Below, piece after piece: positions 1-64,000 of a DNA stretch of 64,000 nucleotides. Where the stretch lies: NCBI RefSeq assembly GCF_009909195.1, contig NZ_JAAAMU010000003.1, forward strand, positions 434,001-498,000, in the 5' to 3' direction. The DNA comes from Paenibacillus sacheonensis. GTDB lineage: Bacteria > Bacillota > Bacilli > Paenibacillales > Paenibacillaceae. How positions within the stretch are numbered: the first letter of the stretch is position 1; each line of letters opens with the position of its first letter. Position numbers and translations under genes: made by a program. The notes beneath the pieces are model-generated. The model was given only the letters and a program-made list of their open reading frames with translations, searched no databases and was not told the DNA's origin.

Positions 1-608
1 TGATGATGGTCATCGAAGAACATGTGTTCATCCGACATTTCATGCATCATGGGGTCGAAATGATCCATCATCGGATGATAATGACCCATCATGGGGTCGA
101 AATGATCCATCATCGGATGATAATGATCCATCATGGGGTCAAAATGATCCATCATCGGATGATAATGATCCATCATGGGGTCAAAATGATCCATCATCGG
201 ATGATAGTCATCCATCATGAGATGATAGTCATGGATGTGGTGGAAGTCGTGCATGTAAGGAAAGTGATGCATGTGATCAAAACCTTGATAGGGGGGCTGA
301 GCCTGGGTCGGGCTTGCTTGCATTTGAGGGCCCTGGGTCGGGCTTGCTTGCATTTGAGGCCCCAAAATAGCCTGGGTCGGGCTTGCTTGCATTTGAGGCC
401 CCAAAATAGCCTGGGTCGGGCTTGCTTGCATTTGAGGCCCCAAAATAGCCTGGTTCGGGTTGGCTTGCATTTGAGTTCCCAAAATAGTCTGGTTCGGGTT
501 GGCTTGCATTTGAGGTCCCCAATTGGCCTGGTTCGGGCTGGCTTGCATTTGTTGGTAATGCCTGGGCATAACAGCCGATTGTGGCCTATAAGATTGATTG
601 CTTATCAT
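1..608 (-). CDS. Met/His/Asp-rich tandem-repeat protein, probably spore-coat-like (3' end beyond window)
   Basis: The minus-strand frame starts at ATG 608-606, behind a strong Shine-Dalgarno (AAAGGAGG, about 614-621), and stays open to position 1, so at least 202 residues are present and the C-terminus is missing. The N-terminus (MISNQSYRPQSAVMP) leads into about seven 13-residue repeats of the type QMQASPTQAILGP. A short linker rich in His, Tyr and Phe follows, then 14-residue repeats alternating MMDHYHP and MMDHFDP. No signal peptide or membrane segment is visible. Such Met/His/Asp low-complexity repeats resemble spore-coat or metal-binding proteins, but that is inferred from composition. 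The long plus-strand frame over the same bases is a by-product of the repeats. Confidence is high that it is the coding strand and low for function. Confidence 0.7.
   Translation of the reverse strand, partial: MISNQSYRPQSAVMPRHYQQMQASPNQANWGPQMQANPNQTILGTQMQANPNQAILGPQMQASPTQAILGPQMQASPTQAILGPQMQASPTQGPQMQASPTQAQPPYQGFDHMHHFPYMHDFHHIHDYHLMMDDYHPMMDHFDPMMDHYHPMMDHFDPMMDHYHPMMDHFDPMMGHYHPMMDHFDPMMHEMSDEHMFFDDHH
43..235. repeat. 42-bp tandem repeats encoding MMDHYHP-MMDHFDP units
   Basis: Units recur with a 42-bp period (for example ATCATGGGG at 46, 88, 130 and 172). They are nearly identical, which points to recent expansion or homogenisation. They encode 14-residue units of the repeat protein. 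Confidence 0.85.
301..552. repeat. 39-bp tandem repeats encoding QMQASPTQAILGP units
   Basis: Units begin at 332, 371, 410, 449, 488 and 527, an exact 39-bp period, with a shortened unit of about 30 bp before them. Units nearest the gene start are more diverged than the central ones. The 39-bp length keeps the reading frame. Confidence 0.85.
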
Positions 609-742
609 GGTGTGCCTCCTTTTTATCATACTCTACAATATGCTTTGAACGAAAAAAGGGCACTTATCCCTATAAATTGGGCTGCAACCTTAGACATTTA
701 AGAATCTGCATAATTCAAATACCCAGGAGATCGATCATATTT

Positions 743-814
743 CTACCACTTCATGGACAGGTTGAATGAAGGAATGTGGGAGCGCAGACTCTCAATCAAT
801 TTCTTCTCTATCAT
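743..814 (-). CDS. possible 23-residue small ORF with strong ribosome site
   Basis: ATG 814-812 is preceded by an excellent Shine-Dalgarno (AGGGAGG, 8 bases upstream) and encodes a short peptide beginning MIEKKLIESL that stops at TAG 745-743. Its ATG overlaps the TGA of the upstream small ORF, so the two could be translationally coupled. No family is recognised. It could equally be the truncated 5' end of a decayed gene. Confidence 0.25.
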   Translation of the reverse strand: MIEKKLIESLRSHIPSFNLSMKW

Positions 815-918
815 GACGTTATCCTCCCTCTATGGAGAATCACTTTGCTCTTAAATGCTCGCGTTTTCTTAGATGTTGACCGAGTGTTCTTCTTCGCAGC
901 TAACATCTCAATGTTCAC
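811..918 (-). CDS. possible 35-residue basic small ORF
   Basis: GTG 918-916 follows GGGAGGG with 9-base spacing. The peptide is very basic (runs of Lys, Arg, Ser and Thr) and its TGA overlaps the next ATG. No homologue is recognised. The coupled start-stop arrangement is the main reason for listing it. Confidence 0.25.
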   Translation of the reverse strand: MNIEMLAAKKNTRSTSKKTRAFKSKVILHRGRITS

Positions 919-1875
919 GGCGATCAACCCTCCCGCATCTCGACAGCAAGAAAATGAACAAGTTGTTGAGAACCATTTAATCGGTGGGGAGATTTATGAT
1001 GATAAGGCACAATATCGATGGGAGGGTAAGAAGGTAGAGGATTGCAGGAAACGAAAACCCAAGAACCAGGTCACCGTAATGTTACATAGGCATAGAAAGG
1101 CAAAATCGGTTCGAAATCGGGTCTGTCAATTATTTTTTGAGGATACATATCTTTTTATTATGTTGGCTTGCGACTAAATTAAGACCGCCATTGTGAAGTG
1201 CCCCAAGTTATGTCATAGCTATCACCGGGATCTCCTTCGTGGAGCGGAGCCTGGGGCCGGTATCCCGGCGCCGCTCGTGCTATCCGGTGAACGGTGGGCG
1301 GAGTCCGAGGCCGTTCGACGCTTCTTTATGAAGAGAAGTACGGGACGATCATGTGCATTACGCAACGTTCCGCGAATGAACTGACCATTGAGCTCATTTT
1401 CTGGATGAAAACGCCATTCAATCCTGTTTATCATATCGTAAAGCGCTGTGCTGTCCGTTTGCTTCTCGAAAGGAAATCAAGACCTGGGGGAATATCATCT
1501 GGAGCTGTTGGAAGAGTGGGTGACGACGGAGGCGGCGATCGGGCATCCGCGGAAGGGGATCGGTTTAAAAGGATTCATTGGGGCCTTATCCTTTCGAAAA
1601 GTCTCGGCCGGAAGTGGAGGCCGGTGGAGTCGTCGAAAAAGAAGCGGTGAATATGATGGTTTTCCTTTCTAAAAGCAAAGGAGGTATCGTGAAGCTGGAA
1701 ACTAAGCTTGCAGTTCGAGTGGATCGAATTTAAACGCGAGTAATCGGCAAATGAGGGGCTGGCCGGAGCAAAGCAGTAGGGCGGTGAGCGGGAAAACTGC
1801 GAATGTACAGGTTTCCCGGCTGAATGTCCCGCTTCAAGCTAATTCTAGGCTCAACCATGTTTCGCTTTAGTCCTG
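919..1875. other. gap without a convincing gene
   Basis: About 950 bases with only short open frames and no recognisable motifs. A good Shine-Dalgarno (AAAGGAGG near 1679) precedes a GTG frame of only 14 codons, which may be the start of a lost gene. No hairpin terminator for the neighbouring minus-strand regulator was found with confidence. Confidence 0.5.
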
Positions 1876-3375
1876 CTACGTTTCGTCGTTCCCCTTCACG
1901 GTCTCCTTATACTCCGTCGGGCTGCATCCTGAATATTCTTTGAACACTTTGGAGAAATAGTGCTGATCGTAGAAGCAGAGCGCGTCCGACAGTTCCTTGA
2001 TTTTGATGGCGGGATTCGATCGGATGACCTTGCGCGCCTCGGCGATTTTCAGGTCCAAATAGTAATGCATCAGTGTGCTGTTCGAATGCTTCTTCATCAC
2101 CCGGCTGATATAAGAGGGACTGACGTGAAAGGCGGCAGCCAGGTCGTTCATCGACAACGGCGTGTAGAGGTTGGATTTGAGATGGGCGTCGATCTGGCGG
2201 AATAGCTCGTAGCCGCCCTTCTTGTTCAGCGACTGCTCCTCGGTGAACCGCCGCTCGAACAGGTCCAGCAGCCCTGCGCAGAAGTCCGCGTAGCTCGGCA
2301 GGTCATAAAGCCGCTGCACGCCGGCGTGGAATTTTCCATTATTTTGATCCAAAGTCGGGAAAGCATTCACGATGTGTTCAACAATAAGCTGTAGCTGCGC
2401 GATACGCAGATTCTTCTTGCCCCATTTGACGAGCTGTTCGGAGAGCTGCAGGAGAAACGGTTCCTTCTGCAGCTTGCTGATCATATCGACGTAACGGGCG
2501 GCTATCCGTTCTGCATCCTCGCCGGCGTCGGCCGAGCGAGAAGCGGGGTGCGCCTCGTCCGCCAGCACGGGCTCCGCGATGGTCATCCGGCTGTCGAGCA
2601 GCTCGGACAATGTCTGGCTGCAGTCGGCTAGCTCCTTCGGATTCACGGGATAGAAGCGGCCGGCGATCGATGCCGACATGCCGGCTTCCTCTAATGCTGC
2701 GCGAATGTCTTCGAGGCGTTCCATCGGACCCGCATCGTTCAGGAAGGCCGGATCCGTCAGCGCCAGCAGCAGCCGCGGCTTCTTCGCCGCGAACACCCAG
2801 AAGGGATGAGGCGCGAACGCCCGTCCCAGCAGGGCTTGAACCTGCTCCGGTCCCCATGCGAGTACGGACGGACAGAAGTACTGCAGCTGCATGATCAGGA
2901 CAAGCTTCTTGTTCCGGAAGAACTCCGGTCCCAGTATCTGCTCCGACCTGGCTGCCGGATCGATGATGCCGCTAAGTCCAGTAAATTCCGCCTCATACTC
3001 CTCCCTGATCTGGGCGATGACCTTCTCTATGACCTCGATAAAAGCGCTGCGCTCGATCGGCTTCAGCAAGTAGTCGGACACCTGAAGATTGATCGCCTTC
3101 CGCGTATATTCGAAATCGTTGTACCCGCTGATCAAGACAGCCTTCAGCCGGGGGTTGACTTTCTTCGCTTCGCTGATTAGCGCGAGCCCGTCCATCTTCG
3201 GCATACGGATGTCCGTCAGCAAGATGTCGACTTCATGTTCGTTGAATGCCTCCAGCGCGTCCGCGCCGTTCGGGGCCGTATGTACGATCTGGACCGGCAG
3301 CCCCGACGTTGTGATCAGCTCCTTCAGATTTCGCATAATCGGCTTGCTGTCTTCCGCGAGAAGAACTCGGTACAT
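1876..3375 (-). CDS. YesN-type response regulator (receiver + AraC HTH)
   Basis: A 499-residue cytoplasmic response regulator. The N-terminal receiver (about 1-120) has the acidic pair at E8/D9, phospho-acceptor D55 in LLTDIRMP, and K105 followed by Pro (LLKPI). The middle is a poorly conserved linker and the C-terminal 100 residues are a double helix-turn-helix AraC domain (FHVSPSYISRVMKK; FYDQHYFSKVFKEYSGCSP). It starts 32 bases after the sensor kinase stop, with Shine-Dalgarno AAGGAGAG, so the two are co-transcribed. By family knowledge such pairs activate adjacent sugar transporter genes, here the divergent locus A starting at 5333. Confidence 0.93.
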   Translation of the reverse strand: MYRVLLAEDSKPIMRNLKELITTSGLPVQIVHTAPNGADALEAFNEHEVDILLTDIRMPKMDGLALISEAKKVNPRLKAVLISGYNDFEYTRKAINLQVSDYLLKPIERSAFIEVIEKVIAQIREEYEAEFTGLSGIIDPAARSEQILGPEFFRNKKLVLIMQLQYFCPSVLAWGPEQVQALLGRAFAPHPFWVFAAKKPRLLLALTDPAFLNDAGPMERLEDIRAALEEAGMSASIAGRFYPVNPKELADCSQTLSELLDSRMTIAEPVLADEAHPASRSADAGEDAERIAARYVDMISKLQKEPFLLQLSEQLVKWGKKNLRIAQLQLIVEHIVNAFPTLDQNNGKFHAGVQRLYDLPSYADFCAGLLDLFERRFTEEQSLNKKGGYELFRQIDAHLKSNLYTPLSMNDLAAAFHVSPSYISRVMKKHSNSTLMHYYLDLKIAEARKVIRSNPAIKIKELSDALCFYDQHYFSKVFKEYSGCSPTEYKETVKGNDET

Positions 3376-3407
3376 GGCCGCGCTCTCTCCTTCCCTCCAG
3401 GCTAGCT

Positions 3408-5156
3408 TTAGTAGAAATCCTTCGTCATCGACGCGATGATTTGAATCGTGGCGCCGACGTTCTCCCCGTTGTACATATTGAAGAACAACCGGTTCCGGTA
3501 CATCAGTTCCAGCCGGCCCACGGTGTTCACGATGCCCATGCTGCCGATCTTCACCGGCTGCTCAACCGAGTTTTCGGCTTTGATTCGCTCGAGCGTCCGC
3601 TTGATGTCTTCCTCGGCGAAGCCTTGGCCATTATCGCTGATCTCGATGGCCCACAGTCCGTTGTAGAGCTTGATTTTGATTTGGATTCGCCACGGCGGGT
3701 CCGTCTGTTCGAAGGCATGCTCGATGCAGTTCTCCACGAACGGCTGAATGACGAGACGAGGAAGCAGAATGGATTCCGCGGCGGGGTCCATGTCGATCTC
3801 CCACTCTAGATCGTCCTCGTACTTCTGCTGGATTAACGCCAGATAATGCTTTGTATGCTCGATCTCATCCCTCAGCGTCACATGCTGGTAGGGCGAGCTA
3901 ACGACATACCGCAGGCTCTCCGAGAGGTGCTTGCACATCTCGGTCACGACGTTCATGCGGTTTTCCTGCGCGGCGATGCTGATCAAATACAGCACGTTAT
4001 GAATAAAATGCGGCGCGATCTGCGCCTGCAGCGCCGAGTTCCTCGCCATGACCTCCTCGTGAAGGGCCAGCTTCTCCCGTTCGATGGAGGACTGCAGCCG
4101 GTCGAGCAGCTCGCGGAAGGCCTCATTGAACAGGAAGAATTCGTTGTTGTACAGCCGGCTGTCCGTCTTCAGGCTCAAGTTGCTGTAGCTGATCTGCAGC
4201 ACCTGCCTGCGCAGCTTGCGAATCGGAAGGACCAGACTCTTGGACGTAAAATAAATGTATAGGAAGCTGAACAAGGTGAGCGAGACGAACAGGATAACCG
4301 CGATATTCCGGACGGAGTTGACCGAACCAAGTACGGATTCGCGCGGAATGACGGTATATACGGTCCATTCGGTATGTGATGACTTATAGTAGGCAATATA
4401 GTGGCTCTGCGAATCCGTATAAATGCCCTGCTCCTTCGCAGCGGGCCGAATATTGCCGCGATCCTTCGCGAAGTCGCCGCTTCGGGACTGAATCACCAGC
4501 CCGTCTCGGTCATCCATCACGTAGACGGAGCCAAGATTTCCCGCATCTGACAGTTTGCGCAAGTCGGTGTCGTCCATCAGAATGGACAGATAGCCGTAGA
4601 CGGTGCCGTTGATGTCGATGATGGAGCGGATGAACGATACGGGTTGCCCTTCTCCGGAATGGATCACATAAGCGCTGGTCTGAAGCCGGCGCCTCCATTC
4701 GAAATCGGCCAGCACCGGCTTGAGGGGCGGCGACGCTTCGTAACCGATATATGTGGCTACTTCCTCGCCCTTAAGACCGTAGATGACGATATCGCGAATG
4801 TTCATGCTGGGCCCTACGGCTTGAAACATAATGTCGCTGAGTATCCGGTACTGGTTCAGGGCTTCTTCGCTCTGGGACTTCTTCGTAAGTGCGCCGAACG
4901 AGAAGATCGCGCGGTTCGAGAGAATGCGCTGCGACAGCTGGTTCTGCGTATCGATATAGTCGTCGAGACGCTCGGAGATCATCGCCGTCGCCAGCAGCGT
5001 GTCTTTGATCGTTCGTTCCTTGGTCGGCTTGATGACGAGCAGGTTCGTAAAGATCAGGAAGCTGCCGAGAACCAGCGCGAGCAGCAGGCTGAAGATCACG
5101 ATCAGCCTGCCGCGGAGGCTGAACTGAGGCCGCTTTCTTAAGAACGAACGGATCAC
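3408..5156 (-). CDS. YesM-type sensor histidine kinase
   Basis: A membrane sensor kinase of 582 residues from GTG 5156-5154, which has AAAGGA upstream. An upstream ATG (5243) would add 29 residues but lacks a ribosome site. It has transmembrane segments near residues 18-40 and 284-304 enclosing an extracellular sensor region, a HAMP-like linker, then a His_kinase domain with phospho-acceptor about H383 in HFIHNVLY and an ATPase with QPFVENCIEHAF and DNGQGF. The H-box reads HFIHNVL where most relatives have HFLFNTL, an unusual Phe-to-His change. It probably senses a sugar or a binding-protein complex and phosphorylates the adjacent YesN-type regulator. Confidence 0.92.
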   Translation of the reverse strand: MIRSFLRKRPQFSLRGRLIVIFSLLLALVLGSFLIFTNLLVIKPTKERTIKDTLLATAMISERLDDYIDTQNQLSQRILSNRAIFSFGALTKKSQSEEALNQYRILSDIMFQAVGPSMNIRDIVIYGLKGEEVATYIGYEASPPLKPVLADFEWRRRLQTSAYVIHSGEGQPVSFIRSIIDINGTVYGYLSILMDDTDLRKLSDAGNLGSVYVMDDRDGLVIQSRSGDFAKDRGNIRPAAKEQGIYTDSQSHYIAYYKSSHTEWTVYTVIPRESVLGSVNSVRNIAVILFVSLTLFSFLYIYFTSKSLVLPIRKLRRQVLQISYSNLSLKTDSRLYNNEFFLFNEAFRELLDRLQSSIEREKLALHEEVMARNSALQAQIAPHFIHNVLYLISIAAQENRMNVVTEMCKHLSESLRYVVSSPYQHVTLRDEIEHTKHYLALIQQKYEDDLEWEIDMDPAAESILLPRLVIQPFVENCIEHAFEQTDPPWRIQIKIKLYNGLWAIEISDNGQGFAEEDIKRTLERIKAENSVEQPVKIGSMGIVNTVGRLELMYRNRLFFNMYNGENVGATIQIIASMTKDFY

Positions 5157-5275
5157 CGGCAGTAATTCCTTTCTGGACGAGTCTTGAGATTTACCACCCA
5201 ATATAGCACTGACCGGCGCGTTAGGCAACCGGTGGCGGTTCATAATAATACACATAAAGAGTCAACCACGAACAT

Positions 5276-5332
5276 GTACGTTGACGGTCGGCTGGCTTTA
5301 TAATTCAAGTGACATTGTGGAGGGGTTTCATC
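5276..5332 (+). promoter_or_regulatory. candidate promoter and ribosome site of the first binding-protein gene
   Basis: A perfect -10 box TATAAT lies at 5299-5304. TTGACG at 5281-5286 is only 12 bases upstream, so it is too close to be a standard -35 and activator dependence is plausible. The Shine-Dalgarno GGAGGGG (5319-5325) precedes GTG 5333 and decides that start. Confidence 0.35.
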
Positions 5333-6655
5333 GTGAGAAACCAATGGAGAAGACTGGCCAAAGGCTTGCTGCTAGGAGGAGTGCTGCTGAGTTCCGCTGC
5401 ATGCGCCGGCCCCGGAATACAGGAGATGAATTCGTATATGGTGCCGCCGGAGCAGGTGGGGGACGATACACAAACCATCGAACTGGCAATGACCAAGAGC
5501 TCGAAGAACGCCGTCTTTGTTTCCGAGGCGGTGACGAGCGAATTCGAGAAGCAGACGGGAATCCGCATCAAGCTTCAGCTTCTGCCCACCGAACAGGTGT
5601 CTTCCGTACTCAAGACCAAGTTAGCCGTCGGAGAGGCGCCGGACCTGATCTTGTATAACTTGAACACGGCCGCTTTCGAGCTGAACCTCGAGAATAATTT
5701 CGAGGCCCTCGACGGCGAACCTTGGGCACCCAGGCTGGTGAGCAAGCAGCAGCTATCTTATAACGGGCGAATGTACGGTTTCCATCTCACGCAAGACGCC
5801 GGGCAGCAAGGGATCGTTTATAATAAGAACATTTTCCGTCGGCTTGGCTTAAAAGTGCCGCGGGATTTCGGGGAGCTTCTGAAGGTATGCGCGGCCATCA
5901 AAGCGGCGGGCATCACGCCGTTCTTCATGCCCTTCAAGGATGCATGGGCGACCGAGCTATGGACAAGCTCTGCCTTCGCCGATTATGCGAAGAAGAACGA
6001 CCCGATGCTGTGGTCCGATATCAATGCGGGCCGGAGAAAGTCCGCGGACATTCCGGCGTTAACCGCGATTACGCAGCAGCAATACGACCTCTATAAGCTG
6101 GGCTATACGAACAGCAACGTTCTAAGAGACAGCTACGATATGGCGGTCGATAAATTCATCGGCGAGGGAGCGGCCATGATGACGATGGGGGACTGGTTCA
6201 TCGCCGACGTCCTCCAGAAGGTCCCGTCGATGGACCTCGGGTTGTTCCCGGTCCCCTATGCGAGAGGGGCGGATCTGGCGATCAGCCCGCTTGGGGGCCA
6301 ACTGTTCATCCCTAAGAAAGCGAAGCATATGGCCGAAGCGAAGCGCTTCCTCGAATTCCTGGCGTCGAAGGAAGTAGCGCAGGAGATTATAGACCGTAAC
6401 GACTTTATCTCGAATCTGCGCGATGTTGCGACTCCGGAGCAGCCGGCCTACAAGCAGGAAATCTTTGAGCGTTATATCAAGCCGGGACGGACCGTGATGA
6501 CGGCCGCTTCCAGCCAGACCGTAGATCCGGGAGACAAGTGGAAATACTTGCAGGATATGTTCGCGGGCGGGATCACGGCTCATGAAGTGTGGGTCAAATG
6601 GGATAAACGCTTCGAGCAGCTGATGAAAGAGAAACAAGCGCTGGGCTTCTGGTAA
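5333..6655 (+). CDS. ABC sugar-binding lipoprotein (family 1 SBP)
   Basis: A 440-residue extracellular solute-binding protein. The start is GTG 5333 with GGAGGGG upstream. A basic n-region and hydrophobic stretch end in the lipobox LSSAAC, so the mature protein would be lipid-anchored. The mature part follows the family 1 pattern (IELAMTKSSKNAVFVSE, then GEAPDLILYN and a GDWFIADVL segment). It is divergent from the sensor kinase, 176 bases away, and heads locus A. A second, larger binding protein lies downstream, so this one may serve as a co-receptor for the kinase or bind a different oligosaccharide; that is inference. Confidence 0.9.
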   Translation: MRNQWRRLAKGLLLGGVLLSSAACAGPGIQEMNSYMVPPEQVGDDTQTIELAMTKSSKNAVFVSEAVTSEFEKQTGIRIKLQLLPTEQVSSVLKTKLAVGEAPDLILYNLNTAAFELNLENNFEALDGEPWAPRLVSKQQLSYNGRMYGFHLTQDAGQQGIVYNKNIFRRLGLKVPRDFGELLKVCAAIKAAGITPFFMPFKDAWATELWTSSAFADYAKKNDPMLWSDINAGRRKSADIPALTAITQQQYDLYKLGYTNSNVLRDSYDMAVDKFIGEGAAMMTMGDWFIADVLQKVPSMDLGLFPVPYARGADLAISPLGGQLFIPKKAKHMAEAKRFLEFLASKEVAQEIIDRNDFISNLRDVATPEQPAYKQEIFERYIKPGRTVMTAASSQTVDPGDKWKYLQDMFAGGITAHEVWVKWDKRFEQLMKEKQALGFW

Positions 6656-6690
6656 ACCGGTTGAGGAAAGTGTTACAAGGGGGAATGGGC

Positions 6691-8679
6691 ATGAGAATCG
6701 GAATGGACTACTATCCCGAATGGGACGCGGAAGAGATGTGGGAGGCCGATGCAGGCCGGATGAAGGACGCCGGCGTCTCCATGGTCCGAATCGGCGAGTT
6801 CGCGTGGAGCCGGATGGAGCCGGATGAGGACCGGTTCGAATTCGGTTGGCTCGACAGGGCCATCGAGGTCATGCACCGGCACGGCATCGACGTCATTCTC
6901 GGAACGCCGACCTCCGCTCCGCCCAACTGGCTGATGGAGAAGTATCCGGACGCATACCTGATCGAGAGCGGCATGCAGCCGCGTTACGAAGGAATCCGCG
7001 GCCACCGGTGCGTCAACAGCCCGTCCTTCCGCAAACGTACGGAGCGGATCGTCACCGAACTGGCCGTCCGTTACGGCGGACATCCGGCCGTGATCGGCTG
7101 GCAGACCGACAACGAATTCGAAATGACGTTATGCAACTGCGGCTCCTGCGACGCGAAGTTCCGGGAATGGGTGCAGCGGAAATACGGCACATTGGAGAAC
7201 GTCAACCGGGAATGGGGTCTTGTGGTTTGGAGCGGCGAATACTCCAGCTGGAGCCAGGTGCATACGCCGCGCGGCGGCAGGATCCAGCTGAATCCGTCCT
7301 TCCAGCTCGACTATCACCGGTTCCAAAACGAGTCGATCGTAGACTATCAGCGGATTCAGATCGATATTCTCCGCCGGCACTGCCCGAATCAATTCATTAC
7401 CCACAACATGTGGGAGTCGCCGCTGCCGATCGATTATAACAGCCTCTTCGAGGAATTGGATTTTGCGTCGGCCGATTATTACATTACAAGCAGTCCGAAG
7501 CGGCTGCCCACATCGCCGTACAGCGGTGCCTTCTTCCTCGACCGGACGCGCGGCCTGAAGCGCCGCAACTTCTGGCTCATGGAGACGATTGCCGGCGGAA
7601 CGTCGGGCGGCTGCTGGGGGCCGATGGGACGGACGACGCAGCCGGGATTCATGCGGGCCGTCATGTGGCAGAGCATCGGCAGAGGCGCCGACAATATCGT
7701 GCACTTCCTCTGGCGGGGCGCGGTTGCCGGCGGCGAGCAGCTGTCAACCGGCCTGCTGCATCACGGCGGCAAGCCGCCGGCCCACCGCTACTCGGAGTTT
7801 CTGCAGTTCTCCCGCGAGGTGAACCGGCTGTCCGGACAGCTGGACGGTACGGCCGTGCCGTGCGAGTCGGCAATCCTGTATTCGCATGAGCAGCACCGCG
7901 CTTTCCAGATCCAGCCGCATATCGAAAGTGGCTTTCAGTACGAGAGCATCCTGAAGTCCTACCACGGCGCGCTTGTCCGGCTGGGAGCGGGTACGGACGT
8001 TCTGCACTGGACGGAACCTCTTGACGGCTACAAGCTGGTGGTGGCGCCGTATTTGTACCTGATGGACGAAGAGATCGCCGCTAGGCTGAAAACGTTCGCT
8101 GATTCGGGAGGTACACTGATTCTGACGTGCCGCAGCGGTATCAAGAATCTCAATAATACCGTCTGGCCGATGGAGGTACCGGGACCGCTGGCCGAATGCT
8201 CGGGACTGATCGTGGAGGAGTGGGACGCGCTCTCCTCGGACACGGTGCCCGTGCAGATGAATAACGGCAAAACGTACCTCTGCTCGCAGTGGGCCGACAT
8301 TATCGAGCCGGCCGGAGCCGAGCCGATCGGCTGGTATCGCTCGGAGTATTACGCCGGCAGAACGGCCGTAGCCGTCAACCGGTCCGGCAGCGGGTCCGTC
8401 TATTACATCGGCGCGAATTTCGGGCAGGACTTCCTGGCCGACCTGTTCGGCGGCATCCTGAATAATTTGAATATTCCGCATATTCAAGGGCTGCCGGAAG
8501 GGGTTCAGGCTTCCGTTCGCCGAAGCGGCGATGCCTCTTATCTGTTCCTGACCAACTTTACGACTTCCGACCAGACGATCGTACTGGACCGGGCGTACAA
8601 GAGTATCCTGTACGAGGGGACCGCGACCGAACGCATTTCGCTGAAGCCGTTCGGCGTTGACATTTTATCATACCGCTAG
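6691..8679 (+). CDS. GH42 beta-galactosidase
   Basis: A cytoplasmic glycoside hydrolase of 662 residues, normal for family 42. ATG 6691 is chosen because AAGGGGG sits 7 bases upstream; an in-frame TTG at 6661 would add 10 residues. The TIM-barrel starts with DYYPEWDAEEMW. Catalytic candidates are the acid/base E142 in WQTDNEFE and the nucleophile about E298 in WLMETIAGG. A trimerisation-like region and a C-terminal beta domain follow. No signal peptide is present, so it acts on imported beta-galactosides, possibly galacto-oligosaccharides from pectin side chains. It lies between a binding protein and two permeases in the same operon. Confidence 0.93.
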   Translation: MRIGMDYYPEWDAEEMWEADAGRMKDAGVSMVRIGEFAWSRMEPDEDRFEFGWLDRAIEVMHRHGIDVILGTPTSAPPNWLMEKYPDAYLIESGMQPRYEGIRGHRCVNSPSFRKRTERIVTELAVRYGGHPAVIGWQTDNEFEMTLCNCGSCDAKFREWVQRKYGTLENVNREWGLVVWSGEYSSWSQVHTPRGGRIQLNPSFQLDYHRFQNESIVDYQRIQIDILRRHCPNQFITHNMWESPLPIDYNSLFEELDFASADYYITSSPKRLPTSPYSGAFFLDRTRGLKRRNFWLMETIAGGTSGGCWGPMGRTTQPGFMRAVMWQSIGRGADNIVHFLWRGAVAGGEQLSTGLLHHGGKPPAHRYSEFLQFSREVNRLSGQLDGTAVPCESAILYSHEQHRAFQIQPHIESGFQYESILKSYHGALVRLGAGTDVLHWTEPLDGYKLVVAPYLYLMDEEIAARLKTFADSGGTLILTCRSGIKNLNNTVWPMEVPGPLAECSGLIVEEWDALSSDTVPVQMNNGKTYLCSQWADIIEPAGAEPIGWYRSEYYAGRTAVAVNRSGSGSVYYIGANFGQDFLADLFGGILNNLNIPHIQGLPEGVQASVRRSGDASYLFLTNFTTSDQTIVLDRAYKSILYEGTATERISLKPFGVDILSYR

Positions 8680-8697
8680 ATAAGGAGAGGTTCCGAA

Positions 8698-9663
8698 GTG
8701 CCCAATACCATCCAAGCGCAATCCGGACCGGGCGCAGTACCGGTCAAGAAGCGGGCGTTCGAAATTCGCAACAAATATAAGCTGTTCCTGATGGCACTGC
8801 CGTTTCTGGTGCTGGTCTTTATATTCTCCTATATGCCGTTGTACGGCTGGACTTACGCTTTCTATAACTTCCGGCCGGGCATCCCGCTGGCCGTGTCCGA
8901 CTTCGTCGGCCTGGAGTGGTTCAGATCGATATTCGGCAATCCGACACAGCGGGGGGAAGTGCTGCGCGTCATGCGCAATACGATGTCCATGAGCTCGCTG
9001 AACATCTTGGCCTCCGTCCTGCCGGTCATCTTCGCCATCTTCCTGAGCGAGATGCGGTCGCAGCGCTTCAAGAAATACGTCCAAATTCTGACCACGCTGC
9101 CGAACTTCATCAGCTGGGTCTTGGTCTACTCGTTCGCCTTCATGCTGTTCTCGGTAGATAACGGGCTTGTGAACCACATTCTGATCAACTTGGGATTTAT
9201 CGACAAAGGGATCGGCTTCCTCGCCTCCGATAGCCACACATGGCTGAAGATGGCACTGTGGGATTTGTGGAAGGGACTCGGATGGGGAGCGATTTTGTAC
9301 ATCGCCGCAATCGCGGGGATTGACCAAGAGCTGTACGAAGCCGCACGGGTGGACGGCGCAGGCAGGTTCCGCACCATCTGGAACATTACCGTACCGGGTA
9401 TTATGCCAACGTACTTCGTGCTGCTGCTGCTGACGATCGCCAACTTCATCAACAACGGCCTGGAGCAGTATTTCGTCTTCCAGAACGCGATCAACAAGAA
9501 CCATATCGAGGTGCTTGACCTCTACGTTTATAATACCGGCTTGGTCGGCAACAACTTCTCGTTCGCCACCGCGGTCAGCATGCTGAAGTCGGTCATCAGC
9601 ATCATCCTGCTGTTCTTTGCGAACGGCATGTCCAAATTGCTCCGCGGCGAGAGCATCATTTAA
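8698..9663 (+). CDS. LplB-type sugar ABC permease
   Basis: A 321-residue inner-membrane permease starting at GTG 8698 behind AAGGAGAGG. It has about six hydrophobic segments and the EAA loop EAARVDGAGRFRTIW that contacts the ATPase. The ending LLRGESII is typical of the LplB group. It is closely similar along its length to the permease at 51491, sharing TLPNFISWVLVYS and NNGLEQYFVFQNA. It pairs with the next gene. No ATPase gene is present in the locus. Confidence 0.93.
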   Translation: MPNTIQAQSGPGAVPVKKRAFEIRNKYKLFLMALPFLVLVFIFSYMPLYGWTYAFYNFRPGIPLAVSDFVGLEWFRSIFGNPTQRGEVLRVMRNTMSMSSLNILASVLPVIFAIFLSEMRSQRFKKYVQILTTLPNFISWVLVYSFAFMLFSVDNGLVNHILINLGFIDKGIGFLASDSHTWLKMALWDLWKGLGWGAILYIAAIAGIDQELYEAARVDGAGRFRTIWNITVPGIMPTYFVLLLLTIANFINNGLEQYFVFQNAINKNHIEVLDLYVYNTGLVGNNFSFATAVSMLKSVISIILLFFANGMSKLLRGESII

Positions 9664-9687
9664 TCCGATCAGCAAGGAGAGACACGT

Positions 9688-10584
9688 ATGCAAAAGAAGC
9701 TTAACACTGGCGACGTCGCGTTCCATACCGTGAACTACATCGTCTTTGCACTCATCGCGCTGCTCTGTATTTTTCCGTTCTATTACTTGTTCATCAATAC
9801 GATCAGCAACAACGACTTGAGCAGCAAGGGACTGATCACCTTCTATCCGAAGGAGGTCCATTTCAGCAATTATTCGCAGGTGCTGAAACTTCCGAACTTC
9901 ATGCATTCCGGATTCATATCGCTCAGCCGGACGGTCATCGGCACGGCGGTATCCGTATGCGGGGCGGCCTTCCTGGGGTTCCTCTTCACCAAACAGGAGA
10001 TGTGGGGACGGAAGGTGTGGTACCGGTTCCTCGTCATCACGATGTACTTTAACGCGGGGATTATCCCATGGTACATGACGATGCGCAGCCTGCACCTGAC
10101 GGACAACTTCTTGGCGTACATTCTGCCGGCGATCGTCTCGCCGTTCTACGTCATCCTGGTCAAGACGTTCGTGGAGTCGATTCCGCTGGCGCTTCAGGAG
10201 TCCGCCCAGATCGACGGCGCGGGCTATTGGGTCATCTTCACCCGGATCATTTTCCCGCTGATCACGCCGATTCTGGCCACGATTGCCATCTTCTCGGCCG
10301 TCTCGCAGTGGAACTCGTTCACCGATACGCTGTTCCTCATGTCCAAGGAGAAGTTGTTCACGCTGCAGTACGTGCTTTACAAATATATGAACGAGGCGTC
10401 CTCGCTGGCGGCCATCGTGCGGAACTCTTCGGGGGGCCAAGGCCTCGATTTGGCCAATATGCAGACGTCGACCTCGATTCGGACGACCGTGTCCATGATC
10501 GTCGTGCTGCCGATTCTGCTGGTCTACCCGTACTTCCAGCGTTTCTTTGTCAAAGGGATCATGATCGGGGCCGTGAAGGGATAA
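9688..10584 (+). CDS. YtcP/LplC-type sugar ABC permease
   Basis: A 298-residue permease, second subunit of the locus A transporter, 24 bases after its partner. It has six predicted membrane segments and the EAA loop ESAQIDGAGYWVIFTR, and ends FVKGIMIGAVKG, the usual end of this subfamily. It is a close paralogue of the permease at 52408. Confidence 0.93.
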   Translation: MQKKLNTGDVAFHTVNYIVFALIALLCIFPFYYLFINTISNNDLSSKGLITFYPKEVHFSNYSQVLKLPNFMHSGFISLSRTVIGTAVSVCGAAFLGFLFTKQEMWGRKVWYRFLVITMYFNAGIIPWYMTMRSLHLTDNFLAYILPAIVSPFYVILVKTFVESIPLALQESAQIDGAGYWVIFTRIIFPLITPILATIAIFSAVSQWNSFTDTLFLMSKEKLFTLQYVLYKYMNEASSLAAIVRNSSGGQGLDLANMQTSTSIRTTVSMIVVLPILLVYPYFQRFFVKGIMIGAVKG

Positions 10585-10699
10585 CCTTCCGCCCAGGCTC
10601 CTCCGACTTTATTGAAAGGGGTGAGGCCCGCCTTAGATTTTCCGTAAGCTTGTTGTTCGAAATGAGGATTTCACTCAACCTAGGGAGGTCTTTTACAAT

Positions 10700-12478
10700 A
10701 TGGCTAAATCGCTTACAAAAGTGAAAGTCGTCGCAGCCGCAACTGTTCTGATTATGGGAGTGTCGGCTTGCGGCAACGCAGAGAATGCGGGCAATGCGGG
10801 TACAAATGCAGGCGGCAACGCGGCAGCAGGTGCCGGCAACGCAAACGCAGCGAAAGAAACGTATCAGATCGAGGTGCTCTCGCAGCTTGCGAACTTCGCC
10901 GGCACGCAGGGCGGCTGGTACGGCAAGGTCCTGAAGGACAAATTCGGTCTTGAAATGAACATTACGGCTCCGAACCTCGCGGGCGGCGCAGCGAAATTCG
11001 CGACGCTCATGGCATCGGGCGACCTTGGCGACCTTGTCGTGTTCGGCAATGACGGCCAAGAGTATCGTGACGCCATCAAGGCGGGCTTGCTGCTGGATTG
11101 GACGAAGGACGGCTTGCTCGAGAAATACGGCAAAGACATTCTTGCAAACGTTCCCCAAGCGATCGAGAAGAACAAGCAGAACTTCGGCGACGGCAAAGCG
11201 GTATTCGGCGTCGGACATGATGCGTCGAACATGCCATCCGGCCCTTCCGAAGGCAACACGATGACATACCAGATCGATATGCGCTGGGATCTGTACCAGA
11301 AGCTCGGCAACCCGAAGATGACGGAGATGGAGGACATCCTGCCTGTTCTGAAGAAAATGCAGGAGCTGGAGCCGAAGAGCGATTCCGGCAAACCGACTTA
11401 CGGTCTCTCGCTGTGGGGCGACTGGGACGGCAACTACATGACGCTCGCGAAGCAGCCGGGAACCATCTACGGTTATGACATTTCCGACGGCTTCAACCAA
11501 GGCACGCTGCTTGAGATTTCCGCGAACGAAGAGAAATACCAAGGCATCCTGGAAGACAACAGCTACTACCTGCGTTCGTTGAAATTCTACTACGACGCCA
11601 ACAAAATGGGCCTCCTGGATCCGGACTCCATGACCCAGAAGTTCGATGACGTCGTCAATAAGTACAAAGACGGCCAAGTACTGTTCTCCTGGTTCCCATG
11701 GCAGGACAGCGCTTACAACACGCCTAACCACACGGATGCGGGCAAGGGCTTTGAGATGGTCGGCATCGGCGCGCAGAAGATCTACTCCTACGGTTACTCG
11801 CCGTTCGGCGGCAACCGCGTCTGGGCGATTGGCGCCAAGGCGAAGCATCCGGAGCGAATCATGGAATTCATCAACTGGCTGTATACGCCGGAAGGCATGA
11901 TGACGACGCTGGACGGACCGGAAGGCCTGACGTGGGAAATGAAGGACGGTAAAGCCGCGCTGACCGATTTCGGCAAGAAAGCGCTGAGAGACACGTCGCA
12001 GCAGGTTCCTGCAGAGTTCGGCGGCGGCACGTACAAAGACGGCGCTGCGCAAATCAACAACACGACGCTGAAGACGACGACGACGAACCCGAATACGGGC
12101 GAGCCGTACGACTGGAATATGTGGTCGTCTGTGCTGAAGGATAACCCGAACCCGGTTGATAAATCGTGGCGCGAAGCAACGGGTGCCCTGACTCCGAAAG
12201 AATTGCTGACCAAGAACAACCAAATCGCCGTCAACAATGCGGTTTCCTCGACGGAAGCACCGGCGGTTATGGACACGATGCTGTCGCAGAAGTTGAGCCA
12301 AGTGGGCGCGGTCATCAAGGAATACTCCTGGAAGATGATTTACGCCAACGACGACGCGCAATACGACCAGCTGAAGAAAGAAATGATCAAGAAAGCGAAA
12401 GGTCTCGGCTATGACGAGATCATCGACTGGACGGTCGTACAGACGAAGAAAGTATTCGAGCTGCGCAAGCAATCGTAA
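10700..12478 (+). CDS. large ABC sugar-binding lipoprotein (LplA/YtcQ-like)
   Basis: A 592-residue binding lipoprotein. It has a signal peptide with lipobox MGVSAC followed by an Asn/Ala/Gly-rich linker. The mature N-terminus contains GGWYGKVLKDKFGLEMNI and GDLGDLVVF, matching the roughly 500-600-residue binding proteins that accompany LplB/YtcP permeases. ATG 10700 has GGGAGG upstream. It is the third component of the locus A transporter and a paralogue of the protein at 53420. A terminator-like hairpin follows. Confidence 0.93.
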   Translation: MAKSLTKVKVVAAATVLIMGVSACGNAENAGNAGTNAGGNAAAGAGNANAAKETYQIEVLSQLANFAGTQGGWYGKVLKDKFGLEMNITAPNLAGGAAKFATLMASGDLGDLVVFGNDGQEYRDAIKAGLLLDWTKDGLLEKYGKDILANVPQAIEKNKQNFGDGKAVFGVGHDASNMPSGPSEGNTMTYQIDMRWDLYQKLGNPKMTEMEDILPVLKKMQELEPKSDSGKPTYGLSLWGDWDGNYMTLAKQPGTIYGYDISDGFNQGTLLEISANEEKYQGILEDNSYYLRSLKFYYDANKMGLLDPDSMTQKFDDVVNKYKDGQVLFSWFPWQDSAYNTPNHTDAGKGFEMVGIGAQKIYSYGYSPFGGNRVWAIGAKAKHPERIMEFINWLYTPEGMMTTLDGPEGLTWEMKDGKAALTDFGKKALRDTSQQVPAEFGGGTYKDGAAQINNTTLKTTTTNPNTGEPYDWNMWSSVLKDNPNPVDKSWREATGALTPKELLTKNNQIAVNNAVSSTEAPAVMDTMLSQKLSQVGAVIKEYSWKMIYANDDAQYDQLKKEMIKKAKGLGYDEIIDWTVVQTKKVFELRKQS

Positions 12479-12488
12479 TCAGACATGG

Positions 12489-12535
12489 GCTGCCGCCCGA
12501 ATCGACCCGGTCGGTTCGGGAAGGCAGCTCTTATC
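12489..12535 (+). terminator. terminator-like hairpin after binding-protein gene
   Basis: GCTGCC (12489) pairs with GGCAGC (12523-12528) and an inner stem CCGAA/TTCGG extends it. The tail is only partly T-rich, so it may be leaky. Confidence 0.55.
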
Positions 12536-12541
12536 AATTTA

Positions 12542-12707
12542 GCGCGCCTAGCCAAGTTAGGCACAACTTGCCGGTGGAAGTCCGGTCGAGGTAGGAGCCG
12601 AGATCGCGGATAAGGTCGGTTGTCAGCATTCCTATTTCAATAAAATTTTCAACGGGAGCGCAGGCATGATACCGATGCAATACCGCGAGCAGAACCGATA
12701 CGACTAA
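12542..12707 (+). pseudogene. remnant of an AraC-family regulator (C-terminal HTH only)
   Basis: From 12588 the frame reads EVGAEIADKVGCQHSYFNKI, then a few residues to GMIPMQYR, and stops at TAA 12705-12707. This is the second helix-turn-helix and signature of AraC proteins (IA..VGF...YF...FK...G..P..YR). The preceding bases back to about 12542 resemble the first part of the HTH only after frameshifts, and the N-terminal domain is absent. It is a decayed regulator between locus A's transporter and the GH2 gene. Confidence 0.75.
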
Positions 12708-12780
12708 CGAAGAAGTGGAACGTTGCAATTGCAGGAATGAGAGATTAAACATGCCTTGTTCGGCACGCGTGCGATGGCAC

Positions 12781-12806
12781 ACGGAAGGACGGAAGGACGG
12801 AAGGAC
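12781..12806. repeat. 8-bp microsatellite-like repeat before the GH2 gene
   Basis: Three consecutive copies of ACGGAAGG sit just upstream of ATG 12818. Their purine-rich GGAAGG content overlaps the ribosome-binding region, so copy number could alter translation by slippage. That is inference. Confidence 0.6.
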
Positions 12807-12817
12807 GGGAAACGGAA

Positions 12818-14509
12818 ATGATCAGATTATTCGAGACGCATCATATTAGGCCGGTAACCGAATTGGACGGTTTATGGGATTTCGCAACGCTTCCCGGAAA
12901 TGAGGAGGATACCGGTGAATATCCTTACAGGCTTGTCGTCCCCGGCTGCTGGGAACAGCATTCGGAGCTCGCTACGTATCGCGGGCGGGGCGTCTACAGA
13001 CGGATGATCCGGATCGACGAAGCGGTCTCCTTGCGATTGGCGTTCAAGGGCGTCAGCCATACGGCCAAAGTCTTCTTCGACGGGGAATTGATTACCGAGC
13101 ATTATAATGCTTATACAGCCTTCACGGCAAAAGTGCGAGGCGTTCAGCCGGGGCTCTACGAGTTGCGTGTCGAGGCGGACAATTCATTCGGCGAAGCGTC
13201 TTCCTTGCATGTCCCGAACGACTATTACACGTACGGCGGCCTGATCCGGCCCGTCGCGCTGGAGAAGATCGGCGACTGCTATCTAGAGGACATAAGGTTT
13301 ATCCCGTCTTGCCACGAGTCCGGCTGGAGCGGAGAAATCACGGCCGCCGTGTGCAACGATTCGCCGCACGCTAGGACCGTTCAGCTGCGGGGGACATTAG
13401 GGCAGGAGATCTTGGATTTCGGTTCGATAACGCTGCTGCCCGGTCCCGGGAAGGTCACGACGGTAACGCGTACGTTTCGTTTCGCGGACGTTATCCCCTG
13501 GTCGGGCTCGACGCCTCGGCTATACGAGTTGCAGCTGGAGCTGATGCTGCCGGGAGTGGCGGAGCCCTTTGACGATTTGGTAGAGCGGGTCGGCTTCCGG
13601 GTCGTCGAAGCGCGGGAAGGCGCGATTCTGCTTAATGGCGAGCCCGTCTTCCTGAAGGGGTTCAATCGTCATGAAGATCATGCCTTGGCCGGACCTTCGC
13701 TGCCGCTTTCGCTCATGGTCGGCGATCTGGAGCTCATGAAAGGAATGGGCGCGAACGCCGTCCGGACGAGCCATTATCCAAACGATGAGCGCTTCCTGGA
13801 CCTGTGCGACGAGCAAGGTTGGCTGGTTTGGGAGGAGAATCACGCACGCGGCCTCAGCATCGAGCAGATGCGGAATCCCAATTTTATTTCACAATGCGAA
13901 GCCGTCAATCACGAAATGGTCACGCATCACGTTAATCACCCGTCGATCATCATTTGGGCGATCCTGAATGAGTGCGCAAGCGATACGGAGGAAGGACGCG
14001 AGCACTACCGCAGGCAGTTGAATCAAATCCGTGGACTGGACTCCAGCCGTCCGCTTACTTTCGCCTCGCATCACCGCGAGAAAGAGAAATGCTTCGATCT
14101 TGCTGACATCGTCTCGGTGAACGTGTACCCGCAGTGGTATACGGATGAAGATCCCGGTGAATTGTGCGACCGCGCAAGGGCATGGGCGGATGAACTGGGC
14201 GGCAAGGGAAAGCCGATGATCGTCAGCGAGTTCGGGGCGGACGGCTACTACGGTTTTCGTTCTCCGGCCCGGGTGAAGGGCTCCGAGGAACGGCAGGCGG
14301 ACATCCTGGAGCTTAATCTGGCCGCCTACTTGAAGCGCCCGTATTTATCGGGCTTGTTCATCTGGCAATTCTGCGATTGCCGGGTCACGGAAGCGACCGG
14401 ATGGCTGCTCACCCGCGCGATGACGAAGAACAGCAAAGGCGTAGTCGATGAATATCGCCGTCCTAAGCTGGCATGCGACGTTGTGAGGAAGTATTATAAC
14501 GGTCAATAA
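12818..14509 (+). CDS. GH2 glycosidase (beta-glucuronidase/beta-galactosidase type)
   Basis: A 563-residue cytoplasmic enzyme with the GH2 layout: jelly-roll sugar-binding domain (about 1-170), Ig-like domain (about 170-270) and TIM barrel. The acid/base is about E385 in AILNEC and the nucleophile about E471 in VSEFGADG. FNRHEDH and RTSHYPNDERFLDLCDEQG are typical of beta-glucuronidases; substrate cannot be settled by eye. At 563 residues it is short, like single-domain-tail glucuronidases. The ribosome site (GGAAACGGA) is weak. It follows the AraC remnant and may have been acquired with it. Confidence 0.88.
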   Translation: MIRLFETHHIRPVTELDGLWDFATLPGNEEDTGEYPYRLVVPGCWEQHSELATYRGRGVYRRMIRIDEAVSLRLAFKGVSHTAKVFFDGELITEHYNAYTAFTAKVRGVQPGLYELRVEADNSFGEASSLHVPNDYYTYGGLIRPVALEKIGDCYLEDIRFIPSCHESGWSGEITAAVCNDSPHARTVQLRGTLGQEILDFGSITLLPGPGKVTTVTRTFRFADVIPWSGSTPRLYELQLELMLPGVAEPFDDLVERVGFRVVEAREGAILLNGEPVFLKGFNRHEDHALAGPSLPLSLMVGDLELMKGMGANAVRTSHYPNDERFLDLCDEQGWLVWEENHARGLSIEQMRNPNFISQCEAVNHEMVTHHVNHPSIIIWAILNECASDTEEGREHYRRQLNQIRGLDSSRPLTFASHHREKEKCFDLADIVSVNVYPQWYTDEDPGELCDRARAWADELGGKGKPMIVSEFGADGYYGFRSPARVKGSEERQADILELNLAAYLKRPYLSGLFIWQFCDCRVTEATGWLLTRAMTKNSKGVVDEYRRPKLACDVVRKYYNGQ

Positions 14510-14557
14510 CAGCGCGGCAAGTCTGAATCGCTCGCGCCGACGAAATGGGACAGAAAG

Positions 14558-14592
14558 AAGCTGAAGGAGCGGTTGCTGCTTCAGCTTTTTTT
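14558..14592 (+). terminator. rho-independent terminator of the GH2 gene
   Basis: AAGCTGAAG (14558-14566) pairs with CTTCAGCTT (14579-14587) across a 12-base loop and is followed by a T run. Confidence 0.85.
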
Positions 14593-14671
14593 GGTGTCTA
14601 TTGCGCGATACGCCCGAGTGACGGTGAGGTTGTGAAAGGGCAACAGGCGGCGAATAATCTGCTAACGGCAT

Positions 14672-14817
14672 CACGGTTTCTTTCGCTCGATTGAATGAAG
14701 GAAGACTGTTTTAGTAGGGAACGTACAAATCTCCTTTCCTTCAGATGTCATGACACACGCAGTAATAGAGTCTTTATGAACATCCATTCCACATGCGCGT
14801 TCAATTAGAACATCCAT
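14672..14817 (-). pseudogene. IS110-family transposase remnant (N-terminus only)
   Basis: Minus-strand ATG 14817-14815 begins MDVLIERACGMDVHKDSITA and continues about 17 more residues before losing similarity and reaching TGA near 14674-14672. The GMDVHK block is the N-terminal RuvC-like signature (first catalytic Asp) of IS110/IS1111 transposases. The remaining 85-90 percent of the gene, with the other catalytic residues and the Tnp_20 domain, is absent. A ribosome-like AAAGGAA lies upstream. Confidence 0.85.
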
Positions 14818-15010
14818 TGAAAGATTCCTTTCTACGGCTCTGTAATTGGAGCTGGTGGAACAACCAAAATAGGTTAATCTACCATGAGTGTTTCCCCAAA
14901 GGAGAGCGACATTCTGTGATGCACCGTGGTCGTTGGAGTCAGAAACATTCGGTAGTTCCCGACCGTCAACGTTTGAAACACTAGTTCCAGCCGTATCATT
15001 AATGGAAGAA
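14818..15010 (-). mobile_element. probable non-coding left end of the IS110 remnant
   Basis: Roughly 190 bases upstream of the transposase remnant lack a gene and are more AT-rich than locus A. In IS110-family elements the non-coding segment before the transposase carries the bridge RNA. Position alone suggests this stretch is that end, and no boundary or core dinucleotide could be fixed by eye. Confidence 0.35.
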
Positions 15011-15219
15011 TAGGTGGTAATATATGTAGGTGAACAAATTCCAGTGCCTCAGGATCAACGTAAGTTAGAAATTCATTTCTCCAAAGATGGCTGGGGCAAC
15101 ATGGCGTATCGGGAGACGATAGTTCAACATCATGAGCGCTGCAAACCTGGCTGTCCTTCGTTACGCTACGGTATTTTAAATCCAACATGTGGTATGAATA
15201 GAACAAAAAAGGTGATTAT

Positions 15220-15696
15220 GTGGAACTAATCAGAGTTTCTTTCGAAAAGAAAATGGTATTACGCAATCTTATGGAATTATATCAGTACGATATGAGCGAT
15301 TTTGAAGACAGCGGCGAAGATGATGTAAATGAGCACGGTCTCTTTGACTACAGGTTTCTGGATTACTATTGGACAGAAGAAGGACGTTACCCCTTCTTTA
15401 TTATGCAGTTTGGTAAGTTGGCGGGTTTTGTTTTAGTTCGGCAAACTACAGAAGGTGCAAAAAAGAAATTTTCCATTGCAGAATTTTTCATATTAAGAAA
15501 GTACCGGCGCCGTGGGATCGGTAAAGAAGCAGTGTACACGGTATGTGAGATGTTTAAGGGCAATTGGAGTGTCTCATGGCTTGAAAAAAACTTGCCAGCG
15601 AAGACCTTTTGGACGAAGGTGATTCAAGAATATTCAAATGGAAATTGTTCCGAATCCTCACATGCAGGAAAGCCGTCGTTAGTGTTTTCCTCATGA
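15220..15696 (+). CDS. GNAT-family N-acetyltransferase
   Basis: 158 residues, cytoplasmic. GTG 15220 is supported by AAAGGTGAT just upstream. Visible GNAT features are the beta4 strand (KFSIAEFFILRKYR), the acetyl-CoA pyrophosphate loop RRRGIGKEA and the C-terminal NLPAKTFWTKVIQEY. The substrate is unknown. It stands alone between the IS remnant and a MITE-like repeat, and is AT-richer than locus A. The last 15 residues may be altered by the adjacent repeat insertion. Confidence 0.85.
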   Translation: MELIRVSFEKKMVLRNLMELYQYDMSDFEDSGEDDVNEHGLFDYRFLDYYWTEEGRYPFFIMQFGKLAGFVLVRQTTEGAKKKFSIAEFFILRKYRRRGIGKEAVYTVCEMFKGNWSVSWLEKNLPAKTFWTKVIQEYSNGNCSESSHAGKPSLVFSS

Positions 15697-15703
15697 TTCA
15701 TTA

Positions 15704-16084
15704 AACTCCCTCGGTAAAATGTAGTTTTCTCACGAATGCTCGCTTATTCGCAGGATCTCTCCAACGGATAAAACGTTATCCGGATAGAAGAGAGCTGTAC
15801 CGTCGAATTCGGCAACCGAAGCGCATGCAGGAACAGAAGGGGCGAGTTTTCGCTCCTTTTTTACTATGCTGTTGCACGTTGCTCCACGTACCTCCGGAGG
15901 CTTTCACTCCCATTTCTCGACGGCCCTTTCATTCCTTCGTAACGCCTATCCGATGGGTGGAGGCCGGTTATCCTGACCGTACGGGTCTGTGCCCTTTTGT
16001 TCAACGCAATCCGGTACTCCGTGCAGTCTTGAGATCCCGCGAATAAGCCAATATTCGTACTAGTTGGAGAAGTGGTTAAGCAGC
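15704..16084. mobile_element. MITE-like dispersed repeat, copy 1
   Basis: It shares about 350 bases of strong identity with 21450-21834. Inside the repeat, GCTTATTCGCAGGATCTC (15742-15759) and GAGATCCCGCGAATAAGC (16031-16048) form near-perfect 18-bp inverted ends, 307 bp apart. Conserved flanking bases continue some 38 bp to the left and to about 16084 on the right. There is no transposase frame, as expected for a non-autonomous element or a structured intergenic repeat. Confidence 0.8.
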
Positions 16085-16090
16085 AATAAA

Positions 16091-16115
16091 ACAACCCGCG
16101 CTAAGCGCGGGTTGT
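16091..16115. terminator. bidirectional terminator hairpin
   Basis: ACAACCCGCGC (16091-16101) and GCGCGGGTTGT (16105-16115) make an 11-bp perfect stem with a 3-base loop and A/T-rich flanks. It serves the minus-strand NlpC/P60 gene that ends at 16197. Confidence 0.85.
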
Positions 16116-16196
16116 TTATGCTTGATCCGGATGTACAGGAACTCGCTGAACGTGAAAAGCTAGATCGGCTTGTCCGATCTAACTTTATTCGGGCGG

Positions 16197-16691
16197 CTAA
16201 GCACCAAGCCGGCGAGCAGTCGCGTAGTTTTTCTTCCAGTACGTCGAGTTGATGCTCGAGATCTTAACGCCGCCTGCTCCGTACGTATTAAGCATTTTGC
16301 CATTTCCGACATAGATGCCGACATGGCCGATGAACTTGCCGCGGCTCGGCACTTTGAAGAAGACGAGATCGCCTTTCTTCAGATTCGACTTTGAGACGTA
16401 ACGGCCGACTTTCGCCTGATTGCGCGCCGTGCGCGGCAGATTGTAACCGAGCTTTTTAAATACGTGTTTGGTGAAGGAAGAGCAGTCAAAGTAACGTGTC
16501 GTCGAAGTACTTGCGCCGAATTTATAGGGTGTGCCGAGGTAATTGTCGCCGTAGTTGATCAGCTTCGTTGAGGCCGTCGACGAAAATGCGTTCGCCTTCT
16601 GAGCTTGTCCGAAACCGAGTGCCGTAAGGCCGATCGAGGCGCATAGCCCTACGGCGAGTATCTTGCTTGCAATTTTCTTCAAGTTCTTCAT
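16197..16691 (-). CDS. secreted NlpC/P60 cell-wall endopeptidase
   Basis: 164 residues. A signal peptide (lysines then hydrophobic core, cleavage after about AQKANA, residue 35) shows export. The catalytic domain follows at once with nucleophile C70 in YFDCSSF, H123 in GHVGIYVG and a third polar residue about N135. There is no cell-wall-binding repeat, so it is a minimal gamma-D-glutamyl-diamino-acid hydrolase that probably trims peptidoglycan stem peptides. AAAGGAGAC upstream supports the start. It is a single-gene unit on the minus strand with its terminator downstream. Confidence 0.93.
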   Translation of the reverse strand: MKNLKKIASKILAVGLCASIGLTALGFGQAQKANAFSSTASTKLINYGDNYLGTPYKFGASTSTTRYFDCSSFTKHVFKKLGYNLPRTARNQAKVGRYVSKSNLKKGDLVFFKVPSRGKFIGHVGIYVGNGKMLNTYGAGGVKISSINSTYWKKNYATARRLGA

Positions 16692-17062
16692 GATGAGTCT
16701 CCTTTATACTGTGGAATTAGTACATATGCTAGCTGCATGACTACTATAGCAGAATAAACATTTCCTAAGAGTTTCCACGAAGAGACGAAACCAGCGCAGC
16801 AGCAAGGTTTAAACGTCTCTATGAAAAATTAATGAGAAAGTGCTCATCATAGAACTAATGTGAAGATCGGTAGTGAAATCCTCATTATCATCGGTTGAAA
16901 AATTCCCCACTCACATCCGGCATACGCTCTGGAGAGAGTCGAGATTGGTTTAATTATCGCTCCGGATTCTTTTTCCTCATCGTCCGCCGGCATAGAAAAA
17001 GAAGGGCTAGACGCCCCTCTCGGCAAAATGCTGCTATCCTCTATCCTCGGCCGAATCCTATT
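16692..17062. other. intergenic region, no gene seen
   Basis: It holds the divergent 5' region of the NlpC/P60 gene and, at its right end, the terminator of the aldo-keto reductase. Nothing else is recognised. Confidence 0.5.
16994..17020 (-). terminator. terminator of the aldo-keto reductase gene
   Basis: Read on the minus strand, AGGGGC and GCCCT flank a 5-base loop and are followed by TTCTTTTTC. Confidence 0.7.
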
Positions 17063-17854
17063 TCAACGCGCAAGCCATTCCCGCAGCTGCGCGTCCTCCG
17101 CTTCGGTCAGTGGCCCTTCGCCGACGGCCCGCAGATTGGCGTGAACCCACTCCGCCTTGCGCATAGAAACGACGACATGGTCGACAAGCGGCTCGGCGGC
17201 GACCCAGCGTAACAGGATGGCGGCAGCGGCGTCCTTGTCCGCTCCGATCTCATCCAGCTTCCATCCGCGGACGAACGGCGACAAGGCGATCGCGTCCATC
17301 CCCAGCGATCTCGCCGTCTCGAACAGCTCCTTGGCGTCTGGATGGAACGCATTGTACGGCGCCAATACGGCAGATACCGGATGAGCGGCCGGAAGCTGCC
17401 GCAAATGCCCGAGCCGCGCCATGCCGAGCGCCACCCGCTTGACCTTGCCCGCTTGCACCCAGTCCTGAGTAAGCACCAATTCTTTCAGGAGCTTCGCGGT
17501 ATCGTCATGGGCGTGAATTACCAGGAGATCGATCGCGTCCGTCTGCAGTTCTTCCAACATAAGGTCGATATGCTGCGGTTCGTACGGCGTATAGTCGACC
17601 AGCTCGTGTTCCCGGCCGGGCTGCTTGAAGAAATTCCATGCCATGATCTTTGCTTCGTCCCGCCGGCCGAGCCGTTTCAGCACATGCCCGAGCGCGACGC
17701 GTTCCTGATAATACGTCGTGTCGATCAAGGCGATGCAGTTATCGAGACAATCGGCGACGATCGCGCACTGCTCTTCGAACGACGCATGGGGATCATTTCC
17801 AAGCTCCTCGATGAATGAATGTCCGCCTAAGCCCAGCTTTGATTCCTTGCTCAT
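17063..17854 (-). CDS. aldo/keto reductase
   Basis: A cytoplasmic NADPH-dependent oxidoreductase of 263 residues. The catalytic tetrad is visible as D45 and Y49 (LIDTTYY), K69 (AKIMAWN) and H114 (LLVIHAHDD). The C-terminal NADP-binding segment is short: the last barrel strand reads DHVVVSMRKAEWVHAN, where many relatives have VIPG. Its substrate is unknown. It lies upstream-to-downstream with the decayed epimerase gene, on the same strand and 37 bases away, so they once formed an operon. Confidence 0.88.
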   Translation of the reverse strand: MSKESKLGLGGHSFIEELGNDPHASFEEQCAIVADCLDNCIALIDTTYYQERVALGHVLKRLGRRDEAKIMAWNFFKQPGREHELVDYTPYEPQHIDLMLEELQTDAIDLLVIHAHDDTAKLLKELVLTQDWVQAGKVKRVALGMARLGHLRQLPAAHPVSAVLAPYNAFHPDAKELFETARSLGMDAIALSPFVRGWKLDEIGADKDAAAAILLRWVAAEPLVDHVVVSMRKAEWVHANLRAVGEGPLTEAEDAQLREWLAR

Positions 17855-17891
17855 GATTTCCTAGCTCCTCTCTTCGCTCGGTTCGCTACGT

Positions 17892-18328
17892 TCAATCGAC
17901 GATCGTTCCGTCCTGCGTGAATTCTTGGATGAAGGTGCCGAAATTATAACGCGGTTCATACCCGAGCTCCGCGCGTTCCCGCGATAAGTCCATCGTCTCG
18001 AGCCGGGCAGGCAGCTCTAGATGATAGGCTTCAATGAGCATCTTCGCACCGGTGTACAGCCGTTCCCGCGTGTGGCGGGAGAGGCCGCGTAGGCAAGCTT
18101 GTCCGCTTCGATGAACGCGTCATTCCGCACAATATGATACCTGCCGTAAACATCCACGTCTTCGGCCGCTTGATCCAAAGCGCCAGGCTCGCGGACATCC
18201 GCCGGATAGAACGGCAGCGTCTTATCCATCGCGGCGATATCCGACAAAAGGATCTCGTGCTGCGCGCGCAGCGCTTCGGCCGCGCCGGAGCCAACGTTCC
18301 CGGTCGCGCCGGTAATCAATAGCTTCAT
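17892..18328 (-). pseudogene. decayed NAD-dependent epimerase/dehydratase
   Basis: From ATG 18328 the frame has the Rossmann start MKLLITGATGNVGSG and continues normally for about 60 residues (PADVREPGALDQA). It then jumps to a segment resembling the C-terminal region (GRYHIVRNDAFIEADKLAYAA), implying loss of about 150-200 internal residues. A further one-base shift near 18075 separates this from a frame reading RLYTGAKMLIEAYHLELPAR to TGA 17894-17892. The combined internal deletion and frameshift make it non-functional. Intact relatives have about 300 residues. Confidence 0.8.
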
Positions 18329-18824
18329 CTGCGTGTCCCCTCTCCATGACGGTCGTCTTCAGTATACCAGCGCGCGCCAGAGTCTGATAAGAACTGAAAA
18401 AATGATTACTCAGTAACCTTGAAGTAAGTAAAGGCCTTCACCATCGGTTGAGCCGCGAAGGGAATTCGCCGTTCTTCTACCGCTCGAAGAGCGAGAGGTT
18501 CTCCTTGACCGACACCAATGGAACCTCACGGTTTTGCAGCCTTATTGTTACAGTTATTCATGGAAAATAACAGTTTCTTCAAAGACCAACTTAATTACCT
18601 TCATACAAGATTGCTTGATTTACTATAATGTCCCTGGAGAATATTAAGAAGAACCTTGAAAATTGGACAAACATAGGGAAGGGAGCGGCCGTATATTCCC
18701 CATCCTCTAATAAGATGATGATTATGAATAATTCCCATTCCCTGGAACACCCGGCTGTTCTGGACAAGATTCCGATTAGCCCGATCAAACACATGCGGTC
18801 AATTCGTGGCCGTGCGCGGGCAGG
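18329..18824. other. intergenic region containing a dispersed-repeat copy
   Basis: No convincing gene. Short open frames on both strands over 18590-18855 have no motifs. The notable item is the 67-bp repeat at 18511-18577. Confidence 0.5.
18511..18577. repeat. dispersed intergenic repeat, copy 1
   Basis: It aligns with 45261-45327, sharing the core TATTGTTACA, then TTAT, TATG and AAATAACA-like blocks, preceded in both by CGGTTT and GCAG. Both copies sit in gaps. Identity is about 75 percent by eye. Confidence 0.6.
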
Positions 18825-19322
18825 TTATTTCATAATTCCGGTCGAGATCCTATGATGCTTCAAGATGATTGCCCTGAAATATTGCTCCTGTTCTCGGTTT
18901 TTGAACGACGCTTTGGGGATGTACCAGAAGTTGCGCTTGTCGTGGAATAATAAATAAAATTCTGCGTTCTCCCAGACGTTTACGAGATAATCGACGTTAA
19001 TTTTAGAGCTTAGTTCAGGCGCTGACAACGAGAGTTCCATTTCGTCGAAAGCAAATGTAAACAGCTGGTTGTAGCGGGGATCTTTCATTTTCCTGCGGGG
19101 AGCAAGGACGAATTTCTTCCACGCATCGAATGCGGAGAGAATGACGACGGTGGGTATGGCGACCCAAAGAAGCCACGGATCCCACATTGCGATGGCAGCT
19201 AGGAAAAGCAGCATAATAAGCGCAAATACCGATATCGCGATCAGATTTCTTCGCACGTGAAAATAATGCGCCCTGTTAACCTGCTTTAACGACGACCCGA
19301 AATTAAACTGGATTTCCTGCAT
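18825..19322 (-). CDS. YcxB-like membrane protein
   Basis: 165 residues from ATG 19322 (GGAGAGAG upstream); a longer in-frame start at 19358 lacks a ribosome site. Two closely spaced transmembrane helices (about 25-47 and 50-68) are followed by a cytoplasmic domain of about 90 residues with the pattern FDEMELSLSAPELSSKINVDYLVNV, ending in FKNREQEQYFRAII. This layout matches the YcxB-like family of unknown function. It is solitary. Confidence 0.75.
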   Translation of the reverse strand: MQEIQFNFGSSLKQVNRAHYFHVRRNLIAISVFALIMLLFLAAIAMWDPWLLWVAIPTVVILSAFDAWKKFVLAPRRKMKDPRYNQLFTFAFDEMELSLSAPELSSKINVDYLVNVWENAEFYLLFHDKRNFWYIPKASFKNREQEQYFRAIILKHHRISTGIMK

Positions 19323-19461
19323 GGGCTCTCTCCGCTCATTTAAGATAGTTCTGCGCATATGATGGCTTCATGACACGTACGCCGAAGTGTCGATTATACG
19401 CATTACTCTATCAATTTTAGCATATTAACGGAGCTCGATTGCATAGCGAAAGGGGGATTCG

Positions 19462-19866
19462 ATGCGTACGTATGGAATTGTTGGACTTATCCTTTTCTCC
19501 ACCTTATTAGTCGGCTGCGGCTCGCGTGAAGAGGTAGTGGTCCATCCGACGACCGAAGTATCTGTTACTAAAGGCGATTTCACCTACCGCCTCGTGACGG
19601 CGAAGCCCGAGTACAGCCGCGGGGAATCAGTTCCAATTTACGCGGAGTTGACGTATAACGGAGATGAAGCGAGCGTCACAATCAACCATTTCGCTTCGCT
19701 GTTTTATTTTCCAGATTCAGGAGCTGAAACCGGGCTATGCCATCGACTACGCAATGAGTGATGCCGGCGCTAGCACATTACGCTGTGAATGGCTTTGCCG
19801 ATTTTTCCTTGGCGGGCAGGCAGGCAGGTGCGAATCAATGCGCAGATTGATTTTCTCATTGATTAA
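19462..19866 (+). pseudogene. frameshifted lipoprotein gene
   Basis: ATG 19462 begins a lipoprotein (lipobox LLVGCG) that is open for 99 codons and includes GDFTYRLVTAKPEYSRGE. The natural continuation is scattered over other frames: GYAIDYAMSDAG (from 19733), YAVNGFADFSLAG (from 19779) and VRINAQIDFLID ending at TAA 19864-19866. Three frame changes and probable small deletions mark a broken gene. The original product was an exported beta-rich protein of unknown role. Confidence 0.75.
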
Positions 19867-19971
19867 TTTACCTTGTTAAGCTGGGGGACTTTTAACTCAT
19901 TCAGCTCTGGGAACTTTAGTTGAATCACTAAACTCAGGGCGTTTTTTAATCAGAGTAAAGGAGACCATCAC

Positions 19972-20949
19972 ATGTCGGTTAATAGATCGGTCATAAATTG
20001 GTTGCTTGATTCTGACCCTTCGATCCGTTGGCAAGTCATGCGTGATCTAATGAGTGCGCCTGCGGAGGAGGTAGCGGCCGAGCGCGCGCTGGTTGCCAGA
20101 GAGGGCTCCGGCGCTCGGCTGCTCGCATTGCAGAAGTCTGACGGATCGTGGGCCAGCGCGGCGTGGAATCGCGGGTGGGACTCCACGATGCACGTCCTGT
20201 CGCTGCTGCGAGAATTCGGTCTCGATCCGGCGAGTGAGGAGGCACGTCGAGCGGTTGGACGGGTAAGAGATCGAGTGACGTGGCAGGGATGGGACTTGGA
20301 TGGCACGTGGCGGGGAGAGGAATGGAAAGGCAATCCCTTCTTCACGGGCGAGGTCGAGCCTTGCATCAACGGACAGGTGGCGGCGAGCGGCGCCTACTTC
20401 GGTCAGGATGTCGAGCGAATCATGAACCGTCTCCTCGGCGAGCAGCTGCCCGATGGCGGCTGGAACTGCGAGGCCGGAGGCGGCTCCCTGCGGTCTTCGT
20501 TCAACACCTCGATTTGCGTTTTGGAAGCCTTGCTCGAATACGAACTGGCCGGTGGGAGCCGTACCGAGGTGACGGAGGCCCGCGTCCGCGGGCAGGAGTA
20601 CCTCCTTGAGCGAAGACTCTTCCGGCGGCGATCGACAGGCGAGGTCATCGGGCAAGACCGGAAGGGCGGTACCGACTGGACGCGCTTCTCCTTCCCGACC
20701 TGGTGGCACTACGATGTGCTGAGGGGACTTGAGTACTTTCGCAGATCAGGCGCCGCTCCGGACAAGCGCTTGGCCGAGGCGGTCGAGCTGGTGGAGTCGA
20801 AAAAGGGCGGTGACGGCCGGTGGTCACTCGAATACCAGCACCCGGGCACAATGGCGGTCGAGGTAGACGAGGGCGAGGGCCGACCGAGCCGCTGGAATAC
20901 ATTGCGCGCATTGCGGGTGTTGGATTGGTATTCAGCAGGTAAAACTTAG
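19972..20949 (+). CDS. squalene-cyclase/prenyltransferase-fold (alpha-alpha toroid) protein
   Basis: 325 residues, probably cytoplasmic, with no signal peptide. It starts at ATG 19972 behind AAAGGAGA. Repeated QW-like segments (LQKSDGSWASAAW, LPDGGWNCEAGGG, GGDGRWSLEYQHPG) and SSFNTSICVLEALLEYE point to the alpha/alpha-barrel of terpene cyclases. The protein is about half the length of a true squalene-hopene cyclase and no DXDD motif is seen, so enzymatic cyclisation is unlikely. It is a solitary gene with its own downstream hairpin. Confidence 0.8.
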   Translation: MSVNRSVINWLLDSDPSIRWQVMRDLMSAPAEEVAAERALVAREGSGARLLALQKSDGSWASAAWNRGWDSTMHVLSLLREFGLDPASEEARRAVGRVRDRVTWQGWDLDGTWRGEEWKGNPFFTGEVEPCINGQVAASGAYFGQDVERIMNRLLGEQLPDGGWNCEAGGGSLRSSFNTSICVLEALLEYELAGGSRTEVTEARVRGQEYLLERRLFRRRSTGEVIGQDRKGGTDWTRFSFPTWWHYDVLRGLEYFRRSGAAPDKRLAEAVELVESKKGGDGRWSLEYQHPGTMAVEVDEGEGRPSRWNTLRALRVLDWYSAGKT

Positions 20950-20987
20950 CTTACGTTTGAACAAACTATAATGGAATGAAGACACCA

Positions 20988-21014
20988 CGGCAGCCGCCAC
21001 ACGAACGGCTGCCG
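20988..21014 (+). terminator. strong hairpin after the toroid-protein gene
   Basis: CGGCAGCCG (20988-20996) and CGGCTGCCG (21006-21014) form a 9-bp stem. The T-tail is weak (ATGTTCATTG). Confidence 0.6.
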
Positions 21015-21100
21015 ATGTTCATTGTAGTAACGGGGAACTTTAGAACAATGAAAATTAGTGATGGCGAATAGCCGTCTATAATGAAGAAGGTGAGTGACTA

Positions 21101-21451
21101 ATGAAGCTTATCAGTATCCTGGGAATAGTAGTGGGAATGGCAGGTTCGATTGTACTTGCAATAATCGGATTCACTGATGTTCACAATTTCGGTACTGATA
21201 CAAGTGAATACCATAATGCGATGATATTAATTAAGTATGGTTTAGCACTCACACTAATATTTTTCGTTACATGGTGGCTAATGTACAAACAATTTTGGAA
21301 GATATGCCTTACAATTGGTTTTCTTTGTACAGCTTTATCAGTGCTCGGAATTTTTAGTATTGGTCCTTATATTATTTGGGGGTCTTTATTTATCTTCATA
21401 TATAGCTTAATAAATCTAATTAGATTAAGTCACATTAACAAAGGTAATTGA
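21101..21451 (+). CDS. small four-helix membrane protein, unknown function
   Basis: 116 residues with four hydrophobic helices (about 3-25, 40-62, 68-88 and 91-108) and a short basic tail. No family is recognised. It is clearly more AT-rich than the rest of the window, suggesting separate origin. A TATAAT box near 21077 precedes it. Its last codons abut the second MITE-like repeat, whose first bases overlap the stop, as with the GNAT gene and copy 1. Confidence 0.65.
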   Translation: MKLISILGIVVGMAGSIVLAIIGFTDVHNFGTDTSEYHNAMILIKYGLALTLIFFVTWWLMYKQFWKICLTIGFLCTALSVLGIFSIGPYIIWGSLFIFIYSLINLIRLSHINKGN

Positions 21452-21834
21452 ACTCCCTCGTTAAAATGTAGTTTTCTCACGAATGCTCGCTTATTCGCCG
21501 GATCTCCCCAATGGGAAATGGCTACCCGGATAGAAGAGGGGACGTACTGTCAAGTTTGGCAACCGAAGCGCATGCGGGAACAGAAGGGGCGAGTTCTCGC
21601 TCCTTTTTTCTGCTTTGTTGCACGCTGCTCCACGTACCTCCGGAGGCTTTCACTCCCATTTCTCGACGGGGCGATGCCCTTTCATTCCTTCGTAACGCCT
21701 ATCCGGTTGGTAGAGGCCGGTTATCCTAACGGTACGGTCTGTGCCCTTTTGCTCAACGCAATCGGTACTCCGTGCAATCTTGAGATCCCGCGAATAAGCT
21801 AATTTTCGTACGAAAAGAGAAGGGTCTAAGCAGC
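21450..21834. mobile_element. MITE-like dispersed repeat, copy 2
   Basis: Second copy of the 15704-16084 repeat, same orientation. Inverted ends are GCTTATTCGCCGGATCTC (21489-21506) and GAGATCCCGCGAATAAGC (21782-21799), which pair at 17 of 18 positions. It is 4 bp longer between ends than copy 1, with an insertion in the middle. It contains no transposase. Confidence 0.8.
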
Positions 21835-22106
21835 TTGTTTCAAAGGATGAGCTCGATCCGATTCGTAAGCTTCACCGCTTCGTACCATGGCAAAACGGGG
21901 GTCTCATTCCCGTTAATTTCATTTACATAGTCTGAAGATAATACTTGCACCGAACGGTTTATCGGTGTGGATCAAAATAGTGCAAGTAGAGACTAGCACT
22001 TATATATTAAAATAGCTAGAACGATTTCAATGAGGAGGAACAGAAGGTTTTTCATATTTATTAATGAGATAGAGCGTTCAATTCTCAGAACTTGGAGGTC
22101 ACGAGC
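21835..22106. other. leader region of locus B, no gene seen
   Basis: A stretch at about 21829-21933 is open for 33 codons without a start or known motif. The rest is AT-rich and probably carries the promoter of the amidohydrolase operon, but no convincing -35/-10 pair was fixed. Confidence 0.4.
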
Positions 22107-23174
22107 ATGCAGAAAGCGGACATGGTTTTATTTGATACTGATATTCATAACGAAATCGCTGATCAAAGGCAATTGTTACCTTTCTTGCCCGAGATCTGGC
22201 ACAAACAGTGGATGCAAGCTGGTACAGGCATCGGAATGCCATTCTTCTCACCAGTCGGTGTGCTTAGAAGGGATGCCATAACGGAGTCTGGAGGAACACC
22301 GGGGAGCGATCCTTCAATAATCGTCAAGGAGCATTTGGATCTGTATGGTTTTCGTTATGGGTTATTGAACTGGGGACGGGCGATCGAAATGTCGATTCAT
22401 CCGGATCCAGACTATGCCAATGCCATTGTATCCGCTCATAACGATTTTATGGAGACGGAGTGCTTAACTACGGATTCTCGATTCAGAGGCTCGATCGTGA
22501 TCAACCATTCTGATCCTGCAGCTGCAGCAACAGAGATTGATCGAATGGCTGGGCGGCATGGCTTTTTACAGGCCATTATGTGCAGCGCCTCGCGTATGCC
22601 GTTCGGCCAGCGTTTCTACCATCCGATATACGAAGCTGCCGAGCGCAACGGCATTCCGATCGCTATTCATCCCGGAACCGAAGGAAGAGGTATCTCGGGA
22701 GCGCCGACACCATCTGGCTATCCGACTCGTTATATGGAATGGCATAATATTCTTCCAACAAACTATATGACCCACGTTAACAGTCTTGTATGTGAGGGGG
22801 TATTTGAAAAATTTCCAAAGCTTAAATTCATATGTATCGAGGGAGGCATTAGCTGGATTCCTCACTTGATGTGGAGAATGGATAAAAACTACAAAGGGTT
22901 GCGCGCCTCAGCCCCTTGGCTAAAAGGACTACCGTCGGAATATATTCGAGAGCACTTCTATTTCACAACGCAGCCAATTGAAGAACCTGACAACAAGCGA
23001 CATCTGGAGTATTTAATTGAAATGGGCGGATTGGAAGACAAGATTATGTATGCCAGTGATTATCCTCATTGGGACTTTGACAATCCGCAGGCTGTTATGA
23101 GAGCATTTTCCCCAGCTATCAGGGGTAAGATCATGGGTGAGAATGCTCTCCGCTTATATAAGGTTGGAACATAA
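22107..23174 (+). CDS. amidohydrolase (Amidohydro_2, decarboxylase-like)
   Basis: 355 residues from ATG 22107, chosen for the TTGGAGG site 8 bases upstream. This TIM-barrel metal-dependent hydrolase has the N-terminal DTDIHNE strand, a metal His in IAIHPGTEG and the C-terminal Asp in ASDYPHWDFD. The pattern fits the aminocarboxymuconate-semialdehyde/carboxyvanillate decarboxylase branch, which includes both C-C cleaving and hydrolytic enzymes. It is coupled (18-base gap) to a Rieske protein, a pairing that suggests attack on an aromatic or cyclic carboxylate; substrate unknown. Confidence 0.88.
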   Translation: MQKADMVLFDTDIHNEIADQRQLLPFLPEIWHKQWMQAGTGIGMPFFSPVGVLRRDAITESGGTPGSDPSIIVKEHLDLYGFRYGLLNWGRAIEMSIHPDPDYANAIVSAHNDFMETECLTTDSRFRGSIVINHSDPAAAATEIDRMAGRHGFLQAIMCSASRMPFGQRFYHPIYEAAERNGIPIAIHPGTEGRGISGAPTPSGYPTRYMEWHNILPTNYMTHVNSLVCEGVFEKFPKLKFICIEGGISWIPHLMWRMDKNYKGLRASAPWLKGLPSEYIREHFYFTTQPIEEPDNKRHLEYLIEMGGLEDKIMYASDYPHWDFDNPQAVMRAFSPAIRGKIMGENALRLYKVGT

Positions 23175-23192
23175 CGATTGGAGGCATCTGCG

Positions 23193-23546
23193 ATGACAGT
23201 GCATTTTGTAGCCAATGAAGCTAGTATCGTTGATGGGAAGCCGATGATCGTTGAGATCCAAGGAAGGTCGATCGGCGTTTATCGGATCAAGGGCGAATTA
23301 TTCGCTTTGCACAATTATTGTCCGCATGCAGGAGCACCGTTATGTAAAGGAGCTGTCGAAGGAACCGCTTTGGGGTCGAACGTGTATGAATACACATTCG
23401 GACGTAAGGGAGAAATCGTTAGATGCCCTTGGCACGGTTGGGAGTTTGATATTAAGAGTGGAATCTCTTTACATGATCCGGCTGTACGGGCTAAGAGCTA
23501 TAAGGTCGTTGTAGAGGAAGGGAAAGTAGGCATTGTGCTGCGATGA
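23193..23546 (+). CDS. Rieske [2Fe-2S] ferredoxin-like protein
   Basis: 117 residues from ATG 23193 (TTGGAGG upstream). Both cluster motifs are intact: CPHAG and CPWHGW, giving the two Cys and two His ligands. It is a stand-alone Rieske domain with no membrane anchor. Such proteins pass electrons to ring-hydroxylating or other oxygenases. No cognate oxygenase alpha subunit or flavin reductase is seen here. The only oxygenase nearby is the PhyH-type one at 26287, which would not normally need it. Confidence 0.9.
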   Translation: MTVHFVANEASIVDGKPMIVEIQGRSIGVYRIKGELFALHNYCPHAGAPLCKGAVEGTALGSNVYEYTFGRKGEIVRCPWHGWEFDIKSGISLHDPAVRAKSYKVVVEEGKVGIVLR

Positions 23547-23651
23547 AGACATAAATTAGTTAGTTTCCGCAAGTATGTAATATCCAGTTGAATGTTTTCA
23601 AGATTTAAATGAAGAAATCAAAATAATACAAGATTTCGCTTTTTAATCCGC

Positions 23652-23714
23652 TATAATAAGATTTATGAAAACGCTTTTATGACTGGCGATTGCGTTTTGT
23701 CGAAACGTTTTCGC
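23652..23714 (+). promoter_or_regulatory. promoter with two LacI/CcpA-like operators
   Basis: The -10 box TATAAT (23652-23657) is followed by ATGAAAACGCTTTTAT (23665-23680) and by CGAAACGTTTTCG (23701-23713). Both are near-palindromes centred on CG, as in LacI-family operators and cre sites, and both overlap or follow the expected transcription start, a roadblock position. Confidence 0.55.
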
Positions 23715-23769
23715 ACATGCTGTATTTTTTCGAATCGAAACACCTTGAAAGAGAAAAGGGAGGATTCAC

Positions 23770-25152
23770 ATGAAAAAGTGGGCAGGCATTACTCTTGCTG
23801 CTGCTCTGACGGTCGGCGCTCTCTCAGGCTGCGGCTCAGACAATAACAGCAACAATGGATCAAGCGGCAATAAAGCTTCGTCCGGCAATAATGCATCTTC
23901 ATCCGGTAATAACGCAGCTTCCAACAAACCTGGCAAAGTAACGACAATCGATTTCTGGCAGTTGGATGGAACGGGGACGCAAGATTTTTATGTCACATTG
24001 ATCAAGCAATTTGAGCAAGCCCATCCTGATATCAAAGTCAAAATGGCGAATATTCCAGAAGACGGCTTCTTCGAGAAGCTGAACGCTTCGTTCGCAGCAG
24101 GCAAAGGCCCTGACATGTGGGGCGGCTGGTATTCCACAGATGAATTCGAGCGTGGATACATAGCTCCACTTGATGAGTTCATCGCGCGCGACAATTATGA
24201 TATGAGCAAGTATTTCCAACCGGCGACAGCGCTTCGTCTGCAAGGCGCGGACGGCCATTACTATGGTCTGCCTCGCGATATGTCTAATGCAGTCATTTAC
24301 TATAACAAGGATTTGTTTGATAAATACGGCGTACCATACCCGAGCCCGGATTGGACGCTTGACGATTTCCACGATGCAGCCAAGAAGCTGACGCATACGG
24401 ATGAAGGCGTGTACGGCACAGACCTCTTCGCGAGCGATTTCAACGCCATTACAGGCAATCCGATCATCTGGAATATGGGCGGCGACGTTGCGAGTGACGA
24501 CGGCAAGAAGGTTAAAGGCTTCGTCGATTCCCCGCAAATGATCGAGCTGTTCCAATACGCGCAGACGCTGTCCAAGGAAGGCGTTAACGCTCCGTCCTCG
24601 GTTATGCAAACCGCAGGTGACCAAGGTCCGTTCTCTGCCGGCAAAATCGGCATGTCACTCGGCTTCTTGTGGGGCTATAACGATGTGAAGAAAGCAGCGT
24701 TCAAAGCCGGCGCAGTCGCATTCCCGAAAGATGCAGGCAGCGACCTCAACTTTTCATGGACAGAGGAAGTCAGCTGGTACATGAACAACAAGAGCGAGAA
24801 GAAGGACGCGACTTGGGAGTTCATGAAGTACTTGTCCAGCCCGGAGGTCGGCAAACAGGCAATCGATACGAAGTTCATGTGGGGCCCTCCAATGCCAAGC
24901 GTTTGGGAAGAGAAGGGACTAGAGCAGGATGAACTGCTGAAGGTATTCCTGGAGCAAGCGAAGCTGAAGACGAAAGCGCCTTCGTACGACCGTAACAGAA
25001 CGTGGAACGAAGTTGGCGGGATGTTCACCCAAGCTTATACGGATGTCGTGAACCCCGTAGATGGCAAATCGTATAAGGATCCAGCGGCAGTATTGCCGAA
25101 AGTGGCGGATGAGATGCAAGCGAAGATTGACGAACTGCTCGCACAGCAATAA
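23770..25152 (+). CDS. ABC sugar-binding lipoprotein (family 1 SBP)
   Basis: 460 residues. Signal peptide with lipobox ALSGCG, then an Asn/Ser/Gly-rich tether to about residue 55. The mature protein (TIDFWQLDGTG, GKGPDMWGGWY, WTEEVSWYMNN) matches maltose/oligosaccharide-type binding proteins. GGGAGG precedes ATG 23770. It belongs with the permeases at 27161 and 28096, although an AraC regulator and a dioxygenase lie between. A hairpin after the stop may reduce read-through and set a high binding-protein level. Confidence 0.92.
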   Translation: MKKWAGITLAAALTVGALSGCGSDNNSNNGSSGNKASSGNNASSSGNNAASNKPGKVTTIDFWQLDGTGTQDFYVTLIKQFEQAHPDIKVKMANIPEDGFFEKLNASFAAGKGPDMWGGWYSTDEFERGYIAPLDEFIARDNYDMSKYFQPATALRLQGADGHYYGLPRDMSNAVIYYNKDLFDKYGVPYPSPDWTLDDFHDAAKKLTHTDEGVYGTDLFASDFNAITGNPIIWNMGGDVASDDGKKVKGFVDSPQMIELFQYAQTLSKEGVNAPSSVMQTAGDQGPFSAGKIGMSLGFLWGYNDVKKAAFKAGAVAFPKDAGSDLNFSWTEEVSWYMNNKSEKKDATWEFMKYLSSPEVGKQAIDTKFMWGPPMPSVWEEKGLEQDELLKVFLEQAKLKTKAPSYDRNRTWNEVGGMFTQAYTDVVNPVDGKSYKDPAAVLPKVADEMQAKIDELLAQQ

Positions 25153-25197
25153 TTCTTGCAGCTTAAGTTAGACCATATGTATGTCATAACGTTTCGA

Positions 25198-25234
25198 CCC
25201 TATGCGCAGGCTTTGCATGCGCATAGGGTTTGTT
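25198..25234 (+). terminator. attenuator/terminator between binding protein and AraC gene
   Basis: CCCTATGCGC (25198-25207) pairs exactly with GCGCATAGGG (25219-25228), followed by TTTGTTT. Confidence 0.8.
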
Positions 25235-25263
25235 TCCTTACAAGAACTAAGGATGTGATCGTA

Positions 25264-26190
25264 TTGGAAAAGCTGCTGGAGAAGAACCTACTGGATCCGG
25301 AAACGGAAATTCATTACGCCTATCACAAATCGATCAAGTCGATCACCGATATGCACGACCATGATTTCTACGAAATCTTTCTTATCACGAAGGGTACTGT
25401 CATGCATCTCATCAATGGGAAGAAGGAGCGTCTTGAAGCAGGCACGCTTTGCTTCGTCAGGCCATCTGACAAACATTGTTATGCGGGTGATGGCAACCGT
25501 TCGGTAGAAATGCTCAACCTTGCATTTTCTTCTCGTATGGTAATTGCAATGTTCGCTTTTTTGGACGGCGGCATTGAAATGGATCGTCTTCTGAATGGTC
25601 CGATGCCGATGGTTAAACAAATTGGGACGTATCAAACCGAAATTATTCGCGACAAAATCCATGAGATTACGGTTCTTCCAGGCATGCATAAGAAACAGAT
25701 TCGTTCTGAAATTCGCGTGCTTGTTGCAGATATAATGATGAGCTGCTTCTCAGATCGCCCAGACGCTCTAGCAGCAGTCGCTGTGCCGGATTGGCTGGTC
25801 GATCTCGCGAATGAAATGCGGATTAAAGAAAACTTTGCCGAGGGACTGCAGCGGCTGTACGAGCTGTCGGGCAAAAGTCCTGAGCATCTGACTCGTGTCA
25901 TCAAGAAGTGCTTCGGCAAGACGCCGACGGAATGGATTAACGAAATCAGGTTGCAGTATGCAGCAAACTTGCTTATGCAGACCGACGATGCGATCGTTGC
26001 CATCTGTATGGAAGCAGGGTATGAGAATCTCAGTCATTTCTACCATCTGTTTAAGGAACGTTACGATTGCACACCGGCGAAATTCCGCAAAGGAAATCGC
26101 AAGGTGGCGATCCCGGCATCCGGTCAAATGGCGCAAAGCTTTTATGAAATGCCGGAATATCAAAATAGAACAAAATCGCGTTCCGTCTAA
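25264..26190 (+). CDS. AraC-family regulator with cupin sensor domain
   Basis: 308 residues from TTG 25264 (AAGGA upstream). A longer frame from 25156 would run through the terminator hairpin and is unlikely. The N-terminal cupin (MHDHDFYEIFLITKG, RPSDKHCY) probably binds a small sugar ligand and the C-terminal AraC HTH includes GKTPTEWINEIRLQ and ENLSHFYHLFKERYDCTPAKFR. There is no receiver domain, so it is a one-component regulator, likely of locus B transport genes. Confidence 0.88.
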   Translation: MEKLLEKNLLDPETEIHYAYHKSIKSITDMHDHDFYEIFLITKGTVMHLINGKKERLEAGTLCFVRPSDKHCYAGDGNRSVEMLNLAFSSRMVIAMFAFLDGGIEMDRLLNGPMPMVKQIGTYQTEIIRDKIHEITVLPGMHKKQIRSEIRVLVADIMMSCFSDRPDALAAVAVPDWLVDLANEMRIKENFAEGLQRLYELSGKSPEHLTRVIKKCFGKTPTEWINEIRLQYAANLLMQTDDAIVAICMEAGYENLSHFYHLFKERYDCTPAKFRKGNRKVAIPASGQMAQSFYEMPEYQNRTKSRSV

Positions 26191-26216
26191 GACAAGATTG
26201 AGATGAAGGCGCCCCC

Positions 26217-26250
26217 TATAATGAAGATATCGAAGTAAAAACGATTTTAC
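26217..26250 (+). promoter_or_regulatory. promoter and operator before the PhyH gene
   Basis: TATAAT lies at 26217-26222. The palindrome GTAAAAACGATTTTAC (26235-26250) just downstream has perfect 6-base arms around a CG-containing centre. Confidence 0.5.
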
Positions 26251-26286
26251 ATTTCATTTTCATTCATCGAGGGGAGAGAGCAATTA

Positions 26287-27024
26287 ATGACTTCTAAAAT
26301 AACCGCAGAAGAAGTTGCATTCTATCGGGAGCATGGCTATTACCTGTACAAGAAACCGGTTTTCTCCGCAGAGCAAATGGCAAAGCTTACGTCTATCTTC
26401 GAAGAACAGCTGGCGGAGAAGGGCGATAAGCTCTCGGATGAACTGGATACGCCGCACTTCCGCGACCCGCGCTTGCTGGAGTTTTTGCTGTCAGATGAAG
26501 TGCTTGATCTGGTTGAGCCGATTATCGGTCCGGACATTATTCTTTGGTCCAGCCATTTTATTTGTAAAGATCCATACAAGGGCCGCCAGACGCCTTGGCA
26601 CGAAGATTCCGCCTACTGGAATGGACGCTTCGATAAGTACGACAACATCGTCACGATCTGGCTCGCCATTGACCGCAGCAATAAAGAGAACGGCTGTATG
26701 CGGGTCATACCTGGCACCCATCACAACGGCTTCTCCGAATACGAAGATGTCGATATGGCGATCAACACGTTCCATGCCACGATCAAAAACATCGATGAGT
26801 CGCAAGCGGTCTATTTCGAGCTTGAGCCAGGTGAATGCTCGCTGCATGATTCCCGAATTATCCATGGCGCGACAGCAAATACAAGCCCATATCGCCGCTG
26901 CGGGTATACGATGAGATTTTTGTCTGCAGATACGAAGGTCGTTCCGGAGAAGAATGAAAATTGGCAAATCTTCTTGGCACGTGGCCAGGACCGTGCCGGA
27001 AATCAGTATGTGAACGTGAAGTAA
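26287..27024 (+). CDS. phytanoyl-CoA dioxygenase (PhyH) family Fe(II)/2-oxoglutarate oxygenase
   Basis: 245 residues, cytoplasmic, GGGGAGAG upstream. The iron facial triad is visible as H105 and D107 (WHEDSAYW) and H193 (IHGATAN), with R203/R204 as candidate 2-oxoglutarate ligands. The family hydroxylates or oxidatively demethylates small molecules, including N- and O-methyl groups. Between a regulator and the permeases, it probably modifies an imported substrate; an oxidative demethylation role would fit the N-methyl amine oxidase at 33612, but this is inference. Confidence 0.9.
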   Translation: MTSKITAEEVAFYREHGYYLYKKPVFSAEQMAKLTSIFEEQLAEKGDKLSDELDTPHFRDPRLLEFLLSDEVLDLVEPIIGPDIILWSSHFICKDPYKGRQTPWHEDSAYWNGRFDKYDNIVTIWLAIDRSNKENGCMRVIPGTHHNGFSEYEDVDMAINTFHATIKNIDESQAVYFELEPGECSLHDSRIIHGATANTSPYRRCGYTMRFLSADTKVVPEKNENWQIFLARGQDRAGNQYVNVK

Positions 27025-27116
27025 ATGAACCAAGTAATGGATGAACGTTAGGCCAAGAAGAAGTGCATCGGAAGAAGCATAAACTGCTCTTCCCTTGGCG
27101 ATTTCGCACGTCCAGT

Positions 27117-27133
27117 TGCGTAAACGTTTTGAC
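27117..27133 (+). promoter_or_regulatory. LacI-type operator before the permease genes
   Basis: CGTAAACGTTTTGAC has the AAACGTTTT core shared with the site at 23701-23713. Confidence 0.45.
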
Positions 27134-27160
27134 AAATTTGACGGTAAATGGGGGGCTATT

Positions 27161-28099
27161 ATGGCAAATGCACGCATGAGCAAGGCCGATCGAAGGGAAG
27201 AGAGATTTGGGTTTTTGTTCATCTCTCCCTGGCTAATCGGTTTCATTGTATTCGCAGTTTTTCCGATTATCGCATCGCTTCTCATTAGTTTTATGAAATG
27301 GGACATTTACCGATCACCCTCATGGGTCGGCTTTGATAACTTCAAACATCTGTTCCATGACAAGCTATTTTACAAATCGATGCGCGTTACGCTCGTATAC
27401 AGTGCTTTTGCAATTCCGCTTGGCCTGATCTTCGGACTTGCCTTGTCGCTGCTGCTCAACCTGAACATTCGGGGCATCAATACGTACCGGACCTTGTTTT
27501 ACTTGCCATCCGTCATCTCGGGCGTAGCCATTGCCATGGTGTGGAAATGGATCTTCAACAGTGACTACGGCTTGCTGAACTACATGCTTTCGCTAATCGG
27601 CATTCACGGACCGAAGTGGCTGGAGGATCCAAACTGGATTCTGACAACTTATATCATCATGAGCCTTTGGGGTATTGGCGGAAGCGCGATCATCTTCTTG
27701 GGCGGTCTGCAAAATATTCCAGGGCATCTGTACGAAGCAGCTAAAATAGACGGAGCAAAGCTGCTTCAGCGTTTCACTAAAATCACACTTCCGCTCCTTA
27801 CGCCGACACTGTTCTTCCAGCTCCTCATGGGCATTATCGGCTCGTTCCAAGTGTTCACGTCAGCGTTTATGATGAATGGCCGATCCGGCAGTGCGGGAGG
27901 TCCTGAGAATGAAGGATTGTTTTATATGGTTTACTTGTACCAGAAAGCGTTCAAGTCATTCGACATGGGCTATGCATCCGCCATGGCTTGGGTTGGCGGA
28001 CTGATCTCATTCGTCCTGGCAATCATCGTCTACAAGTCGCAAAGCAAATGGGTGTTCTATGATGCCGACGACAACAACGGGAAGGGGAAAACGGCATGA
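27161..28099 (+). CDS. sugar ABC permease (MalF/UgpA type)
   Basis: 312 residues from ATG 27161, with a G-rich ribosome site; an in-frame TTG at 27095 is rejected because the operator-like sequence lies between. It has six membrane segments, the first at SPWLIGFIVFAVFPI, and the EAA loop EAAKIDGAKLLQRF. Its last codon overlaps the next permease start (ATGA). It belongs to a different subfamily from the LplB-like permeases of loci A and C. Confidence 0.93.
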   Translation: MANARMSKADRREERFGFLFISPWLIGFIVFAVFPIIASLLISFMKWDIYRSPSWVGFDNFKHLFHDKLFYKSMRVTLVYSAFAIPLGLIFGLALSLLLNLNIRGINTYRTLFYLPSVISGVAIAMVWKWIFNSDYGLLNYMLSLIGIHGPKWLEDPNWILTTYIIMSLWGIGGSAIIFLGGLQNIPGHLYEAAKIDGAKLLQRFTKITLPLLTPTLFFQLLMGIIGSFQVFTSAFMMNGRSGSAGGPENEGLFYMVYLYQKAFKSFDMGYASAMAWVGGLISFVLAIIVYKSQSKWVFYDADDNNGKGKTA

Positions 28100-28932
28100 C
28101 CTACCGCATCCGCAAATTCGCCGGATCGAGCATATCTCATCTTGTTCTGGCTGCGCTGTCGCTTGCTTGTCTGATTCCTTTTATCTGGATGATTTCCACT
28201 TCATTGAAGACGAAGGCCGGCATGTGGGAATTTCCGCCCCGGTGGATTCCATCGCCACCGCTCTGGCACAACTATTACGACGCATTCAAGCTTGCGCCAT
28301 TCGGCACCTACATTACGAATACGCTTACACTTGAAGTGCTGACCATCGCGGGTCAAGTCATATCTTGTACGCTCATCGCATACGGTTTCTCCAGATTCCG
28401 ATTTCGCGGACGCGACGCCCTGTTCTTTCTCATGCTAGCGACCATGCTCATTCCCGAGCAAGTCATGATGATCCCGACGTTCTTGTTCTACAGCAAGCTC
28501 GGGTGGGTCGATACGTATCTGCCGCTCGTCGTTCCGGCGTTCTTCGGCAATGCGTTCTATGTCTTCCTCATGAGACAGTTCCTGCTGACGATTCCGAAGG
28601 ATCTTGACGAAGCTGCCAAAATCGACGGTGCGAACGAGTTTCAAATTTTGTGGAAGGTACTCGTTCCGATTCTTCGGCCGTCGCTGACGATCATCGTTGT
28701 GTATACGTTTACTGGTGTCTATAACGACTTCTTGTCGCCGCTCATTTACCTCAATTCGCCGGAGAAGTTTACGCTTGCCATCGGACTTGCGAACTTCGTT
28801 TCATCCCGGTCAACAGAGTGGAACTTGCTCATGGCTGCATCGACGGTCATTCTTCTTCCGCTGCTTCTCATCTACTATATGGCGCAGAAGAATTTGATTG
28901 GCGGTATCGCGAGCCTTGGCATCAAAGGTTAA
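28096..28932 (+). CDS. sugar ABC permease (MalG/UgpE type)
   Basis: 278 residues, second permease of the locus B importer. It has six helices and EAA loop EAAKIDGANEFQILW. It overlaps its partner by 4 bases. No ATPase follows, so a shared ATPase encoded elsewhere is expected. Confidence 0.93.
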   Translation: MTYRIRKFAGSSISHLVLAALSLACLIPFIWMISTSLKTKAGMWEFPPRWIPSPPLWHNYYDAFKLAPFGTYITNTLTLEVLTIAGQVISCTLIAYGFSRFRFRGRDALFFLMLATMLIPEQVMMIPTFLFYSKLGWVDTYLPLVVPAFFGNAFYVFLMRQFLLTIPKDLDEAAKIDGANEFQILWKVLVPILRPSLTIIVVYTFTGVYNDFLSPLIYLNSPEKFTLAIGLANFVSSRSTEWNLLMAASTVILLPLLLIYYMAQKNLIGGIASLGIKG

Positions 28933-28949
28933 CGAGGGGGAACAGACGC

Positions 28950-29354
28950 TTGAAAAAGACGGCTTTGCTGCATCCGGAGCTATCTCAGTTAATTGCATCA
29001 CTTGGCCATACGGACAAAATCGTAATCGCGGATTGTGGTTTGCCCATCCCCCGCCATGTTAGACGAATTGATTTGGCACTCGTACAAGGCATTCCGAGTT
29101 TTGTCGATACACTGCAAGCGGTACTGAGCGAGCTTGTCGTTGAAGCTGCCGTAATTGCGGAAGAATGGCTGAGCAAGTCTGACGGGGTACAGGAGCGGGC
29201 GTTCGCCATGCTAGACGGTCTTCCAATTACGAAGCTTCCGCATGAAGAATTCAAACGATTCATTTCGGAAGAAGCTGCTGCCGTCATTCGTACAGGCGAG
29301 AATACGCCGTATGCGAACATGATCTTGCAAGCGGGCGTCGCTTTCGAAATATAA
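28950..29354 (+). CDS. rbsD: RbsD/FucU-family sugar pyranase (mutarotase)
   Basis: 134 residues. The start is TTG 28950 with GGGGG 9 bases upstream; the frame upstream overlaps the permease in another frame. The N-terminus (KKTALLHPELSQLIASLGH) has the catalytic His about H20 and is followed by IVIADCGLPIP, the RbsD signature. It interconverts pyranose and furanose or anomeric forms of free sugars. No ribose kinase lies next to it, so here it probably acts on the locus B product sugar. Confidence 0.9.
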   Translation: MKKTALLHPELSQLIASLGHTDKIVIADCGLPIPRHVRRIDLALVQGIPSFVDTLQAVLSELVVEAAVIAEEWLSKSDGVQERAFAMLDGLPITKLPHEEFKRFISEEAAAVIRTGENTPYANMILQAGVAFEI

Positions 29355-29379
29355 GCTGCATTAAAGGAGTGAATAGGCA

Positions 29380-30330
29380 ATGAAAGCAGCCGCAATATTC
29401 GGCCCTGGCGACGTCCGTGTGATGGACATTGAGAAGCCGGTGCCTGGTCCCGGGGAATTGCTAGTTGAAGTGAAAGCATGCGGGCTTTGTTCCTCGGAGC
29501 TTGGCATGTGGGTCGATTCGAATTTCAAGACGGATGAACCGATCTTCTTCGGCCATGAAGTGAGTGGAAACGTTGTCGCAGCCGGCGAAGGAGTAAGCAA
29601 GTTCGCAACTGGCGACCGCGTGACCATCTTCACTGATCGAGGAGGCTATGCAGAGTTCGTCACTGTCCCGGAGGATTGGGCGATTAAACTCGCTGATCAT
29701 GTTCCGTACGACTGGGCGCTCGGTGAGCCAATCGGATGTGCGATGAATGGAGCTTCAAGGTCCGGCATCGAGGTAGGCGACTCGGTCGTGCTGATCGGCA
29801 TCGGCTTCATGGGCGGACTAATCCTGCAAGGCGCGCGCTTGAAAGGCGCGTCGCGTATCATCGCCGTCGATACGCGTCCGGAATCATTCGAGCTGGCTAA
29901 GAAGCTTGGCGCGGATTATGTGATCGACGCAAGAGAGGGAGATGCCATGCAGCGCATCCTTGAGCTGACCGGCGGAGAAGGAGCCGACGTCGTCATCGAA
30001 GCGACCGGTAAGCAGGGTGCGCTCGATATGGCGACCGAAGCGGTACGAATCCGCGGACGGCTTGTCATCTTCGGCTACCACCAGGGAGGCAAACGCACCA
30101 TTGACGTGCAGGCTTGGAACTGGAAGGGACTCGACGTAATCAACGCGCATGAGAGAGATCCTCAGGCATATCTAAAGGGCATTAGAACCGGCATGAAGCT
30201 GCTCGAAGCTGGCCAGTTGGACATCGCACCGCTGCTTTCTCACTATTTTGAACTCAAAGATATTAACCGCGCTTTTCAGCTTGCTAAGAGTAAACCGGAC
30301 GGTTTCTTGAAAGCCGTCATCACATTTTAA
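29380..30330 (+). CDS. zinc-dependent alcohol/polyol dehydrogenase (MDR)
   Basis: 316 residues, cytoplasmic. The catalytic zinc site is C37 (CGLCSSE), H59/E60 (FFGHE) and E116 region (GEPIGCA). The nucleotide fold is GIGFMGG, with an acidic residue after the second strand (AVDTR) implying NAD. The four-cysteine structural zinc loop is absent, which explains the short length. Relatives oxidise sorbitol, inositol or threonine. It sits between RbsD and a Gfo/Idh oxidoreductase. Confidence 0.88.
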   Translation: MKAAAIFGPGDVRVMDIEKPVPGPGELLVEVKACGLCSSELGMWVDSNFKTDEPIFFGHEVSGNVVAAGEGVSKFATGDRVTIFTDRGGYAEFVTVPEDWAIKLADHVPYDWALGEPIGCAMNGASRSGIEVGDSVVLIGIGFMGGLILQGARLKGASRIIAVDTRPESFELAKKLGADYVIDAREGDAMQRILELTGGEGADVVIEATGKQGALDMATEAVRIRGRLVIFGYHQGGKRTIDVQAWNWKGLDVINAHERDPQAYLKGIRTGMKLLEAGQLDIAPLLSHYFELKDINRAFQLAKSKPDGFLKAVITF

Positions 30331-30352
30331 CGTCAAAGGGGATCTATAAGCG

Positions 30353-31459
30353 ATGAGAAGATTAAAAGTTGGTTTGGTTGGACTTGGCGAGGTTGCTCAA
30401 ATTACGCATTTGCCTATTCTAGAAAATCTATCGGATCGTTATGAAATTGCGGCGTTGTGCGATATTTCTCCAGCCCTGCTTCAAGTGCTGGGCGAGAAAT
30501 ACCGCGTGACGAACCTGTATACAGACTACAAGGCGATGGCAGCTCAAGAAGATCTCGATGCAGTGTTCGTCCTCAACAGCGATGAATACCATGCAGACTC
30601 GGCGATTCATGCGCTCAAGCACAATAAGCATGTATTGATCGAGAAGCCAATGACGCTCAATCATGCCGATGCCGATGCAATGATCAAGGCGCGCGATGAA
30701 GCTGGCGTGCAGGTGATGGTCGGTTACATGCGCCGTTTCGCACCTGCATTCACAGAGGCGCTGGAAGAGATCAAGACGCTCGGCCCGATTCAATACGCGA
30801 AGGTTCGCGACATCATCGGACCTAACCGCAAAATCATCGATCAATCGAGCACGGTGTTTCGATTCACGGATATTCCGAAAGAGCTGATGGATGATCGCTT
30901 TGCGCGCCGCTCGGCAATGATTAAAGAAGCGATTGGCGAAGTGCCCCAGGATATCTACAACGCGTACGGACTTCTCGCCGGCTTAAACAGCCATGACTTG
31001 TCCGCCATGCGCGAGCTGCTTGGGATGCCGAAGCGTGTTGTTTCGGCGGCACAATGGAACGGCGGCGGATACATAACTGCCATTCTTGAATTTGACGGCT
31101 ATTATGCGACATTCGAGACGGGCGTAGACGAACAGTGCCGCTTCGATGCTTCCATCGAGGTGATGGGCAAGTATAAGCAGCTGAACGTCAAATACGATAC
31201 GCCTTATATTCGCCACCTGCCGACGACGCTGGAAGTGAAGGAGACGGTCGGCGAGCAGTACAACGAGTACGTGAAGCGTCCGACATTGAAGGATCCTTAC
31301 ACGGTTGAGCTTGAAGCCTTCTACGAAGTCGTTACGAAGAACATTGCTCCGAAGACGACGATTGAGGACTATAAGCAGGATCTGGACATTTTCAAAATGA
31401 TTACGGATGCGCTGCTCGCGAACGAGCCAGAAGCGATTGATGTAAAGCTTGAAGTTTAA
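30353..31459 (+). CDS. Gfo/Idh/MocA-family oxidoreductase
   Basis: 368 residues. Rossmann motif GLGEVAQITHLP, the family EKP motif (VLIEKPMTLN) with catalytic Lys, and a C-terminal alpha/beta domain with GLNSHDLSAMREL where the catalytic His normally lies. It is NAD(P)-dependent and oxidises a ring hydroxyl of a sugar or inositol. First of four such enzymes in locus B; longer than the others. Confidence 0.9.
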   Translation: MRRLKVGLVGLGEVAQITHLPILENLSDRYEIAALCDISPALLQVLGEKYRVTNLYTDYKAMAAQEDLDAVFVLNSDEYHADSAIHALKHNKHVLIEKPMTLNHADADAMIKARDEAGVQVMVGYMRRFAPAFTEALEEIKTLGPIQYAKVRDIIGPNRKIIDQSSTVFRFTDIPKELMDDRFARRSAMIKEAIGEVPQDIYNAYGLLAGLNSHDLSAMRELLGMPKRVVSAAQWNGGGYITAILEFDGYYATFETGVDEQCRFDASIEVMGKYKQLNVKYDTPYIRHLPTTLEVKETVGEQYNEYVKRPTLKDPYTVELEAFYEVVTKNIAPKTTIEDYKQDLDIFKMITDALLANEPEAIDVKLEV

Positions 31460-31472
31460 GGAGGGTTTCAGC

Positions 31473-33575
31473 ATGGCCGACACGAAAAAATTGCCGCTTA
31501 AACAGTGGGCGTGCGGAGACGTCGTGTATACATTTGGCCAGGAGGATGGACGGCTTCACGCCGTCCAAGTCCGCGGCAAAAGTGTATGGCAGGGCGAATT
31601 GTCGCTCGATATCGGCGCTGACGGCACGTATGGGACGAGGCGTCTTGAATGGCACAGCTTTGAAGGTGCCAATACATGGGAGCTGCCTCGGATTGTGCCG
31701 GCGGATAGTGAAGGTGCAGAAACTCAGTGGCAATTCGTTGGCTGGGACGAACAGGATGAAGAGGTAGTAAATAGTGGCGTTACTATGGCTCCGGCGATTC
31801 TGGCTGCCCGATATCGCACTTCCGGACTATCATTGTCGGTTCGTTATAGTGCGACGGGAACGAATGCAGCAATCGGTGCGGTATTCGAGAATACTGGTGC
31901 CGCTACCATTCATGTGAACGGCGTTGCTTTTATGGCGAGCCAGCAGCTTGGGGCGGGCGGAACCGAATTTGATTTCCCAGGCAACGTACCTTACAAAGTG
32001 TTCGAAGCTTCAGCGCTAGACGACAGAATGCCTATCGAAACAGGGCTTGTTAATCCGGTTGTTAGGCTGAAGTCTGGCGATGAGCGGACGAACTTCATCT
32101 TCGTGGATGAAGAAGAGAAGTGGGGGACCGGCGTTTACCGTGATGGCGATAGGCTGCATCTGGTGAACCTTGCAGCGGTAGAGGCGAATCTGGCACCGGG
32201 CGAGAAGCTCGCATGCGGAACGCTATATATTCAGCCAATCGGAAGCGGCGACTCATTAGAACCGATACGCGAGTTGTACATCGGCAAAGGCTGGATACCG
32301 CCAACAGACGGTCATCGCGAAGGCGTGCTCTATTCCTGTCATCCGCATGGCACGATGGATTCGAACTTCCCGATTAACCGGGATATGGCTGCTTTTGCAG
32401 ATGAGCTGCCGGCTCTTCGTGATATGGGTATCGATCATGTCTGGGTACTTCCGATTTTCGAGCATTTGGAACGCGGCGTCTATCATCCTACGGATCAGCG
32501 GATTGTGGACGAACGCTACGGCGGCGACGAGGCGGTCGAAACGTTTAGCCGCAAGCTGCACGAGCTCGGTATGACACTGCTCTTCGACTATGTTCCGCAT
32601 GGTCCAGAGCTGGAGGATCCGCTAGGCATCGAATTCCGCAGATGGGCGTCCCTCCGCAGAAACGGTGAGCCGCAGATCGAATGGAACTGCTTGAGCTTCG
32701 ATATGGCGAATCCCGAATACCTCGAGTATGCGAAGGAGCTCGTCAAGGAGCATGTCGAACGCTTCAATGTCGATGGCGCACGGATCGATTGCGCGATGGG
32801 CGGCTTAACGAATTGGCGTCCTTGCGGCACGAATCGTCCGAGCAACTCGAATCTCAAAGGCGGCATCGAGATCAGTAAAGCGATCCGCGATGGATTCCTC
32901 GAAGCAGGCAAGAAGCCGCTCTCGACGCCGGAGAATTTCAATCCGGTGCCGGCGTACGCGCCGTACACCGATGTGTTCTACGATATGGCGCTGTATCGAG
33001 TGTTCTTCGAGATGGAGGCGGAGGGCTTAGCTCCTGTCGACTTCGCGCGCGAGCTTACGCGCTGGCTGGAAGCCGAAATGCTGAGCAATGTTCCGGGCTA
33101 CGTGAAGCTGCGCTTCTTAGGTAACCATGACACGGTATCGTGGGTGTGGAACAAGTCGCGTGCCACTGCGTGGTACGGCGAAGAGCGGGCGAGAGCGCTC
33201 TGGGTGCTGCTCAGCTGCATCGACGGGATGCCAATGCTCTATCAAGGTGACGAAGACCCTTCGATCTATATGAAAGAAGGACCGGATTTAAGAGGCTTCT
33301 TCCGAGAGCTGTTCCAAATGCGGGGGCAGTACCTCAATAACGATTTCACAACGGAATATGTATATACCGGCACGCCTGTCGTTACCTTCTGGCGGAAGAA
33401 CGGAGCGGACACGCGGTTCATCGCGGTCAACCTATCGAACGAACCAGTAACGTTCGCTGCTCCGGCATCGCTGTCAGAAGCCGTGATCGTATACGGGAGT
33501 GCGGAGTCAAACTCGAATGCGGGTGGCGATACTGCAACAATCGGTGCCTATGGAAGTGCGGTATGGTCGATTTGA
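31473..33575 (+). CDS. GH13 (alpha-amylase family) glycosidase
   Basis: 700 residues from ATG 31473, with GGAGGG upstream. No signal peptide, so cytoplasmic. The N-terminal 270 residues form beta-sandwich-like domains. The barrel then shows region I DYVPHG, nucleophile D439 in GARIDCAMGG, acid/base E487 in TPENFN and D553 in GNHDTVS. All three catalytic carboxylates are therefore present. The region I sequence and large N-terminal part differ from ordinary amylases or alpha-glucosidases. It may cleave an alpha-glycoside imported by the cluster's transporter. Confidence 0.88.
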   Translation: MADTKKLPLKQWACGDVVYTFGQEDGRLHAVQVRGKSVWQGELSLDIGADGTYGTRRLEWHSFEGANTWELPRIVPADSEGAETQWQFVGWDEQDEEVVNSGVTMAPAILAARYRTSGLSLSVRYSATGTNAAIGAVFENTGAATIHVNGVAFMASQQLGAGGTEFDFPGNVPYKVFEASALDDRMPIETGLVNPVVRLKSGDERTNFIFVDEEEKWGTGVYRDGDRLHLVNLAAVEANLAPGEKLACGTLYIQPIGSGDSLEPIRELYIGKGWIPPTDGHREGVLYSCHPHGTMDSNFPINRDMAAFADELPALRDMGIDHVWVLPIFEHLERGVYHPTDQRIVDERYGGDEAVETFSRKLHELGMTLLFDYVPHGPELEDPLGIEFRRWASLRRNGEPQIEWNCLSFDMANPEYLEYAKELVKEHVERFNVDGARIDCAMGGLTNWRPCGTNRPSNSNLKGGIEISKAIRDGFLEAGKKPLSTPENFNPVPAYAPYTDVFYDMALYRVFFEMEAEGLAPVDFARELTRWLEAEMLSNVPGYVKLRFLGNHDTVSWVWNKSRATAWYGEERARALWVLLSCIDGMPMLYQGDEDPSIYMKEGPDLRGFFRELFQMRGQYLNNDFTTEYVYTGTPVVTFWRKNGADTRFIAVNLSNEPVTFAAPASLSEAVIVYGSAESNSNAGGDTATIGAYGSAVWSI

Positions 33576-33611
33576 GAAAAAAAAGGCAAGCAGTAAAGGA
33601 GTGTTCTGACG

Positions 33612-34763
33612 ATGGAACTGGAGCAATACGATGTGATCGTCGTTGGAGCAGGCGCCATGGGCATGTCCGCCGGGTACCACGCAGCTCGAGCAGGGCGAAG
33701 GACGCTCCTGATCGACGCGTATGATCCGCCGCATGCACAAGGTACGCATCATGGCGAAACACGGATAATCCGCCATGCTTACGGTGAGGGCAGGGCGTAT
33801 ACGCCGATGGCGCTCCGTGCGCAAGCGCTCTGGTATGAACTGGAGCGGGAAACCAGCCGCAAGCTGTTTCTGGAGACAGGTTTCTTGCAAGCCGGCGAGC
33901 CTGGTTCCCAAATGCTGACCGAGATGCAAGGCAGCGCCAAGGAGCATAGGCTTCCGGTCGAAGTACTGAACGGCTGTGAGATCAAGCGGCGGTGGCCCGG
34001 ATTGGCACTTCCAGACTCGTTCGTCGGCTGTTACGAAGCGGGCAGCGGCGTGCTGCTCAGCGAAGCTTGCGTGCAAGCCTATCGGGATGCGGCTGTCGCG
34101 CGCGGTGCCACGATGCTGCCTAACACTCCGGTAATCGCGATTCATCCGAATAAAGAAGGTGCGGAGGTTGTGACTGCGTCAGGGAAGCTCTATCGGGCCA
34201 AGTCGCTTATCGTGACCGCAGGCAAGTTCGCCGGTCCGATGCTCGCGAAGCTTGGCTTGAGCCAGATGCCGCTGTCGCCGCTTCGCAAAACGGTGGAATG
34301 GTTCAAGCCGCTCACGGAGGATTATGCGCCGGACACATTCCCTGCCTTTCTGTTCGATCTCCCCGAAGGCATCTTCTTCGGTTTCCCGGATATCGGAGGC
34401 GAAGGCGTGAAGGCAGGACGGCATGACGGAACGATTCGGCCGATGCCGGCAGACGGCCTTCTGCTGCCTCACGGTACGTTCGAAGACGACGGCCAAGACT
34501 GCGCTGCATACATTGCGCGTTATATGCCAGGCATCAAACCGGAAATCATCAAAGGCAGCGCATGCACCTATACAATGACGCCGGATGAGCACTTCATACT
34601 TGACCGCCACCCGGATTATCCGCATATCGCGATTGGCGCCGGATTCTCCGGTCATGGCTTCAAATTCGCCAGCGCGAACGGCGAAATATTGGCGAAGCTG
34701 GCCGCGGGCGAAGACCCTGGTTTCGATCTTTCTTTATTCACACTGCGTCGCTTTAATCCCTAA
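33612..34763 (+). CDS. SolA/sarcosine-oxidase-type FAD amine oxidase
   Basis: 383 residues. FAD-binding motif DVIVVGAGAMGMSAGY at the N-terminus, GTHHGETRIIRHAYGEG typical of N-methyl-L-tryptophan and monomeric sarcosine oxidases, and the covalent-flavin Cys about C318 in GSACTYTMTPDEHFILD. These enzymes oxidise secondary amines, often removing an N-methyl group as formaldehyde with hydrogen peroxide release. Its place inside a sugar-catabolic operon is unusual and suggests a nitrogen-bearing, possibly N-methylated substrate. Confidence 0.9.
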   Translation: MELEQYDVIVVGAGAMGMSAGYHAARAGRRTLLIDAYDPPHAQGTHHGETRIIRHAYGEGRAYTPMALRAQALWYELERETSRKLFLETGFLQAGEPGSQMLTEMQGSAKEHRLPVEVLNGCEIKRRWPGLALPDSFVGCYEAGSGVLLSEACVQAYRDAAVARGATMLPNTPVIAIHPNKEGAEVVTASGKLYRAKSLIVTAGKFAGPMLAKLGLSQMPLSPLRKTVEWFKPLTEDYAPDTFPAFLFDLPEGIFFGFPDIGGEGVKAGRHDGTIRPMPADGLLLPHGTFEDDGQDCAAYIARYMPGIKPEIIKGSACTYTMTPDEHFILDRHPDYPHIAIGAGFSGHGFKFASANGEILAKLAAGEDPGFDLSLFTLRRFNP

Positions 34764-34797
34764 ACGCCGGAAAGCTGAAAGGAAGGCTGAAACGACT

Positions 34798-36960
34798 ATG
34801 GAACGCGGCATTTACTTCGATGCATGGTACCGGGATGAACATTGCTTCCACCCGAGCTTGCCGATGCGCAGAACGCAAATGGTAGAAGATCTCAAAGATT
34901 ACGAGGCGACGCTGCTCGTCTGGTCCGCTCTAGGCGGAGGCAGCCTGTCGCTCCCTTATTTGGAAGAAGAGGCGTACGGCGAAGTACCGCAGCGCCTTCG
35001 CGTATATGGCTATATGAACGACCAAGAGTTTATTCGCGAGTGCGACAAGCACGGCATCAAAGTGTTCGGCGTCGTGTTTGAAGTACAAGGCTGGGAGTTC
35101 CCGGCGGAAATCAGCGAAGACGGGACCCAACTGCTAAGCTTGAACATTCTCCGCGGTGAAGGCAACAAGACATGGTACGGGTTGCGCGAGTTCAGCCAGG
35201 ACAAATATCCGAAGCTATTCAAAAAGACGTTCCGCGATTACTTCCCGGATGGTCTTACGAACAGTGCTGGCGAGCCGGTGACCGACCTGTGGGGAGAATG
35301 CGCAGCGCGCAAATGGGACGGCACTGCTGTTCATGCAGCTTGGGTCGAAGTGGTCGGTTATGAGCAAATCTGCTATCAGATGTGCCGCAACAATCCGGTA
35401 TGGCGGGCATATTTGAAGAAGATTATCGAGATTCAAATCGATGCTGGCGTTCACGGCGTCCATCTGGACGAATGCGAGCTGCCGATTACGGCGATTAATT
35501 ACGGCGGCTGCTTCTGCAAGGACTGCATGAAGCCGTTCAGTGCCTATCTGAAAGAACGCCAACAGCTTGGATTGCTGCCGGCCGAGTTTGCCGACATGGA
35601 CTTCGACACGTTCCACTATGGCGAATACATCAAGGCGAACGGCATCGATTTCCCAGGACCGAATCGCGGGGCAATTCCGCTGTTCTCGGACTATTTCCAA
35701 TTCCAGATGAAAATTATGACCGGTTACTTCAAAGAGCTGACCGACCATGTCCGCGCTTACGGCAAGTCCAAAGGACGCGACGTGCTGGTGTCGGGGAATT
35801 TCTTCCACGTTATGCACCAATACATGCCGCTGCAGCCTGAAGTGGACATTATCGCGACAGAGATGCGCAATACGCTGTACCGTCAAGCCTACTGGTACCG
35901 CTATGCGAACGGCTTCGCCGGCGGCAAGCCGATGACGGTCGTCGAGAACCCGTACGGCGGTATCGTACCGGAACTGCTTGAGAATTTGAAGAATGGCCGC
36001 ATGGCAGAGCAATTCCAGCTCATGCTGCTCGAGGCGACGACGTTCGGCTGCAATTTGTCGATTCCATACGGCGGCTGGATGGGGAATACGATCCGCGACG
36101 CGTTCTATGCGCCGAAAGAGCCGACGATGGCGGTGCAGCAGTTCCTCAAGAAGAATGATCACTTGATCTCGAACATCTCCGGAGCTGAGATCGCAGTTAA
36201 CTATAGCTATCCAAGCTACTGGCATCGGGAGAATGATGCCGTAGGCGATGACGGTGACCAAGCGACGATGCTGTCATCCGCGGTAAACAAGGACGTCATC
36301 ATGCCGTTCTGGGATATTATTCGACAGATGAGCAAGCAGCATGTGCCGTATGATGTCATCATCTCGGATGATGGGGAGCTGTTCCAAGACGAATTTACGC
36401 TGGATCGCCTCTCCAAGTACAAATGCCTCGTGCTTCCGGATAATGACATCATGACCGCGAAGCAGCTTTCAACGGTGCTTGAGTATCTAGATGGCGACCG
36501 CAAAGTCGTCGTTTACGGACGACTCGCGAACAACGGCAGCGAAGAAGCACGCGCACTCGCTGCGCGCGTTCTTTCACATCCGGGTACGCAGATCTGCGAG
36601 GAGTCTGACAAGCTGTACGGCTTCATTACAGCCATTCGCGGCATGCTGCCGAACGCTAAGTTCCAGATCGAAGTCGACGGATCACCGGACATCGGAATTA
36701 ACCCGCATGCCCTTGAGAACGGCGGCTTAGCGGTTCATCTTGTGAACTATGGCTTTGACCGCCAGCAGGATTGCGTTGTTCCCGTTACAGCCGCATTCCG
36801 AGTGAGGACACCGCGAGCAGTAACGGAAGTAACGGTCCACACGCTGAACGGTGAAGACCTTCAAGCCGAATGGCGTTACGATGCCGATTCGGATGGCTGC
36901 CTATCCGTACAAATCGCCAAGCTACCGCTATACGCGCTCGTAGAATGCAGGATGGTGTAG
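34798..36960 (+). CDS. putative TIM-barrel glycoside-hydrolase-like protein, unassigned family
   Basis: 720 residues from ATG 34798 (AAAGGAAGG upstream). Frame upstream of this overlaps the oxidase gene and is not coding. The barrel-like N-terminal half has GIYFDAWYRDEHCFHP, IKVFGVVFEVQGWEF and GVHLDECELP (D224, E225), followed by a paired-Cys loop (CFCKDCM) that could bind metal. The C-terminal part has a Rossmann-like and a small beta-sandwich domain as in GH42-like or GHL enzymes. No signal peptide. Family assignment is uncertain and it may be a new glycosidase family. Confidence 0.7.
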   Translation: MERGIYFDAWYRDEHCFHPSLPMRRTQMVEDLKDYEATLLVWSALGGGSLSLPYLEEEAYGEVPQRLRVYGYMNDQEFIRECDKHGIKVFGVVFEVQGWEFPAEISEDGTQLLSLNILRGEGNKTWYGLREFSQDKYPKLFKKTFRDYFPDGLTNSAGEPVTDLWGECAARKWDGTAVHAAWVEVVGYEQICYQMCRNNPVWRAYLKKIIEIQIDAGVHGVHLDECELPITAINYGGCFCKDCMKPFSAYLKERQQLGLLPAEFADMDFDTFHYGEYIKANGIDFPGPNRGAIPLFSDYFQFQMKIMTGYFKELTDHVRAYGKSKGRDVLVSGNFFHVMHQYMPLQPEVDIIATEMRNTLYRQAYWYRYANGFAGGKPMTVVENPYGGIVPELLENLKNGRMAEQFQLMLLEATTFGCNLSIPYGGWMGNTIRDAFYAPKEPTMAVQQFLKKNDHLISNISGAEIAVNYSYPSYWHRENDAVGDDGDQATMLSSAVNKDVIMPFWDIIRQMSKQHVPYDVIISDDGELFQDEFTLDRLSKYKCLVLPDNDIMTAKQLSTVLEYLDGDRKVVVYGRLANNGSEEARALAARVLSHPGTQICEESDKLYGFITAIRGMLPNAKFQIEVDGSPDIGINPHALENGGLAVHLVNYGFDRQQDCVVPVTAAFRVRTPRAVTEVTVHTLNGEDLQAEWRYDADSDGCLSVQIAKLPLYALVECRMV

Positions 36961-36963
36961 CCG

Positions 36964-38377
<1,414 letters not shown>

Positions 38378-38417
38378 TAACCTTAAAGTCCACTCCCCGC
38401 GATGAAGGTGGGATACG

Positions 38418-39437
38418 ATGAAAGCGACCATTAAGGAAGTAGCCAAAGAAGCGGGAGTGTCGATTTCGACGGTCTCACGCGTGCTCAATGGCAGAGACAG
38501 AGTAAGCCGCCATACGATTAATCGTGTGCGGGAAGTTATCGAACGTCTGCAATTTCAGCCGGACTTCGTCGCGCGCACTATGATTATGAAGAAGACGAGC
38601 ACGATTGGTCTCGTCGTTCCCCAGCTATCCAATGAATATTGGGCTTTCATATCCGAAGTGATTCAAGATGAGCTTTGGGCGCATGGGTATACGACGCTTA
38701 TTTGCTCGACGGATAATGAACCGGAGAAAGACAGCGCGTATTTGAAAATGTGCCTCGAGCGTCGAATGGATGGCGTCATCTACTGCTCCTCTCCGCACTA
38801 CAGCTCGGAAACGAACGAACAGATCGACGCGCTGAAGGCAGCGGGCGTTCCTATTGTCTCGCTTGACCCGAGTATATTGGGCGTAAGCTGCGTTGTCGGT
38901 GATCATATGCAAGGCACGCTTACAGCGGTTGGGCATTTGATCCAGTGCGGCTATAGCCGTATCGCTTATATCGGAGGACCGGCGGTTTCGATCGAGCGCG
39001 AGTTTGGTTACCGCAAGGCGCTTATGATGTATGGCTATCAAGTGGATGAAAGACTGATTCGGCTAGTAAAGGGCCAGTCGTTTGCGGACGGCTACGAGGG
39101 GCTGCAATCGCTTCTATCGACAGGCATTTCGTTCGATGCACTGTTCTGCGGCAATGATCTGCTTGCTTTCGGTGCGATAAAGGCGATGGAAGAAGTGGGC
39201 ATCCGTGTACCGGACGACGTTGGCGTTATTGGATTTGACGATATTTTCTCGGCGCGGCTGTTCAAGCCGGCACTGACGACCGTGAGACAACCGATTCAGG
39301 ACATCGGCCAAGAGCTCGTTAATCTGCTGCTTCTGGCACTGGAGACAGAGCCGGAACGGCGTACGGTACGCAAAATCGTCATACCGACGGAGCTTATTAT
39401 CCGGGAAAGCTCGGGCAGCGGACCCAAAAAAAGATAG
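38418..39437 (+). CDS. LacI-family transcriptional repressor
   Basis: 339 residues. N-terminal HTH ([22 protein letters not shown]) and hinge, then a periplasmic-binding-protein-like effector domain ([35 protein letters not shown]). It lies in the middle of locus B, same strand. The AAACG-type palindromes at about 23665, 23701, 26235 and 27117 are plausible targets, so it may shut the transport operon off without substrate. Confidence 0.92.
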
Positions 39438-39523
39438 CAAAAATACTGTCTTATTTGAATGCCGAATGCCGCCTCGCGAACAGCGTGTGCGGTATTCGTT
39501 TCATAAAAGGGGAGCGTGATCGG

Positions 39524-40585
39524 ATGAAGACGATTAAAGTTGGAGTCGTAGGCATTGGGGCAATTGCGCATATCTTTCATCTGCCTAATTATAAGAACCA
39601 TCCGCAAGTGGAACTTGCTGCAGTAGCCGACATTGATTTCGGACGCGCGCAGCAAGCGGCTGAGCAATGGGGAGCAGTGGCTTATGAATCTGCGGAAGCG
39701 ATGTTTCGGGAAGCCGGACTTGATGCGGTGAGCATCTGTACGTTTAACAAAAGCCATGCGGAGCTCGCTATTGCGGCACTTGAGACGGGGCTCGATGTGC
39801 TCGTGGAGAAGCCGATGACGGCAACTGCCGAGGAGGCGGCGCGACTCGTCGAAACGGCAGAGCGGACGGGGCGCATACTGATGGTCGGCATGAGCAGCCG
39901 CTATCGCCATGATGTTCGCGCGCTGAAAGGCATTGCGGAGTCGGGCGAGCTTGGCGATATTTATTTTGCCAAAGCAAGAATCATTCGCCGTCGCGGCGTG
40001 CCGAAAGGCTGGTTTACATCGAAGGAGCTGTCTGGCGGCGGACCAATGATGGATATCGGCGTTCATGCGCTTGATGCGGCGTGGTGGCTAATGGGGATGC
40101 CGGATCCGGACAATGTACTCGGCAAGCTGTTCCACCGGATTGCACCGTACGAAACGAAGGTGAATGGCTTCTACGAGGCAGCATCGGTGGATAACAAAAC
40201 CGAGGAAATCTATGACGTTGAAGATTTCGGTACGGCATATATTACGTTCGCGAATGGCGCGGCATTGACGGTCGAGGCGAGCTGGGCAGCCAACGGAGCG
40301 CAGGATGATGCGATGAAGATTGAGCTGTACGGCACGAAGGGGGGCGCAAGTCTGGATCCGCTGTTCCTCTTTAAGGAGTCGAATCTCGTACCCGTTGAAA
40401 GCAGTTTGAAAGTGGAAAGCAACGACTATTACAAAGAAGAAATTGATCATTTTATCCAGTGCGTCATTCACCGTGAACAGCCGGTTTCGGATGCTCGCCA
40501 AGGGCTGACGATTATGCGGATATTGGATGCGATTCGAGTTTCTTCCGAAACGAACGGTGCTGCGAAAGCAGCGAGCGTGGAGTAA
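39524..40585 (+). CDS. Gfo/Idh/MocA-family oxidoreductase
   Basis: 353 residues from ATG 39524 (AAGGGGAG upstream); a longer frame from 39455 has no ribosome site. Rossmann GIGAIAHIFHLP, catalytic-Lys motif VEKPMTA and substrate-domain MDIGVHALDAAWW with the catalytic His. It resembles the 30353 enzyme at the N-terminus. Its stop overlaps the ROK kinase start (TAATG). Confidence 0.9.
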   Translation: MKTIKVGVVGIGAIAHIFHLPNYKNHPQVELAAVADIDFGRAQQAAEQWGAVAYESAEAMFREAGLDAVSICTFNKSHAELAIAALETGLDVLVEKPMTATAEEAARLVETAERTGRILMVGMSSRYRHDVRALKGIAESGELGDIYFAKARIIRRRGVPKGWFTSKELSGGGPMMDIGVHALDAAWWLMGMPDPDNVLGKLFHRIAPYETKVNGFYEAASVDNKTEEIYDVEDFGTAYITFANGAALTVEASWAANGAQDDAMKIELYGTKGGASLDPLFLFKESNLVPVESSLKVESNDYYKEEIDHFIQCVIHREQPVSDARQGLTIMRILDAIRVSSETNGAAKAASVE

Positions 40586-41529
40586 TGAGCCGCATCTATG
40601 CAGGCGTTGATGTCGGCGGGACAGGGACGGTAATCGGCCTGTTCGACGAACAGCGCCATTTACTTGTCAAAGTGCAGCTCGATACGCTCGGCAGCAATCG
40701 GGAACGGTTTGGAAATGCAGATGCGTATACAAGGATGGTTGCTCAGCATATACGGGATGCAGTAGCGAGACTGCCGGGAGATCCGGCGACGCTCGTCGCG
40801 GCAGGCTTCGGTATTCCGGGTCAAGTGAACCCGGAGGATGGCGTCGTATCGGATGCGACGAATCTAGGCTGGAGGCATGTTCCTTTTGCGTGGATGATGG
40901 GGGATCTTCTTCAGGTCCCCGTTCGGATCGACCACGATGTTCGCACGTTCGCGAAGGGCGAGCTTATGGCTGGTGCCGCTCAAGGGCGAAGTCACGCGAT
41001 ATGCCTGACAATCGGGACGGGCATCGCCGCTGCGATCGCGATAGATGGAAAACTCGTCCGCGGCGGCCATAACCTCGCTGGCGAGATCGGTCATGATGTC
41101 GTGACTGGCTTGACGCGCCAATGCCCTTGCGGGAAGATCGGCTGCCTCGAGACCGTCGTCTCAGGTCCAGGCATCTCGCGCCTTGCTGCTGCAGCCGGAT
41201 TGACCAGCTGGCAGAACGAAGGGGGGATCCCAACGGCTGAGGATGTGGCCCGGCATTGCTCGGACCTTAACGAGCAAGCGCTCGGTATTTATCGTTACGC
41301 TGCTGAACTTTTGGCGGAAAAGCTGGAAACGGCTGTTGCGCTGCTGGATCCTGAAGTAATTGTCATCGGAGGCGGTGTCGCGAAGGCAGGGGAGCCGTTT
41401 CTCGGGCCAATTCGGGAACGACTGCATGATCGGTTTCCGTGGCTGAGAGGCAAGCTGTCTGTCATGCATGCAGAGCTAGGAGACGAGGCGGCATTGATTG
41501 GCGCTTTTCATCATGCATATGAAGCTTAG
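40585..41529 (+). CDS. ROK-family sugar kinase
   Basis: 314 residues. ATP-binding DVGGTGTVIGLF at the N-terminus, a catalytic Asp in RIDHDVRTFAKGE, and the ROK zinc motif CPCGKIGCLE (about 180-189). No HTH, so it is a kinase, not a repressor. It probably phosphorylates glucose, N-acetylglucosamine or a related sugar at C6, making the substrate for the deacetylase next door. Confidence 0.92.
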   Translation: MSRIYAGVDVGGTGTVIGLFDEQRHLLVKVQLDTLGSNRERFGNADAYTRMVAQHIRDAVARLPGDPATLVAAGFGIPGQVNPEDGVVSDATNLGWRHVPFAWMMGDLLQVPVRIDHDVRTFAKGELMAGAAQGRSHAICLTIGTGIAAAIAIDGKLVRGGHNLAGEIGHDVVTGLTRQCPCGKIGCLETVVSGPGISRLAAAAGLTSWQNEGGIPTAEDVARHCSDLNEQALGIYRYAAELLAEKLETAVALLDPEVIVIGGGVAKAGEPFLGPIRERLHDRFPWLRGKLSVMHAELGDEAALIGAFHHAYEA

Positions 41530-41548
41530 AAAAGGAGCTGCGAATGGC

Positions 41549-42727
41549 TTGGACTTGGCAACGACGGCTTATGTGAATGCGGAGTTATATACTGGCTATG
41601 AGCTGATTCGTGGCGGTGGATTTATAGCAGCAGGAGACGGAGCGATCGTGTCTGTCGGCAGCCCGAGTTTGATAGAGTCAGAATTGGCAAAAGCAGATCG
41701 AATCATAGATTTGGATGGCAAAATCGTTCTGCCCGGCTTCGTCGATGTCCACGTGCATGGCGGAGGCGGCTATGATCTGCTGCGAGGTGAGCCGGAGGAC
41801 TATCGCGGTGCGGCGAGATTCCATGCCTCGCACGGTACGACTGCAATGCTTGCAACGACCGGCGGGGCGCCTGAGCGGACAACCCTTGGGATACTGCTCC
41901 ATGCGCTGCAAGCTCAGACAGATAGGACATATGACGGTGCCGACTATATCGGCGTCCACTTGGAAGGCCCGTTTCTGAACCCGGTCCGTAAGGGCGCGTT
42001 CGACGAGTCGCTGCTCCATCCGCCGGATCAGGGCGAGATAGAGCGGTATATCGAGGCTTCCGGCGGTACGATTCGCCTCATTACGGTCGCTCCCGAGCTG
42101 GCTGGCGGCGAACCATTCGTAAAGTGGCTGACCGCTCAAGGCATCCGCGTTTCGATTGGGCATTCGAATGCTACCTATGAACAGGCGCTTCAGGCAATCG
42201 AGTGGGGCGCGTGTCATACAACCCATCATTTTAACGGGATGAGTCCCTTTCATCATCGCGATCCGGGCGTTGCAGGGGCGGGGATGACGCAGACGAGCTT
42301 GACGACGGAGCTGATTGCCGATGGCATTCATGTTCATCCGGCGGCAGTGCGATTCTTATTCGACCTGAAAGGCACATGGAATGTATGCGTCATTACGGAC
42401 GCGGTTTTCCAAGCGGGCCTGCCTGACGGCGATTACGGAGAAACGGTCGTTTCTGAAGGCAAAATCTACATGAAAGGGACCGAGACGCTGGCAGGCAGCT
42501 CGGCTACGATGCTCCATTCGCTGCGCCGCGTGCTGGACTATACCGGGCGCACGCTCGGTAACGTGCTTCCGTCCTTTACCATCGTTCCGGCACGAGAAGC
42601 GGGAGCGGATAAGCGCAAAGGCTCGCTCTCTGCAGGGCTTGATGCGGACTTTCTCATTTTGGACGATCAACTGACTTTATTAGAGACGTATGTCCGAGGG
42701 CACCGCGTCTATAAGAAGGAGAAATGA
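41549..42727 (+). CDS. nagA: N-acetylglucosamine-6-phosphate deacetylase
   Basis: 392 residues from TTG 41549, which has AAAAGGAG upstream; ATG 41513 inside the kinase gene is an alternative. Metal and active-site residues are in place: HVHGGGGYD, HLEGPFLNP (Glu), GHSNATYE, THHFNGM and catalytic Asp in TDAVFQAGLPDG. The enzyme removes acetate from an N-acetylhexosamine 6-phosphate. No nagB deaminase is in the window, so further steps rely on other enzymes or on genes elsewhere. Confidence 0.9.
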   Translation: MDLATTAYVNAELYTGYELIRGGGFIAAGDGAIVSVGSPSLIESELAKADRIIDLDGKIVLPGFVDVHVHGGGGYDLLRGEPEDYRGAARFHASHGTTAMLATTGGAPERTTLGILLHALQAQTDRTYDGADYIGVHLEGPFLNPVRKGAFDESLLHPPDQGEIERYIEASGGTIRLITVAPELAGGEPFVKWLTAQGIRVSIGHSNATYEQALQAIEWGACHTTHHFNGMSPFHHRDPGVAGAGMTQTSLTTELIADGIHVHPAAVRFLFDLKGTWNVCVITDAVFQAGLPDGDYGETVVSEGKIYMKGTETLAGSSATMLHSLRRVLDYTGRTLGNVLPSFTIVPAREAGADKRKGSLSAGLDADFLILDDQLTLLETYVRGHRVYKKEK

Positions 42728-42731
42728 ACCT

Positions 42732-43709
42732 ATGCTTAAGATCGGCATCATTGGCGCGGGCATGATGGGAGGAACGCATGCGTCCACATATGCGAATATC
42801 TACGGCGTGGAGCTTGTCGGCGTGGCTGATGAAAGAGTAGAAGCGGCTCAGAGGCTGGCTGCTGAGCATGAGGCTAGAAGCTATGGTTCTATTGAGGAGC
42901 TTATTCAGGTCGAGAATCCGGATATCATCGATATTTGCTTGCCTACTGATTTGCATAAGGCGCATGTCTTATATGCGGCTTCTTGCGGGAAGCATGTTTT
43001 CTGCGAGAAACCGATTGCGATGTCGGTCGAGGATGCGCTCGAAATGACTGAAGCTTGCAGCGCGGCCGGAGTTACGTTCATGATCGGTCATGCGCTGCGT
43101 TTCTCTCCGGACTATCAGATGGCGAAAGAAATTGTAGAAGAAGGGAAGCTTGGCACCATCGGCACGGTGCGGATGATTCGTGAAGGTGCTCCGCCTGGAT
43201 GGTCGGCATGGTTTAAGGATAAGTCCCGATCCGGCGGCGTCATTGTCGATCTCGGCATTCATGAGCTGGATTGGCTCCGCTCTACATTCGGCGAGCCACT
43301 GCGGGTTTATGCCAAGATTGCGGAAGAGGGGCTCCCCGGCGAGCATGCCTTCGTCTCGATTCGGATGAAGAGCGGCGTCATCGCGCATCTGACGGCGAGC
43401 TGGGCGCTGCCGGACGGATTCCGTTCCTTCCTTGAGCTTGCGGGAACCGAAGGTCTAATGAAGCTGGATTCGGATGATCATAAGCCGATTGCCGTTACAC
43501 GCAGGGGTGCAGGTGCAGAGCTGCCGTCGTCATCGTGGGAGAGTCCGCTGAACCGTTCTCCTTACGAGATTGAGCTTCGGCATTTTGTCGATTGTGTTCG
43601 CACGGGAACCGAGCCGCTCGTTACGGGTACAGATGCTGCGAAGTCACTCGAGCTGGCGCTTGCGGCCCTTCGATCCGCACAAACTGGCGAAGTTGTCACA
43701 TTCGAATAG
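42732..43709 (+). CDS. Gfo/Idh/MocA-family oxidoreductase
   Basis: 325 residues from ATG 42732, following AAGGAG near the NagA stop. Rossmann GIIGAGMMGGTHA, EKP motif (FCEKPIAMS) and VDLGIHELDWL with the catalytic His. Third family member in locus B. It has low similarity to the other three outside motifs, arguing for a different substrate. Confidence 0.9.
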   Translation: MLKIGIIGAGMMGGTHASTYANIYGVELVGVADERVEAAQRLAAEHEARSYGSIEELIQVENPDIIDICLPTDLHKAHVLYAASCGKHVFCEKPIAMSVEDALEMTEACSAAGVTFMIGHALRFSPDYQMAKEIVEEGKLGTIGTVRMIREGAPPGWSAWFKDKSRSGGVIVDLGIHELDWLRSTFGEPLRVYAKIAEEGLPGEHAFVSIRMKSGVIAHLTASWALPDGFRSFLELAGTEGLMKLDSDDHKPIAVTRRGAGAELPSSSWESPLNRSPYEIELRHFVDCVRTGTEPLVTGTDAAKSLELALAALRSAQTGEVVTFE

Positions 43710-43726
43710 AGGAGGAAGACAAACGG

Positions 43727-44710
43727 ATGAGAATCGGAATTATCAGCTTCGCTCATATGCATGCTTGGTCTTACGCGCATGCGATTAAGCGCAATCCGCA
43801 TGCCGAGCTAGTCGGTATCGCCGACGATGACGCGGAACGCGGTCAACGTATGACAGCGGAGTTCGGCACAGCGTGGTTCGCGTCTGAGGATGAACTCATT
43901 GCGTCCGTGGATGCAGTTATCGTCTGCTCGGAGAATAGCAAGCACGCCGCATATACAATTGCAGCAGCGAAGCAGGGCAAGCATATCCTATGCGAGAAGC
44001 CAATCGCCACCAATGTAGAGGATGCCAAAGCGATGATTGCTGCCGCTGAAGAGGCTGACGTACAGCTTATGATCGCCTTCCCGTGCAGATTCAGCACGGT
44101 AGCGCAGCGGATGAAAGAGCGTATTGCATCCGGCGAGCTCGGCTCTATTGTCGCCTTCGGAGGAACGAATCGAGGCTCGATGCCATGGGGCTGGTTCGCA
44201 GACAAGCAGCTGGCGGGCGGCGGTGCCGTTATGGATCATACCGTTCACGTGCTCGATGTAATGCGCTGGTATATGCCAGGCGCCGAGGTGACGGAGGTAT
44301 ACGCAGAAGTCGATAATCGATTCCATGTTGATGCGGGAATTGACGATTGCGGACTGCTCACGTTCTCTTTTGACAACGGCGTTATTGCTTCACTCGATCC
44401 TTCTTGGTCACGACCTCGCTCGAATCCGGTTTGGGGTGATTTAACGCTGGATCTTGTTGGTACAGAGGGAAGCGCGAAAGTTGACCTCTATAAACAGAAT
44501 ATGACGCTTCACTCCGATGATACGCTGAAGACGACGGCGCCGTTCTGGGGAGATAATCCGGACCAAGGGCTTATCGATCATTTCGTAAGCTGCGTCATCT
44601 CGGGAAATCCTGTCTCCGTGACGGGGACGGATGGATTACGTGCACTCGAAGTTGCGCTTGCGGCATATAAGTCTGCTGAGTTAAAAACACCGGTTTTTTT
44701 AAACGCGTAA
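43727..44710 (+). CDS. Gfo/Idh/MocA-family oxidoreductase
   Basis: 327 residues from ATG 43727 (GGAGGAAG upstream). The Rossmann loop is unusual: GIISFAHMHAWSYA in place of the canonical GxGxxG, though CEKPIATN and MDHTVHVLDVMRW are normal. The altered loop suggests a changed cofactor preference or binding mode. Last gene of locus B, followed by a terminator. Confidence 0.88.
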   Translation: MRIGIISFAHMHAWSYAHAIKRNPHAELVGIADDDAERGQRMTAEFGTAWFASEDELIASVDAVIVCSENSKHAAYTIAAAKQGKHILCEKPIATNVEDAKAMIAAAEEADVQLMIAFPCRFSTVAQRMKERIASGELGSIVAFGGTNRGSMPWGWFADKQLAGGGAVMDHTVHVLDVMRWYMPGAEVTEVYAEVDNRFHVDAGIDDCGLLTFSFDNGVIASLDPSWSRPRSNPVWGDLTLDLVGTEGSAKVDLYKQNMTLHSDDTLKTTAPFWGDNPDQGLIDHFVSCVISGNPVSVTGTDGLRALEVALAAYKSAELKTPVFLNA

Positions 44711-44730
44711 TCATGACCAACCGAACAATG

Positions 44731-44766
44731 AAGGGAAGAGCACCGTTACTCTTCCCTTCGAATTAT
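44731..44766 (+). terminator. terminator of locus B
   Basis: AAGGGAAGAG (44731-44740) pairs with CTCTTCCCTT (44749-44758), followed by an AT-rich tail ending in TTTT. Confidence 0.85.
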
Positions 44767-44877
44767 TTTGCTATTCTTAATCTCCGTAACCTCGAAGGTG
44801 TATATCCTCCCGCCATGGTCAGCCGTAATAATATCTCCTGCTCGTATTCCAAGTGAATTAATAGGGGGATTGCTCAT
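44746..44877 (-). CDS. small 43-residue protein, unknown function
   Basis: ATG 44877-44875 opens a frame beginning MSNPPINSLGIRAGDIITAD and ending IIRREE. The pattern looks like a small beta-barrel (SH3/KOW-like). GAGGAG lies 13 bases upstream, somewhat far. Its 3' end runs through the locus B terminator hairpin. No family is recognised. Confidence 0.4.
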   Translation of the reverse strand: MSNPPINSLGIRAGDIITADHGGRIYTFEVTEIKNSKIIRREE

Positions 44878-45077
44878 ACATGCTTCGTGTCTCCTCGGTC
44901 GATATGAGGTCGAATTCGCCGTAAATTGCCCGAACCAATTTCTTTCAACGTGGGTTAATAATGACAAGTTTACTATAAAGAAGCGATAGTAGAAGAGAGG
45001 AAAAAAGCAAATCAAAACTAGAAAGTGTAGGGTAGTAAAATAAGTGTCACTTCTTCTCAATTGTGCTAAATTCGTTC

Positions 45078-45103
45078 AGACTGCCTGTGGGGCGGTCTTT
45101 TTT
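45078..45103 (+). terminator. orphan rho-independent terminator
   Basis: AGACTGCC (45078-45085) and GGCGGTCT (45091-45098) with a T6 run. No plus-strand gene precedes it after the locus B terminator, so it may end a small RNA or catch read-through. Confidence 0.8.
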
Positions 45104-45570
45104 ATTTGCATTTGCTCATTAGATAAAGAGAAACTTGGTTAGATAATTAGGGGCTATGATTTTGTGTGTATTTATTCAAATGTTGTATTTAGGTGTGTGA
45201 ATTTCTAATTTATCCTGAAACGAGAGCAGTTCTCGTTTGTATTCGGGATAATGGTGAAATAACACCAACGGAGAGACGCGGTTTCGCAGTCCTATTGTTA
45301 CAATTATTTATGAAAGATAACACCTGTTTTTGTGGGTTGGTGCCATAATAACTGAGAACGTTTAAAGAGTTTCTGATCGTGAATTTTCAGGCATACAGCA
45401 TGAAACGAATAAAAATCACCGGATTCCCTCAACCAGGTGGTCACACATTAATAGCGTTTCATCGATCATACGCATGATTGATTTAATAGTTTTGTAATCA
45501 TTCTGTTCTGCCGGATACGATATAATCACAGCAAGGCAGAAATCGATCGGCAGCAACGGAGGGTTGAGCT
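45104..45570. other. intergenic region with repeat copy and promoter
   Basis: Contains an inverted repeat CGAGAGCAGTTCTCG-like hairpin near 45221-45236, the dispersed repeat at 45261-45327, and a -10 box TATAAT at 45521-45526 for the two-component genes. No gene seen. Confidence 0.5.
45261..45342. repeat. dispersed intergenic repeat, copy 2
   Basis: Matches 18511-18577. Here the repeat is bracketed by CACCAAC (45263-45269) and GTTGGTG (45336-45342), so the 80 bases could fold as one hairpin. Copy 1 lacks the right arm. Confidence 0.6.
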
Positions 45571-46290
45571 ATGTCAATCAAAATATTAATCGCGGATGAC
45601 GAATCGAATATTAGAGATGTTTGCACCCGATATTTAGAGCGGGAAGGCTATGAAGTCATCACGGCGGGGGACGGCGAAGAAGCGCTGCGGTTGTGGGCTC
45701 AAGCGTCGCCCGATCTCCTCATTCTCGATGTCATGATGCCGAAAACAAATGGATTTCAAGTCTGCGAGGAAATTCGCAACATGCATGATACGCCCATCAT
45801 TTTATTAACGGCGAGAGGCGAGGAAAACGATCGAATCGTTGGCCTCACCATGGGGGCCGACGATTATATAACGAAGCCTTTCAGCCCCAGAGAGCTGGTG
45901 CTGCGGGTGAAGTCCATTCTCCGCAGGCTGCGTTCCGTTCAATCTCCTAAACAGGAATCGCTTGCTCGAATGGAGAAAGAAACGATCTCTTTTCCGGGAC
46001 TCGTCATTCATTTACCCAGCAGAAAGGTGGAAGTTAACGGCGTTCGGATTGATTTGACCGTTAAAGAGTTTGAGTTGCTTACGCTGCTCGCGACCCATCC
46101 TGAACAAGCGTTCTCGCGCAGCCAGCTGCTGAATAAAGTGTGGGACGTCGATTATTATGGGGATATGACAACGGTAACCGTTCACATCAGGCGTCTTCGG
46201 GAGAAGATTGAAGCCAGTCCGTCGGAACCGAACTATATCAAAACCGTATGGGGCATTGGTTATAAATTCGAAGGGCGTGAGGCGAGATGA
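45571..46290 (+). CDS. OmpR-family response regulator
   Basis: 239 residues. Receiver with D9/D10, phospho-acceptor D53 (LILDVMMP) and K102 (TKPFS), then a winged-helix DNA-binding domain (LTVKEFELLTLLATHPEQAFSR, VTVHIRRLREKIE). It overlaps the kinase gene by 4 bases. It probably controls the Met-rich exported protein downstream, possibly through the palindrome at 47391-47410. Confidence 0.93.
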   Translation: MSIKILIADDESNIRDVCTRYLEREGYEVITAGDGEEALRLWAQASPDLLILDVMMPKTNGFQVCEEIRNMHDTPIILLTARGEENDRIVGLTMGADDYITKPFSPRELVLRVKSILRRLRSVQSPKQESLARMEKETISFPGLVIHLPSRKVEVNGVRIDLTVKEFELLTLLATHPEQAFSRSQLLNKVWDVDYYGDMTTVTVHIRRLREKIEASPSEPNYIKTVWGIGYKFEGREAR

Positions 46291-47345
46291 AGCCGAAACT
46301 TCGGTTCCGGTCTTATTTACTGCTCCTCAACGGAATCAGTATAACGATCATACTGGTAAGCGTCTTCGTCATTTATCGCTATATGCTGCTATCCTGGAAT
46401 GAGTACAGAATCATTACCTTGATCACCATTGGCGCGGCTGCCGTTTCGCTTATTGTTCATGCTTTGCTGACACGTCCTCTTGCCAAATGGATCCAAGTCT
46501 TGGCGAATGATACGCAGCGCCTGGCAGAAGGCGATTTCAATATTGATGTGCCTCGAATCGGGCCTATGGAATTCCAGCAATTGGCCGGCCAATTCAATCA
46601 AATGTCCGGCAGGCTGCGAGATATGTTCGAAAAACTCCGCGCATCCGAAGCGGCTCGTTCTGAGCTCATCGCGAACGTGTCGCACGACTTGCGTACGCCG
46701 ATGTCATCCATTCAATCGTTCGTAGAGGCGCTGCAGGACGATGTCATTCAAGATCAGGAAACATTCGGACGATACCTGCAAACCATTCGACTGGAGACAC
46801 GAAGATTGAATGGGTTGATCGAAGATTTGTTCCAGTTATCTCGAATCGATGCCGGAGTGATCGAATTAAGACAGCAACCGATTGCGGTCGATAGTCTGTT
46901 CGTGGAAGTATTGCAAAGTCACTATATGCTGTTGAGCGAGAAAAATATCGAGGTCGAGGTACGGGTGCCTGACGATACTGGCATCGTGTGGATTGACGAT
47001 TTTGAAATCAAACGGGCACTCGGTAATTTGATGCAAAACGCCATTCAGTACACCGCAGTCTCATCGAGAATCGATCTAGAAGCCAGAGCATGTTCCGATG
47101 GCTTTGTGGAGCTATCCATAAGGGACCAAGGACCGGGAATAGAAGAGAAAGAAATAGAGCGGGTGTTTGATCGGTTTTATCGAACGGACCCCTCACGGCG
47201 CAGAGAAGGCGGCGGAGGCGCAGGTCTTGGCCTGGCGATCGTTCAATCGATTGTTCGTCGACACGGCGGACAGGTCGGCGTAGAAAGCCGGCCAGGAGAA
47301 GGGAGCCGCTTTTGGCTCACTGTGCCTTTGAGGAGAGTCCTTTGA
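46287..47345 (+). CDS. sensor histidine kinase (HAMP, HisKA, HATPase)
   Basis: 352 residues. Two transmembrane helices (about 7-30 and 37-58) with almost no extracellular loop, so it may sense a membrane signal or a partner protein. HAMP domain follows, phospho-acceptor H133 in ANVSHDLRTPMSS, then N-box NLMQNAIQYT, G1 DQGPGI and G2 GAGLGLAIV. Partner of the preceding regulator. Confidence 0.93.
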   Translation: MKPKLRFRSYLLLLNGISITIILVSVFVIYRYMLLSWNEYRIITLITIGAAAVSLIVHALLTRPLAKWIQVLANDTQRLAEGDFNIDVPRIGPMEFQQLAGQFNQMSGRLRDMFEKLRASEAARSELIANVSHDLRTPMSSIQSFVEALQDDVIQDQETFGRYLQTIRLETRRLNGLIEDLFQLSRIDAGVIELRQQPIAVDSLFVEVLQSHYMLLSEKNIEVEVRVPDDTGIVWIDDFEIKRALGNLMQNAIQYTAVSSRIDLEARACSDGFVELSIRDQGPGIEEKEIERVFDRFYRTDPSRRREGGGGAGLGLAIVQSIVRRHGGQVGVESRPGEGSRFWLTVPLRRVL

Positions 47346-47390
47346 AGTTAATTCTTTTGTAAGCCTTGCTTTATTCTTCCTTAAGAGCCG

Positions 47391-47410
47391 TTCGGTATAT
47401 TGATACCGAA
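47391..47410 (+). promoter_or_regulatory. palindrome before the Met-rich protein gene
   Basis: TTCGGTAT and ATACCGAA are perfect 8-base arms with a 4-base spacer, 30 bases before ATG 47441. Suits a dimeric regulator; there is no T-run, so it is not a terminator. Confidence 0.5.
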
Positions 47411-47440
47411 GAACCAAACAACCTTAAGGAGGAGTTTCCA

Positions 47441-47917
47441 ATGATTAAAATGAAAAGAACAATTGCAGCATCCGTTCTCGCCATGGCGCTTCTTGTTCCG
47501 GGCATCGCCGAAGCCAAGGACATGATGCCAATGGAAACGAAGTCAAGCACGATGATGGAACAGGATAAGATGATGGACATGAATAATGTCGTACCATTGC
47601 GAATGTTTGCAGAGACGCTCGGCTATAAAATCATGTGGGACATGAAAGATCGCTCCATTACGTTAACGTACATGGGGACGGACATGAATATGGGCATGAA
47701 TGCGGAAAAGGAGATGTCCGATAAGTCTCCGATGATGATGAGCGATAGGTACACGATCAAATTAATGCTGGATTCGAAAGCGATCATGGTCGGCATGGAT
47801 AAAAAGATGCTAAAACAAGCCCCAATGCTTATGAACGGAAAAGTATATATAAGCAAAGAGGTCGTAACCATGTACTTGCTTGCTCCTTTTATGATGAATT
47901 CCATGAATTCCATGTAG
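47441..47917 (+). CDS. exported Met-rich stalk-domain (copper amine oxidase N-like) protein
   Basis: 158 residues from ATG 47441 (AAGGAGGAG upstream). Signal peptide ends about AEA (residue 24). The mature protein contains NNVVPLRMFAETLGYKIMWD and DRSITLTYMG, the pattern of stalk/copper-amine-oxidase N-terminal domains (VPLR...LG..V.WD). Methionine is extremely frequent (MM, MxxM, MNMGMN), which suggests binding of Cu(I), Ag(I) or protection from oxidation. It follows a two-component pair, a common arrangement for metal stress sensors; that role is inferred. Confidence 0.82.
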   Translation: MIKMKRTIAASVLAMALLVPGIAEAKDMMPMETKSSTMMEQDKMMDMNNVVPLRMFAETLGYKIMWDMKDRSITLTYMGTDMNMGMNAEKEMSDKSPMMMSDRYTIKLMLDSKAIMVGMDKKMLKQAPMLMNGKVYISKEVVTMYLLAPFMMNSMNSM

Positions 47918-47937
47918 TGGATGTCTATATAAAGTCC

Positions 47938-47967
47938 AAGAGGCCCATGACTAGTCATGGGCCTCTT
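47938..47967. terminator. perfect palindromic terminator
   Basis: A perfect palindrome with arms AAGAGGCCCATGACT and its complement. Bidirectional; follows the Met-rich gene. Confidence 0.8.
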
Positions 47968-48001
47968 CATCGTGTGCCATCTGCTTAAAAAGACGCCTTT
48001 T

Positions 48002-48141
48002 TTGGCTTTCCCCGCGCCTGACCTATAATATGTACGGTTCCTTCTTTAATCCGTGTAGTGTGAACGGTTTTCTTTTATATTATCATTTGAATTGAAAATT
48101 CGGAAAAGGAGGATTCGTTTGGTTAAATGTAAACGCTTAAC
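48002..48141 (+). promoter_or_regulatory. xylanase promoter and cre-like site
   Basis: TTGGCT (48002-48007) and TATAAT (48024-48029) are 16 bases apart. Downstream, TGTAAACGCTTAAC (48128-48141) resembles a CcpA cre site, suggesting glucose repression. The leader is about 130 bases. Confidence 0.5.
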
Positions 48142-48167
48142 TTACTTTGGGAGGGGAAGTAAACGCG

Positions 48168-51100
48168 ATGAATAAGCGGTTTAAGCAGATTTTGATGGCA
48201 GTGTTTGCGGTTGTATTGTTCTTGCAGCAGGTTGGGATCATGCAAAAGGCAAGTGCGGCCAGTACGGATGGGAGCTATTTCCTAAAAGTTCAAACCACAG
48301 GCGGGCAGCAGTGGGATGGCGCGCAACTAGACACAGGGGCAAGCGGCTTAAACCTCGTTGCCGGCACGGCCTACACCTTCTCCTATGACTTATACACCCC
48401 CGACCAAGATGTGGCTGGCATCGTTCTACAAACGAACGGAAACTACAACTGGATTAAAAATACGGGAGCTTTAAGCGCGGCAAGCCCCGCTTGGACTTCA
48501 TATACGGCGACCTATACGTATCTTGCGGCAAGCGGCGGACAGATTCAGTTTGTTAAAACCGGCGATAGCGGAGCTACGGACGCAAAGAATATAACGTACT
48601 TCATCGACAACTTTGTCGTAAAAGACGCGGCAACCGGCAATGTTGTATACACGGCCAGCTTTGACGACCAATCTACGGACGGTTTTGCGCCGAATGGGAG
48701 TGCCGCTTTGTCTGCCGTTAACAGCATTGGTGGTGAAACAACACCGACCACAAACCCGGATGTTCTCTCCTTGCCAAGCATTAAGAATACGTACCCGAAT
48801 TATTTGATGGGCAGCATCATCGGACCCTATTACATGCAAAACCCGATCATGTCCGTCCTGAAAGCCCAGTTCGGCGTCGTGACGCCCGAAAACGCGACGA
48901 AGCCGGCTTCGCTGATCGGCACCAGCGACGCTACGCATAACGTTGCGGATCTGAGCTTTAACGAAGCGGACACGGAACTTCAGAGCGCGATCGACAATGG
49001 CCTGAAAATACATGGGCATACGCTCGTCTGGGAAGGGCAGTCGATTCCGTGGCTAAACAACGCCAAGATCTCCGACTCCGACCCGACTCCGTCCAACCCG
49101 GGTCTGACCGCGGCTGGGGCGTATGCGAACATGAACGACTATATCCACGCGGTTCTCTCGCATTTTGACGGCAAGTTCAACGCGGACACGCAGAACATCA
49201 TCTCGTGGGACGTCGTCAACGAAGCGTTCGGGGGTACCGTTCGCGACAGCTCGCTGGATCCGAAAGACTGGCACAGCTACCTGAAGGCCACCCCGTGGCT
49301 GCAGGCGACGGACGATAATTACGTCGAACAGGCGTTCAAGGATGCCCGTGCAGCGGAGCCGAATTACAACGTCCTGTTGTACTACAACGACTATAGCATG
49401 GATGACCAGAACAAGGCCGCGGCAGTTCGCGACATGGTGAAAGACATCAATGACCGTTGGGCTGCGGGACACCCTGGTAAGCAGCTCATTCAGGGAGTCG
49501 GCATGCAAGAGCATAACGGCCTCGGAACCAACCCCAACAATACGCGCAAGACGATCCAGATGTTCAAGGATATCGGCGTCAAAGTCTCTATCAGCGAATT
49601 AGACATCTCCGCCGGCACGGGCGGAACGCAGACTGCCGACCAGAAAACAGCCCAAGCGGCACAGTACGCGCGGTTGATGCAAGTGTATACCGATCCCGCC
49701 TTCAAGGACACGGTGCAGCGCATCACATTCTGGGGACTGACAGACACCAACAGCTGGTTATCTTCCGGCAGCCCGCTGCTGTTCGACGGCAAACTGTACC
49801 CGAAAGACGCGTTCTACGCCGTGATCGACCCGGCCGGATATCTCGCGAATTATCAAGCACCAGAGAAGCCTCCGGGGGGCAAAACCTCGACAGCCGCGAA
49901 GGGAACGCCGAACATCGACGGCACGATGGACGACATTTGGAAGACAATATCGCCAATCGCAATCGATGTTACGCAGGCAGGCAACACGAAAGCGGGGACG
50001 ATTATGCCGACGGCTGCCGCCCGCGTGTTGTGGGACGACGCGAACCTGTACGTATTCGCGCAGGTGGCCAAGGATCCGTCCGAACCGTTGGACAAGGGGA
50101 ACGCAAACCCTTGGGAGCAGGATTCAGTCGAAGTAGTCGTTGACCTGACGAACGGCTCTAGCGCCATGTACTCGAACGCTTCCGGACATTACCGCGTTCG
50201 CTATGACGGCTTTGCGTCGGTAGACGCAGGCATGACGGATAATCAGGGCATTCCAACGAAGATGACCTCCGCGACGACATACGACGAGACGACGAACGCC
50301 TATACCGTCGAGATGCGGATTCCGTTTATCCAGATTACGCCCGCGGTTGGAACTCGGATCGGCTTTGACGTTCAGGTGAACGACGCGAAAGCCGGTGCAC
50401 GCATTGGCGCGTTCGCTTGGAACGACGCTAGCGGAACGGCTTATCAGGATCTATTCAAGATTGGCACGCTGCAGCTTGCCGCAGGGCCCGACACGGTACC
50501 TCCGGTAACCACGGACAACGCCCCAACCGGGTGGCAGACCCATCCCGTGAACGTGGCTCTCCAAGCGACCGATGCAGGCAGCGGAGTTGCTTCCACCTAT
50601 TACAGCCTGGACGGAGGAGCCTATACCTCCGGCGATTCCATATCGATTGCTTCGGAAGGGATCCACGCTCTTCGCTACTACAGCGAGGACCGGGCTGGCA
50701 ACAAGGAAGCGGCGAAGGAGAAGATCATCCAGATCGATCTGACGGCTCCCGCGATCACGATGCCGGACATTGCGAAGGTTCTAATCAGCGATGCCCTGAA
50801 CTACCCGATCGCGGTATCCGATGCAGCTAGCGGCTTGGATTCGGTGTCCGTCACTTTGGACGGAGTGCCTGCATCCACCTTGATTAAAGCGGCGCCGCTG
50901 ACTCTAACCCTCGGAATACACCCCATCGTCGTGACGGCTAGCGATAAGGCGGGGAATTCCGTTACGCTCACAAGTCAAATTACCGTGTATATGGATACCG
51001 CGCATCTGAACTCGTTGTTCCAATACGGCATAGACAACGGCTTCATTACGACGCCGGGGCTGGTAAACAGCCTGTTAGCGAAGGTGAAGCAGGTGCAAGC

Positions 51101-51239
51101 GGCCGGCACCGACGCCAAGAAGGCAGCCAATGCCTTGAACGCCCTCGGCAACGAAGTGAGCGCCCAGTCGGGGAAAGGACTGAAGGCCGGTTACGCGGAA
51201 TTGGTGCAGAGTGTCCTTAAGTCTCTAAGCAATAAGTAA
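48168..51239 (+). CDS. secreted modular GH10 endo-1,4-beta-xylanase
   Basis: 1023 residues from ATG 48168 (GGGAGGGG upstream). Signal peptide of about 29 residues (ends ASA). Modules in order: a CBM4/9/22-like domain (about 32-180), GH10 barrel (about 190-570) with acid/base E352 in WDVVNEAF and nucleophile E477 in ISELDIS, CBM9 (about 578-770, PNIDGTMDDIWK), an OmpL47-type Ig-like domain (about 774-865, ATDAGSGVASTYYSLDGG), a second Ig-like domain (about 866-945) and a C-terminal FIMAH-type helical domain (about 946-1023). There are no SLH repeats. It attacks xylan outside the cell and feeds the transporter encoded next. Confidence 0.95.
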   Translation: MNKRFKQILMAVFAVVLFLQQVGIMQKASAASTDGSYFLKVQTTGGQQWDGAQLDTGASGLNLVAGTAYTFSYDLYTPDQDVAGIVLQTNGNYNWIKNTGALSAASPAWTSYTATYTYLAASGGQIQFVKTGDSGATDAKNITYFIDNFVVKDAATGNVVYTASFDDQSTDGFAPNGSAALSAVNSIGGETTPTTNPDVLSLPSIKNTYPNYLMGSIIGPYYMQNPIMSVLKAQFGVVTPENATKPASLIGTSDATHNVADLSFNEADTELQSAIDNGLKIHGHTLVWEGQSIPWLNNAKISDSDPTPSNPGLTAAGAYANMNDYIHAVLSHFDGKFNADTQNIISWDVVNEAFGGTVRDSSLDPKDWHSYLKATPWLQATDDNYVEQAFKDARAAEPNYNVLLYYNDYSMDDQNKAAAVRDMVKDINDRWAAGHPGKQLIQGVGMQEHNGLGTNPNNTRKTIQMFKDIGVKVSISELDISAGTGGTQTADQKTAQAAQYARLMQVYTDPAFKDTVQRITFWGLTDTNSWLSSGSPLLFDGKLYPKDAFYAVIDPAGYLANYQAPEKPPGGKTSTAAKGTPNIDGTMDDIWKTISPIAIDVTQAGNTKAGTIMPTAAARVLWDDANLYVFAQVAKDPSEPLDKGNANPWEQDSVEVVVDLTNGSSAMYSNASGHYRVRYDGFASVDAGMTDNQGIPTKMTSATTYDETTNAYTVEMRIPFIQITPAVGTRIGFDVQVNDAKAGARIGAFAWNDASGTAYQDLFKIGTLQLAAGPDTVPPVTTDNAPTGWQTHPVNVALQATDAGSGVASTYYSLDGGAYTSGDSISIASEGIHALRYYSEDRAGNKEAAKEKIIQIDLTAPAITMPDIAKVLISDALNYPIAVSDAASGLDSVSVTLDGVPASTLIKAAPLTLTLGIHPIVVTASDKAGNSVTLTSQITVYMDTAHLNSLFQYGIDNGFITTPGLVNSLLAKVKQVQAAGTDAKKAANALNALGNEVSAQSGKGLKAGYAELVQSVLKSLSNK

Positions 51240-51305
51240 GTTGAAGCAGCAAGTAAGCTGAAGCAGCGGTGCGCATTGAAGCTGCAGGATACAACTGCAG
51301 CGCAG

Positions 51306-51343
51306 AACTGCCCGCATGCGATTATCGCGCGCGGGCGGTTTTT
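51306..51343 (+). terminator. terminator of the xylanase gene
   Basis: AACTGCCCGC (51306-51315) pairs with GCGGGCGGTT (51331-51340), then TTT. Confidence 0.85.
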
Positions 51344-51424
51344 GATTTTCCGGCAAAGGACGGCCATGAGCATCTATAAGCGATCAACTAGTAAACGATC
51401 GTTAAGTAAGTAAAGAGATGCGCG

Positions 51425-51454
51425 TTGTTCGCGGGTTTTCCGGATGCCTATAAT
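51425..51454 (+). promoter_or_regulatory. promoter of the locus C transporter operon
   Basis: TTGTTC and TATAAT separated by 18 bases, followed by GAAAGCGTA. Almost the same arrangement recurs at 56895-56924. Confidence 0.6.
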
Positions 51455-51490
51455 GAAAGCGTATCCATAATACAGCAAAGGAGAGTCGCG

Positions 51491-52411
51491 GTGCGCATGC
51501 GCAACTTCGGTATCAGAAGCATGTCGATGAGAAAATTTTTATATATATCGCCTTTTATGGTTCTTCTATTCACGTTTGCCTATTACCCGCTATATGGGTG
51601 GGTTTATGCCTTCTTCGACTATACGCCGCCGATTCCGCTGTCCCAATCGCCGTTTGTCGGATTGCGATGGTTTCGGTCCCTGGTCGAAAACCAGGTAAAG
51701 ATCGATCAGCTGCTGCAGGTGATCAAGAATACGTTGGGCATGAGCGGTCTGAATCTGCTGTTCTCTTGGCTGCCCATGGTGTTTGCCATCTTTCTGACCG
51801 AGATCAAGGCCGTTCGTTTCCGGAAGTTCATCCAAACCGTCACGACCCTTCCGAACTTTATCAGCTGGGTATTGGTCTATTCGCTGGCCTTCTCCATGTT
51901 TTCCAGCGAAGGGATCGTGAATGGCATGCTCCGCCAGCTGGGAATGACCGATTCGCCGATTTTATTCCTCCAGAACTCCGACCATGTGTGGTTGACGATG
52001 TGGTTGTGGACGACCTGGAAAGCGCTAGGGTGGTCGGCCATCCTGTACATCGCCGCGATTATGGGAATCGACGATTCGCTTTACGAGGCGGCCCACGTAG
52101 ACGGCGCGACAAGGATGCAGGTAATCCGGCATGTCGTTCTGCCGAGCATGCTGCCGACGTATTTTGTGCTGCTGATGCTGCAAATCGCCAGCTTCCTGAA
52201 CAATGGTCTGGAGCAATATTTCGTTTTTCAGAACGCGTTCAACAAGGACAGCATTCAGGTTCTGGACTTGTACGTGTATAACCTGGCCATGGGCGGAGGC
52301 AGCTATTCCGTGTCCGTCGCGATCAGCATGCTGAAGAGCGTAATCAGCGTCGTGCTTCTCTTCTCGGTGAACGGCCTGTCCAAAATGTTAAGGGGAGAGA
52401 GTATCGTATGA
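51491..52411 (+). CDS. LplB-type sugar ABC permease
   Basis: 306 residues from GTG 51491, 7 bases after AAAGGAG; ATG 51497 is the alternative. Six membrane helices, EAA loop EAAHVDGATRMQVIR and the end LRGESIV. A clear paralogue of the 8698 permease. Overlaps its partner by 4 bases. Probably imports xylo-oligosaccharides released by the upstream xylanase. Confidence 0.93.
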   Translation: MRMRNFGIRSMSMRKFLYISPFMVLLFTFAYYPLYGWVYAFFDYTPPIPLSQSPFVGLRWFRSLVENQVKIDQLLQVIKNTLGMSGLNLLFSWLPMVFAIFLTEIKAVRFRKFIQTVTTLPNFISWVLVYSLAFSMFSSEGIVNGMLRQLGMTDSPILFLQNSDHVWLTMWLWTTWKALGWSAILYIAAIMGIDDSLYEAAHVDGATRMQVIRHVVLPSMLPTYFVLLMLQIASFLNNGLEQYFVFQNAFNKDSIQVLDLYVYNLAMGGGSYSVSVAISMLKSVISVVLLFSVNGLSKMLRGESIV

Positions 52412-53373
52412 GCGCTAAATTGGCCGACCCTGTACCGAGTGCGGAGCATCGGAGCCGATTGGAGAAGAAGACGGGCTTTCGGCTCAGCGCGACGGACAAA
52501 TTCATTTCGGTTGTCATCTATACGCTGTTTTCCCTGTTCGCCTTTGCCTGCGTGTACCCCTTTTACTCCATCATCATCAACACCATAAGCGCCAACGATA
52601 TCAGCGCCAAAGGCGATGTCGTATTCTTGCCGAAGCATATTCACTTCCAAAACTACGTGGACGTGTTTAAAATACCGGGGCTTGGCACGGCGGCGATGGT
52701 ATCTCTGGGAAGAACGGTGATCGGAACGTCCCTGACGGTAGGCGCGTCAGCCTTCCTGGGATTCATGTTTACGCAGGAGGATATGTGGGGGCGGAAGTTC
52801 TGGTACCGATTCACGATTATCACGATGTTCTTCAACGCCGGGATTATTCCGTGGTATTTGACGATGCGGTCGCTGCACCTGACCAATAATTTTCTGGCCT
52901 ATATTTTGCCGACGATCGTTGCTCCCTTTTTTATCATACTGGTTAAGACGTTCGTGGAATCGACGCCAAAGGAACTGCAGCATGCCGCCAGCATCGACGG
53001 GGCCGGAATCATGACCCTGTTCTTCAGGATCATACTCCCGATAAGCAAGCCCATTTTGGCGACGGTAGCGATTTTCGCGGCCGTGGATCAATGGAACTCC
53101 TTCCAGGACACGCTGCTGCTTGTGACGGAAAGCAAACTCTACAGCTTGCAGTTTATTCTGTACAACTACATCAATCAGGCGAGTTCCTTATCGACCATGG
53201 TCAACCTGCAGAACGCCGGCTCGACGGCAATGGCCAGCCTGGCGACCAAGCAGACGACGACTTCGATCCGAATGACGGTGACCATTATCGTCGTCGCGCC
53301 TATTTTGCTGATTTATCCGATTTTCCAAAGGTTTTTCGTAAAGGGAATTATGATCGGTGCGGTGAAGGGCTGA
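52408..53373 (+). CDS. YtcP/LplC-type sugar ABC permease
   Basis: 321 residues, second permease of locus C. EAA-type loop HAASIDGAGIMTLFFR and the FVKGIMIGAVKG ending. It has an N-terminal extension of about 25 residues relative to the 9688 paralogue. No ATPase gene follows. Confidence 0.93.
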   Translation: MSAKLADPVPSAEHRSRLEKKTGFRLSATDKFISVVIYTLFSLFAFACVYPFYSIIINTISANDISAKGDVVFLPKHIHFQNYVDVFKIPGLGTAAMVSLGRTVIGTSLTVGASAFLGFMFTQEDMWGRKFWYRFTIITMFFNAGIIPWYLTMRSLHLTNNFLAYILPTIVAPFFIILVKTFVESTPKELQHAASIDGAGIMTLFFRIILPISKPILATVAIFAAVDQWNSFQDTLLLVTESKLYSLQFILYNYINQASSLSTMVNLQNAGSTAMASLATKQTTTSIRMTVTIIVVAPILLIYPIFQRFFVKGIMIGAVKG

Positions 53374-53419
53374 CTTGCGCGTGCACCATTATAATAAATT
53401 GACCATGCGGGGGTAGCGA

Positions 53420-55210
53420 ATGAGTAGAAGCAGGAACGTTGTTAAGAAATCGATGACGGTATCGGCGGTAGGTCTGTTCTTGGTATCGGCTGCATTAACC
53501 GGGTGCGACAGTGGATCGGACAATGCGCCGGCATCGAGCGAGCCGACCGGATCCGGCGCGAATACAGGCGAATCCCAAAACGCCGGCACCGTGGATCACA
53601 GCAAGCCGATCACCATTACCGTATTCGATAATGCGGCCAATTACCAAGGCGAGCAGACAGGGTGGTACGGCAAGCTTGTCAAGGACAAATTCAATATCAC
53701 CTTGAACATTCTCGCACCGCAGGTGGCCGGCGATCAGCTGTACAAGACCCGGACGGCGGCCGGCGATCTCGGGGATCTCCTGATCGTCGATAACAGTCAA
53801 TTGGAAGAACTGATTCCGGCGGGGCTCGTCATGGATATGACGGATAAGCTCAAGAATACGAAGTACCTGTCCCAGTACGTGGACAACCATTTTAAACCGT
53901 TCAACGCCGCCTTCGACAAAGTGAATCCGGAAGGCAAGATTTATGGGCTGCCGACATTTGAAGCCGATACGTCGCCGACGACCTTTTCCGAAGAAATCCC
54001 TTACTCCAGCCCGATCATGCCCTGGGATTACTACAAGGGAGTCGGGGCGCCGAAGCTGAACGATCTGAACGATCTGCTGAACGTCCTGAAACAGATGCAA
54101 GCGAAATATCCGAAGACGCCGGATGGCAAGCCGATCGTCCCCATTACCCTATGGAAGGATTGGGATGGAGGCAGCATGGAGAACGTCCGCTGGCTGGGTA
54201 ACTGGTACGGTTACGAGCAGCCGGACGGGACATCGACCATTCAGTTGAATGCCAAAGGAGATATCGTTCCGCTCGTCGACGACAACAGCATGTACAAGAA
54301 GATTTTGCAGTTTTATTTCAACGCCAATCAGATGGGGCTGGTCGACCCCGACGCGCCGACGCAGGATTGGAACAAAGTAGCCGAGAAGCTAACCAACAAG
54401 CAGGTTCTCCTCTTGTGGTACTCCTGGCAGCGGGGGTTCTATAATTCCATCGAGAGAGGCAAGGAAGGGGACGGCAACGTAGCGGTTCCGATCGCCGATT
54501 CCCGCATCATTCAGAGCAGTGACGCTTATTACGGCAACGGAAGAGTGTTCGCGATCGGCGCGAAAGCGAAGAACTCGGATCGCATCATGGAATTCATGGA
54601 TTGGCTCGCCTCTCCGGAGGGGCTGCGCTATTACACGAACGGCTTTGAAGGCTTCAATTACGAGAAGACGGCCGACGGCAAGTTTAAGCTGACCGAAGTC
54701 GGACAGACCGCTTTCCAGAAAAACACGCCCGTTCCGGCGGAGTACGGCGGCGGCGGATACCAGGACGGCCAGAGCAAGATCAACAGCATGATCATGAGCG
54801 ACTTTGTCATCGATCCGGATACGAAGGAATTCTATAACAGCAATTATTGGAGCGCGACGATCGAAGCGAACAAGACGGCCCTGACAACGGATTGGCAGAA
54901 AGCGTACGGCGCCGAGAACGCGACGGACTACTACCTGAAGAACAACATGATCGATGTCGTGCCTAATATCAACACGAGTCTTGGAACCGATTCGTCGGAT
55001 ATCAAAAATAAACGCAGCCAGATCTCGGACTATGTGAAGAACACCTCATGGAAAATGGTGTTCGCGAAAAACCAAGCGGAATTCGACCAGCTTTGGGCAA
55101 AGCTGCAGAAGGATGTTGACGGCCTCGGCTGGAAGGACGTCGTATCCGCGGATACGGCGAAGGCTCAGAAAATCGTGAAAATGCGTGCCGATGCATTAGC
55201 CGGCAAGTAA
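53420..55210 (+). CDS. large ABC sugar-binding lipoprotein (LplA/YtcQ-like)
   Basis: 596 residues with lipobox ALTGCD and a Ser/Gly/Asn linker. The mature part has GWYGKLVKDKFNITLNI and GDLGDLLIV, aligning with the 10700 protein. Terminal component of the locus C transporter. A T-rich hairpin follows. Confidence 0.93.
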   Translation: MSRSRNVVKKSMTVSAVGLFLVSAALTGCDSGSDNAPASSEPTGSGANTGESQNAGTVDHSKPITITVFDNAANYQGEQTGWYGKLVKDKFNITLNILAPQVAGDQLYKTRTAAGDLGDLLIVDNSQLEELIPAGLVMDMTDKLKNTKYLSQYVDNHFKPFNAAFDKVNPEGKIYGLPTFEADTSPTTFSEEIPYSSPIMPWDYYKGVGAPKLNDLNDLLNVLKQMQAKYPKTPDGKPIVPITLWKDWDGGSMENVRWLGNWYGYEQPDGTSTIQLNAKGDIVPLVDDNSMYKKILQFYFNANQMGLVDPDAPTQDWNKVAEKLTNKQVLLLWYSWQRGFYNSIERGKEGDGNVAVPIADSRIIQSSDAYYGNGRVFAIGAKAKNSDRIMEFMDWLASPEGLRYYTNGFEGFNYEKTADGKFKLTEVGQTAFQKNTPVPAEYGGGGYQDGQSKINSMIMSDFVIDPDTKEFYNSNYWSATIEANKTALTTDWQKAYGAENATDYYLKNNMIDVVPNINTSLGTDSSDIKNKRSQISDYVKNTSWKMVFAKNQAEFDQLWAKLQKDVDGLGWKDVVSADTAKAQKIVKMRADALAGK

Positions 55211-55234
55211 GATCCGACCTAATTGAATCGAGGA

Positions 55235-55272
55235 GGGATATGTATGCGTTCCATCATATATATCCCTTCTTT
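55235..55272 (+). terminator. hairpin between binding-protein and esterase genes
   Basis: GGGATAT (55235-55241) and ATATCCC (55260-55266) followed by TTCTTTTCTT. It probably reduces read-through into the esterase gene. Confidence 0.65.
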
Positions 55273-55302
55273 TCTTGCAAGATATTGAAGGGAGAGATCA
55301 GT

Positions 55303-56826
55303 ATGCTTCGAACCGTACAGGTAGAGAACGGCGCGATTCAGGGACTGCCGGCGGCCGACCCCCGGATTACGAGCTTCAAAGGGATTCCGTTCGCCGCGCC
55401 TCCCGTAGGCGACAACCGGTGGCGGGCCCCGCAGCCGGCCCGGGATTGGAACGGCGTGCTCAGAGCGTATGAATTCGCGCCGGTTCCCATGCAGGTCAGG
55501 CAAGAAATCGACGTGAACAACATTTACACCAGGGAATGGTCAGTAGAGCCCGACATCGCCATGGGAGAGGACTGCCTCTACCTGAACGTATGGACGCCGG
55601 CCAACTTCGCAGACGAGAAGCTGCCGGTGTTCGTCTGGTATTTCGGCGGCGGCCTGCAGGTCGGCCATACCGCCGAGATGGAGTTCGACGGCGAGCGCAT
55701 CGCCCGCAGAGGCGTCGTGGTCGTCACGGTCGGCTATCGGCTGAACGCGTTCGGATTTCTGTGCCATCCGGAGATTACGGCGGAATCGCCGGAAGCTCCC
55801 GCGAACTTCGGGCATCTCGACCAACAAGCCGCAACGCGATGGGCCAAGCGCAATATCGGGGCTTTCGGCGGCGATCCGGACAACATTACGATCGGCGGGC
55901 AATCGGCCGGGGGCGGCAGCGTCATGAACCAGCTCGCGTCGCCGCAGAACGAGGGACTCTTCCGGAGAGCGATCGTTCAGAGCGGGGTATTCACGAAGCT
56001 TTACCCGGGAATCGGTTCGCCGAATTTTCTGCGCGATCTGGAGACGGCCGAACGGGAAGGCGTTCGATTCTTCGCGTCTCTCGGCGTGTCCTCGCTTGCG
56101 GAAGCCCGGAAGCTGGATGCGGTTGATGTCCGCGACAAATACTTGGCGTCCAAGGCATTTTGGGGCACCGTCGTCGATGGCAAGTTTAACGTAGGCGACG
56201 CGTTCCAATTGTTCCTTCAGAACAAGCGCTGGCCGGTGCCGGTGCTATTCGGTCATACCTCCTCCGAATTTTTCAGCGTTCCGGAAGCCGGCACGATCGA
56301 GGATTTCAAGAAGATGGCGGCCGATCTGTTCGGCGATGACGCCGAAGCGTTTCTGACGCTTTGCGGCGCGCATTCGGGCCGTTTGGACGAGGTCGCGAAG
56401 AAAGCTTCGGCGAGCGGCATCGAATACGCCATACGGGTTGCCGGACAGGCCAATGCCGATTCGGGCGCCAATCTCCCGCTGTACTATTACAACTTCGACG
56501 CGGATATCCCGGGATGGGACGACCCGGGAACGTTTCATTCGGTGGATCTCTGGTTTTTCTTCGAGACCCTCGCCAAATGCTGGAGGCCGTTCGTCGGCAA
56601 GCATTACGATCTGGCGCGGCAGATGTGCCAATACTGGACGAACTTCATCCGCAGCGGCGATCCTAACGGTCCGGATTCGACGGGAGAGGAGCTGCCCAGA
56701 TGGGAGCCCTATACGCCGGAAGCGCCGTACGGCATGCGGTTCGCGGATCGAGCCGAATTCGCCAGAGAACAGCCGGGCGAGCTGATGAAGTTCCTCGTCG
56801 CGCACTACTTCGGGAAAATCGGATGA
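55303..56826 (+). CDS. type-B carboxylesterase
   Basis: 507 residues from ATG 55303 (GGGAGAG upstream); an earlier in-frame start at 55240 would run through the hairpin. Alpha/beta hydrolase with oxyanion-hole region WYFGGGLQVG, nucleophile S201 in GGQSAGGG, acid about E322 in HTSSEF and H412 in TFHSVDLWF. EDCLYLNVWTP is the family signature. No signal peptide, so cytoplasmic. In this context it could remove acetyl or feruloyl groups from imported xylo-oligosaccharides. Confidence 0.92.
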   Translation: MLRTVQVENGAIQGLPAADPRITSFKGIPFAAPPVGDNRWRAPQPARDWNGVLRAYEFAPVPMQVRQEIDVNNIYTREWSVEPDIAMGEDCLYLNVWTPANFADEKLPVFVWYFGGGLQVGHTAEMEFDGERIARRGVVVVTVGYRLNAFGFLCHPEITAESPEAPANFGHLDQQAATRWAKRNIGAFGGDPDNITIGGQSAGGGSVMNQLASPQNEGLFRRAIVQSGVFTKLYPGIGSPNFLRDLETAEREGVRFFASLGVSSLAEARKLDAVDVRDKYLASKAFWGTVVDGKFNVGDAFQLFLQNKRWPVPVLFGHTSSEFFSVPEAGTIEDFKKMAADLFGDDAEAFLTLCGAHSGRLDEVAKKASASGIEYAIRVAGQANADSGANLPLYYYNFDADIPGWDDPGTFHSVDLWFFFETLAKCWRPFVGKHYDLARQMCQYWTNFIRSGDPNGPDSTGEELPRWEPYTPEAPYGMRFADRAEFAREQPGELMKFLVAHYFGKIG

Positions 56827-56894
56827 CCGTGGGCAAGCCAGGCCGCGGTACTGCCGGAAGAACGCAAGTACAACAGCCAGTATAAAGATGTGCG

Positions 56895-56924
56895 TTGTCC
56901 ATTCCTTTCCCGCCAGAATATAAT
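56895..56924 (+). promoter_or_regulatory. promoter of the second locus C unit
   Basis: TTGTCC and TATAAT with an 18-base spacer, preceded by GTGCG and followed by GAGAGCGTAA; closely matches 51425-51454. Confidence 0.6.
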
Positions 56925-56971
56925 GAGAGCGTAACCAAAGCAGTAGCAAAGCCGATGAAGAGGGGATGGCT

Positions 56972-58696
56972 ATGAACAAAGTCAGGGTTCGTCCGATTGC
57001 GGCTTTGGGGTCGGCCATAGTGCTCATGGCGGGGCTGTCGGCCTGCGACGGCAGCGAGAACAACGTCGGCATAGGCGTCAATGCTTCCGCCACGGAAGCG
57101 GCTGCGGGTCCCTACGGCAAATACGACCCGCCGATCGAGATTACGACCGTGCGCAATCTGAGCGATATCGTCGAGAACAACGTCCTGAGCGTTCTGAAGG
57201 ACGAGAATTTCGAGAATAACCGTTGGACTCGACTTTACTTCGACCAGCTCGGCATTAAGATCAACTATAACTGGGTCGTGAAAGGCAACGACACCTCGGA
57301 TCCGTACTTGCTGAAGGTGAACGTGATGTTGGCCTCGGGCGACCTTCCGGACATCATTCCGGTGAACGCCACTCAGCTCAAGCAGCTCGCGGACTCGGGT
57401 CAAATCGAAGACATGACGAACCTATACGAAACTTACGCTTCTCCTCAACTCAAGGAGATTCTCTCCGAGGAGGGACAGGGACCGTTCGACGCCGCGACGT
57501 TCGACGGCAAGCTGATGGCCGTTCCGCAGACGGGTTCCTCGATCGAACAAGCCCAGTTCGTCTGGATTCGCACGGACTGGCTGGACAAGCTGGGCCTGCG
57601 GCCGCCGAAAACGATGAAAGACATCCTGGCGATTTCGAAAGCGTTCTCCGAGCGCGATCCCGACGAAAATCACAAGAAAGACACGTTCGGTCTCGCCATC
57701 ACGAAGGAACTGTTCGGAGGCTCCATGGGGCTTGAGGGTTTCATGGCAGGCTACGGCGCTTATCCGAATATTTGGCTGGAGGATTCGGCGGGCAAGCTTG
57801 CGTACGGCAGCGTTCAGCCGGAGATGAAGAAGGCGCTTCAAGCCCTGCAAACCATGTACAAAAACGGCGAGCTGGATGAGGAGTTCGGCGTCAAGGAAGG
57901 CACCAAGGTATCGGAAGTCATCTCGGACGGGAAAATCGGAATGGAGTATGGCCAGCAATGGAATTCCATCTGGCCGCTGCAGTTGAACAAAAACAACGAT
58001 CCGAACGCCCAGTGGCGCGCGTTCCCGATCGTTTCGGAATCCGGCGACCCGGCGAAGGTTCCGCTCAAGTTCAGCACGACGAAGTTTTTCGCCGTCCGCA
58101 GCGGCGCCGCGCATCCCGAGGCCATCATCAAGCTGTTCAACATGCATGTCGAGAAGAACTGGGGCGAGACCCAGGAGAACGAGTACTATTACGCTCCGCC
58201 CGATGCGGAGAGCGTATGGCAGCTATCCATGGTGCAGCCCGCGCCGACAAAGAAAAACCTGGAGCTGTTCCGAACATTGGACGACGTGCGCAGAACGGGC
58301 GACAAGGCGATGCTGACGGGCGAAGCGAAGGCGATCCAGCAGAAGCTGGACGCCTATGCGTCGGGTTCCAAGCAAGGATTCGCGCTATGGGGCTGGGAAC
58401 GTATCTATGGGCCCGAAGGGGCGGAGGGCATCGTCGACCAGTACGACAAAGACGATCAATTTCTCTTCGATAAATTCGAGGGCGCCCCGACCGCAACGAT
58501 GGTGGAACGGCAAACGACGCTGGAGAAAATGCAAAACGAAGTGTTCGTCAAGATCATCCTCGGCGCGCCGATCGAGGAATTCGACAAGTTCGTACAGGAT
58601 TGGGACAAGCTTGGCGGCGAGCAGATTACACAGGAAGTCAACGATTATTACGCATCCCACGCATCCCTGAAGAAGCAGCCCCTCGTGAAGGGATAG
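56972..58696 (+). CDS. ABC sugar-binding lipoprotein, second of locus C
   Basis: 574 residues from ATG 56972 (AGAGGGG, 6-base spacing; ATG 56966 has none). Lipobox LMAGLSAC. The mature domain (PPIEITTVRNLSDIVENN, GDLPDIIPVN) belongs to the large binding-protein group but is only distantly like the 53420 protein. It is next to the sensor kinase and so may present ligand to it, as the 5333 protein may in locus A. Confidence 0.9.
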   Translation: MNKVRVRPIAALGSAIVLMAGLSACDGSENNVGIGVNASATEAAAGPYGKYDPPIEITTVRNLSDIVENNVLSVLKDENFENNRWTRLYFDQLGIKINYNWVVKGNDTSDPYLLKVNVMLASGDLPDIIPVNATQLKQLADSGQIEDMTNLYETYASPQLKEILSEEGQGPFDAATFDGKLMAVPQTGSSIEQAQFVWIRTDWLDKLGLRPPKTMKDILAISKAFSERDPDENHKKDTFGLAITKELFGGSMGLEGFMAGYGAYPNIWLEDSAGKLAYGSVQPEMKKALQALQTMYKNGELDEEFGVKEGTKVSEVISDGKIGMEYGQQWNSIWPLQLNKNNDPNAQWRAFPIVSESGDPAKVPLKFSTTKFFAVRSGAAHPEAIIKLFNMHVEKNWGETQENEYYYAPPDAESVWQLSMVQPAPTKKNLELFRTLDDVRRTGDKAMLTGEAKAIQQKLDAYASGSKQGFALWGWERIYGPEGAEGIVDQYDKDDQFLFDKFEGAPTATMVERQTTLEKMQNEVFVKIILGAPIEEFDKFVQDWDKLGGEQITQEVNDYYASHASLKKQPLVKG

Positions 58697-58736
58697 GATC
58701 GAATCGACTAGACAGTTTAGGGGTTGAAGGCGGGCC

Positions 58737-60506
58737 ATGATTAAAACACCGATGTTCTCGATCCGGAACACCCTGTTTCTTCGCTTGATTTTTACCTTTT
58801 TGCTCATCTTGATGCCCCTGATCATTCTGGGCGTGTATCTGTACCAATGGTCGATTCATACGGCGAGAGAGGATATCGCCAAGACGGCTGCCTCCCAGAC
58901 CGCCTTCTATCTAACCGATCTCGAGAACGAGATCGAGCGAATCAAGCTGCTGCAATTCGGCCTGCTCGAAGACGAGGACCTGAACAAGCTGACGCTCCTC
59001 TGGAATCGTATGGGGGTGATAGAGAAAACCGACAAAATCAATTCGCTGCGCAATCGGCTTTATCTTGTTCAGAACAGCAGCAAATATATCAAAAAAGTAA
59101 GCGTTTACATCAATCCTATCGGGCGCGTCGTTTCGTCCGTCGACGGCGTAAGTCCGCTCGAAGAGGCGCTTTACGAAGACGTTCTCTCCGTTTACGGCAG
59201 CCGGAATACCCGGATCATCGAATGGAGGAACGGCCTGTATCTCAGCGCGGCAAAACCGAGCGGAAGACCGAAGGGACAACCGTTATTTATCGTCGAGATT
59301 GAATTGGACCAGCAGAAACTAACGGAAGCCTTGGCTCAATTCAACACGTATTCCGGAAGCGGCACGCTGCTCCTCACGGCGAACGGCGGCATCCGGCTGG
59401 CGAGCGGCTCCGTCGTATCCTTCCTGAAGGAAGCTTCCTTGTACGTCGAACAGAAGAAAACCCCCGACAACTCCGGCGAAGCCAGAACGTTCGGAGGGCA
59501 TTTGTATTACACCATCCATGCCGGCTCAGGGAAGCTGGATATGGCGATTTATCGGTTCATCCCCTCCGAGGTCATACGAAAGCCTTTGGACAAATTCTAT
59601 GCTTGGGCTTGGCTTTTCGCCGCGGCGGCGTTCGTTATCGTCGCCATCTATGCGATGTCGACTTATAAGTTCATTCACAAACCGCTGCTTCGGCTCGTGA
59701 AGAGCTTCCGCCGCGTCGAGAACGGCGACTTGGAGCAGGTCATCACGCACGCATCCAAAGATGAATTCGGTTATCTGTACAGCCGATTCAACCAGATGGT
59801 CGCCAACCTGCGGTCGCTGATCGACCAGGCATACAGGCAGAAGCTGATGGCGCAGCGGTCTGAGCTGAAGCAGCTTCAATCGCAGATCAATCCTCATTTT
59901 TTGTTCAACAGCTTGTTTATTTTGAGCACGATGGCCCGAACGGGCGATATGGAACGGGTAGAGCAATTTACGATCCAACTCGGCGAATATTTTCGCTTCG
60001 TGACCCGCAGCGCCTCCGACGAGATCTCGCTCGAGCAAGAAATTCATCATGCGCGCACGTATATGGATATTCAGCTCCTTCGCTTCTCTAGGCGCATCCG
60101 CGCGCGGTTCGAGGAACTCCCGGAGGAAGCCGCGCATGCGAAAGTACCGCGGCTGGTCGTACAGCCGATTATCGAGAACGCTTTCGAACACAGCCTGGAG
60201 CGCATCGAGAGGAATGGATTGATCGTCGTACGCTTCGAAAGCAGGGACGATGAATTCCGTATCGTCGTCGAGGATAACGGCAACAACTTGTCCGAAGAGA
60301 AGTTGGGCGAATTATCCAGGGCTTTGGCCAACCGGGACGAATATGCAGAGACGACGGGGATGGTCAATATCCATCGCCGCTTGACGATAACGTTCGGCGA
60401 GAGGGGCGGCGTCCGGGTCGCCCGAAGCGAGCTTGGAGGACTTCAAGTGACGATTCACTTTCCATGGGAGGGACAAGCCGATGTACCGTTTGCTGATCGT
60501 CGATGA
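58737..60506 (+). CDS. YesM-type sensor histidine kinase
   Basis: 589 residues. Transmembrane helices about 12-34 and 288-308 enclose an extracellular sensor. HAMP about 310-362, coiled coil, and H387 in NPHFLFNSLF as phospho-acceptor; ATPase motif VQPIIENAFEHSLE and EDNGNNLSEEKL, in which the usual DNGxGM glycine is replaced by Asn (DNGNNL). Overlaps its regulator by 26 bases. Confidence 0.92.
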   Translation: MIKTPMFSIRNTLFLRLIFTFLLILMPLIILGVYLYQWSIHTAREDIAKTAASQTAFYLTDLENEIERIKLLQFGLLEDEDLNKLTLLWNRMGVIEKTDKINSLRNRLYLVQNSSKYIKKVSVYINPIGRVVSSVDGVSPLEEALYEDVLSVYGSRNTRIIEWRNGLYLSAAKPSGRPKGQPLFIVEIELDQQKLTEALAQFNTYSGSGTLLLTANGGIRLASGSVVSFLKEASLYVEQKKTPDNSGEARTFGGHLYYTIHAGSGKLDMAIYRFIPSEVIRKPLDKFYAWAWLFAAAAFVIVAIYAMSTYKFIHKPLLRLVKSFRRVENGDLEQVITHASKDEFGYLYSRFNQMVANLRSLIDQAYRQKLMAQRSELKQLQSQINPHFLFNSLFILSTMARTGDMERVEQFTIQLGEYFRFVTRSASDEISLEQEIHHARTYMDIQLLRFSRRIRARFEELPEEAAHAKVPRLVVQPIIENAFEHSLERIERNGLIVVRFESRDDEFRIVVEDNGNNLSEEKLGELSRALANRDEYAETTGMVNIHRRLTITFGERGGVRVARSELGGLQVTIHFPWEGQADVPFADRR

Positions 60507-62112
60507 CGAAGAGATGATAACCGATGGACTGTACGAGATTTTGGCCGGCTGCGACTTGGATCTTGATCTGTGCAAGGCTTACTCCGGCAGGGAGGCGTTG
60601 AGCTGGCTTCATCAAACCAGGGTGGACATCGTGCTGTCCGATATCCGGATGCCTGGAATCGACGGGATGCAGCTGCTGTCCATCATCAAGCGGAATTGGC
60701 CGCATTGCCGGTTGATCTTCCTGACCGGCTACAGCGACTTCGATTCCGTGTACCGGGCCATTCAGACTCCTGATGTGCAATACCTGCTCAAAAGCGAAGG
60801 TTATCCGAAGGTCATTCAGGCGGTCGGCCAAGCCGTGGCGGAGCTGGATGACAGCCTGCGCGTGAACGGTCTCATCCAACGGGCGCAGGAGAAGCTCAAA
60901 ACGCTGGAAGTGCTGGCGCGCGGCGAGTACTTTCGCCATCTGCTGCACGGCGCGAGTCCGGCGCCGAGCCTGGCGGCGGACTTCCTTAAGCTGAATATCC
61001 CTCTAGATGCCGACAGACCGATTTACCTGGCGCAGGGAGATCTTTCCCGGATCTCCTCTGCCGTGTCGTCTTATGCCAACCGGCATGAATCGGCCATGGC
61101 CATCATGCTGCTGGCCGAAAGCTTGCTGAACGGCCAGGTTCGGAGCCTCGGCATGATCGACCGCTTCGGGGACCCGCTGTGGCTGATTCAAGAGTCGGCT
61201 GACCGAGCATACGGGAACGAAGCGGAAGAAGGCGCCTCCGTCCTCCCTTATTTGGTAGGTCAATTCGAACTGATCCAAAGCTCGTGTTCGAAGAGCCTGG
61301 ACCTCTCCGTGGCCGTCACGCTGGCGGATCGGCCATGCGATTGGACGAAGCTGTCTGGAACCTATGACAAAATGAAGCGGCAGCGGCAGATACGAACCGG
61401 AGACGGCGCTCAAATGGTGCAGACGGTAAACATGGAGGCTTCCTGCTGTGCGAAAGAGCGTTCGCCGCGGGACAAATCGGACGCGTTGTCCGTGCATCTG
61501 GATGCCGGCAGACGGGACGAATTCCTCCTGCTGTTCGATGAGTTGACGCAATCGGAGCGAGACAACGGCGCGCCCTATCTGCTGGAGCTGTATTACACGA
61601 TCTCGCTTGTCTTATTGTCGTACGTCAACAGATGGGAACTGGAGAATCAGGTCTCCGGCGTCTCGGCTCTCATGCGCCATGACGAATTCGAGTCGTGGAA
61701 GGAGGCGTTCGCATTCCTTCGGACGACGGCTATGGCGCTGTTCGAACTGCGGAGTTCAGGCGAAAGCAACCGGGCAGCCGAAGCGATCCTGAAAGTCCGC
61801 GCTTATATAGAGGGCCATCTGGACGAGGATCTGTCGCTGGTCCGCCTCGCCGGTTACATTCACTTTAATCCGTCGTATTTATCGCGTCTGTTCAAGCAGG
61901 AGTGCGGCGTCAACCTGTCTGAGTATATCGAGGCCGCGCGAATCGAGCGGGCCAAGGAATTGCTGAGGAACGATGAATTGAAGGTGTTGGAAGTCGGGGT
62001 TCGGGTCGGCTACGAGGCGTCCCAGTCGTTCACCCGCTTTTTCAAAAAAACCATGGGCGTAACGCCCGTGGAGTACAGGGATGCCTCAAGAACGGTACGA
62101 GAAATCCGGTAG
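60481..62112 (+). CDS. YesN-type response regulator (receiver + AraC HTH)
   Basis: 543 residues. Receiver with D8/D9, D54 (VLSDIRMP) and a Lys in YLLKSEG where the usual Pro is Ser. A long linker, then AraC HTH with VRLAGYIHFNPSYLSRLFK and YEASQSFTRFFKKTMGVTPVEYR. Works with the preceding kinase to control locus C. Confidence 0.92.
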   Translation: MYRLLIVDDEEMITDGLYEILAGCDLDLDLCKAYSGREALSWLHQTRVDIVLSDIRMPGIDGMQLLSIIKRNWPHCRLIFLTGYSDFDSVYRAIQTPDVQYLLKSEGYPKVIQAVGQAVAELDDSLRVNGLIQRAQEKLKTLEVLARGEYFRHLLHGASPAPSLAADFLKLNIPLDADRPIYLAQGDLSRISSAVSSYANRHESAMAIMLLAESLLNGQVRSLGMIDRFGDPLWLIQESADRAYGNEAEEGASVLPYLVGQFELIQSSCSKSLDLSVAVTLADRPCDWTKLSGTYDKMKRQRQIRTGDGAQMVQTVNMEASCCAKERSPRDKSDALSVHLDAGRRDEFLLLFDELTQSERDNGAPYLLELYYTISLVLLSYVNRWELENQVSGVSALMRHDEFESWKEAFAFLRTTAMALFELRSSGESNRAAEAILKVRAYIEGHLDEDLSLVRLAGYIHFNPSYLSRLFKQECGVNLSEYIEAARIERAKELLRNDELKVLEVGVRVGYEASQSFTRFFKKTMGVTPVEYRDASRTVREIR

Positions 62113-62170
62113 AAATTTGAAAAGCCTTCAGGAATAACGACTAACGGACGCTACGACAAGGAGTGAAGGT

Positions 62171-62854
62171 ATGAAGTTATTGCTCACATCCGCAGGGATT
62201 CTTAATAAAAGCATGCACGACGCGCTAGTCGACATGCTGGGCAAGCCGATCGCCGACTGCAACGCCCTGTGCATCCCCACCGCGATGTACGGACACCCTT
62301 GGGTCGGCCCCGGCGTCAAAGCCTGGGAGTTCGTCAGCGGGAATTCCGAGAATCCCATGGTCGGCCTGGGCTGGAAGTCCGTCGGGGTCTTGGAGCTCAC
62401 GGCGCTGCCAAGCATCAGCAAGGACCGCTGGGTGCCGCTGGTTCGGGAGGCGGACGTCCTTCTGGTGTCGGGGGGTGACGCCCTCTATCTGTGTCACTGG
62501 ATGCGGCAGTCCGGACTGGCAGACCTGTTGCCGTCGCTGCAGGCCGTTTATGTGGGGATGAGCGCCGGGAGCATGGTGATGGCGCCTAACATTGGGGAAT
62601 TCTTCGTTGGCTGGACTCCGCCGACCGGCGGCGATGAAACGCTGAGCCTGATTGATTTTGCGATCTTTCCGCATCTGGACCACGAGTTGCTGCCCGGAAA
62701 CACCATGGCTGCCGCGGAGAGATGGGCCGCCGGGATGCAAGGGCTGGCATATGCAATCGATGATCAGACCGCCATCCAAGTAATCGACGGGGCAGTCGAA
62801 GTTATTTCCGAAGGGAAATGGAACTATTTTTCGGCCTGTATTCAAAAGGGTTAA
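62171..62854 (+). CDS. peptidase S51 (PepE/cyanophycinase-like)
   Basis: 227 residues, cytoplasmic. Nucleophile S131 in VGMSAGSMV, the VLLVSGGDALYL loop and a catalytic His candidate in FPHLDHELL. Family members cleave N-terminal Asp dipeptides or have unknown substrates. Own ribosome site (AAGGAGTGA); not evidently part of locus C. Hairpin downstream. Confidence 0.88.
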   Translation: MKLLLTSAGILNKSMHDALVDMLGKPIADCNALCIPTAMYGHPWVGPGVKAWEFVSGNSENPMVGLGWKSVGVLELTALPSISKDRWVPLVREADVLLVSGGDALYLCHWMRQSGLADLLPSLQAVYVGMSAGSMVMAPNIGEFFVGWTPPTGGDETLSLIDFAIFPHLDHELLPGNTMAAAERWAAGMQGLAYAIDDQTAIQVIDGAVEVISEGKWNYFSACIQKG

Positions 62855-62879
62855 TCACCCTATATGTAAGACACCATGA

Positions 62880-62910
62880 GGCAGCCATTCTCAGATATAG
62901 ATTGGCTGCC
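62880..62910 (+). terminator. terminator of the S51 peptidase gene
   Basis: GGCAGCCA (62880-62887) pairs with TGGCTGCC (62903-62910); a T-rich stretch follows. Confidence 0.65.
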
Positions 62911-62943
62911 ATCTTCAATGGATTTTTGATAAGAGGATGACTA

Positions 62944-63879
62944 TTATGAAGCGGTATAAGTTAGACTGGCGCTAAATGAAAGTTGTGTGATATCTGCCGC
63001 AGAGGGATCGGTCGCCGCAAACGTTCTAACGCGAATTCCGATTCGATCACCCGCGGAAACTATTAATGAGCCAAGATTGATATTCGTCGCACTACGGAAA
63101 GTACCGGCTGTAATGATATTATTCGGAAATCCGAATCTTACCGAACTCGTTAAAGGGGTTGTTAGATAAGGGGAAGAACTATGATCAATCCCATTATTAG
63201 GAGCAGACGGTGATCGGAATACCGTAAAATCATATTGAAGACCGAGCGTATTAATAGAGACCACGGAAGCAACCAATAGATCTGCACTAATTTGTAGATT
63301 TTGAACTGTGCCCGCAAAGGGAATCGGGAAAGCAAAGCCGCCTGCTTCAGGTGGCATTGTCGATTCTCCAGAACCGTCAATAACCTCAACGGTATGATTG
63401 CCAAAACCCATTAATATTGGAGCGGCCGATACTACTGCAGCTCCGCTAAGAATGATCCCCGTTGAAAATGGAATGATTCCTCCAGTTCCGGCCGGTCCAG
63501 CCGGTCCTGTTGGTCCAAGTAGACCTTGGGGGCCAGGGACTCCGGTTGCTCCTGCTGGTCCTGTCGCACCTGTTGCTCCTGCCAGTCCAGCTGCTCCAAG
63601 AGCTCCTGCAAGCCCGGCAAGTCCAGCAGGCCCCACCGATCCGATAGCACCCGCAAGGCCCGCAAGTCCAGCGGGTCCGACTTCGCCGATTGCACCTACA
63701 AGCCCTGCAAGGCCAGCCGGTCCAAGTGCGCCTGCAAGCCCGGTTGCTCCGGCTGCTCCAATTGCGCCTGCAAGTCCTTCAAGCAGTTGTTGTCCTTCCG
63801 CCGGAGGTCCAGGAGGTCCAGGCGGGCCTTGAGGACCGCGCGGGCCGGGAGGTCCAGGAGGACCGTTATGTTTGCCCAT
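62944..63879 (-). CDS. collagen-like repeat protein, BclB-type exosporium glycoprotein
   Basis: 311 residues from ATG 63879 (AAGGAG, 9-base spacing); ATG 63915 is possible but poorly placed. The first 25 residues carry GPP-type triplets, followed by about 95 residues of Gly-X-Y triplets rich in GLA, GAI and GPA. A C-terminal domain of about 170 residues (IIPFSTGI, PILMGFGNHTVEV) resembles the trimerising head of exosporium proteins such as BclB. No signal peptide, as in spore-surface proteins. The repeats should form a triple helix with the globular domain outward. Confidence 0.88.
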   Translation of the reverse strand: MGKHNGPPGPPGPRGPQGPPGPPGPPAEGQQLLEGLAGAIGAAGATGLAGALGPAGLAGLVGAIGEVGPAGLAGLAGAIGSVGPAGLAGLAGALGAAGLAGATGATGPAGATGVPGPQGLLGPTGPAGPAGTGGIIPFSTGIILSGAAVVSAAPILMGFGNHTVEVIDGSGESTMPPEAGGFAFPIPFAGTVQNLQISADLLVASVVSINTLGLQYDFTVFRSPSAPNNGIDHSSSPYLTTPLTSSVRFGFPNNIITAGTFRSATNINLGSLIVSAGDRIGIRVRTFAATDPSAADITQLSFSASLTYTAS

Positions 63880-63915
63880 ATTTTTCATCTCCTTGTTTCG
63901 ACACTGATTCAGCAT

Positions 63916-64000
63916 ATTAACAGCCTATAGACGGAGACACAGCAAATACCTATATTAATAAAAATAGGCGACTAGAGCTTGCTGAAGCTGAATAAATGGT
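63916..64000. other. upstream region of the collagen-like gene
   Basis: An AT-rich leader of 85 bases at the window edge, probably holding a sporulation promoter; no box is assigned. Confidence 0.3.

Follow-up and report, generated by a model that had tools for sequence, protein, structure and literature searches.

Three groups of flavoenzymes are the closest described systems for the gene that is the subject of this study, namely the monomeric sarcosine oxidase (MSOX) of Bacillus, the N-methyl-L-tryptophan oxidase of E. coli (MTOX, the E. coli SolA) and, at a greater distance, the fructosyl-amine oxidases (Amadoriases). Lys265 of MSOX has an oxygen-activating role, and the fructosyl-amine oxidases cleave secondary amines that bear a carboxylate. 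According to a published account (PMC12582975), the substrate carboxylate in MSOX is held by R52, Y55 and K348, and F100, M245 and Y254 are pocket residues; in the same account, T239 of MTOX, the equivalent of MSOX M245, tunes the use of sarcosine versus N-methyl-tryptophan. Searches of the literature, with most subscription journals outside their coverage, found no paper joining a SolA-type oxidase with a gene cluster of the kind described here. That cluster lies in a stretch of 64,000 nucleotides of Paenibacillus sacheonensis DNA, which was analysed as a whole and is called the window below.

The oxidase gene and its family

The enzyme, here called SolA, is encoded by an open reading frame at 33612-34763 of the forward strand that specifies 383 amino acids without an internal stop and whose ATG is preceded by an AAAGGAG stretch. 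Pfam DAO matches residues 7-363 with 172.4 bits (cut-off 27.9). Among solved structures, monomeric sarcosine oxidases come closest (1el5, E 2e-113, 382.4 bits), followed by MTOX (2uzz) at E 4e-83, with the fructosyl-amine oxidases matched at E 5.8e-16 (3djd, 61.6 bits), and the identity is 47% to Bacillus MSOX and 39% to MTOX. The gene is real and encodes a sarcosine-oxidase-type flavoenzyme, as the first-pass annotation had proposed from the letters of the DNA, and the covalent-flavin Cys named there was located at C318. The curated profiles divide, in that SolA passes the NCBIfam model PRK11259, 'N-methyl-L-tryptophan oxidase', with 416.7 bits against a cut-off of 257, and fails that of soxA_mon (TIGR01377) with 361.1 against 479.65. 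Assignment as an N-methyl-L-tryptophan oxidase by curated score was considered and rejected, given a Leu-for-Thr pocket residue and the 39% identity. At E<=0.001, SolA is the only match of its type in the genome of the window.

Layout of the gene cluster

The surrounding cluster extends from 23770 to 44710 and all of its genes run rightward, with an unassigned open reading frame between the permeases and the zinc dehydrogenase:

23770..25152 (+), ABC solute-binding protein (Pfam/NCBIfam profile scan)
25156..26190 (+), AraC-family regulator (Pfam scan)
26287..27024 (+), PhyH-family oxygenase, found in all 11 GHL-bearing genomes
27095..28932 (+), two ABC permeases (Pfam scan)
29380..30330 (+), zinc-type alcohol/sugar dehydrogenase (profile scan)
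30353..31459 (+), Gfo1, a Gfo/Idh/MocA dehydrogenase, in all 11 GHL clusters
31449..33575 (+), GH13-like protein, 708 aa, not an obligate partner of SolA
33612..34763 (+), SolA, an MSOX-type FAD oxidase, 383 aa, with flavin Cys C318 and clamp R54/Y57/K351
34798..36960 (+), GHL, a 720-aa remote GH42-like protein, directly 3' of SolA in 7/9 clade members
36964..37839 (+), xylose-isomerase-like TIM barrel, at 30.7 bits just below the Pfam cut-off of 31.1
37832..38377 (+), cupin of the D-lyxose-isomerase family (profile scan)
38418..39437 (+), LacI-family regulator, in 7/7 GHL clusters with SolA versus 1/4 without
39455..40585 (+), Gfo2, a Gfo/Idh/MocA dehydrogenase, 6/7 versus 0/4
40585..41529 (+), ROK-family sugar kinase (Pfam/NCBIfam scan)
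41498..42727 (+), NagA-type N-acetylglucosamine-6-phosphate deacetylase, 6/7 versus 0/4 (local)
42690..43709 (+), Gfo3, a Gfo/Idh/MocA dehydrogenase, 7/7 versus 0/4
43592..44710 (+) as listed, with the true start probably further in, Gfo4, a Gfo/Idh/MocA dehydrogenase, 7/7 versus 0/4
44729..44760 (+), terminator-like 12-bp stem just 3' of Gfo4

The GH13-like gene ends at 33575, which leaves a gap of 36 bp to SolA, and GHL starts at 34798, 34 bp after SolA. This start is common to 11/11 aligned homologues (MERGIYFD); the mechanically defined frame, 34585-36960, overlaps SolA. The first-pass description of SolA as embedded in a glycosidase operon with short gaps thus held. The stem 3' of Gfo4 is a possible end of the operon and only suggestive of it, as the terminator-like sites in the region number 16 against a shuffle mean of 17.7 and show no excess.

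The NagA of the window lies above its curated cut-off (276.8 versus 225.65), and its alignment with the solved NagA 2vhl is good. For formaldehyde handling, none of the cluster genes scanned exceeded the curated cut-off of any model; the zinc dehydrogenase matches formaldehyde-dehydrogenase models below theirs, at best with 119 bits versus 512.9. Upstream of the cluster, at 22092-23174, there is an amidohydrolase-2 gene that may be part of the pathway, because a homologue of 79% identity heads the corresponding cluster of P. psychroresistens (L082:4117-5244).

The glycosidase-like neighbours

The GH13-like protein scores 64.8 with the Pfam alpha-amylase profile (cut-off 22), with a best stretch of about 80 of the 446 profile positions. 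D447, E495 and D561 are invariant in 8/8 sequences, and these we take to be the catalytic Asp/Glu/Asp triad of GH13. Its N-terminal domain of about 270 aa is beta-rich and, unusually for GH13, the weak model of it fits best to galactosaminidase/alpha-galactosidase structures of the GH36 type. GHL, on the other side of SolA, reaches E<=0.001 with none of the Pfam or NCBIfam families; its Pfam GH42 score is 11.9 bits, below the cut-off of 21, and its resemblance to the GH42 beta-galactosidases (PDB 3tts) is weak in sequence and of low confidence in fold. The models of both proteins are poor, with a mean pLDDT of 51.9 for GHL and 59.0 for the GH13-like protein, and their fold matches serve as leads only. 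Of the 'GH13 and GH-like' pair in the first-pass annotation, the GH13 half is backed by Pfam, and the glycosidase nature of GHL, which has no such match, is remote.

Whatever its activity may be, GHL is a rare protein and a highly conserved one. It was found in 10/394 genomes of the family at E<=1e-50 and, in addition, in P. psychroresistens, and a phylum-wide sample of 398 genomes at E<=1e-20 yielded it in the window's own genome only. The mean column identity over 11 sequences is 80%. With 65-96% identity to the window copy in 10 other genomes, it ranks with the best conserved proteins that the cluster encodes.

A clade of related oxidases

Relatives of SolA are common, with at least one at E<=0.001 in 265 of 295 genomes of the family, and only eight of these are at 64-100% identity to SolA, the next being at 50%. 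An order-wide sample of 392 genomes added a single clade member, from Paenibacillus psychroresistens (G896), and a contig scan put names to other members, namely P. taihuensis, P. lycopersici, Cohnella pontilimi, a Cohnella MAG and C. kolymensis. In a quick tree built from 88 rows (80 relatives, the five loci L003, L037, L009, L010 and L019, the window, MSOX and MTOX, with one identical pair among them), nine sequences of the Paenibacillus/Cohnella type formed one clade with an SH-aLRT of 100, apart from both MSOX and MTOX. The SolA clade is thus a separate subfamily of an enzyme that is well known, set in a conserved but uncharacterised cluster.

Active site and pocket

SolA C318 corresponds to the flavin-linking C315 of MSOX, and the Cys is kept in 9/9 clade members, as are K265, H269 and Y317 (MSOX numbering); a covalent bond to FAD is predicted by analogy with MSOX. 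The carboxylate clamp R54/Y57/K351, which corresponds to R52/Y55/K348 of MSOX, is likewise intact in 9/9 and was also found in 77/77 of the other SolA-relative loci compared. As a family-wide trait, it does not discriminate the clade from its relatives, and on residue comparison it argues against an amino sugar that has no carboxylate. The first-pass annotation had suggested that the imported glycoside probably carries a nitrogen, perhaps as an N-methyl group, and that SolA and the PhyH oxygenase provide two alternative demethylations. Since the clamp is kept in all nine members, an N-methyl amino sugar set free by the action of GH13 is disfavored as the substrate, even with the placement in a sugar cluster conserved and with NagA and ROK genes that imply amino-sugar intermediates.

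The pocket itself sets the clade apart. The pair M101 and L247 (F100M and M245L in MSOX terms) is present in 9/9 clade members and in 0/79 of the other rows, with position 100 lying near an alignment indel whose flanking Gly and Ser align in the rows displayed. MSOX Y254 is replaced by Phe in four of the nine (the window, P. taihuensis, G087 and P. lycopersici) and is Tyr in the remaining five and throughout the 77 other loci. Leu rather than Thr occupies the position of MTOX T239 and MSOX M245 in 9/9. The changes of the clade keep a similar bulk, and we therefore infer from the residues that the substrate is probably a small N-alkyl amino acid.

Linkage to GHL

Among the 80 of 120 SolA relatives kept in the contig scan, GHL lay no more than 10 kb from SolA at 5/6 clade loci versus 0/74 loci of other relatives (Fisher 2.5e-7). 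Of the 74, 26 are cut by contig ends and 48 keep both 10-kb flanks; with the other relatives restricted to these 48, the comparison gave 5/6 versus 0/48 (Fisher 1.9e-6), and as the rows are related, neither Fisher value is a true probability. GHL directly follows SolA in seven of the nine clade members with gaps of 5-36 bp, across 64-100% SolA identity and in more than one genus. The adjacency is more than chance, and the conserved link to the glycosidase cluster, which the first-pass annotation had named as a test, is present in the form of GHL.

Two loci fit less neatly. G012 carries SolA without GHL behind an ABC transporter of the multiple-monosaccharide type (scores below cut-offs), and C. 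kolymensis has SolA, cupin and NagA without GHL nearby, downstream of an operon of the ergothioneine-utilisation type, in which two ergothioneine-type gene products exceed curated cut-offs. The operon (L081:331-9813) encodes a thiohydantoin desulfurase, ErtE-like and ErtD-like proteins, an aromatic ammonia-lyase and an importer of the betaine type.

A clade member that adjoins an operon for ergothioneine, an N-methylated betaine, is what might be expected if SolA were an ordinary sarcosine oxidase for one-carbon, choline- or creatine-type scavenging that was inherited in a sugar cluster by happenstance, and the 47% identity to MSOX, the small conservative pocket and the status of SolA as the only such gene in its genome at E<=0.001 are in keeping with this. 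We nevertheless consider it unlikely, as happenstance sits poorly with an adjacency to GHL that persists at 64-100% identity in more than one genus, with the order changing and the set retained, and that is seen near none of the 74 other relatives (48 with full flanks); nor did the scan of genes in the window's cluster recognise any for betaine, creatine or dimethylglycine.

Co-distribution across GHL clusters

A co-distribution matrix was made for the 11 GHL clusters, at no less than 45% identity and 50% coverage and local to the fetched loci; the clusters come from few and related genomes, so that Fisher values only rank the partners. SolA is present in seven of the clusters and absent from four (G182, G220, G239 and G184). 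Its closest companions are Gfo3 and Gfo4, in 7/7 of the clusters with SolA and 0/4 of those without, followed by NagA and Gfo2 (6/7 versus 0/4) and LacI (7/7 versus 1/4), with GH13 at 6/7 versus 2/4, cupin at 5/7 versus 2/4 and TIM at 3/7 versus 2/4. NagA homologues do occur elsewhere in the four genomes that lack SolA, the best in each being at 39-52% identity. Gfo1 accompanies all 11 clusters (7/7 and 4/4). PhyH is found locally in 6/7 and 4/4, and the seventh cluster with SolA, that of the Cohnella MAG, has PhyH at 91% on another contig, which brings PhyH to 11/11 of the GHL-bearing genomes, including 7/7 of those with both SolA and GHL.

Several candidate partnerships were set aside on these counts. 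GH13, which the first-pass annotation had named in a pair with SolA, was ruled out as an obligate partner by its 6/7 versus 2/4, and the impression from an early subset that SolA travels with the cupin/TIM isomerase has the full matrix against it. A swap between SolA and PhyH was ruled out as well, since PhyH is in every GHL-bearing genome found, with and without SolA, so that the two supposed demethylation steps do not replace one another. With no GH13 association, a constant PhyH and an intact clamp, N-demethylation of an amino sugar is very unlikely and the least probable of the readings weighed here. The broader idea of a nitrogenous pathway fared better, with NagA in 6/7 of the SolA-GHL clusters and three genes of the nucleoside hydrolase family in 2/7 (L079:14169-15128, L079:18775-19671 and L082:13296-14282). 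The ribose-5-phosphate isomerase RpiA was observed in two GHL clusters without SolA (L067 and L068). Together with the nucleoside hydrolases, this hints that a pentosyl N-glycoside takes part in the pathway at some point.

The cluster of P. psychroresistens is arranged as Gfo2-NagA-Gfo3-Gfo4-SolA-GHL, followed by a nucleoside-hydrolase-family gene and LacI, and Gfo4 ends at 10000 directly before SolA, which starts at 10001 (L082); the gene set is kept and the order is not. A piece of Gfo4 of 36 residues beside LacI in G182 (L066:9252 region) suggests loss of the module there. The cupin gene of G087 was matched in two pieces (L032:9832-10110), and the two cases together are possible signs of decay of an accessory module.

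The strict company of SolA with two Gfo/Idh dehydrogenases (7/7 versus 0/4) also bears on a further explanation, in which SolA is a glyco-amino-acid oxidase that breaks the C-N bond in a conjugate of the Amadori or opine kind, where the nitrogen of an amino acid bears the sugar, and yields a dicarbonyl sugar or an aldose for Gfo3/Gfo4 and the cupin isomerase. Such a conjugate bears both a secondary amine and a carboxylate, and fructosyl-amine oxidases are relatives (E 5.8e-16). SolA is far nearer to MSOX than to these enzymes, its pocket residues are not enlarged and the scan of the cluster genes recognised none of the deglycase type, and we rate the explanation as rather improbable. A bolder version, in which GHL as a new glycosidase family would free a secondary-amine conjugate of sugar and amino acid, SolA would cut the C-N bond and Gfo3/Gfo4 would reduce the carbonyl sugar, appears more doubtful still; if true, it would mean an O2-dependent opening of N-linked glycoconjugates in Paenibacillaceae.

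A proposed role for SolA

The best explanation, to which we give about an even chance, is that SolA is an N-dealkylase that depends on O2 and acts on a small N-substituted amino acid arising in an uncharacterised glycoconjugate pathway. By analogy with MSOX, SolA would carry its flavin covalently and work as an O2-dependent oxidase of the monomeric sarcosine oxidase kind, in which R54, Y57 and K351 would bind a small N-substituted alpha-amino acid by its carboxylate. The N-alkyl carbon would be oxidised over the flavin, and the imine released would hydrolyse to an amino acid and an aldehyde, with H2O2 as a by-product, if the chemistry is that of MSOX. An imported nitrogen-bearing glycoconjugate would enter by ABC uptake and then be opened by GHL (sometimes GH13); PhyH and Gfo1 would make up the constant core of the pathway, with SolA in an optional second module together with Gfo3, Gfo4, Gfo2 and NagA. 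The amino acid, judging by gene context, would come out of the glycoconjugate. Counting against the N-dealkylase explanation are the two clade members without GHL nearby and the four GHL clusters without SolA.

The clade places a sarcosine-oxidase-type enzyme of soil bacteria in a conserved sugar-catabolic context together with GHL, a glycosidase-like family. SolA, Gfo3 and Gfo4 come and go together in the 11 clusters as the core stays, which offers a handle on the pathway. Knowing the substrate of SolA would identify the glycoconjugate that the cluster serves and assign functions to GHL and the constant PhyH. It would also tell if 'N-methyl-L-tryptophan oxidase', the automatic label, is misleading.

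Comparison with known systems

With MSOX of Bacillus (1el5), SolA shares the fold family, the flavin Cys, K265, H269, Y317, the clamp R52/Y55/K348 and 47% identity, and it differs in falling under the soxA_mon cut-off, in the clade-wide F100M and M245L with Y254F in 4/9, and in its sugar cluster. E. coli MTOX (2uzz) has the same catalytic residues, and the window SolA passes its model PRK11259, but the identity is 39%, Leu replaces Thr in the side-chain pocket and the gene context is another. The fructosyl-amine oxidases (3djd) are detectable relatives at the distance given above, with a chain of 438 versus 383 residues in SolA. As for the neighbour, GHL bears a weak resemblance to the GH42 beta-galactosidases (3tts) and is a highly conserved family of its own.
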